64,000 nucleotides of DNA, taken from NCBI GenBank assembly GCA_943737045.1, contig CALSFV010000362.1, positions 186,001 through 250,000 of the forward strand, given 5' to 3'. Below, in pieces: positions 1 to 64,000 of the stretch. Origin of the DNA: Parapristionchus giblindavisi (lineage: Eukaryota > Nematoda > Chromadorea > Rhabditida > Diplogasteridae). Within the stretch, counting starts at the first letter, position 1. Each line of letters opens with the position of its first letter. The translations under genes and the position numbers were made by a program. The notes beneath the pieces were generated by a model. The model was not told where the DNA came from, did not search any database, and saw nothing but the letters and a program-made list of their open reading frames with translations.

Positions 1-688
1 GGGGGGGAGATGGAGAGGGAGGGGAGAGATGGAGAGGGAGGGGGGGAGATGGAGAGGGAGGGGAGAGATGGAGAGGGATGGAAGAAATGGAGAGGGAGGG
101 GAGAGATGGAGAGGGAGGGGGGGAGATGGAGAGGGAGGGGAGAGATGGAGAGGGAGGGGGGAGATGGAGAGGGAGGGGAGAGATGGAGAGGGATGGAAGA
201 GATGGAGAGGGAGGGGAGTCATGGAGAGGGAGGGGAGAGATGGAGAGGGATGGAAGAGATGGAGAGGGAGGGGAGAGATGGAGAGGGATGGAAGAGATGG
301 AGAGGGAGGGGAGAGATGGAGAGGGGGGGGGGGGAGATGGAGAGGGAGGGGAGAGATGGAGAGGGAGGGGAGAGATGGAGAGGGATGGAAGAGATGGAGA
401 GGGAGGGGAGAGATGGAGAGGGAGGGAAGAAATGGAGAGGGAGGGGAGAGATGGAGAGGGATGGAAGAGATGGAGAGGGAGGGGAGAGATGGAGAGGGAT
501 GGAAGAGATGGAGAGGGAGGGGAGAGATGGAGAGGGAGGGGAGAGATGGAGAGGGAGGGGAGTCATGGAGAGGGAGGGGAGAGATGGAGAGGGAGGGGAG
601 AGATGGAGAGGGAGGGGAGAGATGGAGAGGGAGGGGAGTCATGGAGAGGGAGGGGAGTCATGGAGAGGGAGGGGAGAGATGGAGAGAT
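1..688. repeat. 19-bp purine-rich minisatellite (window starts inside it)
   Basis: About 36 tandem copies of a 19-bp unit, basic form AGAGATGGAGAGGGAGGGG, with recurrent variants in which the last bases read GGGATGGA or the first read AGTCATGG. One strand is almost pure purine and the other pure pyrimidine. Because 19 is not a multiple of 3 and the unit lacks stops in every phase, all three forward frames stay open, giving fake Arg/Glu/Gly-rich proteins and a Pro/Ser/Leu-rich one on the reverse strand. The G runs could support triplex or G-quadruplex structure, but that is inference. The array ends abruptly near 688 in ordinary AT-rich sequence. Confidence 0.95.
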
Positions 689-922
689 GTGCGATAGATG
701 GCAACGAAGTACAGTGGGAAAAGTATTAAAACCACTAAACCATTTTCACATTTTGATTCGAGTATATCACGCACAGATCAGCATTGACGGAAAGAGAGGA
801 CGGATTTGGTCTGAGCTCGTATTAAAAATGAAAAAAATAATGTAAATACATTTCGTTGAGGAGACAAAAAAGAGTAGAGGAAGCAAGAAGAAAAGCACCA
901 GTTAATGTACATATATTTTCAG

Positions 923-1252
923 ATTGGAAATAAATCAATGCAGGCGAAGAAAAGGAATAATCAATCGATATCACTCCTCCATCGTATGAAGACAATCAAG
1001 AGAAATTAAACTCTCAGGTATGACTAGAGTTCGAACATTTGGTTATCTTTGATTACTGTAATTACAGTACACTCTAGATATCTTTGTATGGTTAGTAGCC
1101 ATTAGTTACGATAGTCCAAACAAATATAAATAATATTACTTTCAGAGTATCCAGTAGTTCTATCGAAGGAATACTGCGGTTACGGTAGATGAAGGATCAC
1201 GATATTGATCACACTGAATGAACACATCAATGATGCTAATCAAAGTTCTAAG
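923..1252 (+). other. Two exon-like segments with GT-AG borders (non-coding or decayed)
   Basis: Segment 923-1017 follows TATTTTCAG and ends at CTCTCAG|GTATGA. Segment 1146-1252 follows ACTTTCAG and ends at TTCTAAG|GTGAGA. A strong polypyrimidine acceptor (a run of T, then CAG) follows at 1304. This is the shape of short exons and introns on the plus strand. Every frame of 923-1017 contains a stop, so it does not encode a continuous protein as it stands. It may be an untranslated region, a long non-coding RNA or a pseudogene. No family is recognisable. Confidence 0.25.
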
Positions 1253-1304
1253 GTGAGAAACCGTGTGATGTTTGACAAATAACTAATCTTTGTTTTTTTT
1301 TCAG

Positions 1305-2817
1305 GTCACGTAAAGAATGGCCAAAATATTCATGAATATATCCCCATCACTATCCCCATTACAATAATCCTTTTGATAATCCCTTTACAATAATAATTAT
1401 ATTGCTTGCACATTGTTTTTTTCTTCAAGTTTTGTTTAAGAAATGAGAAAAAACCTATTCCCGTATTTATTTTCTCTTTCTCGATAGAATAGATTACTAC
1501 ATTCATTAATGAGTGTATCATATTTCAATTTTATTCGTTTAATAATCAAATCCCCCATTCCCATGTATCTCACACTCCAAATATTCATTTCGTACACAGA
1601 ATCATTAACAGTTCCCAAGATTATGACCATCTTATTCTACTACTATCTTGGACATCATTCATTACTTTGATATTTGTATGATGTTCGTGACCCAATCCAA
1701 AGTCATCATTCACTAGGGTTTCTATGAATACCTACATTTTCAACCTTCTCTATTCCCGACTATTTCCATATCTTCCTTATTACTATGACCACTTACTCAT
1801 TACACTTATTTGCATATGATATCTATTTTACGACCCCTGCAGTATGCCACCATCCCATAACCTATCTATTCATACTGTATCCCCCTAATTCGTATGCATA
1901 TCTATCACTTTCATATTTTGTTTATTGAAATTTCTTGTTAACGAGATACGCGTTGCGGTAAGCGCATGCGTTTTTTGGCTTTTCATCCATTTTCTTTTTT
2001 CATTCACGAATTTTCAACGAAGTTTTGGGGTATAAGTGCCTCTACCCTGGGGCAAGATCAGCCCGTGTATTACAACAACTGGCCTGCTTCAATTCTCTTC
2101 TGTAATCTCCTTATACCAAAGCAAATTTTGAACGGGGCCAAAAAAACCAAAGGCCTACCAAAGCATAATACCAACCTAGAATTCCCTGCATTAAAACACG
2201 CCTTTTCTTGATTTCCCCTCTGCTTTCATGGATCTTCAACCAAACCGATTACTTTTCAATTCAACAATTCAATACAATACTCGTTCGTCAAACACATAAC
2301 CATTGAGGAGGTATTAGTTGCCACTATATGACTACTTTGTACGTGATGAGGTCCCATGCAAGGGCCATTTCTATCTTCAATAATTCATTTCTCTACTTCT
2401 TCCGAGTTACTTTATCGATTCAAATCTGGATATTTTCCATATTCTTTCAAAACGCCCCGATACAATATTCTGCTTTTGCAATCACAATCAGCTCACTCTC
2501 ACAAAGCGCTTACATAAAGACATATTTCTCCACACTGTACTCTACAAGTCCCTTAAATACTACTCTATGTTTCCCCCAATAACCACCAAGGACCTATCGT
2601 CTACAGACGTCGTATCGTCATATCTCTTTCCTACATCTTCCAGCCAACTACCTTACCTATGCATGATCGCCATTAATCTTCTCTGTCATAGATCTCATCT
2701 ACTCAACCTCATCATTCAACTATATTCCAGTCAATCAGTCTATCTTTTCTTGCACTATCTATAGATATCTTCGATGATCATCAACTGCATCTTTATCACA
2801 TTCGTCTACTAGTCATT
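1305..2817. other. Gene-free AT-rich stretch, pyrimidine-rich on plus strand
   Basis: The plus strand is rich in C and T, with A but few G, through most of this stretch. Open frames reach only about 84 codons, have skewed composition (Ser, Phe, Thr, Ile) and match nothing I know, so I do not call genes. I see no repeats, RNA genes or transposon ends here. Confidence 0.5.
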
Positions 2818-2891
2818 TCAATGTTGATATTTCACAGATGCACGATAATTATGTAGCACGCACACAAATAAGCGAGTTAGCGAATAGATGA
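2818..2891 (+). repeat. 74-bp direct repeat, copy 1
   Basis: Starts TCAATGTTGATATTTCACAG and ends GCGAATAGATGA. It recurs at 3064-3137 with one visible substitution (CACGATAA against CATGATAA). The copies are 246 bp apart and the 172 bp between them is unrelated. This is either a recent local duplication or the two ends of a small direct-repeat element. No coding is seen between them. Confidence 0.85.
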
Positions 2892-3063
2892 TAAAAGCAA
2901 CACCCAACGTCGCTACAATTCGCTTGGTTCTCTCGCTTCAGATATTAGGTGTGCACGGTGCCAACTATGGCACATTATTTTGTTAGTGATGCATGTACCC
3001 CACCTGTATGGATCGCTCACAGTATGACTTCTCCTCTTTCCTTTGGATAGCGTAGTCTACTTG

Positions 3064-3137
3064 TCAATGTTGATATTTCACAGATGCATGATAATTATGT
3101 AGCACGCACACAAATAAGCGAGTTAGCGAATAGATGA
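3064..3137 (+). repeat. 74-bp direct repeat, copy 2
   Basis: Second copy of the segment at 2818-2891, in the same orientation and identical except for one base. The sequence diverges straight after the shared AATAGATGA. Confidence 0.85.
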
Positions 3138-3221
3138 AAAGCTCGGGGAACACCCGTGCACATCGTCCTCCCAGTGAGGGGGGGAAAATGGGGGTGGCCA
3201 GAATTCGAAGAAGTTCCGAGA

Positions 3222-3385
3222 AAAGTAGGTCAAGAAGAAGAGGAAGAAAAGAAGGCGCAAGTAAAAAAGAAAGAAGGAAAAGAGAGAAAAAAGAAGATAG
3301 AAGAAGTAAAAAAGAAGAATAAAGAAAGAAAGAAAGAAGAAAAAGGAGAAGAAAAAAAGAGGAAAAAAGGAAAAAAAATATTACT
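3222..3385 (+). repeat. Purine-rich low-complexity tract
   Basis: Nearly continuous GAA/AAG/GGA triplet-like sequence. It yields Lys/Glu/Arg-rich apparent proteins on plus and a Phe/Ser-rich one on minus. These are composition artefacts, not genes. Confidence 0.85.
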
Positions 3386-3533
3386 AACCCACGTTTTATA
3401 TACTAACCACATACTAACAAACGTTTTATATACTAACCGCATGCTTAATTACTAACCACTAACCCGCTACTAACCACTAACCCGCTACTAACCACTAACA
3501 ACCCCCCCCCACCCTTTACTAACCACTAACTCA
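3386..3533 (+). repeat. ACTAACC-based minisatellite
   Basis: Two copies of a unit of about 34 bp containing ACGTTTTATATACTAACC, followed by three or more copies of an 18-bp unit CCGCTACTAACCACTAAC, then a C run. The motif looks telomere-like (CTAACC) but spacing is irregular and there is no run of a fixed 6- or 7-bp unit. Confidence 0.8.
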
Positions 3534-3552
3534 ATAATTATTATATTTTAAG

Positions 3553-4120
3553 GATCGACCGCGCGGAGGGAAGACAATACTACAGCAAATACAGCACATA
3601 AACGGTATGTACTCAATTAAAGTCATCTTAGCACATAAATAAAATACTAATAAATCAATAATTCAGGATCCCGAGACGATCCGATCTCCAGGATACGGTA
3701 AAGGTAGCAGTACGGTAGGACAACGTCTCACATATTGAAATATACCGTATACTGATTTTGTACCATGTTACAGTGGGAAGAACGGCGTCACCGTCTACGG
3801 AGAAGGAATCAATTATAATGGATAGAGGATATCTAACAAGAAAAGGTTAGTAATAGCTGGTAATAGTTATATTGGAAGGGATAGAAGAACAATAAATAGA
3901 GTGGATTGGGTGTAGATTGGATATATCTCATTTCACAGTTCTGGTCATTTTTTTAATGTTTGTCTCACATTAAAAAAATATCATATAACATCATGTCTCT
4001 CTAAAGCCAGTAGTCAGTAAATGATTTTATTAAACATAATATTTAAGATCCTCCACCCCATCCTCATCGGTTGAATAAACGTACGGGACAGCACGGATGA
4101 TCCACTCTTATCACGATACG
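3553..4120 (+). pseudogene. Cluster of four exon-like segments, possible small spliced gene
   Basis: Four higher-GC blocks lie between canonical splice borders: 3553-3604 (TTTTAAG before, ACG|GTATGT after), 3667-3697 (ATTCAG before, TACG|GTAAAG after), 3774-3845 (TTACAG before, AAAAG|GTTAGT after) and 4048-4120 (ATTTAAG before, TACG|GTAAGT after). Introns would be 62, 76 and 202 bp. Joined without editing, one frame runs open through blocks 2, 3 and 4 and ends at a TGA near 4104. A second frame runs through blocks 1, 2 and 3, with a segment reading GKNGVTVYGEG, and ends at a TAG in block 3. I cannot decide between them, find no clear start codon and recognise no family. Splice borders are seen; that this is or was a gene is inference. 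Confidence 0.3.
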
Positions 4121-4934
4121 GTAAGTAGTGGGGGAGAAAGGCAAATATAGAAATCGTAAACTGAATTTTTTTACACCCTCATGTCTGCGCTCATTTATGA
4201 CTTCTTTCTCTCTCGACTAGCTAATCATCATGGGTGCTAATGAATAACTATCCTGAATTTCAATTATATAACTGTATCTCTAGCATATACTGTAAAGAGT
4301 TAATTGAATATTGAAGTACTCACCCATACTCGATCCCCTCCTTGATATGGTTGAACTACTCTTACTGAAGGCGAACGAATACATCATCACTGAATCAATC
4401 AATAATTGTATTCATTAAATAACAAGATAAGATCAGATCACACAAAGTATTCAGCATCATTTTGGAGTGTTTAGGAGTCGGGTGGAAACCCTTATTGGTC
4501 ATAAAATTGCTGTAAAAGTGATGACTTCCAAAAAAATAGAAAAAAATGAAGACTCACATTTTGCATGATATCTTATGGAAATCAGGAGATAGTTGATATG
4601 CCTTAGCCATTGAATACTTCTCAGCTAATGAAGTAGATGAAGGAGTGAATGGAGGATTAGTACAGATAGATTGAGATGAACATTGAGGAAGAGTTGATGA
4701 TACTACTGATGAAGATGCTGGTGATGATAACTTTCGACCTATGAATGTTGTGATGATTTGGATGATAAAATAGACATGGCGTACCTCTTTCTTCGTTCTT
4801 CTGATACCAAATTGTATAGTATCAGCAACAATCTGAAGTGTACTCTCACATTCAGTCAAAAGAGGAGATGAGAACCATACTACGAGTGATTCATATCCTA
4901 CTACTACTACTACCTACAATACCTACAATACTAC
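4121..4934. other. AT-rich stretch without a callable gene
   Basis: The longest open frame is on minus (4554-4859, about 101 codons). It lacks an ATG at its open end and is Ser/Pro/Thr-rich in the middle. It also contains a 46-bp GT-AG interval that would shift the frame if spliced. It could be one exon of a gene I cannot assemble, but nothing in it identifies a family. A (CTA) repeat lies near 4890-4915. Confidence 0.4.
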
Positions 4935-4973
4935 GATTGGATGCTTCTACCTACAATATAGAAGCATCCAATC
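4935..4973. repeat. Perfect 15-bp hairpin followed by (ATCA) repeats
   Basis: GATTGGATGCTTCTA, then 9 bp, then its exact reverse complement TAGAAGCATCCAATC. An ATCA microsatellite follows at about 4970-4985. It may be the remnant of a foldback element or a LINE/SINE tail. Confidence 0.8.
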
Positions 4974-5254
4974 AATCAATCAATATCAAGATGATGATAT
5001 ACCGTACCGAACTATGAAGATCTCTTGAATGGAATGGAGTTGGTTTATTCAATTGAGTTTCAATGAATCGACATAGAGATGAGACAATCAACATTCCTGT
5101 TGTTACATCGCCTGTAATCAACAGAAACTTAGAATGTATTACTCTCTATTTCTTCTTCAAAATTCATAAATATCATGAAACATGAAAATGCCAGTCAAAC
5201 GATGGAAAGATGAATAGGTCACTGAATAATCAATACATTTATGATAATTTAATA

Positions 5255-5723
5255 CAGTCAAAATGCAATAAAGTGAACGATAGGGCCCACCATAGACCCT
5301 CATGGTCTAAACTGTCTAAAAAGGTTGTGTGTTCGCTTAAAAATAATTATTCGTCTTGAAACTGTGAATGTTGGGGTTTTGAGATGTGTGGAGTCGATTG
5401 AAATGAAAATGAAATTTTTAAAATGTTTCTATCGATCGATCGAAATCTTGGAAAAAAAAACTTGCAGTGCGTCACAAGCGACTCGCAGTGTGTCACTGCC
5501 GTATGAACATCACACCACATTGTTTGACATACTTTTTTCTTACGGATGGAGATACTTTAAAATTTTCTTTTTCATTTCAATCGACTCAGCACATCTCAAA
5601 ACCCCAACATTCACAGTTTCAAGACGAATAATTATTTTTAAGCGAGCACACAACCTTTTTAGACAGTTTAGACCACGGGGGTCTATGGTGGACCCTATCG
5701 TTCACTTTATTGCATTTTGACTG
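5255..5723. mobile_element. Tc1/mariner-like MITE, 469 bp with ~175-bp inverted repeats
   Basis: The ends are perfect inverted repeats starting CAGTCAAAATGCAATAAAG and closing CTTTATTGCATTTTGACTG, flanked on both sides by TA (5253-5254 and 5724-5725). Complementary positions sum to 10978 along the arms, so pairing runs almost without gaps to about 5428 and 5550 around a loop of about 120 bp. A TA duplication and CAGT-type termini are characteristic of the Tc1/mariner superfamily. There is no transposase, so it is non-autonomous. The 131-codon open frame crossing it simply reads through the palindrome. Confidence 0.85.
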
Positions 5724-5725
5724 TA

Positions 5726-6165
5726 GTATAAAACATTTTCATACCCTCATAGTGCTCATAGTGCATACCCACCATATATGGCTCATTTTTATGCGAAAGA
5801 TTAGGGCGCCGAAAATATATGGTTGAATTGCCATTCATGATAACAAACCACTAGTGAATAGTATATGTGGATGGATGATAGATATAACAATGAGAGCATG
5901 AATAACAGATAGACATAGAGAGAAGTCTCATTGCCATTCACTTCTACATATGGCTGATATTGTGAGATATAGATATAGAGATATGGCTGGTAATATAGCG
6001 AAGCGTGAATCCAACAGGGGAAACCTCGAAAGTGCCAGAGAATCAAAATCGTCAATAATGTGCCCATAGGTCGAATAGCTAAAGTTTTCACAAAAACATT
6101 CCCACGGCGGTTCAATGAAGAGAAATCCCTACATTTAACTTTGGCTTGAATGCTCTTGCATTACG
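5726..6165. other. Spacer between two transposon insertions, no gene called
   Basis: Contains a 104-codon minus-strand open frame (5801-6115), rich in Tyr, Leu and Ile, with no recognisable motif. The underlying DNA has GATATAGATATAGAGATATGG-like simple sequence, which probably explains it. I see no RNA gene or repeat boundary. Confidence 0.4.
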
Positions 6166-6246
6166 AAAAATCGACAAAGTTGATTTGCACTGGGCGGGAT
6201 TCGAACCTACGAGGTTCGGATCGCTAAACAAAATCTCTATCCACTA
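6166..6246 (-). repeat. tRNA-derived SINE-like copy, 3' part (B box, pol III stop)
   Basis: Read on minus, this carries a perfect B box (GGTTCGAATCC), then a TTTTT terminator at 6170-6166 about 16 nt past the tRNA-like end. Aligned to tRNA numbering, the D arm, 7-nt anticodon loop with AGC at 34-36, 5-nt variable loop and T arm all have the right lengths. The acceptor strands do not pair and the anticodon stem is poor, so it is a degenerate tRNA(Ala-AGC?)-like unit rather than a working tRNA. Its 5' part lies beyond the MITE, at 6704-6765. Confidence 0.65.
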
Positions 6247-6703
6247 CACTCACAGAAATTTCCCTTACCTGTAAGGGAATAATTCCCTGGCTAAGGTACC
6301 CCAAGAGAATTATTCCCAGTTATATAAGGGAATTATTTCCCATACCTATAAGGGAATTATTGCCTTACATTTAAGGGATTTGAAATAGATTTAAACAATA
6401 AGAAAAATTGGCAAAGTTGATTCGCACTGGGTAGGAATCGAACCTACGAGGTTCGGATCGCTACACAACAGTCTTGCCACTAAGCCATGTGGACATGTTC
6501 GGACTCTCATAAAACTTGATGATAGCTGTAGTCGGAAGCACTCATACATGCATTGGAAATCCCTTATATATAAGGCAATTTGTTAAGGGAATAATTCCCT
6601 AGTAAAAATTGCCTTACATATAAGGCATTCTCAGTAGACCAGGGAAATATTCCCTAAGGGAATTGTACGCGGAAAAATTCCCCAAGGGAATTTTCTGTGA
6701 GTG
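6247..6703. mobile_element. 457-bp MITE with TA target duplication, split A box
   Basis: The inverted ends read CACTCACAGAAA and its complement, flanked by TA at 6245-6246 and 6704-6705. Removing it rejoins CCACTA with AGCCAT. The uninterrupted sequence CCACTAAGCCAT is visible at the matching place in the internal SINE copy (6477-6488), so an empty site is present in the same window. Inside are several palindromes of the type AAGGGAATAATTCCCTT and a complete tRNA-like copy (6403-6550). No transposase is present. The family is likely TA-targeting (Tc1/mariner or similar). Confidence 0.8.
6403..6550 (-). repeat. Second tRNA-like SINE copy, carried inside the MITE
   Basis: The tRNA-like part spans 6494 to 6423 on minus. 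It has a perfect A box (TGGCTTAGTGG), a perfect B box (GGTTCGATTCC), a T stem pairing GTAGG with CCTAC, and a TTTTT terminator at 6407-6403. The acceptor stem does not pair. It shares the upstream flank (AAACTTGATGATAG) and the downstream flank with the copy outside, so both belong to one family rather than being independent tRNA genes. The plus strand holds the palindrome GAACCTACGAGGTTC across the T arm, which would compete with a normal tRNA fold. Confidence 0.65.
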
Positions 6704-6765
6704 TAAGCCATCTCAGCATGACTCGCGAATCGTAAAACTTGATGATAGGTCTAGTCAGAAGCGAG
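6704..6765 (-). repeat. 5' part of the interrupted SINE copy
   Basis: AAGCCATCTCAGC holds the first half of the A box and the acceptor strand. It continues into AAACTTGATGATAGG, shared with the internal copy. Together with 6166-6246 this rebuilds a tRNA-like unit with its 5' end at 6717. Confidence 0.65.
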
Positions 6766-7968
6766 CGCCCAGATATACCGTAATCAACTTTCGCGCTGGG
6801 AGAACCTAGATGTTTTACTGCTTATCATCACTCAGTTTGCGATACTTTCTTTCTCAGGCAAGAGCTTCTTAATTACTATCATTGAGCCGCCGTGATTCCA
6901 AAAGGTCATGCTTCGTCGTTTGCAACATACTTTTCGACCTATGTTCCCTTCTGTTCTTTTATTTTCGCGCATCTTAAATTAATAGTACAAAAAGCATGGA
7001 ATAAGTAATAAAAGTTTTTTAAATGTTATATGTCAATGCGTACCATAAACAAAAATAAATACAACGTTCTTTCTATTGTAAATAGCGATTCTAAATAGAG
7101 ATGTCTACATATTAAATAGATAGATATTCAATTGATAGTGAACAGGGAAATTTGAATCGAGAGAAAAATAATAGTCTTGCGTCCAACTAATTTCAAATAT
7201 AAATGTTAAGCAGGTGTTAATGCTACGACATCACTGCGACTAGCAACAACATGAAATACACAATTTAAGACCACCTGCTGTCACAAGTCAACGGAGTACT
7301 CGCAATATTCCAAAATAGCTGAGAATCTTACAATCATTTGAAGAATAGGTACATTATACTAAGTAACAGTCATTGAATCCAACATTTATAATGAATTTAC
7401 TGTAACAAAACGCGCTTAAAAGGAATTTTTTAAACTAGGCATGATCAAAATTGACGGCATTCCAAGAAAATCAAGTGAAAGAGTATGCGGTGGGCAAGAG
7501 GGTAATCTTTGTTACTTTTACGATATGAAAACTAAAATACATTAAAATGAGAAGAAACAATCGACTAGTTAGCATGCTAGCAATATTTACCAACGAATCA
7601 AACGTCGAATTAATCAACGGCTATCGATTGGTTTTGAAGTAAAAGTTTTACTCATTCTATGTACAGTACACACCGATCGTGAACTGATTGTATTTTTCAA
7701 TTCTAAAATTTAAATTGTATTCGCAGACTGGACTACTGTTTTCCTAATATTCTTCTAATAGTTTTAAATGCACTATTCCCTTAAATTCATATCTCAATCG
7801 AACACAGTGTTGACTTGGAGAACGAATTTTAACACAAGAATATGGTATCCAATAAGTGCAGCATCTTGCTTATTTTGAACTTCTGTAACGTAGCTATTCG
7901 ATCAGCCAATCAATCAATATATCAAAAAATATAAATGTATTAATATAATTAATGTGTGATTATTCCAG
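6766..7968. other. AT-rich stretch with no recognised feature
   Basis: No open frame of note, no repeat ends, no RNA gene and no tandem structure were seen. A short ATCA-type simple sequence lies near 7905-7920. Confidence 0.5.
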
Positions 7969-8396
7969 ATTGGCAAGATGAACGATCAGATATACCATCT
8001 CCTCGCCATCTTTGTGACCGTCCAACTTCAGAGGTACGGTAACATCCAACTTCAGAGGTACGGTAGCATAAATATATCCACTCTATGATTATTTCATGTT
8101 TCTAATAATATAATTGACATTTTGTTATTTACTAAATAATCGATGGAACATATAGCAATATAGCAATGATTATAATGATATGATGTACTAATTTTTGCTT
8201 TTATTATTTTTTCAATCTTATGATTATTGGTACCGCTTCTCTTTGTTTTATTACTATCGTAGCGTCAATAAATACAAAAATTGTAGAATCGACGAGAGCG
8301 TTGTCTAGAAACTGTGGGAGCATGTCGGTGATCGCATGACTGATATGAGCAATGGAGATATGGATGAGTTCCGATCGTGCTTCCAGATGGGATACG
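7969..8396 (+). pseudogene. Two exons of a decayed secreted-protein-like gene
   Basis: Exon 1 (7969-8033) follows TATTCCAG. Its ATG at 7978 opens MNDQIYHLLAIFVTVQLQ, a signal-peptide-like hydrophobic leader, and it ends at CAGAG|GTACGG. Exon 2 (8287-8396) follows ATTGTAG and ends at TACG|GTAGG. Splicing keeps the frame (phase 2) and gives RIDESVV, then an in-frame TAG at 8306-8308, then 29 open codons including KLWEHVGDRM and DEFRSCFQMGY. Real-looking protein text on both sides of a single stop suggests a recent pseudogene; an alternative is a later acceptor at CTAG|AAACTG, but that breaks phase. No family is recognised. The next exon would fall inside the first satellite monomer (8784-8856). 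Confidence 0.4.
8021..8064 (+). repeat. 24-bp tandem duplication that doubles a splice donor
   Basis: TCCAACTTCAGAGGTACGGTA occurs at 8021 and again at 8045, exactly 24 bp apart. Each copy carries CAGAG|GTACGG, so the proposed exon 1 has two in-phase donor choices (8034 and 8058). Confidence 0.85.
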
Positions 8397-8640
8397 GTAG
8401 GTTGTGTTTAGTACTACTACTGATAATAATACTAACGTGAGCATTAGGAAATGGAATAAATATGAGATTTTACCATGAGACTAATGTAATGTAGATTGTG
8501 AGTGAAAGAGAGTAAATCGCTGTGAAAATGCCATTGTTGCTCCCTTCAATATTCTTCAAACGTTTCAAATATTTTGTAAAACAAATAAATAATATTTTTT
8601 TGCTGTTCCAAGTTCCTGTCGAAAAGTAGATTCGCATAGG
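8397..8640. other. Stretch between decayed exon 2 and satellite
   Basis: AT-rich and intron-like. Satellite similarity begins at about 8641 with CCGATACCGATTGACCG. The first recognisable exon-like module lies 388 bp after exon 2. Confidence 0.4.
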
Positions 8641-8783
8641 CCGATACCGATTGACCGATAAAGATGTTTACGTGTTGTTGTGATTTTAATCTTTGATCTT
8701 CTCTCAGTACTATATCGTATAATGATACTGTATTTGTGCTGAAGACGAATATAATGGATTTAATTATATAGTTATCGCTTCAG

Positions 8784-8856
8784 ATCGAGTCTTTCGAGAA
8801 GTATGACGCCTTCACTCCTCATATTGATTGGTCTACAGGGATGTAAACTCGACAAG
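8784..8856 (+). other. First exon-like module of the satellite (73 bp, AG...GT borders)
   Basis: The block sits between GCTTCAG and GACAAG|GTAATAC, a textbook acceptor and donor, and reads IESFEKYDAFTPHIDWSTGM before a stop in one frame. In the phase set by exon 2 (8287-8396) it would read DRVFREV and stop. The same block recurs in every monomer downstream. It may be the third exon of the neighbouring gene that became the seed of the satellite. Resemblance to an exon is seen; use as one is inference. Confidence 0.4.
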
Positions 8857-11800
8857 GTAATACAATGAATTATTGATTGACCGATACCGAATATAGGTGT
8901 TTACATGTTGTTGTGGTTTTAATCTTTGATCTTCTCTCAGTACTGTATCGTATAATCATACTGTATTTGTGCTGAAGACGAATATAATGGATTTAATTAT
9001 ATAGTTATCGTTTCAGATCGAGTCTTTCGAGAAGTATGACGCCTTCACTCCTCATATTGATTGGTCTACAGGGATGTAAACTCGACAAGGTAATACAATG
9101 AATTATTGATGATTGACCGATACCGAATAAAGATGTTTACGTGTTGTTGTGATTTTAATCTTTGATCTTCTCTCAGTACTATATCGTATAATGATGCTGT
9201 ATTTGTGCTGAAGACGAATATAATGGATTTAATTATATAGTTATCGCTTCAGATCGAGTCTTTCGAGAAGTATGACGCCTTCACTCCTCATATTGATTGG
9301 TCTACAGGGATGTAAACTCGACAAGGTAATACAATGAATTATTGATTGACCGATACCGAATATAGGTGTTTACATGTTGTTGTGGTTTTAATCTTTGATC
9401 TTCTCTCAGTACTGTATCGTATAATCATACTGTATTTGTGCTGAAGACGAATATAATGGATTTAATTATATAGTTATCGCTTCAGATCGAGTCTTTCGAG
9501 AAGTATGACGCCTTCACTCCTCATATTGATTGGTCTACAGGGATGTAAACTCGACAAGGTAATACAATGAATTATTGATTGACCGATACCGAATATAGGT
9601 GTTTACATGTTGTTGTGGTTTTAATCTTTGATCTTCTCTCAGTACTGTATCGTATAATCATACTGTATTTGTGCTGAAGACGAATATAATGGATTTAATT
9701 ATATAGTTATCGTTTCAGATCGAGTCTTTCGAGAAGTATGACGCCTTCACTCCTCATATTGATTGGTCTACAGGGATGTAAACTCGACAAGGTAATACAA
9801 TGAATTATTGATTGACCGATACCGAATATAGGTGTTTACATGTTGTTGTGGTTTTAATCTTTGATCTTCTCTCAGTGCTGTATCGTATAATGATACTGTA
9901 TTTGTGCTGAAGACGAATATAATGGATTTAATTATATAGTTATCGTTTCAGATCGAGTCTTTCGAGAAGTATGACGCCTTCACTCCTCATATTGATTGGT
10001 CTACAGGGATGTAAACTCGACAAGGTAATACAATAAATTTTTGATTGACCGATACCGAATAAAGATGTTTACATTTTGTTGTGATTTTAATCTTTGATCT
10101 TCTCTCAGTGCTGTATCGTATAATGATACTGTATTTGTGCTGAAGACGAATATAATGGATTTAATTATATAGTTATCGCTTCAGATCGAGTCTTTCGAGA
10201 AGTATGACGCCTTCACTCCTCATATTGATTGGTCTACAGGGATGTAAACTCGACAAGGTAATACAATGAATTATTGATTGACCGATACCGAATATAGGTG
10301 TTTACATGTTGTTGTGGTTTTAATCTTTGATCTTCTCTCAGTACTGTATCGTATAATGATACTGTATTTGTGCTGAAGACGAATATAATGGATTTAATTA
10401 TATAGTTATCGTTTCAGATCGAGTCTTTCGAGAAGTATGACGCCTTCACTCCTCATATTGATTGGTCTACAGGGATGTAAACTCGACAAGGTAATACAAT
10501 GAATTATTGATTGACCGATACCGAATATAGGTGTTTACATGTTGTTGTGGTTTTAATCTTTGATCTTCTCTCAGTACTGTATCGTATAATCATACTGTAT
10601 TTGTGCTGAAGACGAATATAATGGATTTAATTATATAGTTATCGCTTCAGATCGAGTCTTTCGAGAAGTATGACGCCTTCACTCCTCATATTGATTGGTC
10701 TACAGGGATGTAAACTCGACAAGGTAATACAATGAATTATTGATTGACCGATACCGAATATAGGTGTTTACATGTTGTTGTGGTTTTAATCTTTGATCTT
10801 CTCTCAGTACTGTATCGTATAATCATACTGTATTTGTGCTGAAGACGAATATAATGGATTTAATTATATAGTTATCGTTTCAGATCGAGTCTTTCGAGAA
10901 GTATGACGCCTTCACTCCTCATATTGATTGGTCTACAGGGATGTAAACTCGACAAGGTAATACAATGAATTATTGATTGACCGATACCGAATATAGGTGT
11001 TTACATGTTGTTGTGGTTTTAATCTTTGATCTTCTCTCAGTGCTGTATCGTATAATGATACTGTATTTGTGCTGAAGACGAATATAATGGATTTAATTAT
11101 ATAGTTATCGTTTCAGATCGAGTCTTTCGAGAAGTATGACGCCTTCACTCCTCATATTGATTGGTCTACAGGGATGTAAACTCGACAAGGTAATACAATA
11201 AATTTTTGATTGACCGATACCGAATAAAGATGTTTACATTTTGTTGTGATTTTAATCTTTGATCTTCTCTCAGTGCTGTATCGTATAATGATACTGTATT
11301 TGTGCTGAAGACGAATATAATGGATTCAATTATATAGTTATCTTTTCAGATCGAGTCTTTCGAGAAGTATGACGCCTTCACTAATCATATTGATTGGTGT
11401 ACAGGGATGTAAACTCGACAAGGTAATACAATGAATTATTGATTGACCGATACCGAATAAAGATGTTTACATGTTGTTGTGATTTTAATCTTTGATCTTC
11501 TCTCAGTGCTGTATCGTATAATGATACTGTATTTGTGCAGAAGACGAATATAATGGATTCAATTATATAGTTATCTTTTCAGATCGAGTCTTTCGAGAAG
11601 TATGACGCCTTCACTAATCATATTGATTGGTGTACAGGGATGTAAACTCGACAAGGTAATACAATGAATTATTGATTGACCGATACCGAATAAAGATGTT
11701 TACATGTTAATAAAGATGTTTACATGTTGTTGTGATTTTAATCTTTGATCTTCTCTCAGTGCTGTATCGTATAATGATACTGTATTTGTGCTGAAGACGA

Positions 11801-12189
11801 ATATAATGGATTTAATTATATAGTTATCGTTTCAGATCGAGTCTTTCGAGAAGTATGACGCCTTCACTCCTCATATTGATTGGTCTACAGGGATGTAAAC
11901 TCGACAAGGTAATACAATGAATTTTTGATTGACCGATACCGAATAAAGATGTTTACATGTTGTTGTGATTTTAATCTTTGATCTTCTCTCAGTGCTGTAT
12001 CGTATAATCATACTGTATTTGTGCTGAAGACGAATATAATGGATTTAATTATATAGTTATCGTTTCAGATCGAGTCTTTCGAGAAGTATGACGCCTTCAC
12101 TCCTCATATTGATTGGTCTACAGGAATGTAAACTCGACAAGGTAATACAATGAATTTTTGATTGACCGATACCGAATAAAGATGTTTAC

Positions 12190-15145
12190 ATGTTGTTGTG
12201 ATTTTAATCTTTGATCTTCTCTCAGTGCTGTATCGTATAATGATACTGTATTTGTGCAGAAGACGAATATAATGGATTCAATTATATAGTTATCGTTTCA
12301 GATCGAGTCTTTCGAGAAGTATGACGCCTTCACTAATCATATTGATTGGTGCACAGGGATGTAAACTCGACAAGGTAATACAATGAATAATTGATTGACC
12401 GATACCGAATAAAGATGTTTACATGTTAATAAAGATGTTTACATGTTGTTGTGATTTTATTCTTTGATCTTCTCTCAGTGCTGTATCGTATAATGATACT
12501 GTATTTGTGCTGAAGACGAATATAATGGATTTAATTATATAGTTATCGTTTCAGATCGAGTCTTTCGAGAAGTATGACGCCTTCACTCCTCATATTGATT
12601 GGTCTACAGGGATGTAAACTCGACAAGGTAATACAATGAATTTTTGATTGACCGATACCGAATAAAGATGTTTACATGTTGTTGTGATTTTAATCTTTGA
12701 TCTTCTCTCAGTGCTGTATCGTATAATGATACTGTATTTGTGCTGAAGACGAATATAATGGATTCAATTATATAGTTATCTTTTCAGATCGAGTCTTTCG
12801 AGAAGTATGACGCCTTCACTAATCATATTGATTGGTGTACAGGGATGTAAACTCGACAAGGTAATACAATGAATTTTTGATTGACCGATACCGAATAAAG
12901 ATTTTTACATGTTAATAAAGATGTTTACATGTTGTTGTGGTTTTAATCTTTGATCTTCTCTCAGTACTGTATCGTATAATGATACTGTATTTGTGCTGAA
13001 GACGAATATAATGGATTTAATTATATAATTATCGTTTCAGATCGAGTCTTTCGAGAAGTATGACGCCTTCACTCCTCATATTGATTGGTCTACAGGGATG
13101 TAAACTCGACAAGGTAATACAATGAATTTTTGATTGACCGATACCGAATAAAGATGTTTACATGTTGTTGTGATTTTAATCTTTGATCTTCTCTCAGTGC
13201 TGTATCGTATAATGATACTGTATTTGTGCTGAAGACGAATATAATGGATTCAATTATATAGTTATCTTTTCAGATCGAGTCTTTCGAGAAGTATGACGCC
13301 TTCACTAATCATATTGATTGGTGTACAGGGATGTAAACTCGACAAGGTAATACAATGAATTATTGATTGACCGATACCGAATAAAGATGTTTACATGTTA
13401 ATAAAGATGTTTACGTGTTGTTGTGATTTTAATCTTTGATCTTCTCTCAGTGCTGTATCGTATAATGATACTGTATTTGTGCTGAAGACGAATATAATGG
13501 ATTTAATTATATAGTTATCGTTTCAGATCGAGTCTTTCGAGAAGTATGACGCCTTCACTCCTCATATTGATTGGTCTACAGGAATGTAAACTCGACAAGG
13601 TAATACAATGAATTTTTGATTGACCGATACCGAATAAAGATGTTTACATGTTAATAAAGATGTTTACATGTTGTTGTGATTTTAATCTTTGATCTTCTCT
13701 CAGTGCTGTATCGTATAATGATACTGTATTTGTGCAGAAGACGAATATAATGGATTCAATTATATAGTTATCGTTTCAGATCGAGTCTTTCGAGAAGTAT
13801 GACGCCTTCACTAATCATATTGATTGGTGCACAGGGATGTAAACTCGACAAGGTAATACAATGAATAATTGATTGACCGATACCGAATAAAGATGTTTAC
13901 ATGTTAATAAAGATGTTTACATGTTGTTGTGATTTTATTCTTTGATCTTCTCTCAGTGCTGTATCGTATAATGATACTGTATTTGTGCTGAAGACGAATA
14001 TAATGGATTTAATTATATAGTTATCGTTTCAGATCGAGTCTTTCGAGAAGTATGACGCCTTCACTCCTCATATTGATTGGTCTACAGGGATGTAAACTCG
14101 ACAAGGTAATACAATGAATTTTTGATTGACCGATACCGAATAAAGATGTTTACATGTTGTTGTGATTTTAATCTTTGATCTTCTCTCAGTGCTGTATCGT
14201 ATAATGATACTGTATTTGTGCTGAAGACGAATATAATGGATTCAATTATATAGTTATCTTTTCAGATCGAGTCTTTCGAGAAGTATGACGCCTTCACTAA
14301 TCATATTGATTGGTGTACAGGGATGTAAACTCGACAAGGTAATACAATGAATTTTTGATTGACCGATACCGAATAAAGATTTTTACATGTTAATAAAGAT
14401 GTTTACATGTTGTTGTGGTTTTAATCTTTGATCTTCTCTCAGTACTGTATCGTATAATGATACTGTATTTGTGCTGAAGACGAATATAATGGATTTAATT
14501 ATATAATTATCGTTTCAGATCGAGTCTTTCGAGAAGTATGACGCCTTCACTCCTCATATTGATTGGTCTACAGGGATGTAAACTCGACAAGGTAATACAA
14601 TGAATTTTTGATTGACCGATACCGAATAAAGATGTTTACATGTTGTTGTGATTTTAATCTTTGATCTTCTCTCAGTGCTGTATCGTATAATGATACTGTA
14701 TTTGTGCTGAAGACGAATATAATGGATTCAATTATATAGTTATCTTTTCAGATCGAGTCTTTCGAGAAGTATGACGCCTTCACTAATCATATTGATTGGT
14801 GTACAGGGATGTAAACTCGACAAGGTAATACAATGAATTATTGATTGACCGATACCGAATAAAGATGTTTACATGTTAATAAAGATGTTTACGTGTTGTT
14901 GTGATTTTAATCTTTGATCTTCTCTCAGTGCTGTATCGTATAATGATACTGTATTTGTGCTGAAGACGAATATAATGGATTTAATTATATAGTTATCGTT
15001 TCAGATCGAGTCTTTCGAGAAGTATGACGCCTTCACTCCTCATATTGATTGGTCTACAGGAATGTAAACTCGACAAGGTAATACAATGAATTTTTGATTG
15101 ACCGATACCGAATAAAGATGTTTACATGTTAATAAAGATGTTTAC
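12190..15145 (+). repeat. Higher-order repeat, two copies of 1478 bp (6 monomers)
   Basis: Diagnostic variants recur exactly 1478 bp apart: GTGATTTTAT at 12451 and 13929, and CAGGAATG at 13579 and 15057. 1478 equals two 233-bp plus four 253-bp monomers. The unit alternates type A and type B monomers. Confidence 0.8.
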
Positions 15146-16099
15146 ATGTTGTTGTGATTTTAATCTTTGATCTTCTCTCAGTGCTGTATCGTATAATGAT
15201 ACTGTATTTGTGCTGAAGACGAATATAATGGATTCAATTATATAGTTATCTTTTCAGATCGAGTCTTTCGAGAAGTATGACGCCTTCACTAATCATATTG
15301 ATTGGTGTACAGGGATGTAAACTCGACAAGGTAATACAATGAATTATTGATTGACCGATACCGAATAAAGATTTTTACATGTTAATAAAGATGTTTACAT
15401 GTTGTTGTGGTTTTAATCTTTGATCTTCTCTCAGTACTGTATCGTATAATGATACTGTATTTGTGCTGAAGACGAATATAATGGATTTAATTATATAATT
15501 ATCGTTTCAGATCGAGTCTTTCGAGAAGTATGACGCCTTCACTCCTCATATTGATTGGTCTACAGGGATGTAAACTCGACAAGGTAATACAATGAATTTT
15601 TGATTGACCGATACCGAATAAAGATGTTTACATGTTGTTGTGATTTTAATCTTTGATCTTCTCTCAGTGCTGTATCGTATAATGATACTGTATTTGTGCT
15701 GAAGACGAATATAATGGATTCAATTATATAGTTATCTTTTCAGATCGAGTCTTTCGAGAAGTATGACGCCTTCACTAATCATATTGATTGGTGTACAGGG
15801 ATGTAAACTCGACAAGGTAATACAATGAATTATTGATTGACCGATACCGAATAAAGATGTTTACATGTTAATAAAGATGTTTACATGTTGTTGTGATTTT
15901 ATTCTTTGATCTTCTCTCAGTGCTGTATCGTATAATGATACTGTATTTGTGCTGAAGACGAATATAATGGATTTAATTATATAGTTATCGTTTCAGATCG
16001 AGTCTTTCGAGAAGTATGACGCCTTCACTCCTCATATTGATTGGTCTACAGGGATGTAAACTCGACAAGGTAATACAATGAATTTTTGATTGACCGATA

Positions 16100-18900
16100 C
16101 CGAATAAAGATGTTTACATGTTGTTGTGATTTTAATCTTTGATCTTCTCTCAGTGCTGTATCGTATAATCATACTGTATTTGTGCTGAAGACGAATATAA
16201 TGGATTTAATTATATAGTTATCGTTTCAGATCGAGTCTTTCGAGAAGTATGACGCCTTCACTCCTCATATTGATTGGTCTACAGGGATGTAAACTCGACA
16301 AGGTAATACAATGAATTATTGATTGACCGATACCGAATATAGGTGTTTACATGTTGTTGTGGTTTTAATCTTTGATCTTATCTCAGTGCTGTATCGTATA
16401 ATGATACTGTATTTGTGCTGAAGACGAATATAATGGATTTAATTATATAGTTATCGTTTCAGATCGAGTCTTTCGAGAAGTATGACGCCTTCACTCCTCA
16501 TATTGATTGGTCTACAGGGATGTAAACTCGACAAGGTAATACAATGAATTTTTGATTGACCGATACCGAATAAAGATGTTTACATGTTGTTGTGATTTTA
16601 ATCTTTGATCTTCTCTCAGTGCTGTATCGTATAATCATACTGTATTTGTGCTGAAGACGAATATAATGGATTTAATTATATAGTTATCGTTTCAGATCGA
16701 GTCTTTCGAGAAGTATGACGCCTTCACTCCTCATATTGATTGGTCTACAGGGATGTAAACTCGACAAGGTAATACAATGAATTATTGATTGACCGATACC
16801 GAATATAGGTGTTTACATGTTGTTGTGGTTTTAATCTTTGATCTTCTCTCAGTACTGTATCGTATAATCATACTGTATTTGTGCTGAAGACGAATATAAT
16901 GGATTTAATTATATAGTTATCGCTTCAGATCGAGTCTTTCGAGAAGTATGACGCCTTCACTCCTCATATTGATTGGTCTACAGGGATGTAAACTCGACAA
17001 GGTAATACAATGAATTATTGATTGACCGATACCGAATATAGGTGTTTACATGTTGTTGTGGTTTTAATCTTTGATCTTCTCTCAGTACTGTATCGTATAA
17101 TCATAATGTATTTGTGCTGAAGACGAATATAATGGATTTAATTATATAGTTATCGTTTCAGATCGAGTCTTTCGAGAAGTATGACGCCTTCACTCCTCAT
17201 ATTGATTGGTCTACAGGGATGTAAACTCGACAAGGTAATACAATGAATTATTGATTGACCGATACCGAATATAGGTGTTTACATGTTGTTGTGATTTTAA
17301 TCTTTGATCTTCTCTCAGTGCTGTATCGTATAATGATACTGTATTTGTGCTGAAGACGAATATAATGGATTTAATTATATAGTTATCGTTTCAGATCGAG
17401 TATTTCGAGAAGTATGACGCCTTCACTCCTCATATTGATTGGTCTACAGGGATGTAAACTCGACAAGGTAATACAATGAATTTTTGATTGACCGATACCG
17501 AATAAAGATGTTTACATGTTGTTGTGATTTTAATCTTTGATCTTCTCTCAGTGCTGTATCGTATAATCATACTGTATTTGTGCTGAAGACGAATATAATG
17601 GATTTAATTATATAGTTATCGTTTCAGATCGAGTCTTTCGAGAAGTATGACGCCTTCACTCCTCATATTGATTGGTCTACAGGGATGTAAACTCGACAAG
17701 GTAATACAATGAATTATTGATTGACCGATACCGAATATAGGTGTTTACATGTTGTTGTGGTTTTAATCTTTGATCTTATCTCAGTGCTGTATCGTATAAT
17801 GATACTGTATTTGTGCTGAAGACGAATATAATGGATTTAATTATATAGTTATCGTTTCAGATCGAGTCTTTCGAGAAGTATGACGCCTTCACTCCTCATA
17901 TTGATTGGTCTACAGGGATGTAAACTCGACAAGGTAATACAATGAATTTTTGATTGACCGATACCGAATAAAGATGTTTACATGTTGTTGTGATTTTAAT
18001 CTTTGATCTTCTCTCAGTGCTGTATCGTATAATCATACTGTATTTGTGCTGAAGACGAATATAATGGATTTAATTATATAGTTATCGTTTCAGATCGAGT
18101 CTTTCGAGAAGTATGACGCCTTCACTCCTCATATTGATTGGTCTACAGGGATGTAAACTCGACAAGGTAATACAATGAATTATTGATTGACCGATACCGA
18201 ATATAGGTGTTTACATGTTGTTGTGGTTTTAATCTTTGATCTTCTCTCAGTACTGTATCGTATAATCATACTGTATTTGTGCTGAAGACGAATATAATGG
18301 ATTTAATTATATAGTTATCGCTTCAGATCGAGTCTTTCGAGAAGTATGACGCCTTCACTCCTCATATTGATTGGTCTACAGGGATGTAAACTCGACAAGG
18401 TAATACAATGAATTATTGATTGACCGATACCGAATATAGGTGTTTACATGTTGTTGTGGTTTTAATCTTTGATCTTCTCTCAGTACTGTATCGTATAATC
18501 ATAATGTATTTGTGCTGAAGACGAATATAATGGATTTAATTATATAGTTATCGTTTCAGATCGAGTCTTTCGAGAAGTATGACGCCTTCACTCCTCATAT
18601 TGATTGGTCTACAGGGATGTAAACTCGACAAGGTAATACAATGAATTATTGATTGACCGATACCGAATATAGGTGTTTACATGTTGTTGTGATTTTAATC
18701 TTTGATCTTCTCTCAGTGCTGTATCGTATAATGATACTGTATTTGTGCTGAAGACGAATATAATGGATTTAATTATATAGTTATCGTTTCAGATCGAGTA
18801 TTTCGAGAAGTATGACGCCTTCACTCCTCATATTGATTGGTCTACAGGGATGTAAACTCGACAAGGTAATACAATGAATTTTTGATTGACCGATACCGAA
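16100..18900 (+). repeat. Higher-order repeat, two copies of 1398 bp (6 short monomers)
   Basis: Rare variants recur 1398 bp apart: TGATCTTATC at 16373 and 17771, TCATAATGTA at about 17101 and 18499, GAGTATTTCG at 17398 and 18796. 1398 is 6 x 233, so this unit contains only short monomers. Further GAGTATTTCG copies at 19262 and 19961 show 2- and 3-monomer steps. Confidence 0.8.
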
Positions 18901-20740
18901 TAAAGATGTTTACATGTTGTTGTGATTTTAATCTTTGATCTTCTCTCAGTGCTGTATCGTATAATCATACTGTATTTGTGCTGAAGACGAATATAATGGA
19001 TTTAATTATATAGTTATCGTTTCAGATCGAGTCTTTCGAGAAGTATGACGCCTTCACTCCTCATATTGATTGGTCTACAGGGATGTAAACTCGACAAGGT
19101 AATACAATGAATTATTGATTGACCGATACCGAATATAGGTGTTTACATGTTGTTGTGATTTTAATCTTTGATCTTCTCTCAGTGCTGTATCGTATAATGA
19201 TACTGTATTTGTGCTGAAGACGAATATAATGGATTTAATTATATAGTTATCGTTTCAGATCGAGTATTTCGAGAAGTATGACGCCTTCACTCCTCATATT
19301 GATTGGTCTACAGGGATGTAAACTCGACAAGGTAATACAATGAATTTTTGATTGACCGATACCGAATAAAGATGTTTACATGTTGTTGTGATTTTAATCT
19401 TTGATCTTCTCTCAGTGCTGTATCGTATAATCATACTGTATTTGTGCTGAAGACGAATATAATGGATTTAATTATATAGTTATCGTTTCAGATCGAGTCT
19501 TTCGAGAAGTATGACGCCTTCACTCCTCATATTGATTGGTCTACAGGGATGTAAACTCGACAAGGTAATACAATGAATTATTGATTGACCGATACCGAAT
19601 ATAGGTGTTTACATGTTGTTGTGGTTTTAATCTTTGATCTTCTCTCAGTACTGTATCGTATAATCATACTGTATTTGTGCTGAAGACGAATATAATGGAT
19701 TTAATTATATAGTTATCGCTTCAGATCGAGTCTTTCGAGAAGTATGACGCCTTCACTCCTCATATTGATTGGTCTACAGGGATGTAAACTCGACAAGGTA
19801 ATACAATGAATTATTGATTGACCGATACCGAATATAGGTGTTTACATGTTGTTGTGATTTTAATCTTTGATCTTCTCTCAGTGCTGTATCGTATAATGAT
19901 ACTGTATTTGTGCTGAAGACGAATATAATGGATTTAATTATATAGTTATCGTTTCAGATCGAGTATTTCGAGAAGTATGACGCCTTCACTCCTCATATTG
20001 ATTGGTCTACAGGGATGTAAACTCGACAAGGTAATACAATGAATTTTTGATTGACCGATACCGAATAAAGATGTTTACATGTTGTTGTGATTTTAATCTT
20101 TGATCTTCTCTCAGTGCTGTATCGTATAATCATACTGTATTTGTGCTGAAGACGAATATAATGGATTTAATTATATAGTTATCGTTTCAGATCGAGTCTT
20201 TCGAGAAGTATGACGCCTTCACTCCTCATATTGATTGGTCTACAGGGATGTAAACTCGACAAGGTAATACAATGAATTATTGATTGACCGATACCGAATA
20301 TAGGTGTTTACATGTTGTTGTGGTTTTAATCTTTGATCTTCTCTCAGTACTGTATCGTATAATCATACTGTATTTGTGCTGAAGACGAATATAATGGATT
20401 TAATTATATAGTTATCGCTTCAGATCGAGTCTTTCGAGAAGTATGACGCCTTCACTCCTCATATTGATTGGTCTACAGGGATGTAAACTCGACAAGGTAA
20501 TACAATGAATTATTGATTGACCGATACCGAATATAGGTGTTTACATGTTGTTGTGGTTTTAATCTTTGATCTTCTCTCAGTACTGTATCGTATAATCATA
20601 CTGTATTTGTGCTGAAGACGAATATAATGGATTTAATTATATAGTTATCGTTTCAGATCGAGTCTTTCGAGAAGTATGACGCCTTCACTCCTCATATTGA
20701 TTGGTCTACAGGGATGTAAACTCGACAAGGTAATACAATG

Positions 20741-23700
20741 AATTATTGATTGACCGATACCGAATAAAGATGTTTACATGTTGTTGTGATTTTAATCTTT
20801 GATCTTCTCTCAGTGCTGTGTCGTATAATGATACTGTATTTGTGCTGAAGACGAATATAATGGATTTAATTATATAGTTATCGTTTCAGATCGAGTATTT
20901 CGAGAAGTATGACGCCTTCACTCCTCATATTGATTGGTCTACAGGGATGTAAACTCGACAAGGTAATACAATGAATTATTGATTGACCGATACCGAATAA
21001 AGATTTTTACATGTTAATAAAGATGTTTACATGTTGTTGTGGTTTTAATCTTTGATCTTCTCTCAGTACTGTATCGTATAATGATACTGTATTTGTGCTG
21101 AAGACGAATATAATGGATTTAATTATATAATTATCGTTTCAGATCGAGTCTTTCGAGAAGTATGACGCCTTCACTCCTCATATTGATTGGTCTACAGGGA
21201 TGTAAACTCGACAAGGTAATACAATGAATTTTTGATTGACCGATACCGAATAAAGATGTTTACATGTTGTTGTGATTTTAATCTTTGATCTTCTCTCAGT
21301 GCTGTATCGTATAATCATACTGTATTTGTGCTGAAGACGAATATAATGGATTTAATTATATAGTTATCGTTTCAGATCGAGTCTTTCGAGAAGTATGACG
21401 CCTTCACTCCTCATATTGATTGGTCTACAGGGATGTAAACTCGACAAGGTAATACAATGAATTATTGATTGACCGATACCGAATAAAGATGTTTACATGT
21501 TAATAAAGATGTTTACATGTTGTTGTGATTTTATTCTTTGATCTTCTCTCAGTGCTGTATCGTATAATGGTACTGTATTTGTGCTGAAGACGAATATAAT
21601 GGATTTAATTATATAGTTATCGTTTCAGATCGAGTCTTTCGAGAAGTATGACTCCTTCACTAATCATATTGATTGGTGTACAGGGATGTAAACTCGACAA
21701 GGTAATACAATGAATTATTGATTGACCGATACCGAATAAAGATGTTTACATGTTAATAAAGATGTTTACTTGTTGTTGTGATTTTATTCTTTGATTTTCT
21801 CTCAGTGCTGTATCGTATAATGATACTGTATTTGTGCTGAAGACGAATATAATGGATTTAATTATATAGTTATCGTTTCAGATCGAGTCTTTCGAGAAGT
21901 ATGACGCCTTCACTCCTCATATTGATTGGTCTACAGGGATGTAAACTCGACAAGGTAATGCAATGAATTTTTGATTGACCGATACCGAATAAAGATGTTT
22001 ACATGTTGTTGTGATTTTAATCTTTGATCTTCTCTCAGTGCTGTATCGTATAATCATACTGTATTTGTGCTGAAGACGAATATAATGGATTTAATTATAT
22101 AGTTATCGTTTCAGATCGAGTCTTTCGAGAAGTATGACGCCTTCACTCCTCATATTGATTGGTCTACAGGGATGTAAACTCGACAAGGTAATACAATGAA
22201 TTATTGATTGACCGATACCGAATATAGGTGTTTACATGTTGTTGTGGTTTTAATCTTTGATCTTCTCTCAGTACTGTATCGTATAATCATACTGTATTTG
22301 TGCTGAAGACGAATATAATGGATTTAATTATATAGTTATCGCTTCAGATCGAGTCTTTCGAGAAGTATGACGCCTTCACTCCTCATATTGATTGGTCTAC
22401 AGGGATGTAAACTCGACAAGGTAATACAATGAATTATTGATTGACCGATACCGAATATAGGTGTTTACATGTTGTTGTGGTTTTAATCTTTGATCTTCTC
22501 TCAGTACTGTATCGTATAATCATACTGTATTTGTGCTGAAGACGAATATAATGGATTTAATTATATAGTTATCGTTTCAGATCGAGTCTTTCGAGAAGTA
22601 TGACGCCTTCACTCCTCATATTGATTGGTCTACAGGGATGTAAACTCGACAAGGTAATACAATGAATTATTGATTGACCGATACCGAATAAAGATGTTTA
22701 CATGTTGTTGTGATTTTAATCTTTGATCTTCTCTCAGTGCTGTGTCGTATAATGATACTGTATTTGTGCTGAAGACGAATATAATGGATTTAATTATATA
22801 GTTATCGTTTCAGATCGAGTATTTCGAGAAGTATGACGCCTTCACTCCTCATATTGATTGGTCTACAGGGATGTAAACTCGACAAGGTAATACAATGAAT
22901 TATTGATTGACCGATACCGAATAAAGATTTTTACATGTTAATAAAGATGTTTACATGTTGTTGTGGTTTTAATCTTTGATCTTCTCTCAGTACTGTATCG
23001 TATAATGATACTGTATTTGTGCTGAAGACGAATATAATGGATTTAATTATATAATTATCGTTTCAGATCGAGTCTTTCGAGAAGTATGACGCCTTCACTC
23101 CTCATATTGATTGGTCTACAGGGATGTAAACTCGACAAGGTAATACAATGAATTTTTGATTGACCGATACCGAATAAAGATGTTTACATGTTGTTGTGAT
23201 TTTAATCTTTGATCTTCTCTCAGTGCTGTATCGTATAATCATACTGTATTTGTGCTGAAGACGAATATAATGGATTTAATTATATAGTTATCGTTTCAGA
23301 TCGAGTCTTTCGAGAAGTATGACGCCTTCACTCCTCATATTGATTGGTCTACAGGGATGTAAACTCGACAAGGTAATACAATGAATTATTGATTGACCGA
23401 TACCGAATAAAGATGTTTACATGTTAATAAAGATGTTTACATGTTGTTGTGATTTTATTCTTTGATCTTCTCTCAGTGCTGTATCGTATAATGGTACTGT
23501 ATTTGTGCTGAAGACGAATATAATGGATTTAATTATATAGTTATCGTTTCAGATCGAGTCTTTCGAGAAGTATGACTCCTTCACTAATCATATTGATTGG
23601 TGTACAGGGATGTAAACTCGACAAGGTAATACAATGAATTATTGATTGACCGATACCGAATAAAGATGTTTACATGTTAATAAAGATGTTTACTTGTTGT

Positions 23701-24588
23701 TGTGATTTTATTCTTTGATTTTCTCTCAGTGCTGTATCGTATAATGATACTGTATTTGTGCTGAAGACGAATATAATGGATTTAATTATATAGTTATCGT
23801 TTCAGATCGAGTCTTTCGAGAAGTATGACGCCTTCACTCCTCATATTGATTGGTCTACAGGGATGTAAACTCGACAAGGTAATGCAATGAATTTTTGATT
23901 GACCGATACCGAATAAAGATGTTTACATGTTGTTGTGATTTTAATCTTTGATCTTCTCTCAGTGCTGTATCGTATAATCATACTGTATTTGTGCTGAAGA
24001 CGAATATAATGGATTTAATTATATAGTTATCGTTTCAGATCGAGTCTTTCGAGAAGTATGACGCCTTCACTCCTCATATTGATTGGTCTACAGGGATGTA
24101 AACTCAACAAGGTAATACAATGAATTATTGATTGACCGATACCGAATATAGGTGTTTACATGTTGTTGTGGTTTTAATCTTTGATCTTCTCTCAGTACTG
24201 TATCGTATAATCATACTGTATTTGTGCTGAAGACGAACATAATGGATTTAATTATATAGTTATCGCTTCAGATCGAGTCTTTCGAGAAGTATGACGCCTT
24301 CACTCCTCATATTGATTGGTCTACAGGGATGTAAACTCGACAAGGTAATACAATGAATTATTGATTGACCGATACCGAATATAGGTGTTTACATGTTGTT
24401 GTGGTTTTAATCTTTGATCTTCTCTCAGTACTGTATCGTATAATCATAATGTATTTGTGCTGAAGACGAATATAATGGATTTAATTATATAGTTATCGTT
24501 TCAGATCGAGTCTTTCGAGAAGTATGACGCCTTCACTCCTCATATTGATTGGTCTACAGGGATGTAAACTCGACAAGGTAATACAATG
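20741..24588 (+). repeat. Higher-order repeat, two copies of 1924 bp (8 monomers)
   Basis: CAGTGCTGTG at 20811 and 22735, ACTCCTTCAC at 21651 and 23575, and TGATTTTCTC at about 21793 and 23717 all differ by 1924 bp, equal to five 233-bp plus three 253-bp monomers. A third copy seems to start near 24589 and is cut off by the LINE fragment at 24774. Confidence 0.85.
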
Positions 24589-24773
24589 AATTATTGATTG
24601 ACCGATACCGAATAAAGATGTTTACATGTTGTTGTGATTTTAATCTTTGATCTTCTCTCAGTGCTGTATCGTATAATGATACTGTATTTGTGCTGAAGAC
24701 GAATATAATGGATTTAATTATATAGTTATCGTTTCAGATCGAGTATTTCGAGAAGTATGACGCCTTCACTCCT

Positions 24774-25745
24774 ATTATTACAAACTTTTCGTAGTGGAAT
24801 GAAATTATTTATAATAGTGGTAATGCGAGAGGAAAAGGCTGTGTAGAGAGCGTCAGCTGTTTGGTCGCATTGGCTTAATATGGAATACCAGTCAAGAGAA
24901 GCGATAGCATATTGTACGGCATTCCAATCTGTGTTTTTGTAGTCAGGGATCTTGGTTGGAGGGGCTTTGGCCGTTTTAGCACGAATGGAAAAAGCGACCA
25001 GGGAATGATCGAGATGAGGCAGTGGTGGAATAACGCGACAGTTCATGATGATGGAGGGGTCAGATGATAGTACTAAGTCTAATAGGCTTGTTCCTCTAGT
25101 AGGTGATTGTACCATTTGATTGATTGAATGGGCCTGTGCAAAGTTGAGAAGCATACGTGAATGATGAGTCAAGGGTAGCGCTGTAGTGCAGTTCAATGTT
25201 TGCCAATTGATTTCTCGACAATTAAAATCACCCAAAATTATGTATGGGCGATTGTTGGCGCAGATGAGATCCGAGATATGAGAAAGACACTGAGAGAAGT
25301 TGAGTGAATCGCATGATGGGCTTCTATAGACTAAGTAGAGTTGGATTATTAGACTATTTGAAATATACAGATTTACTCCCATTGATTGGCAAAAAGGCGA
25401 GAATGATTGAGCGAATATAGATGCAGATTGGATGGTGTTATGAACAAGCAGTGCTATACCACCTCCATGGTGGTCGCGATCTAGTCTATACACCGAAAAT
25501 CTATTCATACTAAGCATAGAGTCAGAGATAGTGGAATTGGAAGCCCATGTTTCAGTGAAGGCGGCAATGGAGTAGTTGAAGGTTCTTAGAAAATCATCAA
25601 TTAAAGGAATCTTATAACCAATGGATCGAGCATTTATAAGCGTACAGTGAATGGAATCGTGAGAGGAGATCAAAGAGTGAGAGATAGCTGAAGATGTAAT
25701 AGATGAGAGGACTGGTAGGCAATCATGTTGGACGGAATGACTAGT
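24774..25745 (-). pseudogene. LINE endonuclease fragment (CR1/Jockey-type), RT missing
   Basis: The minus-strand frame encodes an apurinic-type endonuclease of the exonuclease-endonuclease-phosphatase fold, the domain that nicks target DNA in non-LTR retrotransposons. In the 315-codon frame visible motifs are INARS near residue 13, FTETW near 39 with the catalytic Glu, GGGIALLV near 70, VYRSPS near 115, GDFN at 148-151 with catalytic Asp/Asn, PTRG at 191, LLDLV at 197 and LDHS at 221. It stops after FIPLRKV, just where a reverse transcriptase domain would begin, and residues 301-315 are translated satellite. The open frame begins with a TTG; codons upstream stay open to about 25745, so the true start is also lost. 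Cut at both ends, it cannot be active. It sits exactly where the satellite flips strand. Confidence 0.85.
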
Positions 25746-27680
25746 TTGTCGAGTTTACATCCCTGTGCACCAATCAATATGATTAGTGAAGGCGTCATAC
25801 TTCTCGAAAGACTCGATCTGAAACGATAACTATATAATTGAATCCATTATATTCGTCTTCTGCACAAATACAGTATCATTATACGATACAGCACTGAGAG
25901 AAGATCAAAGATTAAAATCACAACAACTGTAAACATCTTTATTCGGTATCGGTCAATCAATAATTCATTGTATTACCTTGTCGAGTTTACATCCCTGTAG
26001 ACCAATCAATATGAGGAGTGAAGGCGTCATACTTCTCGAAAGACTCGATCTGAAACGATAACTATATAATTAAATCCATTATATTCGTCTTCAGCACAAA
26101 TACAGTATGATTATACGATACAGCACTGAGAGAAGATCAAAGATTAAAATCACAACAACATGTAAACATCTTTATTCGGTATCGGTCAATCAATAATTCA
26201 TTGTATTACCTTGTCGAGTTTACATCCCTGTAGACCAATCAATATGAGGAGTGAAGGCGTCATACTTCTCGAAAGACTCGATCTGAAACGATAATTATAT
26301 AATTAAATCCATTATATTCGTCTTCAGCACAAATACAGTATCATTATACGATACAGTACTGAGAGAAGATCAAAGATTAAAACCACAACAACATGTAAAC
26401 ATCTTTATTAACATGTAAAAATCTTTATTCGGTATCGGTCAATCAATAATTCATTGTTTTACCTTGTCGAGTTTACATCCCTGTACACCAATCAATATGA
26501 TTAGTGAAGGCGTCATACTTCTCGAAAGACTCGATCTGAAAAGATAACTATATAATTGAATCCATTATATTCGTCTTCAGCACAAATACAGTATCATTAT
26601 ACGATACAGTACTGAGAGAAGATCAAAGATTAAAACCACAACAACATGTAAACATCTTTATTAACATGTAAAAATCTTTATTCGGTATCGGTCAATCAAT
26701 AATTCATTGTATTACCTTGTCGAGTTTACATCCCTGTAGACCAATCAATATGAGGAGTGAAGGCGTCATACTTCTCGAAAGACTCGATCTGAAACGATAA
26801 TTATATAATTAAATCCATTATATTCGTCTTCAGCACAAATACAGTATCATTATACGATACAGTACTGAGAGAAGATCAAAGATTAAAACCACAACAACAT
26901 GTAAACATCTTTATTAACATGTAAAAATCTTTATTCGGTATCGGTCAATCAATAATTCATTGTATTACCTTGTCGAGTTTACATCCCTGTGCACCAATCA
27001 ATATGATTAGTGAAGGCGTCATACTTCTCGAAAGACTCGATCTGAAACGATAACTATATAATTGAATCCATTATATTCGTCTTCTGCACAAATACAGTAT
27101 CATTATACGATACAGCACTGAGAGAAGATCAAAGATTAAAATCACAACAACATGTAAACATCTTTATTCGGTATCGGTCAATCAATAATTCATTGTATTA
27201 CCTTGTCGAGTTTACATCCCTGTAGACCAATCAATATGAGGAGTGAAGGCGTCATACTTCTCGAAAGACTCGATCTGAAACGATAACTATATAATTAAAT
27301 CCATTATATTCGTCTTCAGCACAAATACAGTATGATTATACGATACAGCACTGAGAGAAGATCAAAGATTAAAATCACAACAACATGTAAACATCTTTAT
27401 TCGGTATCGGTCAATCAATAATTCATTGTATTACCTTGTCGAGTTTACATCCCTGTAGACCAATCAATATGAGGAGTGAAGGCGTCATACTTCTCGAAAG
27501 ACTCGATCTGAAACGATAATTATATAATTAAATCCATTATATTCGTCTTCAGCACAAATACAGTATCATTATACGATACAGTACTGAGAGAAGATCAAAG
27601 ATTAAAACCACAACAACATGTAAACATCTTTATTAACATGTAAAAATCTTTATTCGGTATCGGTCAATCAATAATTCATT
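25746..27680 (-). repeat. Satellite array, minus orientation, about 8 monomers
   Basis: Same 233/253-bp monomers, reverse-complemented, with type A and type B units. The segment 26390-26560 holds a variant reading ATTCATTGTTTTACC. That matches what the giant element's two flanks form when joined, so it acts as an empty-site reference. Confidence 0.95.
27675..27680. repeat. Target site duplication, left copy (TTCATT)
   Basis: TTCATT directly precedes the terminal AGTAGTATAG and is repeated directly after the other terminus at 48333-48338. The flanking sequence on both sides is satellite. Confidence 0.85.
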
Positions 27681-27778
27681 AGTAGTATAGTGTGCAATGG
27701 AGGCCTCTTTTACCGCACTACCAAGATCAAAGGATGCCGCCAGGTCATTAATCATTTTTCATGTAAAGTCATTAATCA

Positions 27779-27847
27779 AAAGTGACAGGGTAGGGGGAGT
27801 GAAAGTGACAGGGTAGGGGGAGGGAAAGTGACAGGGTAGGGAGAGGG
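27779..27847 (+). repeat. Three 23-bp subterminal repeats (GTGACAGGGTAGGGGGAG)
   Basis: Tandem units of GTGACAGGGTAGGGGGAGGG plus AAA, with small variation in the last bases. Mirrored near 48166-48234. Subterminal tandem repeats are often transposase-binding sites, but that is inference. Confidence 0.8.
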
Positions 27848-27939
27848 AGAAGTTAATCAATAAAGCTTATTGACAGCCGCATATCAGTTTGGCAGCATAG
27901 GGAGAGGGAGAGTATATCAATCATCAAGTGCATGATAGG

Positions 27940-28100
27940 GCTTTCGCTCCGCTCAGCAGGGAGAGTAAGTTAATTAACAAGTACATGATAGGGAGAGGCA
28001 AGTACATGGCTTTCGCTCCGCTCAGCAGGGAGAGGGAGAGGGGCAGGAGAGGCAGGGGCAGGAGAGGGCTGAGCCTTCGCTCCGCTCGTCACCCCTCTGC
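27940..28100 (+). repeat. Cluster of TTCGCTCCGCTC motifs in subterminal region
   Basis: CTTTCGCTCCGCTCAGCAGGGAGAG occurs in two near-identical forms (about 27942 and 28011), and GCCTTCGCTCCGCTCGTCA at 28073. An inverted copy, TGACGAGCGGAGCGAAGGC, is at 28452-28470. This is the only markedly GC-rich sequence in the element. Mirrored at about 47913-48073. Confidence 0.8.
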
Positions 28101-28470
28101 TCAGCAGGAAGGAGAGGGAGTCTAACAGCGGGTGGCATCCCTAGTGCGGTAAAAGCAATCTCCAATGCACACGAACAATAGGAGGAGCAAAAAACAACTG
28201 TATGATAAAAAAAAATGATTAGCCTTGGATCGATCAGAGTGATAAGATCAATTGATATCTCAAAATCAAATGATAATATCACCACAATCGATCAACAAAA
28301 GGCAATCACGCACACGGACAGAGCAATAGAGAGCACAACCACACGCGACACAAAAATAAGAAAGAAATGAAGGATAAGGGGCGGAGCTTGGGTACATTAC
28401 CTTTTTATCTCTAACCTCTCTCAATGTCCTATACTCTCTCTCTCTCCCTCTTGACGAGCGGAGCGAAGGC
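28073..28470. repeat. 398-bp segment with 19-bp perfect inverted ends
   Basis: Begins GCCTTCGCTCCGCTCGTCA and ends with its exact complement. It may be a nested MITE-like insertion or a pair of protein-binding sites in opposite orientation. No target duplication is obvious. The mirror copy is at about 47537-47940. Confidence 0.6.
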
Positions 28471-29640
28471 TTGCTATGTATCTCTAACCTCTCTCATTTT
28501 GCCATACTCTCTCTCTCTTTCTATGCGTCTCTAAACTCTCTCATTTTGCCATACTCTCTCTCTTCCTATCCGTCTCTAAACTCTCTCATTTTGCCATACT
28601 CTCTCTCCCTTTCTCTGCATCTTTATCATCTCTCATTCTCTCATACTCTCTCTAGTTCTCTGTATCTTTCTCAATCTCTCTCAATTTCTCACACTCTCTC
28701 ACTTTTCGGTACTCTTTCATATTGTATTGTCTTTCTATCACTGCACTCTCTCATTTTTCACACTCTCTCCCATTGTCTGTTACAGTATCCTTTCTACTCT
28801 TTCTCCTCCTCTGTCCTTTCTCATTTTCTCACACTATCTCTCTTTATCTAACCTCTTGCCTCTATCTCTAGCCTCTCTCATTTTTGCACACTCTCTCTCT
28901 TTCTCTGTGCTCTATAATTCTTTGCATATTATATTCTCTCCCTCTTCTGCTATTTCGCACTATCTGAAGGTTAGGCCATTTGACCGTCTCTCTCTCTCTA
29001 TGGTACATGCTCTATCACAACACCATATGGTCATGCAGAGGCCGTTACCTCTCATTTATCTTTAGCAACAAAACACATCTAGAATCAGATACCGATTTGA
29101 ATAGATTTTAAAAAAACTAATATCGAGCATACAATACTTGACCAGAGTTACAGTATCTTTTCTACTCTTTAGCTTGCTCTGTACTCTTTCATTTCATCGC
29201 ACACTCTCTCCTTCTCTGCATCTCCAACCTCTCCATATTTTACATACTCTCTCTTGTTCTGTGCTCTCAACTTTTTCACACACTCTATTTCTCTCCACTA
29301 TCTTATTTTCTCACACACTTTCTCTTTCTCTGCACTTTCTTTGGATCTTCTACTCTCAGCAGCTGTTTTGCAATAGCTGCCAGATATTTGAATGGAAAAT
29401 CTCTCTAGCCCTGTAGCTCTTGCCACACCATATGGTCATGAATAAATTCTCCTCTATCATCATTTTACACACTCTCTACTATAGTACGCTATTTCTATGC
29501 TCTCTCTTCATTTTGTATGTTTTTTATAGTCTCTCTTCATTTAGCACACTCTATCCTATAGTACTGTACTTCTCTTAACTCTCTTCGTTTCTCTCCTCAT
29601 TTTCTTTTGCTCTTTCTCTTTTACTCTATTCATCTCTCTC
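28404..29640 (+). repeat. CT-rich degenerate minisatellite in left arm
   Basis: Repeats of CTCTCTCATTTTGCCATACT with a period of 45-47 bp near 28490-28600, grading into irregular CTCTC-rich sequence. Apparent Ser/Leu/His/Thr-rich proteins here come from base composition and are not called. Weaker CT-rich patches recur to about 30000. Confidence 0.85.
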
Positions 29641-30049
29641 GCTCTATCGTTTGCAACAAAGGAACATATTTGAATAATAGTTGTATTTAAATAAGATTGC
29701 ATAATAATCATCAGGATGTTAAGATCAAATGATAAACCCCAATAGATAACATATGGTGACACATAGAAACCGACTAACCGGGGGCTACAAGACACCCTAT
29801 CACACATGACCTAAGACCGATGATAAATAGACTGTACTCAATCTCCTTCCTTACGCTATTTCTCTGGTCTCTTATCATTTTTCTCACTCTCACTGATGCT
29901 TCTCTGATCTCTATTTATCTCTCTCGCTCTCTCTTTACACGACTTCTCTCGCAATTTCTTCATTTCTCTAGCTATCTCTTGCAACAAAGCGCGCTTTGTT
30001 GGAATAGTAGATGTAATTAAATCATAAAGATACTTTCTCACTTAGGCTC

Positions 30050-33000
30050 TTGGCTCTTTTCTCCCTGTGCACGCACTATGCCATCTTTCTCTTTCACGAC
30101 AGCCAAGATATTTGAATAATCTCATCATTAGGTTAAAGTATGCCTCTCTTGATCCATATGGTAGGACACTTGAATAGCAACAGTAATTTATTTATAGGAA
30201 TGTCATCTCTCCCTCTATAATACTCTCTCCTCTACGCATACATACTATATCTCTGGCTTCTTCTTTTCACACAATGTCTCTTTCTAGCAAAAACCTTTCC
30301 ATGCCATCCTCAAATGCTAGGATCTCCCATCTTTTTTTCGATTCTCCATCTCAACCTCTCTCTGGCATCAGTACGCTATTCCCAATATGAGCATGAGATT
30401 TGAACTGTTCTCCTTCTTCTATCTATACAAGTTATTGATTAATCTCTTTAGGTGTCGTCTCTTCTGCATTCTTCTCCTTCCCCTTTGAGAGTTTTCATTC
30501 AATTCGATTCTCCTCATCCACTTCCTACCTAGTCCTTAAAAATTAATAATTGAATACCTTCAACAACCAAACCATATGTTTATATCGCTTATTTCATCTC
30601 TCACAATGAAAAGAACAACTATCATAAACACGGATAACATCTCAGCCTAATGACGCCTAAATTTGGGATGTATCTTCTCCCATGTAATTATATATTACAA
30701 ACGATGTATCTATCATTTCTAATTAGTTTTGCGGACTATCTTTTAGATTGAATTCATTATTGAATCATGCTGAAGCTGGTGCGCGGATTATAATAGTATA
30801 ATTTAACTTTGATTATATTTCACTATAACGCTACTGCTACCAACCTGGTGGTGGTTGTGTTGGAGGATTAGAACTTTTGAACATCAAAGATCAATTTGGG
30901 CATACATACATAGATCTTTAAGTTACACATTTTTGTTTTGTTTCAGCCTGTTTTTGTAGTAATAAAATGATGAAGCTGGCATCAATTCTCTCTCTAACCT
31001 TTCAATTGTTCAAGAGATTCATGAACGATGTACTATGTGCTGAGAGTGATCGCATTACACGTTGAACCAAACTTTTATAGTATTAGTACATTAGCAAATA
31101 TTAGCCGCTCCATTGTCTATGTTGGATAGCCCGTGCCACTTATATCGTTAAAGTTGGGCATTTGATCCTCCTTTAGAGCAAAAATTTTTTAAATTGATTT
31201 TAACCATATGAATGATGCTTTCTAACCGTAGGCATAGTATTGCCAACAAGAGTTATTTCTAGCCAACCGCAATACATACGATAAAAAGATACTAGTTGAT
31301 TAACATTCTTCTGAACTAGCATGTTTCAAAATCTTTTTATTGATCTTTGGACAATTCGTATCTGATTAACATTGAATTTAATAATTTCTTCATAGAACTA
31401 TCTCACATGGCTTTAACGGTATCTCTAATTTTATGTTCTCACAAATCCGTCACATAACATTTTACTGGGAGAAGAAATGAGAGGCATTGAAGTCTTTAGT
31501 AAATTGAAGGCACAAGTGTTCATATTGACTTTTCAAGTAGAGAATATACATGCAAATGAAAACGCGTAATCACGTTAAGGAAACTCAGTTATGGGATTTA
31601 AACAACTGAAGAAGAAAGAAGGGGGTTTTCTAGTAATAGGCATGACTTGATTAACTAAAATACTTCATATAACGTTTAAAATCATTTTACTATTACTTTA
31701 CGAACAATCTGACGAATTTCGCTTTTTGAATTTAAGACTTGCTTAGCACTCAATGATTAACAACATGAAGTTGATATCACCATAAACATTTTTCAAGGAA
31801 GATTATTTTTTAAATATTATACCAAACAATACTGATCAACACGAGAAATGGAGTGCAAGAAGAAAGGAATATAATTGTACACGAATGGGAACGACTATCC
31901 CTTCAAAGTGAAGGAATAAATAAAAACCAACCTACCGTAAATCCATGAAAAATATATAAAAGTGCTAAAAGAAGTCTGCTTGCGCACTAACACCATAGAT
32001 ACCCTTGTGCCATTACTATAATTTATAACTTAGAAACGAAGTGGTAAGCCGGATCACGGTGCCTGCCTTTATTATTAAAATACATCAGGGGGGGGGGGAT
32101 AATGTGCATACGTTTGAAAGCACCAGCCTGCATATGTCGATTATATTGTTAAGTCTTTGAAAGTAAACTAAGAATCTTACAGTTTCCATTCTTACGCAAT
32201 GACAAAAGACAAAATAAGAGTGAAGATACAATGATCATTTTAGAAAGGACTCATCTATCCACTATTATTGTATAGTACCAAGACAGCTGTTAAGCTATAT
32301 ACTTTAACGTAAATGTTTTAGAATAGTGGTAAATAAAAAGGGCAATCAACAATGGTCCAATCGAGAAAGTAAGCGTCATCAGCCTTTTACCAGTTCTGCT
32401 GGTTTGTATATGTTGATTCATCGCAACGATATTGTATCTAGAAGCAGATCGGCTAGACATCAGAATGGAAGAGTCATATGAAAATATTTAGATATAGACC
32501 AACGGTTTTTTAATAGATATCTATAATGTTATGGTAATTTCACCACTGAAATCGCATTTGATCTAATAAGAGGTGTTTGGCTAAAAACTGGCGCTCTGGT
32601 CGAGCAATTTCATTTGTTAGTGATATGAGCTCATTAATTTTGGTTCATGCACATTGAATAACGTTAAATACTCGTATATGCAGCACTGTCTATGTCAACA
32701 TAAGGTACTAGGTCTTCCTATCGTTGCAAAAGCCCTTTAAAGTAGCACTTCTTAACACATTCAAAGCATTCTACATATAGTCGCCACCACCTCCACTCTA
32801 ATAATCTGCTTGTAGATTGTGAATAATGGATACAAACTATCTGAAACGATTCCTATACTTACTTAGTTACTTAGCAACGATTCCTATCGATAGAGTAAAT
32901 CACAATATAAAGTATAAACATATAATGAAAGACTCAAAAAGAGGCATACTTGAATAAAATTAAATTGTCAGTGAATGTACATTGCAGTGAGCGTCCACCA

Positions 33001-36000
33001 CCGTCATAAACAGAGATATCCCTCAGGAAGCGTAGTCATGCATTAGGTTTTTTGATCTTGCACATATTTGCGCTTTGTGTCTTTACACCAGACATTCATT
33101 GTAGCACCGCATAGTATCGTGCAATCTGATTTTCTATCTATATTACAATACTGCCGTTAATGACATGTTCGAATACTGAGAGAGACAGGACAAGTGAACT
33201 AAGAAGGAACTAACAACAATTGAGCTCTATGTACACCTCAGGATATGTCTCAATATTGCCATTAGAGTAATTGATCTCTGAATGATCGAAAGAAATAGGT
33301 ATATTAATGTTATGCAGGAGAAATTACCGTTTTATGAATGAAGAAACATCTCTAGCAAGCATGGGAATGTAGAACAGGACAACCAAATAATTTTCTATCT
33401 AGCTCAGATTAATGAAAGCATCGAGAAAGACATACTTGTATAAAACCTAAGGCGATGTACAATGAAATATTGGCGAACAACCTTACTGATGAGCTATGTT
33501 ACGAAATACAATCATCACATACAGAGATGTGCGCTATGAAGCGTAGTCATGTATTAAGTGGCTTGATCTTGTACATATTTGGGGTTATCTGTACACCAAA
33601 CATGTATTGTTGAACAACGTAGAATTGTTTGAGCAGATCTGTTATATCTTTATTGCGGTACGTTGCTGAAATGTTTGAACACTTCTCCCAAAATAACTTC
33701 TATTTCCTATGACTTATTGTAACATAATCTTTTTTTAATGAAAACACAAAACATTGCACCGTGTCCTATCTTTACATACAGCTAATCATCGGACAATGGA
33801 GAGGTACACATATCACGTGATATGACGCACATGACATAAACTCCTTTTTTCATAGATAAGTGTGAGTATTGAAGACAATTCCAATTTATTACCAAAGTCT
33901 AGAATTTGACCAAATTAAGTAGAGCTAATATGTTCAACGCATAGAGATGTTACATCTAACGACATAAAAGTCATGTATGTATTGATGTTGTTGTGGTCAG
34001 TTTATGGATATTTCTACCTTGGAGAGGTTTTAGGTTGTCCTAGGAGTTGTGTGTCTGACAGGAGAAATTGCGCAACTGAGCGCATGAGGTGATGGATAAA
34101 GATAGTCGGGAAAGGGTTCAATGGCCATGATAGTTGAAACACAGGTCTGTGATGAAATTGATGAGTATTGAATTGCTGTAGATCACAAAGCGGCAGATCA
34201 GGGATGGACTTTGGTATTTCTTTAATCAGTGCGTGAAAACTCACAATAGTGGATTTTGATGGAAGACATAAGCGCACGCATGCAGATGTTATAGTGTTAT
34301 TGGTTAGCTTAGAATATCTAAAGTGGGATGGGATGACATTTTTCAAATGTTTTTCACATTACATCACCTAGAATAATTTCCAATGTCCCAACCGTTCCTT
34401 CATATGCTAATACTGGTCGCTCAATCATGAGGGATTTGATGTACTGTCGAAAGAGATATTTCTGTAAAAATCGACAATCATTGTTCTTAGGATTATTGTA
34501 AAGATGTCTACAAGTTGAATAATGTAGGCGAAAGAGCTTCCTCTCTATTAATTACTAGTTAGGTTCCTTCCTAGCCTATTTGCAGCGAGAACTCTGTCTT
34601 TCTCCGACATCAATGTATACATCAACGTCATCCAATCTTTATACAGCAATGAAAATTGTCCACAATGAGTAGCACAACCATACATGAACATACTAGAAAC
34701 ATTACAACGCTGGTCTTCTGAGAGCATACATGTAATTGTCAAAACATGCGTCATTGTATCATTTGAGACAATCAGCGTACATGATTTTACCGTGATATTC
34801 TCACACTCACAAAAATATCTAACCACCTTGTGGCATAAGAGAAGATATGTGAAGAATTGTCATGGAATCTTTACTACACAGTGAGTTATTCCTAATTAAG
34901 GAAGGAAATTTTTGGGGGAGTGTATGGAATTATGACACGACGTAATTATACGTTGAACTGTAGTATTATATGATTTTAAATCGATAATTCATGGAATTGA
35001 TGAATCATTTATGACGTCTTGTATGAATTCACACACTGCCTGTTGATAGCATCGAACAATTATTAGTGAATTACTGAAACAAGTAGGGATGTTCCATTTG
35101 TTGTTGCATTGTGAAAACGTTGTCGACATATTGATCATAGTAACGAAAGTATACACAAAAGCAACCATATTCTAATGGTACATGTCGAAATCTAGCTGGT
35201 GGATAGATAATTATGGTAATTCAAAAATTTCTATCGAATACAATATTGTATTCTAGCATTTGTCTTCTCAATATAATGGTGTGATCTTTCATACAATGAT
35301 ACCATTCACATGCTATTCACTTGAAAAGCCTATCGAATAGATGTACTTCGTACAGAAGGGCTAGAGCATCACAACCTACTCAATCCTCATTATTTCATCA
35401 AAATTAGAGTGATCCGTATATAGTGGACTCAGAAACACTATTGAGATTAATCGTGACTGTATTGCAGAGTATTCAGGACACACATACACACATATTTCAA
35501 GCTTCAGGCACACGACTATACACTCCAAAATAATTGAAAATAATCGGATACGCATGTGACTTCTATGCAAGAAACACTCCCCCCCCATATGTAACTTTCT
35601 ATAGATTTTGAGTATGGATAGGTGGGTTGCTTGTTTAGGGTTAACTTTGCCCTTGGTTATCAAATACGTATGAATGAATTGTACCAGTAAATATAAATGT
35701 GTACATATCATTGAATATGTTAACGCGATGCCTATTCAGCGATAACTCACCCACAGTTTAACACCTTTCTATAAGATTTTAGTGGTTCAATCTAGGACAA
35801 TATTAAGATTCAAAAAATCGTACATCAACAAGTTGATATGTACACCGGCACTGTGACATAGCATCAATGAGACTATCTCTTTTACCGAAGCCTTCAAACC
35901 CCTCTCATCAGCGTATTAGTCAAGACATTGGTGAACACCGTGTAAATTACGTCAAGACTAGAATAGAACAACAACAACCTTACGAATATTAGTGTATAAT

Positions 36001-37328
36001 TGATTGGAGGTACTTAGATTGCATGTGTGGTGCCATATATAACTAATTTCATATGCCATCTTTTATTTCATGCTTGAACATATCAATTATAGAATTAACG
36101 GCACTATCTATTTGCGCACTATCATGAGAAACCAGCTTCTTCGGTCAACTCCAAACTGCCTGTCGATCTTCTCGGATTTGTGAAATCGAAGACGCGCATA
36201 TGAAGATCAACGTAACTGTTCTGGGACTGTCGGAAGTAAGAAAGGCTTTTCCCCCATGCACATCAGAGTCCTACTCTTGATAAATGTGCTTTCAAATCTA
36301 TTTGCGTCATTGAAGCGTGGCATGCTAATCTTATCTGCCGTTCCGATTTTAGCATATGATCACTGTTACCAGTACATCCACATGTTGTCTATGATGTTTA
36401 TTCCAAAAGATCAACCTGCAACACATGTTGCGTACCAAACGAAAACACATAGAAACATTAACAAGTCTTTGATAGGCTCATAAATATGACATGTTTATCA
36501 TGGATGGCTACTAATTTAAAAGTAAAAAGATGCCAACTTGCGTATAGACGTGTCCGTTTGCCGTGGCCCTAAGTCTGCTTGAAAACTTGTTTCAAGATAC
36601 ACATGACAACAGCTATATCTTGCATGGTTAACTGTCTATCATGATATGCATATATAGCCCACATTATGATTTACCTAAGAGCGGAATGTGATTTTTTTTT
36701 TATATTTTCGTCTCTCTAAATCCACATATAGCTCATATAGGTGGGTTTGTTCCAACTTCTTTCAGTTCTTCTATAGCTATTTACACGAATACTCGCCATA
36801 TGTGGCATAATTATAGTAGAGGAGGGATTCATCTATGCATTACCAGCCTCAAGCTAATAGAAAACCAGAGTTATTTTGAGGAACGATATTTTGAGGAACG
36901 CCCCAACTCTAGGGTCGTTTGTTTTCGCCAATTCACCTAATATAAAGGGGAAATCGATCGCTATTTCTTATTCTTTCGTCTCTGAGAGATATTTAATTCC
37001 ATTACGAAAACGTTTAAACTCAATATTGTTCATTCTAGAAGTGTAAACAATTATAATACTTCTAAATATATTGCACTGGTTTATTTTCGTCTCGATAAAG
37101 GCCCTAATAGCTCATATAGATGGATTTGTTCCAACTTCTTCCAGTTCTTTTATACCTTTTTTCTCTAATACATCATATCTGACGTAATTTATACGGGAGG
37201 TTTTCATCTATGCATTACTAACCTCAAGCTTAGAGAACACCAGAGTTCCATTGACTTCATGATAATTTGAGGTGCGCCTCCTCGCCTGAGAAAGACAATC
37301 TAGAATCCTCTATGTTTTATGTACAACA
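30050..37328. other. AT-rich interior of left arm, no gene recognised
   Basis: About 7.3 kb of roughly 65 percent A+T. Open frames at 34014-34346, 34548-34826, 35376-35711 and 36256-36483 are 75-111 codons. Two of them lack ATG starts, and the 35376-35711 frame is broken in the other arm by the longer G run. No polymerase, integrase or capsid motifs were read on either strand. The same content is mirrored at 38677-45957. Confidence 0.5.
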
Positions 37329-38676
37329 CATGCGGCGTGTGTAAACAAATATCCTGCTTCAATATTATACTAAAACTTCACCAAATTATTAATTTTTGAC
37401 ACTTCAACTGTATGTTCTTAAAAACATTCATTCTATCTCTATATTCTAGAAAACTCTTAGTGATTGGATCGTTTATTTTGCAGTTGTACACGCTTTATCA
37501 ATATTAGCAAGGAAAATGTCAATGGAGTATCCGAAGTATCAACAAGAATAGGTCTTCTTTCTATAGTTGTACTTCTTTCGTATACTCATATTTAACTATA
37601 GACGGCGTTCTTTGGATTTGAGATTTCTTTTTTTTAGATTTTAGTACTACAAACCACTAAACTTCTACATTACTAAAGTAGGGCCAAATAAGAGGTTAGG
37701 CCTTCAGAACAGAATTGGCCTTGAATTATCACTGGCCTAGCAGTGATCTTCTGCAGGACTCCGTGTTCCTTGAACAAGGGGATGTACCTCTTTTACTTTT
37801 TGCTACACTTGGATTCGAGATTTTGTCACAACAGACTTTTTCGGTAGCTGTATCGCACTTGGAGGATCTTAAGAGATGTTTATTTTGATTCAATTTTTTA
37901 TAAAGACAATGAGTTCTAATCTGTGTGAAATCATGTCCTGATAGCCCAGTACTGCACTGCAGTGGTTAGGGCTGGATGCGGCTGGTGGATTGTTATGGTT
38001 ACTTGCATGTACTTTTCCAATAACACATATAACCTGAAGCGATCATTCAAGTGAGTGATTCGTTTTTACTTTTTTTTTTCATTTTTTGCTGATGTTTGTT
38101 GTTTATGAAAGTGAGTGGGTTACTTCTGCGAAATACACCAAGAATCACGATAGATAAAGAATATTGTGAAAACCAAGAAACTAAAACTATCAAATCGAAT
38201 CAAATCAAATCATTTATTCCTGTAAAAGAATGGTACGGGATGATATTCAGTACTTCTTATCATGTTACACGAGGTCAGGAATGACTAGTCTTCTGCTGCC
38301 AAAGAAGTCGGTACAGTGTTTGTCGTTGGGTTGGGAAACACTTGAGAAGATAACTTATAATCCAAATGGAGTTCAGCGAAACCTAGTAGCACGGGAAAGA
38401 TGAACTAGTAGACACTTGCAACAATTGGAGATACGGCCGTCTTGTTGCGTAGACTGTTGCAGGGCTTCACCTCTATCCACAAATTATGGAGCGAAAGTCA
38501 TTCCGACCGCTCATCATGAATGGAAATAGAAGAGAAACTATATATACTACGTCATTTCAATAAGATTATACTAGAACATGAGACATCAATTATCCCACTG
38601 CTCCACCCTCCCCCAGGATCTTATGTAGCTACTCTAATTGTCTCATATAAGAGACACTCAATGGTTAAGCGCTGCA
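37329..38676. other. Unique central spacer of the palindrome
   Basis: The only part of the element without a mirror copy (about 1.35 kb). It is AT-rich with no open frame above 62 codons. It contains a LINE-tail-like sequence at 38191-38218 and a short palindromic GCACTGCAGTGG motif near 37959. If the element ever had its own genes, this spacer is too small to hold them. Confidence 0.7.
38191..38300 (-). repeat. Possible LINE 3' end (AATAAA plus GATTT repeats)
   Basis: On minus the sequence reads AATAAATGATTTGATTTGAT and onward, a poly(A) signal directly followed by a GATTT-type microsatellite. CR1-group LINEs commonly end in such short tandem repeats rather than poly(A). The upstream extent of the fragment is unclear. 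No link to the endonuclease fragment at 24774-25745 can be shown. Confidence 0.35.
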
Positions 38677-41600
38677 TGTTGTACATAAAACACAGAGGAT
38701 TCTAGATTGTCTTTCTCAGGCGAGGAGGCGCACCTCAAATTATCATGAAGTCAATGGAACTCTGGTGTTCTCTAAGCTTGAGGTTAGTAAGGCATAGATG
38801 AAAACCGCCCGTATAAATTACGTCAGATATGATGTATTAGAGAAAAAAGGTATAAAAGAACTGGAAGAAGTTGGAACAAATCCATCTATATGAGCTATTA
38901 GGGCCTTTATCGAGACGAAAATAAACCAGTGCAATATATTTAGAAGTATTATAATTGTTTACACTTCTAGAATGAACAATATTGAGTTTAAACATTTTCG
39001 TAATGGAAATAAATATCTCTCAGAGACGAAAGAATAAGAAATAGCGATCGATTTCCCCTTTATATTAGGTGAATTGGCGAAAACAAACGACCCTAGAGTT
39101 GGGGCGTTCCTCAAAATATCGTTCCTCAAAATAACTCTGGTTTTCTATTAGCTTGAGGCTGGTAATGCATAGATGAATCCCTCCTCTACTATAATTATGC
39201 CACATATGGCGAGTATTCGTGTAAATAGCTATAGAAGAACTGAAAGAAGTTGGAACAAACCCACCTATATGAGCTATATGTGGATTTAGAGAGACGAAAA
39301 TATAAAAAAAAATCACATTCCGCTCTTAGGGGGGGGGGCTGTGGGCTATATATGCATATCATGATAGACAGTTAACCATGCAAGATATAGCTGTTGTCAT
39401 GTGTATCTTGAAACAAGTTTTCAAGCAGACTTAGGGCCACGGCAAACGGACACGTCTATACGCAAGTTGGCATCTTTTTACTTTTAAATTAGTAGCCATC
39501 CATGATAAACATGTCATATTTATGAGCCTATCAAAGACTTGTTAATGTTTCTATGTGTTTTCGTTTGGTACGCAACATGTGTTGCAGGTTGATCTTTTGG
39601 AATAAACATCATAGACAACATGTGGATGTACTGGTAACAGTGATCATATGCTAAAATCGGAACGGCAGATAAGATTAGCATGCCACGCTTCAATGACGCA
39701 AATAGATTTGAAAGCACATTTATCAAGAGTAGGACTCTGATGTGCATGGGGGAAAAGCCTTTCTTACTTCCGACAGTCCCAGAACAGTTACGTTGATCTT
39801 CATATGCGCGTCTTCGATTTCACAAATCCGAGAAGATCGACAGGCAGTTTGGAGTTGACCGAAGAAGCTGGTTTCTCATGATAGTGCGCAAATAGATAGT
39901 GCCGTTAATTCTATAATTGATATGTTCAAGCATGAAATAAAAGATGGCATATGAAATTAGTTATATATGGCACCACACATGCAATCTAAGTACCTCCAAT
40001 CAATTATACACTAATATTCGTAAGGTTGTTGTTGTTCTATTCTAGTCTTGACGTAATTTACACGGTGTTCACCAATGTCTTGACTAATACGCTGATGAGA
40101 GGGGTTTGAAGGCTTCGGTAAAAGAGATAGTCTCATTGATGCTATGTCACAGTGCCGGTGTACATATCAACTTGTTGATGTACGATTTTTTGAATCTTAA
40201 TATTGTCCTAGATTGAACCACTAAAATCTTATAGAAAGGTGTTAAACTGTGGGTGAGTTATCGCTGAATAGGCATCGCGTTAACATATTCAATGATATGT
40301 ACACATTTATATTTACTGGTACAATTCATTCATACGTATTTGATAACCAAGGGCAAAGTTAACCCTAAACAAGCAACCCACCTATCCATACTCAAAATCT
40401 ATAGAAAGTTACATATGGGGGGGGGGAGTGTTTCTTGCATAGAAGTCACATGCGTATCCGATTATTTTCAATTATTTTGGAGTGTATAGTCGTGTGCCTG
40501 AAGCTTGAAATATGTGTGTATGTGTGTCCTGAATACTCTGCAATACAGTCACGATTAATCTCAATAGTGTTTCTGAGTCCACTATATACGGATCACTCTA
40601 ATTTTGATGAAATAATGAGGATTGAGTAGGTTGTGATGCTCTAGCCCTTCTGTACGAAGTACATCTATTCGATAGGCTTTTCAAGTGAATAGCATGTGAA
40701 TGGTATCATTGTATGAAAGATCACACCATTATATTGAGAAGACAAATGCTAGAATACAATATTGTATTCGATAGAAATTTTTGAATTACCATAATTATCT
40801 ATCCACCAGCTAGATTTCGACATGTACCATTAGAATATGGTTGCTTTTGTGTATACTTTCGTTACTATGATCAATATGTCGACAACGTTTTCACAATGCA
40901 ACAACAAATGGAACATCCCTACTTGTTTCAGTAATTCACTAATAATTGTTCGATGCTATCAACAGGCAGTGTGTGAATTCATACAAGACGTCATAAATGA
41001 TTCATCAATTCCATGAATTATCGATTTAAAATCATATAATACTACAGTTCAACGTATAATTACGTCGTGTCATAATTCCATACACTCCCCCAAAAATTTC
41101 CTTCCTTAATTGGGAATAACTCACTGTGTAGTAAAGATTCCATGACAATTCTTCACATATCTTCTCTTATGCCACAAGGTGGTTAGATATTTTTGTGAGT
41201 GTGAGAATATCACGGTAAAATCATGTACGCTGATTGTCTCAAATGATACAATGACGCATGTTTTGACAATTACATGTATGCTCTCAGAAGACCAGCGTTG
41301 TAATGTTTCTAGTATGTTCATGTATGGTTGTGCTACTCATTGTGGACAATTTTCATTGCTGTATAAAGATTGGATGACGTTGATGTATACATTGATGTCG
41401 GAGAAAGACAGAGTTCTCGCTGCAAATAGGCTAGGAAGGAACCTAACTAGTAATTAATAGAGAGGAAGCTCTTTCGCCTACATTATTCAACTTGTAGACA
41501 TCTTTACAATAATCCTAAGAACAATGATTGTCGATTTTTACAGAAATATCTCTTTCGACAGTACATCAAATCCCTCATGATTGAGCGACCAGTATTAGCA

Positions 41601-44600
41601 TATGAAGGAACGGTTGGGACATTGGAAATTATTCTAGGTGATGTAATGTGAAAAACATTTGAAAAATGTCATCCCATCCCACTTTAGATATTCTAAGCTA
41701 ACCAATAACACTATAACATCTGCATGCGTGCGCTTATGTCTTCCATCAAAATCCACTATTGTGAGTTTTCACGCACTGATTAAAGAAATACCAAAGTCCA
41801 TCCCTGATCTGCCGCTTTGTGATCTACAGCAATTCAATACTCATCAATTTCATCACAGACCTGTGTTTCAACTATCATGGCCATTGAACCCTTTCCCGAC
41901 TATCTTTATCCATCACCTCATGCGCTCAGTTGCGCAATTTCTCCTGTCAGACACACAACTCCTAGGACAACCTAAAACCTCTCCAAGGTAGAAATATCCA
42001 TAAACTGACCACAACAACATCAATACATACATGACTTTTATGTCGTTAGATGTAACATCTCTATGCGTTGAACATATTAGCTCTACTTAATTTGGTCAAA
42101 TTCTAGACTTTGGTAATAAATTGGAATTGTCTTCAATACTCACACTTATCTATGAAAAAAGGAGTTTATGTCATGTGCGTCATATCACGTGATATGTGTA
42201 CCTCTCCATTGTCCGATGATTAGCTGTATGTAAAGATAGGACACGGTGCAATGTTTTGTGTTTTCATTAAAAAAAGATTATGTTACAATAAGTCATAGGA
42301 AATAGAAGTTATTTTGGGAGAAGTGTTCAAACATTTCAGCAACGTACCGCAATAAAGATATAACAGATCTGCTCAAACAATTCTACGTTGTTCAACAATA
42401 CATGTTTGGTGTACAGATAACCCCAAATATGTACAAGATCAAGCCACTTAATACATGACTACGCTTCATAGCGCACATCTCTGTATGTGATGATTGTATT
42501 TCGTAACATAGCTCATCAGTAAGGTTGTTCGCCAATATTTCATTGTACATCGCCTTAGGTTTTATACAAGTATGTCTTTCTCGATGCTTTCATTAATCTG
42601 AGCTAGATAGAAAATTATTTGGTTGTCCTGTTCTACATTCCCATGCTTGCTAGAGATGTTTCTTCATTCATAAAACGGTAATTTCTCCTGCATAACATTA
42701 ATATACCTATTTCTTTCGATCATTCAGAGATCAATTACTCTAATGGCAATATTGAGACATATCCTGAGGTGTACATAGAGCTCAATTGTTGTTAGTTCCT
42801 TCTTAGTTCACTTGTCCTGTCTCTCTCAGTATTCGAACATGTCATTAACGGCAGTATTGTAATATAGATAGAAAATCAGATTGCACGATACTATGCGGTG
42901 CTACAATGAATGTCTGGTGTAAAGACACAAAGCGCAAATATGTGCAAGATCAAAAAACCTAATGCATGACTACGCTTCCTGAGGGATATCTCTGTTTATG
43001 ACGGTGGTGGACGCTCACTGCAATGTACATTCACTGACAATTTAATTTTATTCAAGTATGCCTCTTTTTGAGTCTTTCATTATATGTTTATACTTTATAT
43101 TGTGATTTACTCTATCGATAGGAATCGTTGCTAAGTAACTAAGTAAGTATAGGAATCGTTTCAGATAGTTTGTATCCATTATTCACAATCTACAAGCAGA
43201 TTATTAGAGTGGAGGTGGTGGCGACTATATGTAGAATGCTTTGAATGTGTTAAGAAGTGCTACTTTAAAGGGCTTTTGCAACGATAGGAAGACCTAGTAC
43301 CTTATGTTGACATAGACAGTGCTGCATATACGAGTATTTAACGTTATTCAATGTGCATGAACCAAAATTAATGAGCTCATATCACTAACAAATGAAATTG
43401 CTCGACCAGAGCGCCAGTTTTTAGCCAAACACCTCTTATTAGATCAAATGCGATTTCAGTGGTGAAATTACCATAACATTATAGATATCTATTAAAAAAC
43501 CGTTGGTCTATATCTAAATATTTTCATATGACTCTTCCATTCTGATGTCTAGCCGATCTGCTTCTAGATACAATATCGTTGCGATGAATCAACATATACA
43601 AACCAGCAGAACTGGTAAAAGGCTGATGACGCTTACTTTCTCGATTGGACCATTGTTGATTGCCCTTTTTATTTACCACTATTCTAAAACATTTACGTTA
43701 AAGTATATAGCTTAACAGCTGTCTTGGTACTATACAATAATAGTGGATAGATGAGTCCTTTCTAAAATGATCATTGTATCTTCACTCTTATTTTGTCTTT
43801 TGTCATTGCGTAAGAATGGAAACTGTAAGATTCTTAGTTTACTTTCAAAGACTTAACAATATAATCGACATATGCAGGCTGGTGCTTTCAAACGTATGCA
43901 CATTATCCCCCCCCCCCCTGATGTATTTTAATAATAAAGGCAGGCACCGTGATCCGGCTTACCACTTCGTTTCTAAGTTATAAATTATAGTAATGGCACA
44001 AGGGTATCTATGGTGTTAGTGCGCAAGCAGACTTCTTTTAGCACTTTTATATATTTTTCATGGATTTACGGTAGGTTGGTTTTTATTTATTCCTTCACTT
44101 TGAAGGGATAGTCGTTCCCATTCGTGTACAATTATATTCCTTTCTTCTTGCACTCCATTTCTCGTGTTGATCAGTATTGTTTGGTATAATATTTAAAAAA
44201 TAATCTTCCTTGAAAAATGTTTATGGTGATATCAACTTCATGTTGTTAATCATTGAGTGCTAAGCAAGTCTTAAATTCAAAAAGCGAAATTCGTCAGATT
44301 GTTCGTAAAGAAATAGTAAAATGATTTTAAACGTTATATGAAGTATTTTAGTTAATCAAGTCATGCCTATTACTAGAAAACCCCCTTCTTTCTTCTTCAG
44401 TTGTTTAAATCCCATAACTGAGTTTCCTTAACGTGATTACGCGTTTTCATTTGCATGTATATTCTCTACTTGAAAAGTCAATATGAACACTTGTGCCTTC
44501 AATTTACTAAAGACTTCAATGCCTCTCATTTCTTCTCCCAGTAAAATGTTATGTGACGGATTTGTGAGAACATAAAATTAGAGATACCGTTAAAGCCATG

Positions 44601-47600
44601 TGAGATAGTTCTATGAAGAAATTATTAAATTCAATGTTAATCAGATACGAATTGTCCAAAGATCAATAAAAAGATTTTGAAACATGCTAGTTCAGAAGAA
44701 TGTTAATCAACTAGTATCTTTTTATCGTATGTATTGCGGTTGGCTAGAAATAACTCTTGTTGGCAATACTATGCCTACGGTTAGAAAGCATCATTCATAT
44801 GGTTAAAATCAATTTAAAAAATTTTTGCTCTAAAGGAGGATCAAATGCCCAACTTTAACGATATAAGTGGCACGGGCTATCCAACATAGACAATGGAGCG
44901 GCTAATATTTGCTAATGTACTAATACTATAAAAGTTTGGTTCAACGTGTAATGCGATCACTCTCAGCACATAGTACATCGTTCATGAATCTCTTGAACAA
45001 TTGAAAGGTTAGAGAGAGAATTGATGCCAGCTTCATCATTTTATTACTACAAAAACAGGCTGAAACAAAACAAAAATGTGTAACTTAAAGATCTATGTAT
45101 GTATGCCCAAATTGATCTTTGATGTTCAAAAGTTCTAATCCTCCAACACAACCACCACCAGGTTGGTAGCAGTAGCGTTATAGTGAAATATAATCAAAGT
45201 TAAATTATACTATTATAATCCGCGCACCAGCTTCAGCATGATTCAATAATGAATTCAATCTAAAAGATAGTCCGCAAAACTAATTAGAAATGATAGATAC
45301 ATCGTTTGTAATATATAATTACATGGGAGAAGATACATCCCAAATTTAGGCGTCATTAGGCTGAGATGTTATCCGTGTTTATGATAGTTGTTCTTTTCAT
45401 TGTGAGAGATGAAATAAGCGATATAAACATATGGTTTGGTTGTTGAAGGTATTCAATTATTAATTTTTAAGGACTAGGTAGGAAGTGGATGAGGAGAATC
45501 GAATTGAATGAAAACTCTCAAAGGGGAAGGAGAAGAATGCAGAAGAGACGACACCTAAAGAGATTAATCAATAACTTGTATAGATAGAAGAAGGAGAACA
45601 GTTCAAATCTCATGCTCATATTGGGAATAGCGTACTGATGCCAGAGAGAGGTTGAGATGGAGAATCGAAAAAAAGATGGGAGATCCTAGCATTTGAGGAT
45701 GGCATGGAAAGGTTTTTGCTAGAAAGAGACATTGTGTGAAAAGAAGAAGCCAGAGATATAGTATGTATGCGTAGAGGAGAGAGTATTATAGAGGGAGAGA
45801 TGACATTCCTATAAATAAATTACTGTTGCTATTCAAGTGTCCTACCATATGGATCAAGAGAGGCATACTTTAACCTAATGATGAGATTATTCAAATATCT
45901 TGGCTGTCGTGAAAGAGAAAGATGGCATAGTGCGTGCACAGGGAGAAAAGAGCCAAGAGCCTAAGTGAGAAAGTATCTTTATGATTTAATTACATCTACT
46001 ATTCCAACAAAGCGCGCTTTGTTGCAAGAGATAGCTAGAGAAATGAAGAAATTGCGAGAGAAGTCGTGTAAAGAGAGAGCGAGAGAGATAAATAGAGATC
46101 AGAGAAGCATCAGTGAGAGTGAGAAAAATGATAAGAGACCAGAGAAATAGCGTAAGGAAGGAGATTGAGTACAGTCTATTTATCATCGGTCTTAGGTCAT
46201 GTGTGATAGGGTGTCTTGTAGCCCCCGGTTAGTCGGTTTCTATGTGTCACCATATGTTATCTATTGGGGTTTATCATTTGATCTTAACATCCTGATGATT
46301 ATTATGCAATCTTATTTAAATACAACTATTATTCAAATATGTTCCTTTGTTGCAAACGATAGAGCGAGAGAGATGAATAGAGTAAAAGAGAAAGAGCAAA
46401 AGAAAATGAGGAGAGAAACGAAGAGAGTTAAGAGAAGTACAGTACTATAGGATAGAGTGTGCTAAATGAAGAGAGACTATAAAAAACATACAAAATGAAG
46501 AGAGAGCATAGAAATAGCGTACTATAGTAGAGAGTGTGTAAAATGATGATAGAGGAGAATTTATTCATGACCATATGGTGTGGCAAGAGCTACAGGGCTA
46601 GAGAGATTTTCCATTCAAATATCTGGCAGCTATTGCAAAACAGCTGCTGAGAGTAGAAGATCCAAAGAAAGTGCAGAGAAAGAGAAAGTGTGTGAGAAAA
46701 TAAGATAGTGGAGAGAAATAGAGTGTGTGAAAAAGTTGAGAGCACAGAACAAGAGAGAGTATGTAAAATATGGAGAGGTTGGAGATGCAGAGAAGGAGAG
46801 AGTGTGCGATGAAATGAAAGAGTACAGAGCAAGCTAAAGAGTAGAAAAGATACTGTAACTCTGGTCAAGTATTGTATGCTCGATATTAGTTTTTTTTAAA
46901 ATCTATTCAAATCGGTATCTGATTCTAGATGTGTTTTGTTGCTAAAGATAAATGAGAGGTAACGGCCTCTGCATGACCATATGGTGTTGTGATAGAGCAT
47001 GTACCATAGAGAGAGAGAGACGGTCAAATGGCCTAACCTTCAGATAGTGCGAAATAGCAGAAGAGGGAGAGAATATAATATGCAAAGAATTATAGAGCAC
47101 AGAGAAAGAGAGAGAGTGTGCAAAAATGAGAGAGGCTAGAGATAGAGGCAAGAGGTTAGATAAAGAGAGATAGTGTGAGAAAATGAGAAAGGACAGAGGA
47201 GGAGAAAGAGTAGAAAGGATACTGTAACAGACAATGGGAGAGAGTGTGAAAAATGAGAGAGTGCAGTGATAGAAAGACAATACAATATGAAAGAGTACCG
47301 AAAAGTGAGAGAGTGTGAGAAATTGAGAGAGATTGAGAAAGATACAGAGAACTAGAGAGAGTATGAGAGAATGAGAGATGATAAAGATGCAGAGAAAGGG
47401 AGAGAGAGTATGGCAAAATGAGAGAGTTTAGAGACGGATAGGAAGAGAGAGAGTATGGCAAAATGAGAGAGTTTAGAGACGCATAGAAAGAGAGAGAGAG
47501 TATGGCAAAATGAGAGAGGTTAGAGATACATAGCAAGCCTTCGCTCCGCTCGTCAAGAGGGAGAGAGAGAGAGTATAGGACATTGAGAGAGGTTAGAGAT

Positions 47601-48332
47601 AAAAAGGTAATGTACCCAAGCTCCGCCCCTTATCCTTCATTTCTTTCTTATTTTTGTGTCGCGTGTGGTTGTGCTCTCTATTGCTCTGTCCGTGTGCGTG
47701 ATTGCCTTTTGTTGATCGATTGTGGTGATATTATCATTTGATTTTGAGATATCAATTGATCTTATCACTCTGATCGATCCAAGGCTAATCATTTTTTTTT
47801 ATCATACAGTTGTTTTTTGCTCCTCCTATTGTTCGTGTGCATTGGAGATTGCTTTTACCGCACTAATGATGCCACCCGCTGTTAAACTCCCTCTCCTTAG
47901 GCTTCCTGCTGAGCAGAGGGGTGACGAGCGGAGCGAAGGCTCAGCCCTCTCCTGCCCCTGCCTCTCCTGCCCCTCTCCCTCTCCCTGCTGAGCGGAGCGA
48001 AAGCCATGTACTTGCCTCTCCCTATCATGTACTTGTTAATTAACTTACTCTCCCTGCTGAGCGGAGCGAAAGCCCTATCATGCACTTGATGATTGATATA
48101 CTCTCCCTCTCCCTATGCTGCCAAACTGATATGCGGCTGTCAATAAGCTTTATTGATTAACTTCTCCCTCTCCCTACCCTGTCACTTTCCCTCCCCCTAC
48201 CCTGTCACTTTCACTCCCCCTACCCTGTCACTTTTGATTAATGACTTTACATGAAAAATGATTAATGACCTGGCGGCATCCTTTGATCTTGGTAGTGCGG
48301 TAAAAGAGGCCTCCATTGCACACTATACTACT
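38677..48332 (-). repeat. Right terminal inverted repeat, about 9.66 kb
   Basis: Near-perfect mirror of 27681-37328. Differences include two longer G/C homopolymers (at about 40417 and 43907), an extra 6 bp near 47899 and a G-run block at 39330-39339 in place of left-arm sequence. It holds the mirrored AT-rich interior (38677-45957), GA-rich region (46367-47603), GC-rich motif cluster and foldback end. Confidence 0.9.
46367..47603 (-). repeat. GA-rich minisatellite in right arm (mirror of CT-rich region)
   Basis: Reverse complement of 28404-29640, so the purine strand is now on plus. Same 45-47-bp degenerate period near the outer side. Confidence 0.85.
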
Positions 48333-48338
48333 TTCATT
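48333..48338. repeat. Target site duplication, right copy (TTCATT)
   Basis: TTCATT follows the terminal CTATACTACT and matches 27675-27680. Beyond it the satellite resumes as GTTTTACCTTGTCGAG, in register with the left flank. Confidence 0.85.
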
Positions 48339-51300
48339 GTTTTACCTTGTCGAGTTTACATCCCTGTACACCAATCAATATGATTAGTGAAGGCGTCATA
48401 CTTCTCGAAAGACTCGATCTGAAAAGATAACTATATAATTGAATCCATTATATTCGTCTTCAGCACAAATAAAGTATAATTATACGATACAGCACTGAGA
48501 GAAGATCAAAGATTAAAATCACAACAACATGTAAACATCTTTATTCGGTATCGGTCAATCAAAAATTCATTGTATTACCTTGTCGAGTTTACATCCCTGT
48601 AGACCAATCAATATGAGGAGTGAAGGCGTCATACTTCTCGAAAGACTCGATCTGAAACGATAGCTATATAATTGAATCCATTATATTCGTCTTCAGCACA
48701 AATACAGTATCATTATACGATACAGCACTGAGAGAAGATCAAAGATTAAAATCACAACAACATGTAAACATCTTCATTCGGTATCGGTCAATCAATAATT
48801 CATTGTATTACCTTGTCGAGTTTACATCCCTGTAGACCAATCAATATGAGGAGTGAAGGCGTCATACTTCTCGAAAGACTCGATCTGAAACGATAACTAT
48901 ATAATTAAATCCATTACATTCGTCTTCAGCACAAATACATTATGATTATACGATACAGTACTGAGAGAAGATCAAAGAGTAAAACCACAACAACATGTAA
49001 ACACCTATATTCGGTATCGGTCAATCAATAATTCATTGTATTACCTTGTCGAGTTTACATCCCTGTAGACCAATCAATATGAGGAGTGAAGGCGTCATAC
49101 TTCTCGAAAGACTCGATCTGAAACGATAACTATATAATTAAATCCATTATATTCGTCTTCAGCACAAATACAGTATGATTATACGATACAGCACTGAGAG
49201 AAGATCAAAGATTAAAATCACAACAACATGTAAACATCTTTATTCGGTATCGGTCAATCAAAAATTCATTGTATTACCTTGTCGAGTTTACATCCCTGTA
49301 GACCAATCAATATGAGGAGTGAAGGCGTCATACTTCTCGAAAGACTCGATCTGAAACGATAACTATATAATTAAATCCATTATATTCGTCTTCAGCACAA
49401 ATACAGTATCATTATACGATACAGCACTGAGAGATGATCAAAGATTAAAATCACAACAACACGTAAACATCTTTATTAACATGTAAGCATCTTTATTCGG
49501 TATCGGTCAATCAATAATTCATTGTATTACCTTGTCGAGTTTACATCCCTGTACACCAATCAATATGATTAGTGAAGGCGTCATACTTCTCGAAAGACTC
49601 GATCTGAAACGATAACTATATAATTAAATCCATTATATTCGTCTTCAGCACAAATACAGTATGATTATACGATACAGCACTGAGAGAAGATCAAAGATTA
49701 AAATCACAACAACATGTAAACATCTTTATTCGGTATCGGTCAATCAAAAATTCATTGTATTACCTTGTCGAGTTTACATCCCTGTAGACCAATCAATATG
49801 AGGAGTGAAGGCGTCATACTTCTCGAAAGACTCGATCTGAAACGATAACTATATAATTAAATCCATTATATTCGTCTTCAGCACAAATACAGTATCATTA
49901 TACGATACAGCACTGAGAGAAGATCAAAGATTAAAATCACAACAACACGTAAACATCTTTATTAACATGTAAGCATCTTTATTCGGTATCGGTCAATCAA
50001 TAATTCATTGTATTACCTTGTCGAGTTTACATCCCTGTACACCAATCAATATGATTAGTGAAGGTGTCATACTTCTCGAAAGACTCGATCTGAAAAGAGA
50101 ACTATATAATTGAATCCATTATATTCGTCTTCAGCACAAATACAGTATCATTATACGATACAGCACTGAGAGAAGATCAAAGATTAAAATCACAACAACA
50201 TGTAAACATCTTTATTAACATGTAAACATCTTTATTCGGTATCGGTCAATCAAAAATTCATTGTATTACCTTGTCGAGTTTACATCCCTGTAGACCAATC
50301 AATATGAGGAGTGAAGGCGTCATACTTCTCGAAAGACTCGATCTGAAACGATAACTATATAATTAAATCCATTATATTCGTCTTCAGCACAAATACAGTA
50401 TCATTATACGATACAGCACTGAGAGAAGATCAAAGATTAAAATCACAACAACACGTAAACATCTTTATTAACATGTAAGCATCTTTATTCGGTATCGGTC
50501 AATCAATAATTCATTGTATTACCTTGTCGAGTTTACATCCCTGTACACCAATCAATATGATTAGTGAAGGCGTCATACTTCTCGAAAGACTCGATCTGAA
50601 ACGATAACTATATAATTAAATCCATTATATTCGTCTTCAGCACAAATACAGTATGATTATACGATACAGCACTGAGAGAAGATCAAAGATTAAAATCACA
50701 ACAACATGTAAACATCTTTATTCGGTATCGGTCAATCAAAAATTCATTGTATTACCTTGTCGAGTTTACATCCCTGTAGACCAATCAATATGAGGAGTGA
50801 AGGCGTCATACTTCTCGAAAGACTCGATCTGAAACGATAACTATATAATTAAATCCATTATATTCGTCTTCAGCACAAATACAGTATCATTATACGATAC
50901 AGCACTGAGAGAAGATCAAAGATTAAAATCACAACAACACGTAAACATCTTTATTAACATGTAAGCATCTTTATTCGGTATCGGTCAATCAATAATTCAT
51001 TGTATTACCTTGTCGAGTTTACATCCCTGTACACCAATCAATATGATTAGTGAAGGCGTCATACTTCTCGAAAGACTCGATCCGAAAAGATAACTATATA
51101 ATTGAATCCATTATATTCGTCTTCAGCACAAATACAGTATCATTATACGATACAGCACTGAGAGAAGATCAAAGATTAAAATCACAACAACATGTAAACA
51201 TCTTTATTAACATGTAAACATCTTTATTCGGTATCGGTCAATCAATAATTCATTGTATTACCTTGTCGAGTTTACATCCCTGTAGACCAATCAATATGAG

Positions 51301-51890
51301 GAGTGAAGGCGTCATACTTCTCGAAAGACTCGATCTGAAACGATAATTATATAATTAAATCCATTATATTCGTCTTCAGCACAAATACAGTATCATTATA
51401 CGATACAGTACTGAGAGAAGATCAAAGATTAAAACCACAACAACATGTAAACATCTTTATTAACATGTAAAAATCTTTATTCGGTATCGGTCAATCAATA
51501 ATTCATTGTATTACCTTGTCGAGTTTACATCCCTGTAGACCAATCAATATGAAGAGTGAAGGCGTCATACTTCTCGAAAGACTCGATCTGAAACGATAAC
51601 TATATAATTAAATCCATTACATTCGTCTTCAGCACAAATACATTATGATTATACGATACAGTACTGAGAGAAGATCAAAGATTAAAACCACAACAACATG
51701 TAAACACCTATATTCGGTATCGGTCAATCAATAATTCATTGTATTACCTTGTCGAGTTTACATCCCTGTAGACCAATCAATATGAGGAGTGAAGGCGTCA
51801 TACTTCTCGAAAGACTCGATCTGAAGCGATAACTATATAATTAAATCCATTATATTCGTCTTCAGCACAAATACAGTATGATTATACGAT
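48339..51890 (-). repeat. Satellite array, minus orientation, about 15 monomers
   Basis: Continuation of the array interrupted by the giant element. Mixed type A and B monomers of 233 and 253 bp, with recurrent blocks differing by about 487 and 730 bp. It ends inside a monomer at TTATACGAT. Confidence 0.95.
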
Positions 51891-54800
51891 CCTCATATTG
51901 ATTGGTCTACAGGGATGTAAACTCGACAAGGTAATACAATGAATTATTGATTGACCGATACCGAATAAAGATGTTTACATGTTAATAAAGATGTTTACAT
52001 GTTGTTGTGATTTTAATCTTTGATCTTCTCTCAGTGCTGTATCGTATAATGATACTGTATTTGTGCTGAAGACGAATATAATGGATTCAATTATATAGTT
52101 ATCTTTTCGGATCGAGTCTTTCGAGAAGTATGACGCCTTCACTAATCATATTGATTGGTGTACAGGGATGTAAACTCGACAAGGTAATACAATGAATTAT
52201 TGATTGACCGATACCGAATAAAGATGCTTACATGTTAATAAAGATGTTTACGTGTTGTTGTGATTTTAATCTTTGATCTTCTCTCAGTGCTGTATCGTAT
52301 AATGATACTGTATTTGTGCTGAAGACGAATATAATGGATTTAATTATATAGTTATCGTTTCAGATCGAGTCTTTCGAGAAGTATGACGCCTTCACTCCTC
52401 ATATTGATTGGTCTACAGGAATGTAAACTCGACAAGGTAATACAATGAATTTTTGATTGACCGATACCGAATAAAGATGTTTACATGTTGTTGTGATTTT
52501 AATCTTTGATCTTCTCTCAGTGCTGTATCGTATAATTATACTGTATTTGTGCTGAAGACGAATATAATGGATTCAATTATATAGTTATCTTTTCAGATCG
52601 AGTCTTTCGAGAAGTATGACGCCTTCACTAATCATATTGATTGGTGTACAGGGATGTAAACTCGACAAGGTAATACAATGAATTATTGATTGACCGATAC
52701 CGAAAAAAGATTTTTACATGTTAATAAAGATGTTTACATGTTGTTGTGGTTTTAATCTTTGATCTTCTCTCAGTACTGTATCGTATAATGATACTGTATT
52801 TGTGCTGAAGACGAATATAATGGATTTAATTATATAATTATCGTTTCAGATCGAGTCTTTCGAGAAGTATGACGCCTTCACTCCTCATATTGATTGGTCT
52901 ACAGGGATGTAAACTCGACAAGGTAATACAATGAATTATTGATTGACCGATACCGAATAAAGATGTTTACATGTTAATAAAGATGTTTACATGTTGTTGT
53001 GATTTTAATCTTTGATCTTCTCTCAGTGCTGTATCGTATAATGATACTGTATTTGTGCTGAAGACGAATATAATGGATTCAATTATATAGTTATCTTTTC
53101 AGATCGAGTCTTTCGAGAAGTATGACGCCTTCACTAATCATATTGATTGGTGTACAGGGATGTAAACTCGACAAGGTAATACAATGAATTATTGATTGAC
53201 CGATACCGAATAAAGATGCTTACATGTTAATAAAGATGTTTACGTGTTGTTGTGATTTTAATCTTTGATCTTCTCTCAGTGCTGTATCGTATAATGATAC
53301 TGTATTTGTGCTAAAGACGAATATAATGGATTTAATTATATAGTTATCGTTTCAGATCGAGTCTTTCGAGAAGTATGACGCCTTCACTCCTCATATTGAT
53401 TGGTCTACAGGGATGTAAACTCGACAAGGTAATACAATGAATTTTTGATTGACCGATACCGAATAAAGATGTTTACATGTTGTTGTGATTTTAATCTTTG
53501 ATCTTCTCTCAGTGCTGTATCGTATAATCATACTGTATTTGTGCTGAAGACGAATATAATGGATTTAATTATATAGTTATCGTTTCAGATCGAGTCTTTC
53601 GAGAAGTATGACGCCTTCACTAATCATATTGATTGGTGTACAGGGATGTAAACTCGACAAGGTAATACAATGAATTATTGATTGACCGATACCGAATAAA
53701 GATGCTTACATGTTAATAAAGATGTTTACGTGTTGTTGTGATTTTAATCTTTGATCTTCTCTCAGTGCTGTATCGTATAATGATACTGTATTTGTGCTGA
53801 AGACGAATATAATGGATTTAATTATATAGTTATCGTTTCAGATCGAGTCTTTCGAGAAGTATGACGCCTTCACTCCTCATATTGATTGGTCTACAGGGAT
53901 GTAAACTCGACAAGGTAATACAATGAATTTTTGATTGACCGATACCGAATAAAGATGTTTACATGTTAATAAAGATGTTTACATGTTGTTGTGATTTTAA
54001 TCTTTGATCTTCTCTCAGTGCTGTATCGTATAATGATACTGTATTTGTGCTGAAGACGAATATAATGGATTCAATTATATAGTTATCTTTTCAGATCGAG
54101 TCTTTCGAGAAGTATGACGCCTTCACTAATCATATTGATTGGTGTACAGGGATGTAAACTCGACAAGGTAATACAATGAATTATTGATTGACCGATACCG
54201 AATAAAGATGCTTACATGTTAATAAAGATGTTTACGTGTTGTTGTGATTTTAATCTTTGATCTTCTCTCAGTGCTGTATCGTATAATGATACTGTATTTG
54301 TGCTGAAGACGAATATAATGGATTTAATTATATAGTTATCGTTTCAGATCGAGTCTTTCGAGAAGTATGACGCCTTCACTCCTCATATTGATTGGTCTAC
54401 AGGGATGTAAACTCGACAAGGTAATACAATGAATTTTTGATTGACCGATACCGAATAAAGATGTTTACATGTTGTTGTGATTTTAATCTTTGATCTTCTC
54501 TCAGTGCTGTATCGTATAATCATACTGTATTTGTGCTGAAGACGAATATAATGGATTTAATTATATAGTTATCGTTTCAGATCGAGTCTTTCGAGAAGTA
54601 TGACGCCTTCACTAATCATATTGATTGGTGTACAGGGATGTAAACTCGACAAGGTAATACAATGAATTATTGATTGACCGATACCGAATAAAGATGCTTA
54701 CATGTTAATAAAGATGTTTACGTGTTGTTGTGATTTTAATCTTTGATCATCTCTCAGTGCTGTATCGTATAATGATACTGTATTTGTGCTGAAGACGAAT

Positions 54801-56645
54801 ATAATGGATTTAATTATATAGTTATCGTTTCAGATCGAGTCTTTCGAGAAGTATGACGCCTTCACTCCTCATATTGATTGGTCTACAGGGATGTAAACTC
54901 GACAAGGTAATACAATGAATTTTTGATTGACCGATACCGAATAAAGATGTTTACATGTTGTTGTGATTTTAATCTTTGATCTTCTCTCAGTGCTGTATCG
55001 TATAATCATACTGTATTTGTGCTGAAGACGAATATAATGGATTTAATTATATAGTTATCGTTTCAGATCGAGTCTTTCGAGAAGTATGACGCCTTCACTC
55101 CTCATATTGATTGGTCTACAGGGATGTAAACTCGACAAGGTAATACAATGAATTATTGATTGACCGATACCGAATATAGGTGTTTACATGTTGTTGTGGT
55201 TTTACTCTTTGATCTTCTCTCAGTACTGTATCGTATAATCATAATGTATTTGTGCTGAAGACGAATGTAATGGATTTAATTATATAGTTATCGTTTCAGA
55301 TCGAGTCTTTCGAGAAGTATGACGCCTTCACTCCTCATATTGATTGGTCTACAGGGATGTAAACTCGACAAGGTAATACAATGAATTATTGATTGACCGA
55401 TACCGAATGAAGATGTTTACATGTTGTTGTGATTTTAATCTTTGATCTTCTCTCAGTGCTGTATCGTATAATGATACTGTATTTGTGCTGAAGACGAATA
55501 TAATGGATTCAATTATATAGCTATCGTTTCAGATCGAGTCTTTCGAGAAGTATGACGCCTTCACTCCTCATATTGATTGGTCTACAGGGATGTAAACTCG
55601 ACAAGGTAATACAATGAATTTTTGATTGACCGATACCGAATAAAGATGTTTACATGTTGTTGTGATTTTAATCTTTGATCTTCTCTCAGTGCTGTATCGT
55701 ATAATTATACTTTATTTGTGCTGAAGACGAATATAATGGATTCAATTATATAGTTATCTTTTCAGATCGAGTCTTTCGAGAAGTATGACGCCTTCACTAA
55801 TCATATTGATTGGTGTACAGGGATGTAAACTCGACAAGGTAAAACAATGAATTATTGATTGACCGATACCGAATAAAGATTTTTACATGTTAATAAAGAT
55901 GTTTACATGTTGTTGTGGTTTTAATCTTTGATCTTCTCTCAGTACTGTATCGTATAATGATACTGTATTTGTGCTGAAGACGAATATAATGGATTTAATT
56001 ATATAATTATCGTTTCAGATCGAGTCTTTCGAGAAGTATGACGCCTTCACTCCTCATATTGATTGGTCTACAGGGATGTAAACTCGACAAGGTAATACAA
56101 TGAATTATTGATTGACCGATACCGAATAAAGATGTTTACATGTTGTTGTGATTTTAATCTTTGATCTTCTCTCAGTGCTGTATCGTATAATCATACTGTA
56201 TTTGTGCTGAAGACGAATATAATGGATTTAATTATATAGTTATCGTTTCAGATCGAGTCTTTCGAGAAGTATGACGCCTTCACTCCTCATATTGATTGGT
56301 CTACAGGGATGTAAACTCGACAAGGTAATACAATGAATTATTGATTGACCGATACCGAATAAAGATGTTTACATGTTGTTGTGATTTTAATCTTTGATCT
56401 TCTCTCAGTGCTGTATCGTATAATGATACTGTATTTGTGCAGAAGACGAATATAATGGATTCAATTATATAGTTATCGTTTCAGATCGAGTCTTTCGAGA
56501 AGTATGACGCCTTCACTAATCATATTGATTGGTGCACAGGGATGTAAACTCGACAAGGTAATACAATGAATTATTGATTGACCGATACCGAATAAAGATT
56601 TTTACATGTTAATAAAGATGTTTACATGTTGTTGTGGTTTTAATC
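51891..56645 (+). repeat. Satellite array, plus orientation, about 20 monomers
   Basis: After the junction TATACGAT|CCTCATATTG the monomers run on plus. Types A and B and both lengths are present. The A/B sequence variants also seen at 55840 (GGTAAAACAATG) match the GTTTTACC variant used by the giant element's target. Confidence 0.95.
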
Positions 56646-56733
56646 TGTCGAGTCTACATCCCTGTAGACCACTCTACATCCCTGTAGACCACTCGAGTCT
56701 ACATCCCTGTAGACCACTCCCTGTAGACCACTC
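56646..56733. repeat. Scrambled joint with four CTACATCCCTGTAGACCACT copies
   Basis: Within one monomer the sequence breaks after TTTTAATCT into four copies of a short piece of the opposite strand, each containing the palindrome CTACA-TCCC-TGTAG, then resumes at TAATGGATTT. Units are partly truncated. It separates ordinary A/B monomers from the diverged C subfamily. Confidence 0.85.
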
Positions 56734-59220
56734 ATAATGGATTTAATTATATAGTTATTGTTTCAGACCGAGTCTTTCGACAAGTATGAGGTCCTTTACG
56801 CATCATATTGATTGATCAACAGCGATGTAAACTCGACAAGGTAATAGAGTGAATTATTGATTGACAGATACCGAATAAAGATGTTTACGTGTTGTTGTGA
56901 TTTTAATCTTTGATCTTCTCTCAGTACTGTATCGTATTATGATACTGTATTTGTGCTGAAGACGAATATAATGGATTTAATTATATAGTTACTGTTTCAG
57001 ACCGAGTCTTTCGAAAAGTATGAGGTCCCTCACGCGTCATATTGATTGATCAACAACGATGTAAACTCGACAAGGTAGTACAGTGAATTATTGATTGACC
57101 GATACCGAATAAAGATGTTTACGTGTTGTTGTGATTTTAATCTTTGATCTTCTCTCAGTACTGTATCGTATTGTGATACTGTATTTGTGCTGAAGACGAA
57201 TATAATGGATTTAATTATATAGTTATTGTTTCAGACCGAGTCTTTCGACAAGTATGAGGTCCTTTACGCATCATATTGATTGATCAACAGCGATGTAAAC
57301 TCGACAAGGTAATAGAGTAAATTATTGATTGACGGATACGGAATAAAGATGTTTACGTGTTGTTGTGATTTTAATCTTTGATCTTCTCTCAGTACTGTAT
57401 CGTATTATGATACTGTGTTTCTGCTGAAGACGAATATAATGGATTTAATTATATAGTTATTATTTCAAACCGAGTCTTTCGACAAGTATGAGGTCCTTCA
57501 CGCATCATATTGATTGATCAACAACGATGTAAAATCGACAAGGTAATACAGTGAATTATTGATTGACGGATACCGAATAAAGATGTTTACGTGTTGTTGT
57601 GATTTTAAGCTTTGATCTCTCAGTACTGTATCGTATTATGATACTGTGTTTCTACTGAAGACGAATATAATGGATTTAATTATATAGTTATTATTTCAAA
57701 CCGAGTCTTTCGACAAGTATGAGGTCCTTCACGCATCATATTGATTGATCAACAACGATGTAAAATCGACAAGGTAATACAGTGAATTATTGATTGACCG
57801 ATACCGAATAAAGATGTTTACGTGTTGTTGTGATCTTTGATCTTCTCTCAGAACTGTATCGTATTATGATACTGTATTTGTGCTGAAGACGAATATAATG
57901 GATTTAATTATATAGTTACTGTTTCAGACCGAGTCTTTCGAAAAGTATGAGGTCCTTCACGCATCATATTGATTGATCAACAACGACGTAAACTCGACAA
58001 GGTAATACAGTGAATTATTGATTGACCGATACCGAATAAAGATGTTTACGTGTTGTTGTGATTTTAATCTTTGATCTTCTCTCAGTACTGTATCGTATTG
58101 TGATACTGTATTTGTGCTGAAGACGAATATAATGGATTTAATTATATAGTTATTGTTTCAGACCGAGTCTTTCGACAAGTATGAGGTCCTTTACGCATCA
58201 TATTGATTGATCAACAGCGATGTAAACTCGACAAGGTAATAGAGTAAATTATTGATTGACGGATACGGAATAAAGATGTTTACGTGTTGTTGTGATTTTA
58301 ATCTTTGATCTTCTCTCAGTACTGTATCGTATTATGATACTGTGTTTCTGCTGAAGACGAATATAATGGATTTAATTATATAGTTATTATTTCAAACCGA
58401 GTCTTTCGACAAGTATGAGGTCCTTCACGCATCATATTGATTGATCAACAACGATGTAAAATCGACAAGGTAATACAGTGAATTATTGATTGACGGATAC
58501 CGAATAAAGATGTTTACGTGTTGTTGTGATTTTAAGCTTTGATCTCTCAGTACTGTATCGTATTATGATACTGTGTTTCTACTGAAGACGAATATAATGG
58601 ATTTAATTATATAGTTATTATTTCAAACCGAGTCTTTCGACAAGTATGAGGTCCTTCACGCATCATATTGATTGATCAACAACGATGTAAAATCGACAAG
58701 GTAATACAGTGAATTATTGATTGACCGATACCGAATAAAGATGTTTACGTGTTGTTGTGATCTTTGATCTTCTCTCAGAACTGTATCGTATTATGATACT
58801 GTATTTGTGCTGAAGACGAATATAATGGATTTAATTATATAGTTACTGTTTCAGACCGAGTCTTTCGAAAAGTATGAGGTCCTTCACGCATCATATTGAT
58901 TGATCAACAACGACGTAAACTCGACAAGGTAATACAGTGAATTATTGATTGACCGATACCGAATAAAGATGTTTACGTGTTGTTGTGATTTCAATCTTTA
59001 ATCTCTCAGTACTGTATCGTATTATGAAACTGTATTTGTGCTGAAGACGAATATAATGAATTTAATTATAAGTTACTGTTTCAGACCGAGTCTTTCGAAA
59101 AGTATGAGGTCCTTCACGCATCATATTGATTGATCAACAACGACGTAAACTCGACAAGGTAATACAGTGAATTATTGATTGACCGATACCGAATAAAGAT
59201 GTTTACGTGTTGTTGTGATT
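56734..59220 (+). repeat. Diverged satellite subfamily C, plus orientation
   Basis: Monomers of about 232 bp carry GACAAGTATGAGGTCC, CGCATCATATTGATTGATC and ACGATGTAAA in place of the A/B bases. A 927-bp block of four monomers is tandemly duplicated (TCTACTGAAG at 57651 and 58578). Several monomers read TATTTCAAACCGAG, so the acceptor-like AG in front of the 73-bp module is lost there, while the GACAAGGTAATA donor-like side is kept. Confidence 0.9.
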
Positions 59221-59800
59221 ACAGTATCATTATACGATAAAGTACTGAGAGAAGATCAAACATTAAAATCATAACAACACGTAAACATCTTTATTCGGTA
59301 TCGGTCAATCAATAATTTATTGTATTACCTTGTCGAGTTTACATCCCTGTAGACCACTCAATATGAGGAGTGATGGCGTCATACTTCTCGAAAGACTCGA
59401 TCTGAAACGATAACTATATAATTAAATCCATTATATTCGTCTTCAGCACAAATACAGTATCATTATACGATACAGCACTGAAAGAAGATCAAAGATTAAA
59501 ACCACAACAACATGTAAACGTCTTTATTAACATGCAAACATCTTTATGCGGTATCGGTCAATCAATAATCCATTGTATTACCTTGTCGATTTTACATCCC
59601 TGTAGACCAATCAATATGAGGAGTGAAGGCGTCATACTACTCGAAATACTCGATCTGAAACGATAACTATATAATTAAATCCATTATATTCGTCTTCAGC
59701 ACAAATACAGTATCATAATACGATACAGTACTGAGAGAAGATCAAAGATTAAAATCACAACAACACGTAAACATCTTTATTCGGTATCGGTCAATCAATA
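59221..59800 (-). repeat. Short minus-strand block of A-type satellite
   Basis: After the strand switch GTTGTGATT|ACAGTATCATT, about 2.5 monomers of A-type sequence run on minus before C-type bases appear. The first contains GTAGACCACTC, the same variant that makes up the scrambled joint at 56646-56733, suggesting this block donated it. Confidence 0.8.
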
Positions 59801-62800
59801 ATTCACTGTATTACCTTGTCGATTTTACATCGTTGTTGATCAATCAATATGATGCGTGAAGGACCTCATACTTGTCGAAAGACTCGGTTTGAAATAATAA
59901 CTATATAATTAAATCCATTATATTCGTCTTCAGCAGAACACAGTATCATAATACGATACAGTACTGAGAGAAGATCAAAGATTAAAATCACAACAACACG
60001 TAAACATCTTTATTCGGTATCCGTCAATCAATAATTCACTCTATTACCTTGTCGAGTTTACATCGCTGTTGATCAATCAATACGATGCGTAAAGGACCTC
60101 ATACTTGTCGAAAGACTCGGTCTGAAACAATAACTATATAATTAAATCCATTATATTCAACTTCAGCACAAATACAGTATCATAATACGATACAGTACTG
60201 AGAGAAGATCAAAGATTAAAATCACAACAACACGTAAACATCTTTATTCGGTATCGGTCAATCAATAATTCACTGTACTACCTTGTCGAGTTTACATCGT
60301 TGTTGATCAATCAATATGACGCGTGAAGGACCTCATACTTTTCGAAAGACTCGGTCTGAAACAGTAACTATATAATTAAATCCATTATATTCGTCTTCAG
60401 CACAAATACAGTATCATAATACGATACAGTTCTGAGAGAAGATCAAAGATTAAAATCACAACAACACGTAAACATCTTTATTCGGTATCCGTCAATCAAT
60501 AATTCACTGTATTACCTTGTCGATTTTACATCGTTGTTGATCAATCAATATGATGCGTGAAGGACCTCATACTTGTCGAAAGACTCGGTCTGAAACAATA
60601 ACTATATAATTAAATCCATTATATTCGTCTTCAGCAGAAACACAGTATCATAATACGATACAGTACTGAGAGATCAAAGCTTAAAATCACAACAACACGT
60701 AAACATCTTTATTCGGTATCCGTCAATCAATAATTCACTGTATTACCTTGTCGATTTTACATCGTTGTTGATCAATCAATATGATGCGTGAAGGACCTCA
60801 TACTTGTCGAAAGACTCGGTTTGAAATAATAACTATATAATTAAATCCATTATATTCGTCTTCAGCAGAAACACAGTATCATAATACGATACAGTACTGA
60901 GAGATCAAAGCTTAAAATCACAACAACACGTAAACATCTTTATTCGGTATCCGTCAATCAATAATTCGCTGTATTACCTTGTCGATTTTACATCGTTGTT
61001 GATCAATCAATATGATGCGTGAAGGACCTCATACTTGTCGAAAGACTCGGTTTGAAATAATAACTATATAATTAAATCCATTATATTCGTCTTCAGCAGA
61101 AACACAGTATCATAATACGATACAGTACTGAGAGAAGATCAAAGATTAAAATCACAACAACACGTAAACATCTTTATTCGGTATCCGTCAATCAATAATT
61201 CACTGTATTACCTTGTCGATCTTACATCGTTGTTGATCAATCAATATGATGCGTGAAGGACCTCTTACTTGTCGAAAGACTCGGTCTGAAACAATAACTA
61301 TATAATTAAATCCATTATATTCGTCTTCAGCAGAAACACAGTATCATAATACGATACAGTACTGAGAGATCAAAGCTTAAAATCACAACAACACGTAAAC
61401 ATCTTTATTCGGTATCCGTCAATCAATAATTCGCTGTATTACCTTGTCGATTTTACATCGTTGTTGATCAATCAATATGATGCGTGAAGGACCTCATACT
61501 TGTCGAAAGACTCGGTTTGAAATAATAACTATATAATTAAATCCATTATATTCGTCTTCAGCAGAAACACAGTATCATAATACGATACAGTACTGAGAGA
61601 AGATCAAAGATTAAAATCACAACAACACGTAAACATCTTTATTCGGTATCCGTCAATCAATAATTCGCTGTATTACCTTGTCGATTTTACATCGTTGTTG
61701 ATCAATCAATATGATGCGTGAAGGACCTCATACTTGTCGAAAGACTCGGTTTGAAATAATAACTATATAATTAAATCCATTATATTCGTCTTCAGCAGAA
61801 ACACAGTATCATAATACGATACAGTACTGAGAGAAGATCAAAGATTAAAATCACAACAACACGTAAACATCTTTATTCGGTATCGGTCAATCAATAATTC
61901 ACTGTATTACCTTGTCGATTTTACATCGTTGTTGATCAATCAATATGATGCGTGAAGGACCTCATACTTGTCGAAAGACTCGGTTTGAAATAATAACTAT
62001 ATAATTAAATCCATTATATTCGTCTTCAGCAGAAACACAGTATCATAATACGATACAGTACTGAGAGATCAAAGCTTAAAATCACAACAACACGTAAACA
62101 TCTTTATTCGGTATCCATCAATCAATAATTCGCTGTATTACCTTGTCGATTTTACATCGTTGTTGATCAATCAATATGATGCGTGAAGGACCTCATACTT
62201 GTCGAAAGACTCGGTTTGAAATAATAACTATATAATTAAATCCATTATATTCGTCTTCAGCAGAAACACAGTATCATAATACGATACAGTACTGAGAGAA
62301 GATCAAAGATTAAAATCACAACAACACGTAAACATCTTTATTCGGTATCCGTCAATCAATAATTCACTGTATTACCTTGTCGATCTTACATCGTTGTTGA
62401 TCAATCAATATGATGCGTGAAGGACCTCATACTTGTCGAAAGACTCGGTTTGAAATAATAACTATATAATTAAATCCATTATATTCGTCTTCAGCAGAAA
62501 CACAGTATCATAATACGATACAGTACTGAGAGATCAAAGCTTAAAATCACAACAACACGTAAACATCTTTATTCGGTATCCGTCAATCAATAATTCGCTG
62601 TATTACCTTGTCGATTTTACATCGTTGTTGATCAATCAATATGATGCGTGAAGGACCTCATACTTGTCGAAAGACTCGGTTTGAAATAATAACTATATAA
62701 TTAAATCCATTATATTCGTCTTCAGCAGAAACACAGTATCATAATACGATACAGTACTGAGAGAAGATCAAAGATTAAAATCACAACAACACGTAAACAT

Positions 62801-64000
62801 CTTTATTCGGTATCCGTCAATCAATAATTCACTGTATTACCTTGTCGATTTTACATCGTTGTTGATCAATCAATATGATGCGTGAAGGACCTCTTACTTG
62901 TCGAAAGACTCGGTCTGAAACAATAACTATATAATTAAATCCATTATATTCAACTTCAGCACAAATACAGTATCATAATACGATACAGTACTGAGAGATC
63001 AAAGCTTAAAATCACAACAACACGTAAACATCTTTATTCGGTATCCGTCAATCAATAATTCGCTGTATTACCTTGTCGATTTTACATCGTTGTTGATCAA
63101 TCAATATGATGCGTGAAGGACCTCATACTTGTCGAAAGACTCGGTTTGAAATAATAACTATATAATTAAATCCATTATATTCGTCTTCAGCAGAAACACA
63201 GTATCATAATACGATACAGTACTGAGAGAAGATCAAAGATTAAAATCACAACAACACGTAAACATCTTTATTCGGTATCCGTCAATCAATAATTCACTGT
63301 ATTACCTTGTCGATTTTACATCGTTGTTGATCAATCAATATGATGCGTGAAGGACCTCTTACTTGTCGAAAGACTCGGTCTGAAACAATAACTATATAAT
63401 TAAATCCATTATATTCAACTTCAGCACAAATACAGTATCATAATACGATACAGTACTGAGAGAAGATCAAAGATTAAAATCACAACAACACGTAAACATC
63501 TTTATTCGGTATCGGTCAATCAATAATTCACTGTATTACCTTGTCGATTTTACATCGTTGTTGATCAATCAATATGATGCGTGAAGGACCTCATACTTGT
63601 CGAAAGACTCGGTTTGAAATAATAACTATATAATTAAATCCATTATATTCGTCTTCAGCAGAAACACAGTATCATAATACGATACAGTACTGAGAGATCA
63701 AAGCTTAAAATCACAACAACACGTAAACATCTTTATTCGGTATCCATCAATCAATAATTCGCTGTATTACCTTGTCGATTTTACATCGTTGTTGATCAAT
63801 CAATATGATGCGTGAAGGACCTCATACTTGTCGAAAGACTCGGTTTGAAATAATAACTATATAATTAAATCCATTATATTCGTCTTCAGCAGAAACACAG
63901 TATCATAATACGATACAGTACTGAGAGAAGATCAAAGATTAAAATCACAACAACACGTAAACATCTTTATTCGGTATCCGTCAATCAATAATTCACTGTA
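59801..64000 (-). repeat. Satellite subfamily C, minus orientation, runs off window
   Basis: About 18 monomers of type C on minus, with alternation between a form reading GAGAGAAGATCAAAGATTAAAA and a shorter form, GAGAGATCAAAGCTTAAAA, giving dimer-like higher-order structure. The array continues past the window end. Confidence 0.93.

Follow-up and report, generated by a model that had tools for sequence, protein, structure and literature searches.

Introduction

Copy-back or snap-back defective viral genomes, e.g., the symmetric ones of adenovirus, have one end mirrored around a short loop and an origin at both termini. Long chromosomal palindromes, such as those of the Y chromosome, undergo gene conversion from arm to arm.

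Mavericks or Polintons are large elements of 15-25 kb (PMC8097293, PMC6431247). They are flanked by a 6-bp duplication of the target (TSD), and their end motif, as described for vertebrate Mavericks, is (AGT)2//(ACT)2 or (AG)3//(CT)3 (PMC8097293). According to the same source, Maverick particles have not yet been observed, and an extracellular form of the Polinton is described elsewhere as yet to be detected (PMC7805220). In a survey of cryptophyte Polinton-like viruses, terminal repeats ranged from hundreds of bp into the thousands, and the elements retained there had repeats between 100 bp and 8 kb (PMC12220804); long repeats as such are thus known in Polinton kin. Galileo/Foldback of Drosophila includes chimeric copies and non-autonomous ones whose terminal inverted repeats have expanded; its repeats reach about 1.26 kb, its flanking sequences 7 bp, and its transposase is of the P type (PMC3573991). 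Teratorn, a fusion of a herpesvirus with piggyBac, is reported to measure 41-182 kb and to have 18-bp piggyBac-type ends and herpesvirus genes (PMC6431247).

The element discussed here lies in a 64,000-nucleotide stretch of the nematode Parapristionchus giblindavisi (contig CALSFV010000362.1, positions 186,001 to 250,000), henceforth called the window. Its 6-bp TSD, its AGTAGT...ACTACT ends, its 20,652 bp and the ends it has in common with C163, a coding element of the same genome, are those of a Maverick/Polinton. A “new element class”, as considered in the preliminary description, is too strong a term. Unlike in a Polinton, however, no genes were found in the element, and 93% of it consists of two 9.65-kb arms that change in concert, whereas the end repeats of C163 measure ~0.9 kb. 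The cryptophyte relatives differ in being coding viral elements; no mention of gene-free palindromes was found for them, and “palindrom” and “non-autonomous” do not occur in the main text of PMC12220804. In its non-autonomous and chimeric copies and in the expansion of its inverted repeats the element resembles Galileo/Foldback, but it has far longer arms, a TSD of 6 bp, Polinton ends and no transposase that could be found. Like Teratorn it is a virus-derived giant with long inverted repeats; unlike Teratorn it measures 20.65 kb, has Polinton-type ends and has no gene that was found. The snap-back defective genomes share their geometry with one copy of our collection, C45. The products described here are, in contrast, integrated into the host, and one lineage has persisted and diversified to a divergence of ~20%. 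Among the literature matches listed, no title or abstract described palindromic or fold-back Polintons; most subscription journals and preprints were not covered.

The palindrome in the window

The copy in the window, C362, occupies positions 27681-48332 and is a palindrome of two arms and a loop with the following features (coordinates, strand, description):

27675..27680, no strand: left TSD copy TTCATT, 6 bp
27681..37328, plus: left arm, 9,648 bp
27681..27695, plus: left terminus AGTAGTATAGTGTGC, with the (AGT)2 end motif as in Mavericks (PMC8097293)
27681..28653, plus: left terminal ~1 kb, homologous to the Polinton ends of C163, ~76-78% over the stretch
27779..27853, plus: 23-bp minisatellite within the left terminus
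36117..36295, plus: ~180-bp insertion in the left arm
37329..38676, no strand: single-copy loop, 1,348 bp
38677..48332, minus: right arm, 9,656 bp
39708..39886, minus: right-arm counterpart of the ~180-bp insertion
47354..48332, minus: ~1 kb at the right end, with homology to the Polinton ends of C163
48318..48332, minus: right terminus, complement of AGTAGTATAGTGTGC
48333..48338, no strand: right TSD copy TTCATT, 6 bp, a perfect match to the left one

A BLAST alignment of the two arms has 9,658 columns, 19 mismatches and 6 gap openings (99.68% identity); in a MAFFT alignment 31 columns are unequal. The palindrome is beyond chance by far, and a simple-repeat origin is likewise ruled out by an arm length of 9.65 kb. 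On re-measurement, the coordinates, the 6-bp duplication and the inverted-repeat share given in the preliminary description all proved correct. The matching 15-bp termini noted there are present, but they are merely the outermost part of the arms. The TTCATT duplication flanks the whole element, which bears out the view that the palindrome moved as one unit.

Left arm and loop contain seven stop-to-stop open reading frames of at least 90 aa, the longest of 161 aa, and none of the seven has a Pfam match above cut-off, in agreement with the earlier impression that transposition genes are lacking. Ten reading frames of C163, compared by tblastn with 28701-38676 of the window, yielded no match better than E 0.095, and coding remnants in the window arms were thus not detected by either search. 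The protein-primed DNA polymerase B (pPolB) plus rve integrase of an autonomous Polinton are not encoded by the window element. An RNA family was also considered and discarded, the window having no Rfam match at gathering thresholds. The 20-base terminus has no exact match among viral contigs.

Coding relative and family

The terminal ~1 kb that C362 has in common with C163 identifies it, as had been suspected, as a non-autonomous element of the Polinton type. C163 itself has matches to rve integrase (1.7e-10), to Pox_A32, the A32-type packaging ATPase (6.1e-10), and to Peptidase_C5, the adenovirus-type protease (1e-5). Whether full-length relatives encode pPolB and integrase had been proposed as a check; the rve integrase is there, but the pPolB of C163 is broken, its pieces lying inside the element, one above cut-off and one just below. 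Used as a query, the C163 integrase also hit integrases weakly (best E 0.0094) as well as phage transposase families (best 3.3e-7). A protein search with orf513 of C163 found one relative, P0001; its structure model is poor (mean pLDDT 49); for three other C163 reading frames, PDB sequence searches were uninformative. A decayed orf513 sits in both arms of C386 and of C30. Apart from this remnant, the Polinton ancestry of the window family can be recognised only in the ends and in short matches, and in the window copy itself only in the latter two.

Other copies of the terminus, the search for which had been proposed, do exist in the source genome. With 40 of 131 candidates scored, mid-arm sequence was found at at least 20 loci of the 251-Mb genome, at 16 of them in both orientations (the window and 15 others). 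All 17 copies examined have AGTAGT...ACTACT ends. Sixteen of the 17 paired-end copies have a perfect 6-bp TSD, and all 16 targets are different. The exception, C231, has no TSD and is flanked by sequences that are perfectly palindromic for 251 bp; these are part of a dispersed repeat. Nine copies of ~20 kb average 20,728 bp (SD 230), yet they were chosen from the 17 for their closeness to 20 kb, so that a packaging limit cannot be tested with this mean. The remaining eight copies measure 21,851 bp (C135), 26,874 bp (C660), 22,896 bp (C231), 32,468 bp (C51), 49,098 bp (C79), 41,360 bp (C216), 21,598 bp (C163) and 16,936 bp (C45).

The boundary between arm and loop is homologous within ~10 bp in C362, C135, C660 and C30; in C386 and C232 the correspondence is looser, to within tens of bp. 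C362 and C135 have the ~180-bp insertion in each arm, and C660, C232, C386 and C30 have it in neither; C135 and C660 also have one-sided insertions. C232 and C386 have the C362-type first 90 bp at both termini (90/90 and 89/90), while their near relatives C6, C348 and C51 match this type at 56-57 of 90 positions.

Identity of the arms

Within 13 of the 14 copies tested, the arms differ at 0-5 sites per 1.1-3.7 kb. Between copies the difference amounts to up to ~20%. Judged from these sequences, the arms evolve in concert, i.e., they stay near-identical within a copy while the family has diverged. Six copies were compared over the mid-arm for copy-specific changes. The ratio of those present in both arms to those in one arm was 114:1 in C386, 140:1 in C232 and 101:1 in C30; it was 6:4 in C660, 0:1 in C362 and 0:2 in C135. 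The gaps scored were symmetric between the arms in 14 out of 14 cases, which represent fewer than 14 events, some being adjacent or common to C386 and C30. The arms of C30 differ by 2 substitutions in 9.5 kb. C206 and C6, which are 98.8% identical to each other, have no arm difference in 1.7 kb within either copy.

C20 is a mosaic exception. In the middle, its arms differ at 635 of 3,180 sites (20%), and its TSD is intact; homogenisation is therefore not obligatory at each insertion.

In C232 and C135 the arm differences are clustered. The longest clean stretch was reached in only 15 of 20,000 shuffles for C232 and in 79 for C135; for C362 it was reached in 2,187 of 20,000. The clustering in C232 and C135 suits tract-wise conversion better than a single copying of the whole arm.

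Origin of the palindromes

C45 is a palindrome with 8,413-bp arms, 2 mismatches, a loop of 110 bp and an intact TSD. In C163, the stretch that matches either arm runs from 32894 to about 24440, which is the right end (97.5% over 6.4 kb); the integrase frame is open in each arm. C45 is a fresh palindrome that mirrors the right end of a C163-type Polinton, from which it follows that palindromes can arise by fold-back of a Polinton end. A mirrored parent end with a short loop was seen in C45 only; it is the only clear fold-back intermediate, and it belongs to a lineage other than the window family. The proposal of inverted repeats that grew inward and pushed out the core is, as worded, not supported; C45 shows a mirror duplication instead. 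For the window family itself, stepwise expansion is possible; an example may be C255, whose arms measure 3.9 kb and whose core measures 7.7 kb. C543 (7.7-kb arms, 99.77% identity, an integrase match) was rejected as a Polinton palindrome, since AGT ends are absent at the edges of its arms.

The element is probably a fold-back (snap-back) product of a Maverick/Polinton, integrated and non-autonomous, and its family a set of long-lived satellites mobilised in trans. One end would have been copied twice when a strand, nascent or displaced, folded back in the course of protein-primed replication outside the chromosome. Each terminus of the product would retain an origin as well as a recognition end for the integrase; it could thus be replicated and integrated in trans by the pPolB and integrase of a Polinton and, in consequence, could lose its own genes. 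The arms may then anneal to each other while the intermediate is single-stranded or a hairpin, and either mismatch repair or switching of templates would make them equal again in kilobase tracts. The least certain part of this explanation is the stage at which the arms are homogenised, be it the replicating form or the inserted copy.

The same origin could be combined with arm-to-arm gene conversion in the chromosome, by which the arms would be kept identical after insertion. The clustered differences in C232 and C135 and the tract-wise mosaicism of C20 are what one would expect from it. The pair C206 and C6, however, would demand fast homogenisation at many loci, and the one-sided insertions of C135 and C660 persist, as do the diverged arms of C20. 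We consider this alternative unlikely.

Slightly less likely still is the same origin without any continuing conversion: the palindrome would be remade from half an element at each transposition, and the arms would simply be young. That fold-back happens is evident from C45, and near-perfect arms, as in C30 and C45 (2 differences in 8.4 kb), are in line with recent formation. Yet copies that are ~25% apart in BLAST identity agree closely in their arm/loop boundary, which calls for either one founding event or a reused fold-back point. The partial clustering of arm differences and the unequal arms of C20 also speak against it.

It is improbable that the element is retained for a 9.6-kb dsRNA hairpin transcript, which would give rise to small RNAs silencing Polintons with the same ends. 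What fits is geometry only, i.e., the near-identical arms and the terminal ~1 kb in common with the coding Polinton, and mobility alone explains dispersal with TSDs. That the palindromes are assembly artefacts, be it from missed-adapter reads or from collapsed inverted duplicates, is hardly credible: C231 without its TSD and with its palindromic flanks would suit this idea, but 16 of 17 copies have distinct flanks with matching 6-bp TSDs, in some copies substitutions and one-sided insertions (C135, C660) set the arms apart, and boundaries are homologous at several loci.

Biological meaning

The fold-back origin and the concerted arms may be read jointly. Polintons would shed adenovirus-like snap-back genomes, some of which integrated in this genome, lost their genes and became hereditary satellites that are still mobile; replication as a giant hairpin would copy the halves onto each other, so that they behave as one locus. 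We advance this joint reading tentatively, as somewhat short of an even bet.

For annotators the family implies a caution: a long non-coding palindrome of about 20 kb may be a Polinton satellite. The family also suggests that the Polinton machinery tolerates near-perfect inverted repeats of 10 kb, and it is one of the rare cases in nature in which one can test how identity is maintained in very long palindromes. Integrated fold-back genomes with TSDs are an expected by-product of a linear, protein-primed replicon and are, therefore, indirect evidence for a free replicating form. If the joint reading is true, the family would represent an endogenous lineage of the defective-interfering kind, whose palindromic genome is heritable and homogenises itself; it would also be a molecular record of Polintons replicating as free, protein-primed linear DNA.

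The palindrome and its relatives

The element at 27681-48332 (C362, the window's own copy) is a palindrome with two arms.

27681-37328: left arm, 9,648 nt
38677-48332: right arm, 9,656 nt

The arms are 99.68% identical (9,658 aligned columns) and enclose a loop of 1,348 bp; TTCATT immediately flanks the element on both sides. It is embedded in a satellite array with a unit of 233-253 bp. Such arrays make up most of the window beyond the element (8654-24773, 25746-27634, 48333-59220, 59529-64000), with segments in opposed orientations; 48333-55385 matches its own reverse complement at 93.9%. The flanks of another copy, C6, look similar by eye. Left arm and loop contain seven stop-to-stop ORFs of at least 90 aa (maximum 161 aa), none with a Pfam match above cut-off, and Rfam at gathering thresholds yielded no match in the window. 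Showing none of the Polinton genes, the element is, as far as its sequence tells, a non-autonomous member of that group. The loop itself may contain pieces of smaller palindromic elements: 37507-37801 and 37894-38190 recur on contig C216 (1157945-1162407 and 1446451-1449848) as inverted pairs, 3.4-4.5 kb apart. At 38189-38535, some 350 bp of the loop resemble numerous dispersed loci (77-84% identity) and are probably an unrelated short interspersed repeat.

The preliminary description had called for a search for further copies of the left-end 492 bp. These exist in the source genome (251.4 Mb, 703 contigs): scoring 40 of 53 candidates gave at least 75 matching stretches, many as inverted pairs. 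With a mid-arm query, at least 20 loci were found, at least 16 of them with both orientations; these counts are lower bounds, as 40 of 131 candidates were scored.

Both orientations: C362, C135, C660, C46, C386, C79, C51, C231, C216, C232, C6, C348, C206, C30, C268, C20
Single orientation: C484, C483, C91, C266

Both ends were examined in 17 copies, i.e., 15 of the 16 two-orientation loci (C268 omitted), the coding Polinton C163 and the coding palindrome C45. All 17 start with AGTAGTATAG, and 16 have a perfect 6-bp duplication, in 16 distinct sequences. The sole exception is C231, in which one flank is the exact reverse complement of the other over 251 bp, the outer 201 bp being part of a dispersed repeat. 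Duplications of 6 bp and (AGT)2//(ACT)2 ends are described for Mavericks in PMC8097293, and a typical length of 15-25 kb in PMC6431247; in these published respects, duplication, end motif and size, Maverick/Polinton elements agree with the window family.

Relationship to coding Polintons

C163 (11297-32894) and the window copy have their terminal ~1 kb in common, with 76-78% identity; past this stretch, DNA similarity to the window arm is limited to short matches, among them one of 43 bp (100%) and one of 51 bp (88%). The two ends of C163 are 97% identical across 880 bp. The preliminary description had also proposed testing whether full-length relatives encode integrase and protein-primed DNA polymerase B; C163 encodes the integrase, and its polymerase is broken. 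In its interior, Pfam identifies an rve integrase (1.7e-10, with a weak chromo match of 0.09 at the C-terminus), an adenovirus-type protease (1e-5) and a packaging ATPase of the Pox_A32 type (6.1e-10). DNA_pol_B_2 is found in two pieces, one exceeding the family cut-off (28.5 bits), the other slightly under it and containing stops; single frames give a weak match only. Elsewhere, at C384:94463-96397 (minus), DNA polymerase B (PF03175) matches lie inside a 1,207-aa frame, about 12-13 kb from a Polinton-type integrase match; none of the window-terminus matches listed in the genome search is near this polymerase.

Searching the genome with the C163 integrase revealed two copies in opposite orientation on C45, each an open 534-aa frame, 97% identical to C163. 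They belong to C45:663876-680811 (16,936 bp; duplication CGTATA).

C45:663876-672288: first arm, 8,413 bp
C45:672399-680811: second arm, 8,413 bp

The arms show two mismatches and are 110 bp apart. Both represent the right end of C163, from 32894 inward to about 24440, at 97.5% across the inner 6.4 kb and 86.7% across the outer 2.1 kb. By tblastn, both contain integrase, protease, two more ORFs and the start of orf513, an ORF of C163; the Pfam scan covered the two integrases and one protease. Loop and right arm run colinearly in the order of C163, and then the sequence reverses direction. In layout, C45 corresponds to a snap-back genome, with a single end copied, folded and recopied, as in defective adenovirus and other copy-back genomes. 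C45 accordingly documents, at the level of structure, a coding fold-back palindrome that has inserted.

Other palindromic integrase elements were also seen. C255:123415-138947 (15,533 bp, ends AGTAGTATAC) is of a second, distant Polinton lineage. Each of its 3.9-kb arms (99.7% identical) has an integrase ORF (rve + chromo; Pfam run on one arm) and a second ORF, with a double jelly-roll match of 1.8e-38 in the scanned arm; an A32-type ATPase lies in the centre. Its flanks have a 19-bp direct repeat in common, with no clear 6-bp duplication. C543:10054-26463 has 7.7-kb arms (99.77%) with an integrase-like gene and additional nested inverted repeats; AGTAGT ends were not found at its edges. Integrase matches as inverted or opposed pairs, spaced by 5-39 kb, on C29, C226, C12 and C69 suggest more such elements.

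The non-coding copies retain traces of the same ancestry. A decayed piece of orf513 with stops, in the same inward reading direction as in C45, is present in both arms of C386 (tblastn 1.3e-8; 75% to C163 DNA across 103 bp) and C30 (1.0e-7). In C232, C660 and the window copy, by contrast, 49-51 bp past the terminus match the left end of C163 and so indicate that end. Taken together, remnants and match imply that the non-coding arms are at least partly Polinton-derived.

Concerted evolution of the arms

Independent evolution of the arms since a common origin should by now have made them about as divergent as the copies. Between copies, up to about 21% of aligned bases differ (C20 right arm excluded), and mid-arm BLAST identity falls to about 75%, gaps counted. 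Within copies, mid-arm pieces of 14 were compared: per 1.1-3.7 kb, the arms differ at no site in five copies, at one in four, at two in two, and at four and five in one each; C20 differs at 635 of 3,180 sites. In the tree, arms group copy by copy, except for C362 and C135, which are too similar to be separated, and C20, the arms of which take different positions.

Copy-specific mid-arm changes (found in one copy, all others of the six agreeing)
Copy: both arms, one arm
C386: 114, 1
C232: 140, 1
C30: 101, 1
C660: 6, 4
C362: 0, 1 (near-identical to C135)
C135: 0, 2 (near-identical to C362)

Larger changes behave alike. Gaps of at least 15 bp separating the window arm from C232, C386 or C30 could be scored in 14 cases, and all 14 are symmetric across arms. 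They represent fewer events, some being adjacent and two apparently common to C386 and C30; scoring covered alignable changes inward of the outer 1.7 kb, in HSPs of at least 400 bp and 70% identity. C362 and C135 have an insertion of some 180 bp in each arm; both arms of C660, C232, C386 and C30 lack it. The first 90 bp are C362-type at both termini of C232 (90/90; near relatives C6 and C348 57/90) and in C386 (89/90; near relative C51 56/90), by which measure the ends, too, change together. The position of the arm/loop boundary is homologous among copies, agreeing to about 10 bp in C362, C135, C660 and C30; for C386 and C232 the agreement is to tens of bp. These patterns demonstrate, as far as comparison of present-day copies can, that the two arms of one copy evolve together.

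C20 has an intact duplication and identical 90-bp ends, yet its arms are 9-27% apart; insertion hence does not need equal arms. Its left arm is a mosaic of C232-like (up to 98-100%) and C660-like tracts (99-100%) with a C30-like end (96%), a patchwork implying that lineages exchange sequence in kilobase tracts. Clustering of arm differences was tested in three copies: the longest clean stretch was reached by 15 of 20,000 random placements in C232 and 79 of 20,000 in C135, and by 2,187 of 20,000 in C362, i.e., without clear clustering. The clustered differences point to tract-wise conversion.

The main rival view is that the homogenising step is gene conversion in the chromosome. However, C135 and C660 still carry one-sided insertions (about 0.4 kb and 6.4 kb), which conversion after insertion has not erased. 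The outer ~1 kb of the C660 arms is just 91% alike. The 6.4-kb insertion (C660:139182-145541) is itself an inverted repeat with arms of about 2.0 kb (99.6-100%), the left one split by 0.7 kb, and by this structure another palindromic element type.

Mechanism and novelty

The separate components have precedents: Polintons and fold-back genomes are known, as are transposons with long inverted repeats, and PMC12220804 mentions Polinton-like viruses whose terminal repeats reach some kilobases. Among the titles and abstracts listed in the literature searches, none described integrated fold-back Polintons or a long-lived, self-homogenising palindromic satellite lineage. Packaging of the elements into capsids is possible; the size figure carries no weight here, since the copies behind it were selected by size.

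Polinton-type ends and insertions, and a divergent family of non-coding palindromes, are shown at the sequence level. In the preferred reading, that of fold-back Polinton satellites mobilised in trans, the element would be replicated in trans by protein priming, and its arms would pair with each other, either in hairpins or in single strands that had been displaced. They would then be equalised tract by tract through template switching or repair, and the Polinton integrase of elements like C163 or C45 would carry out integration.
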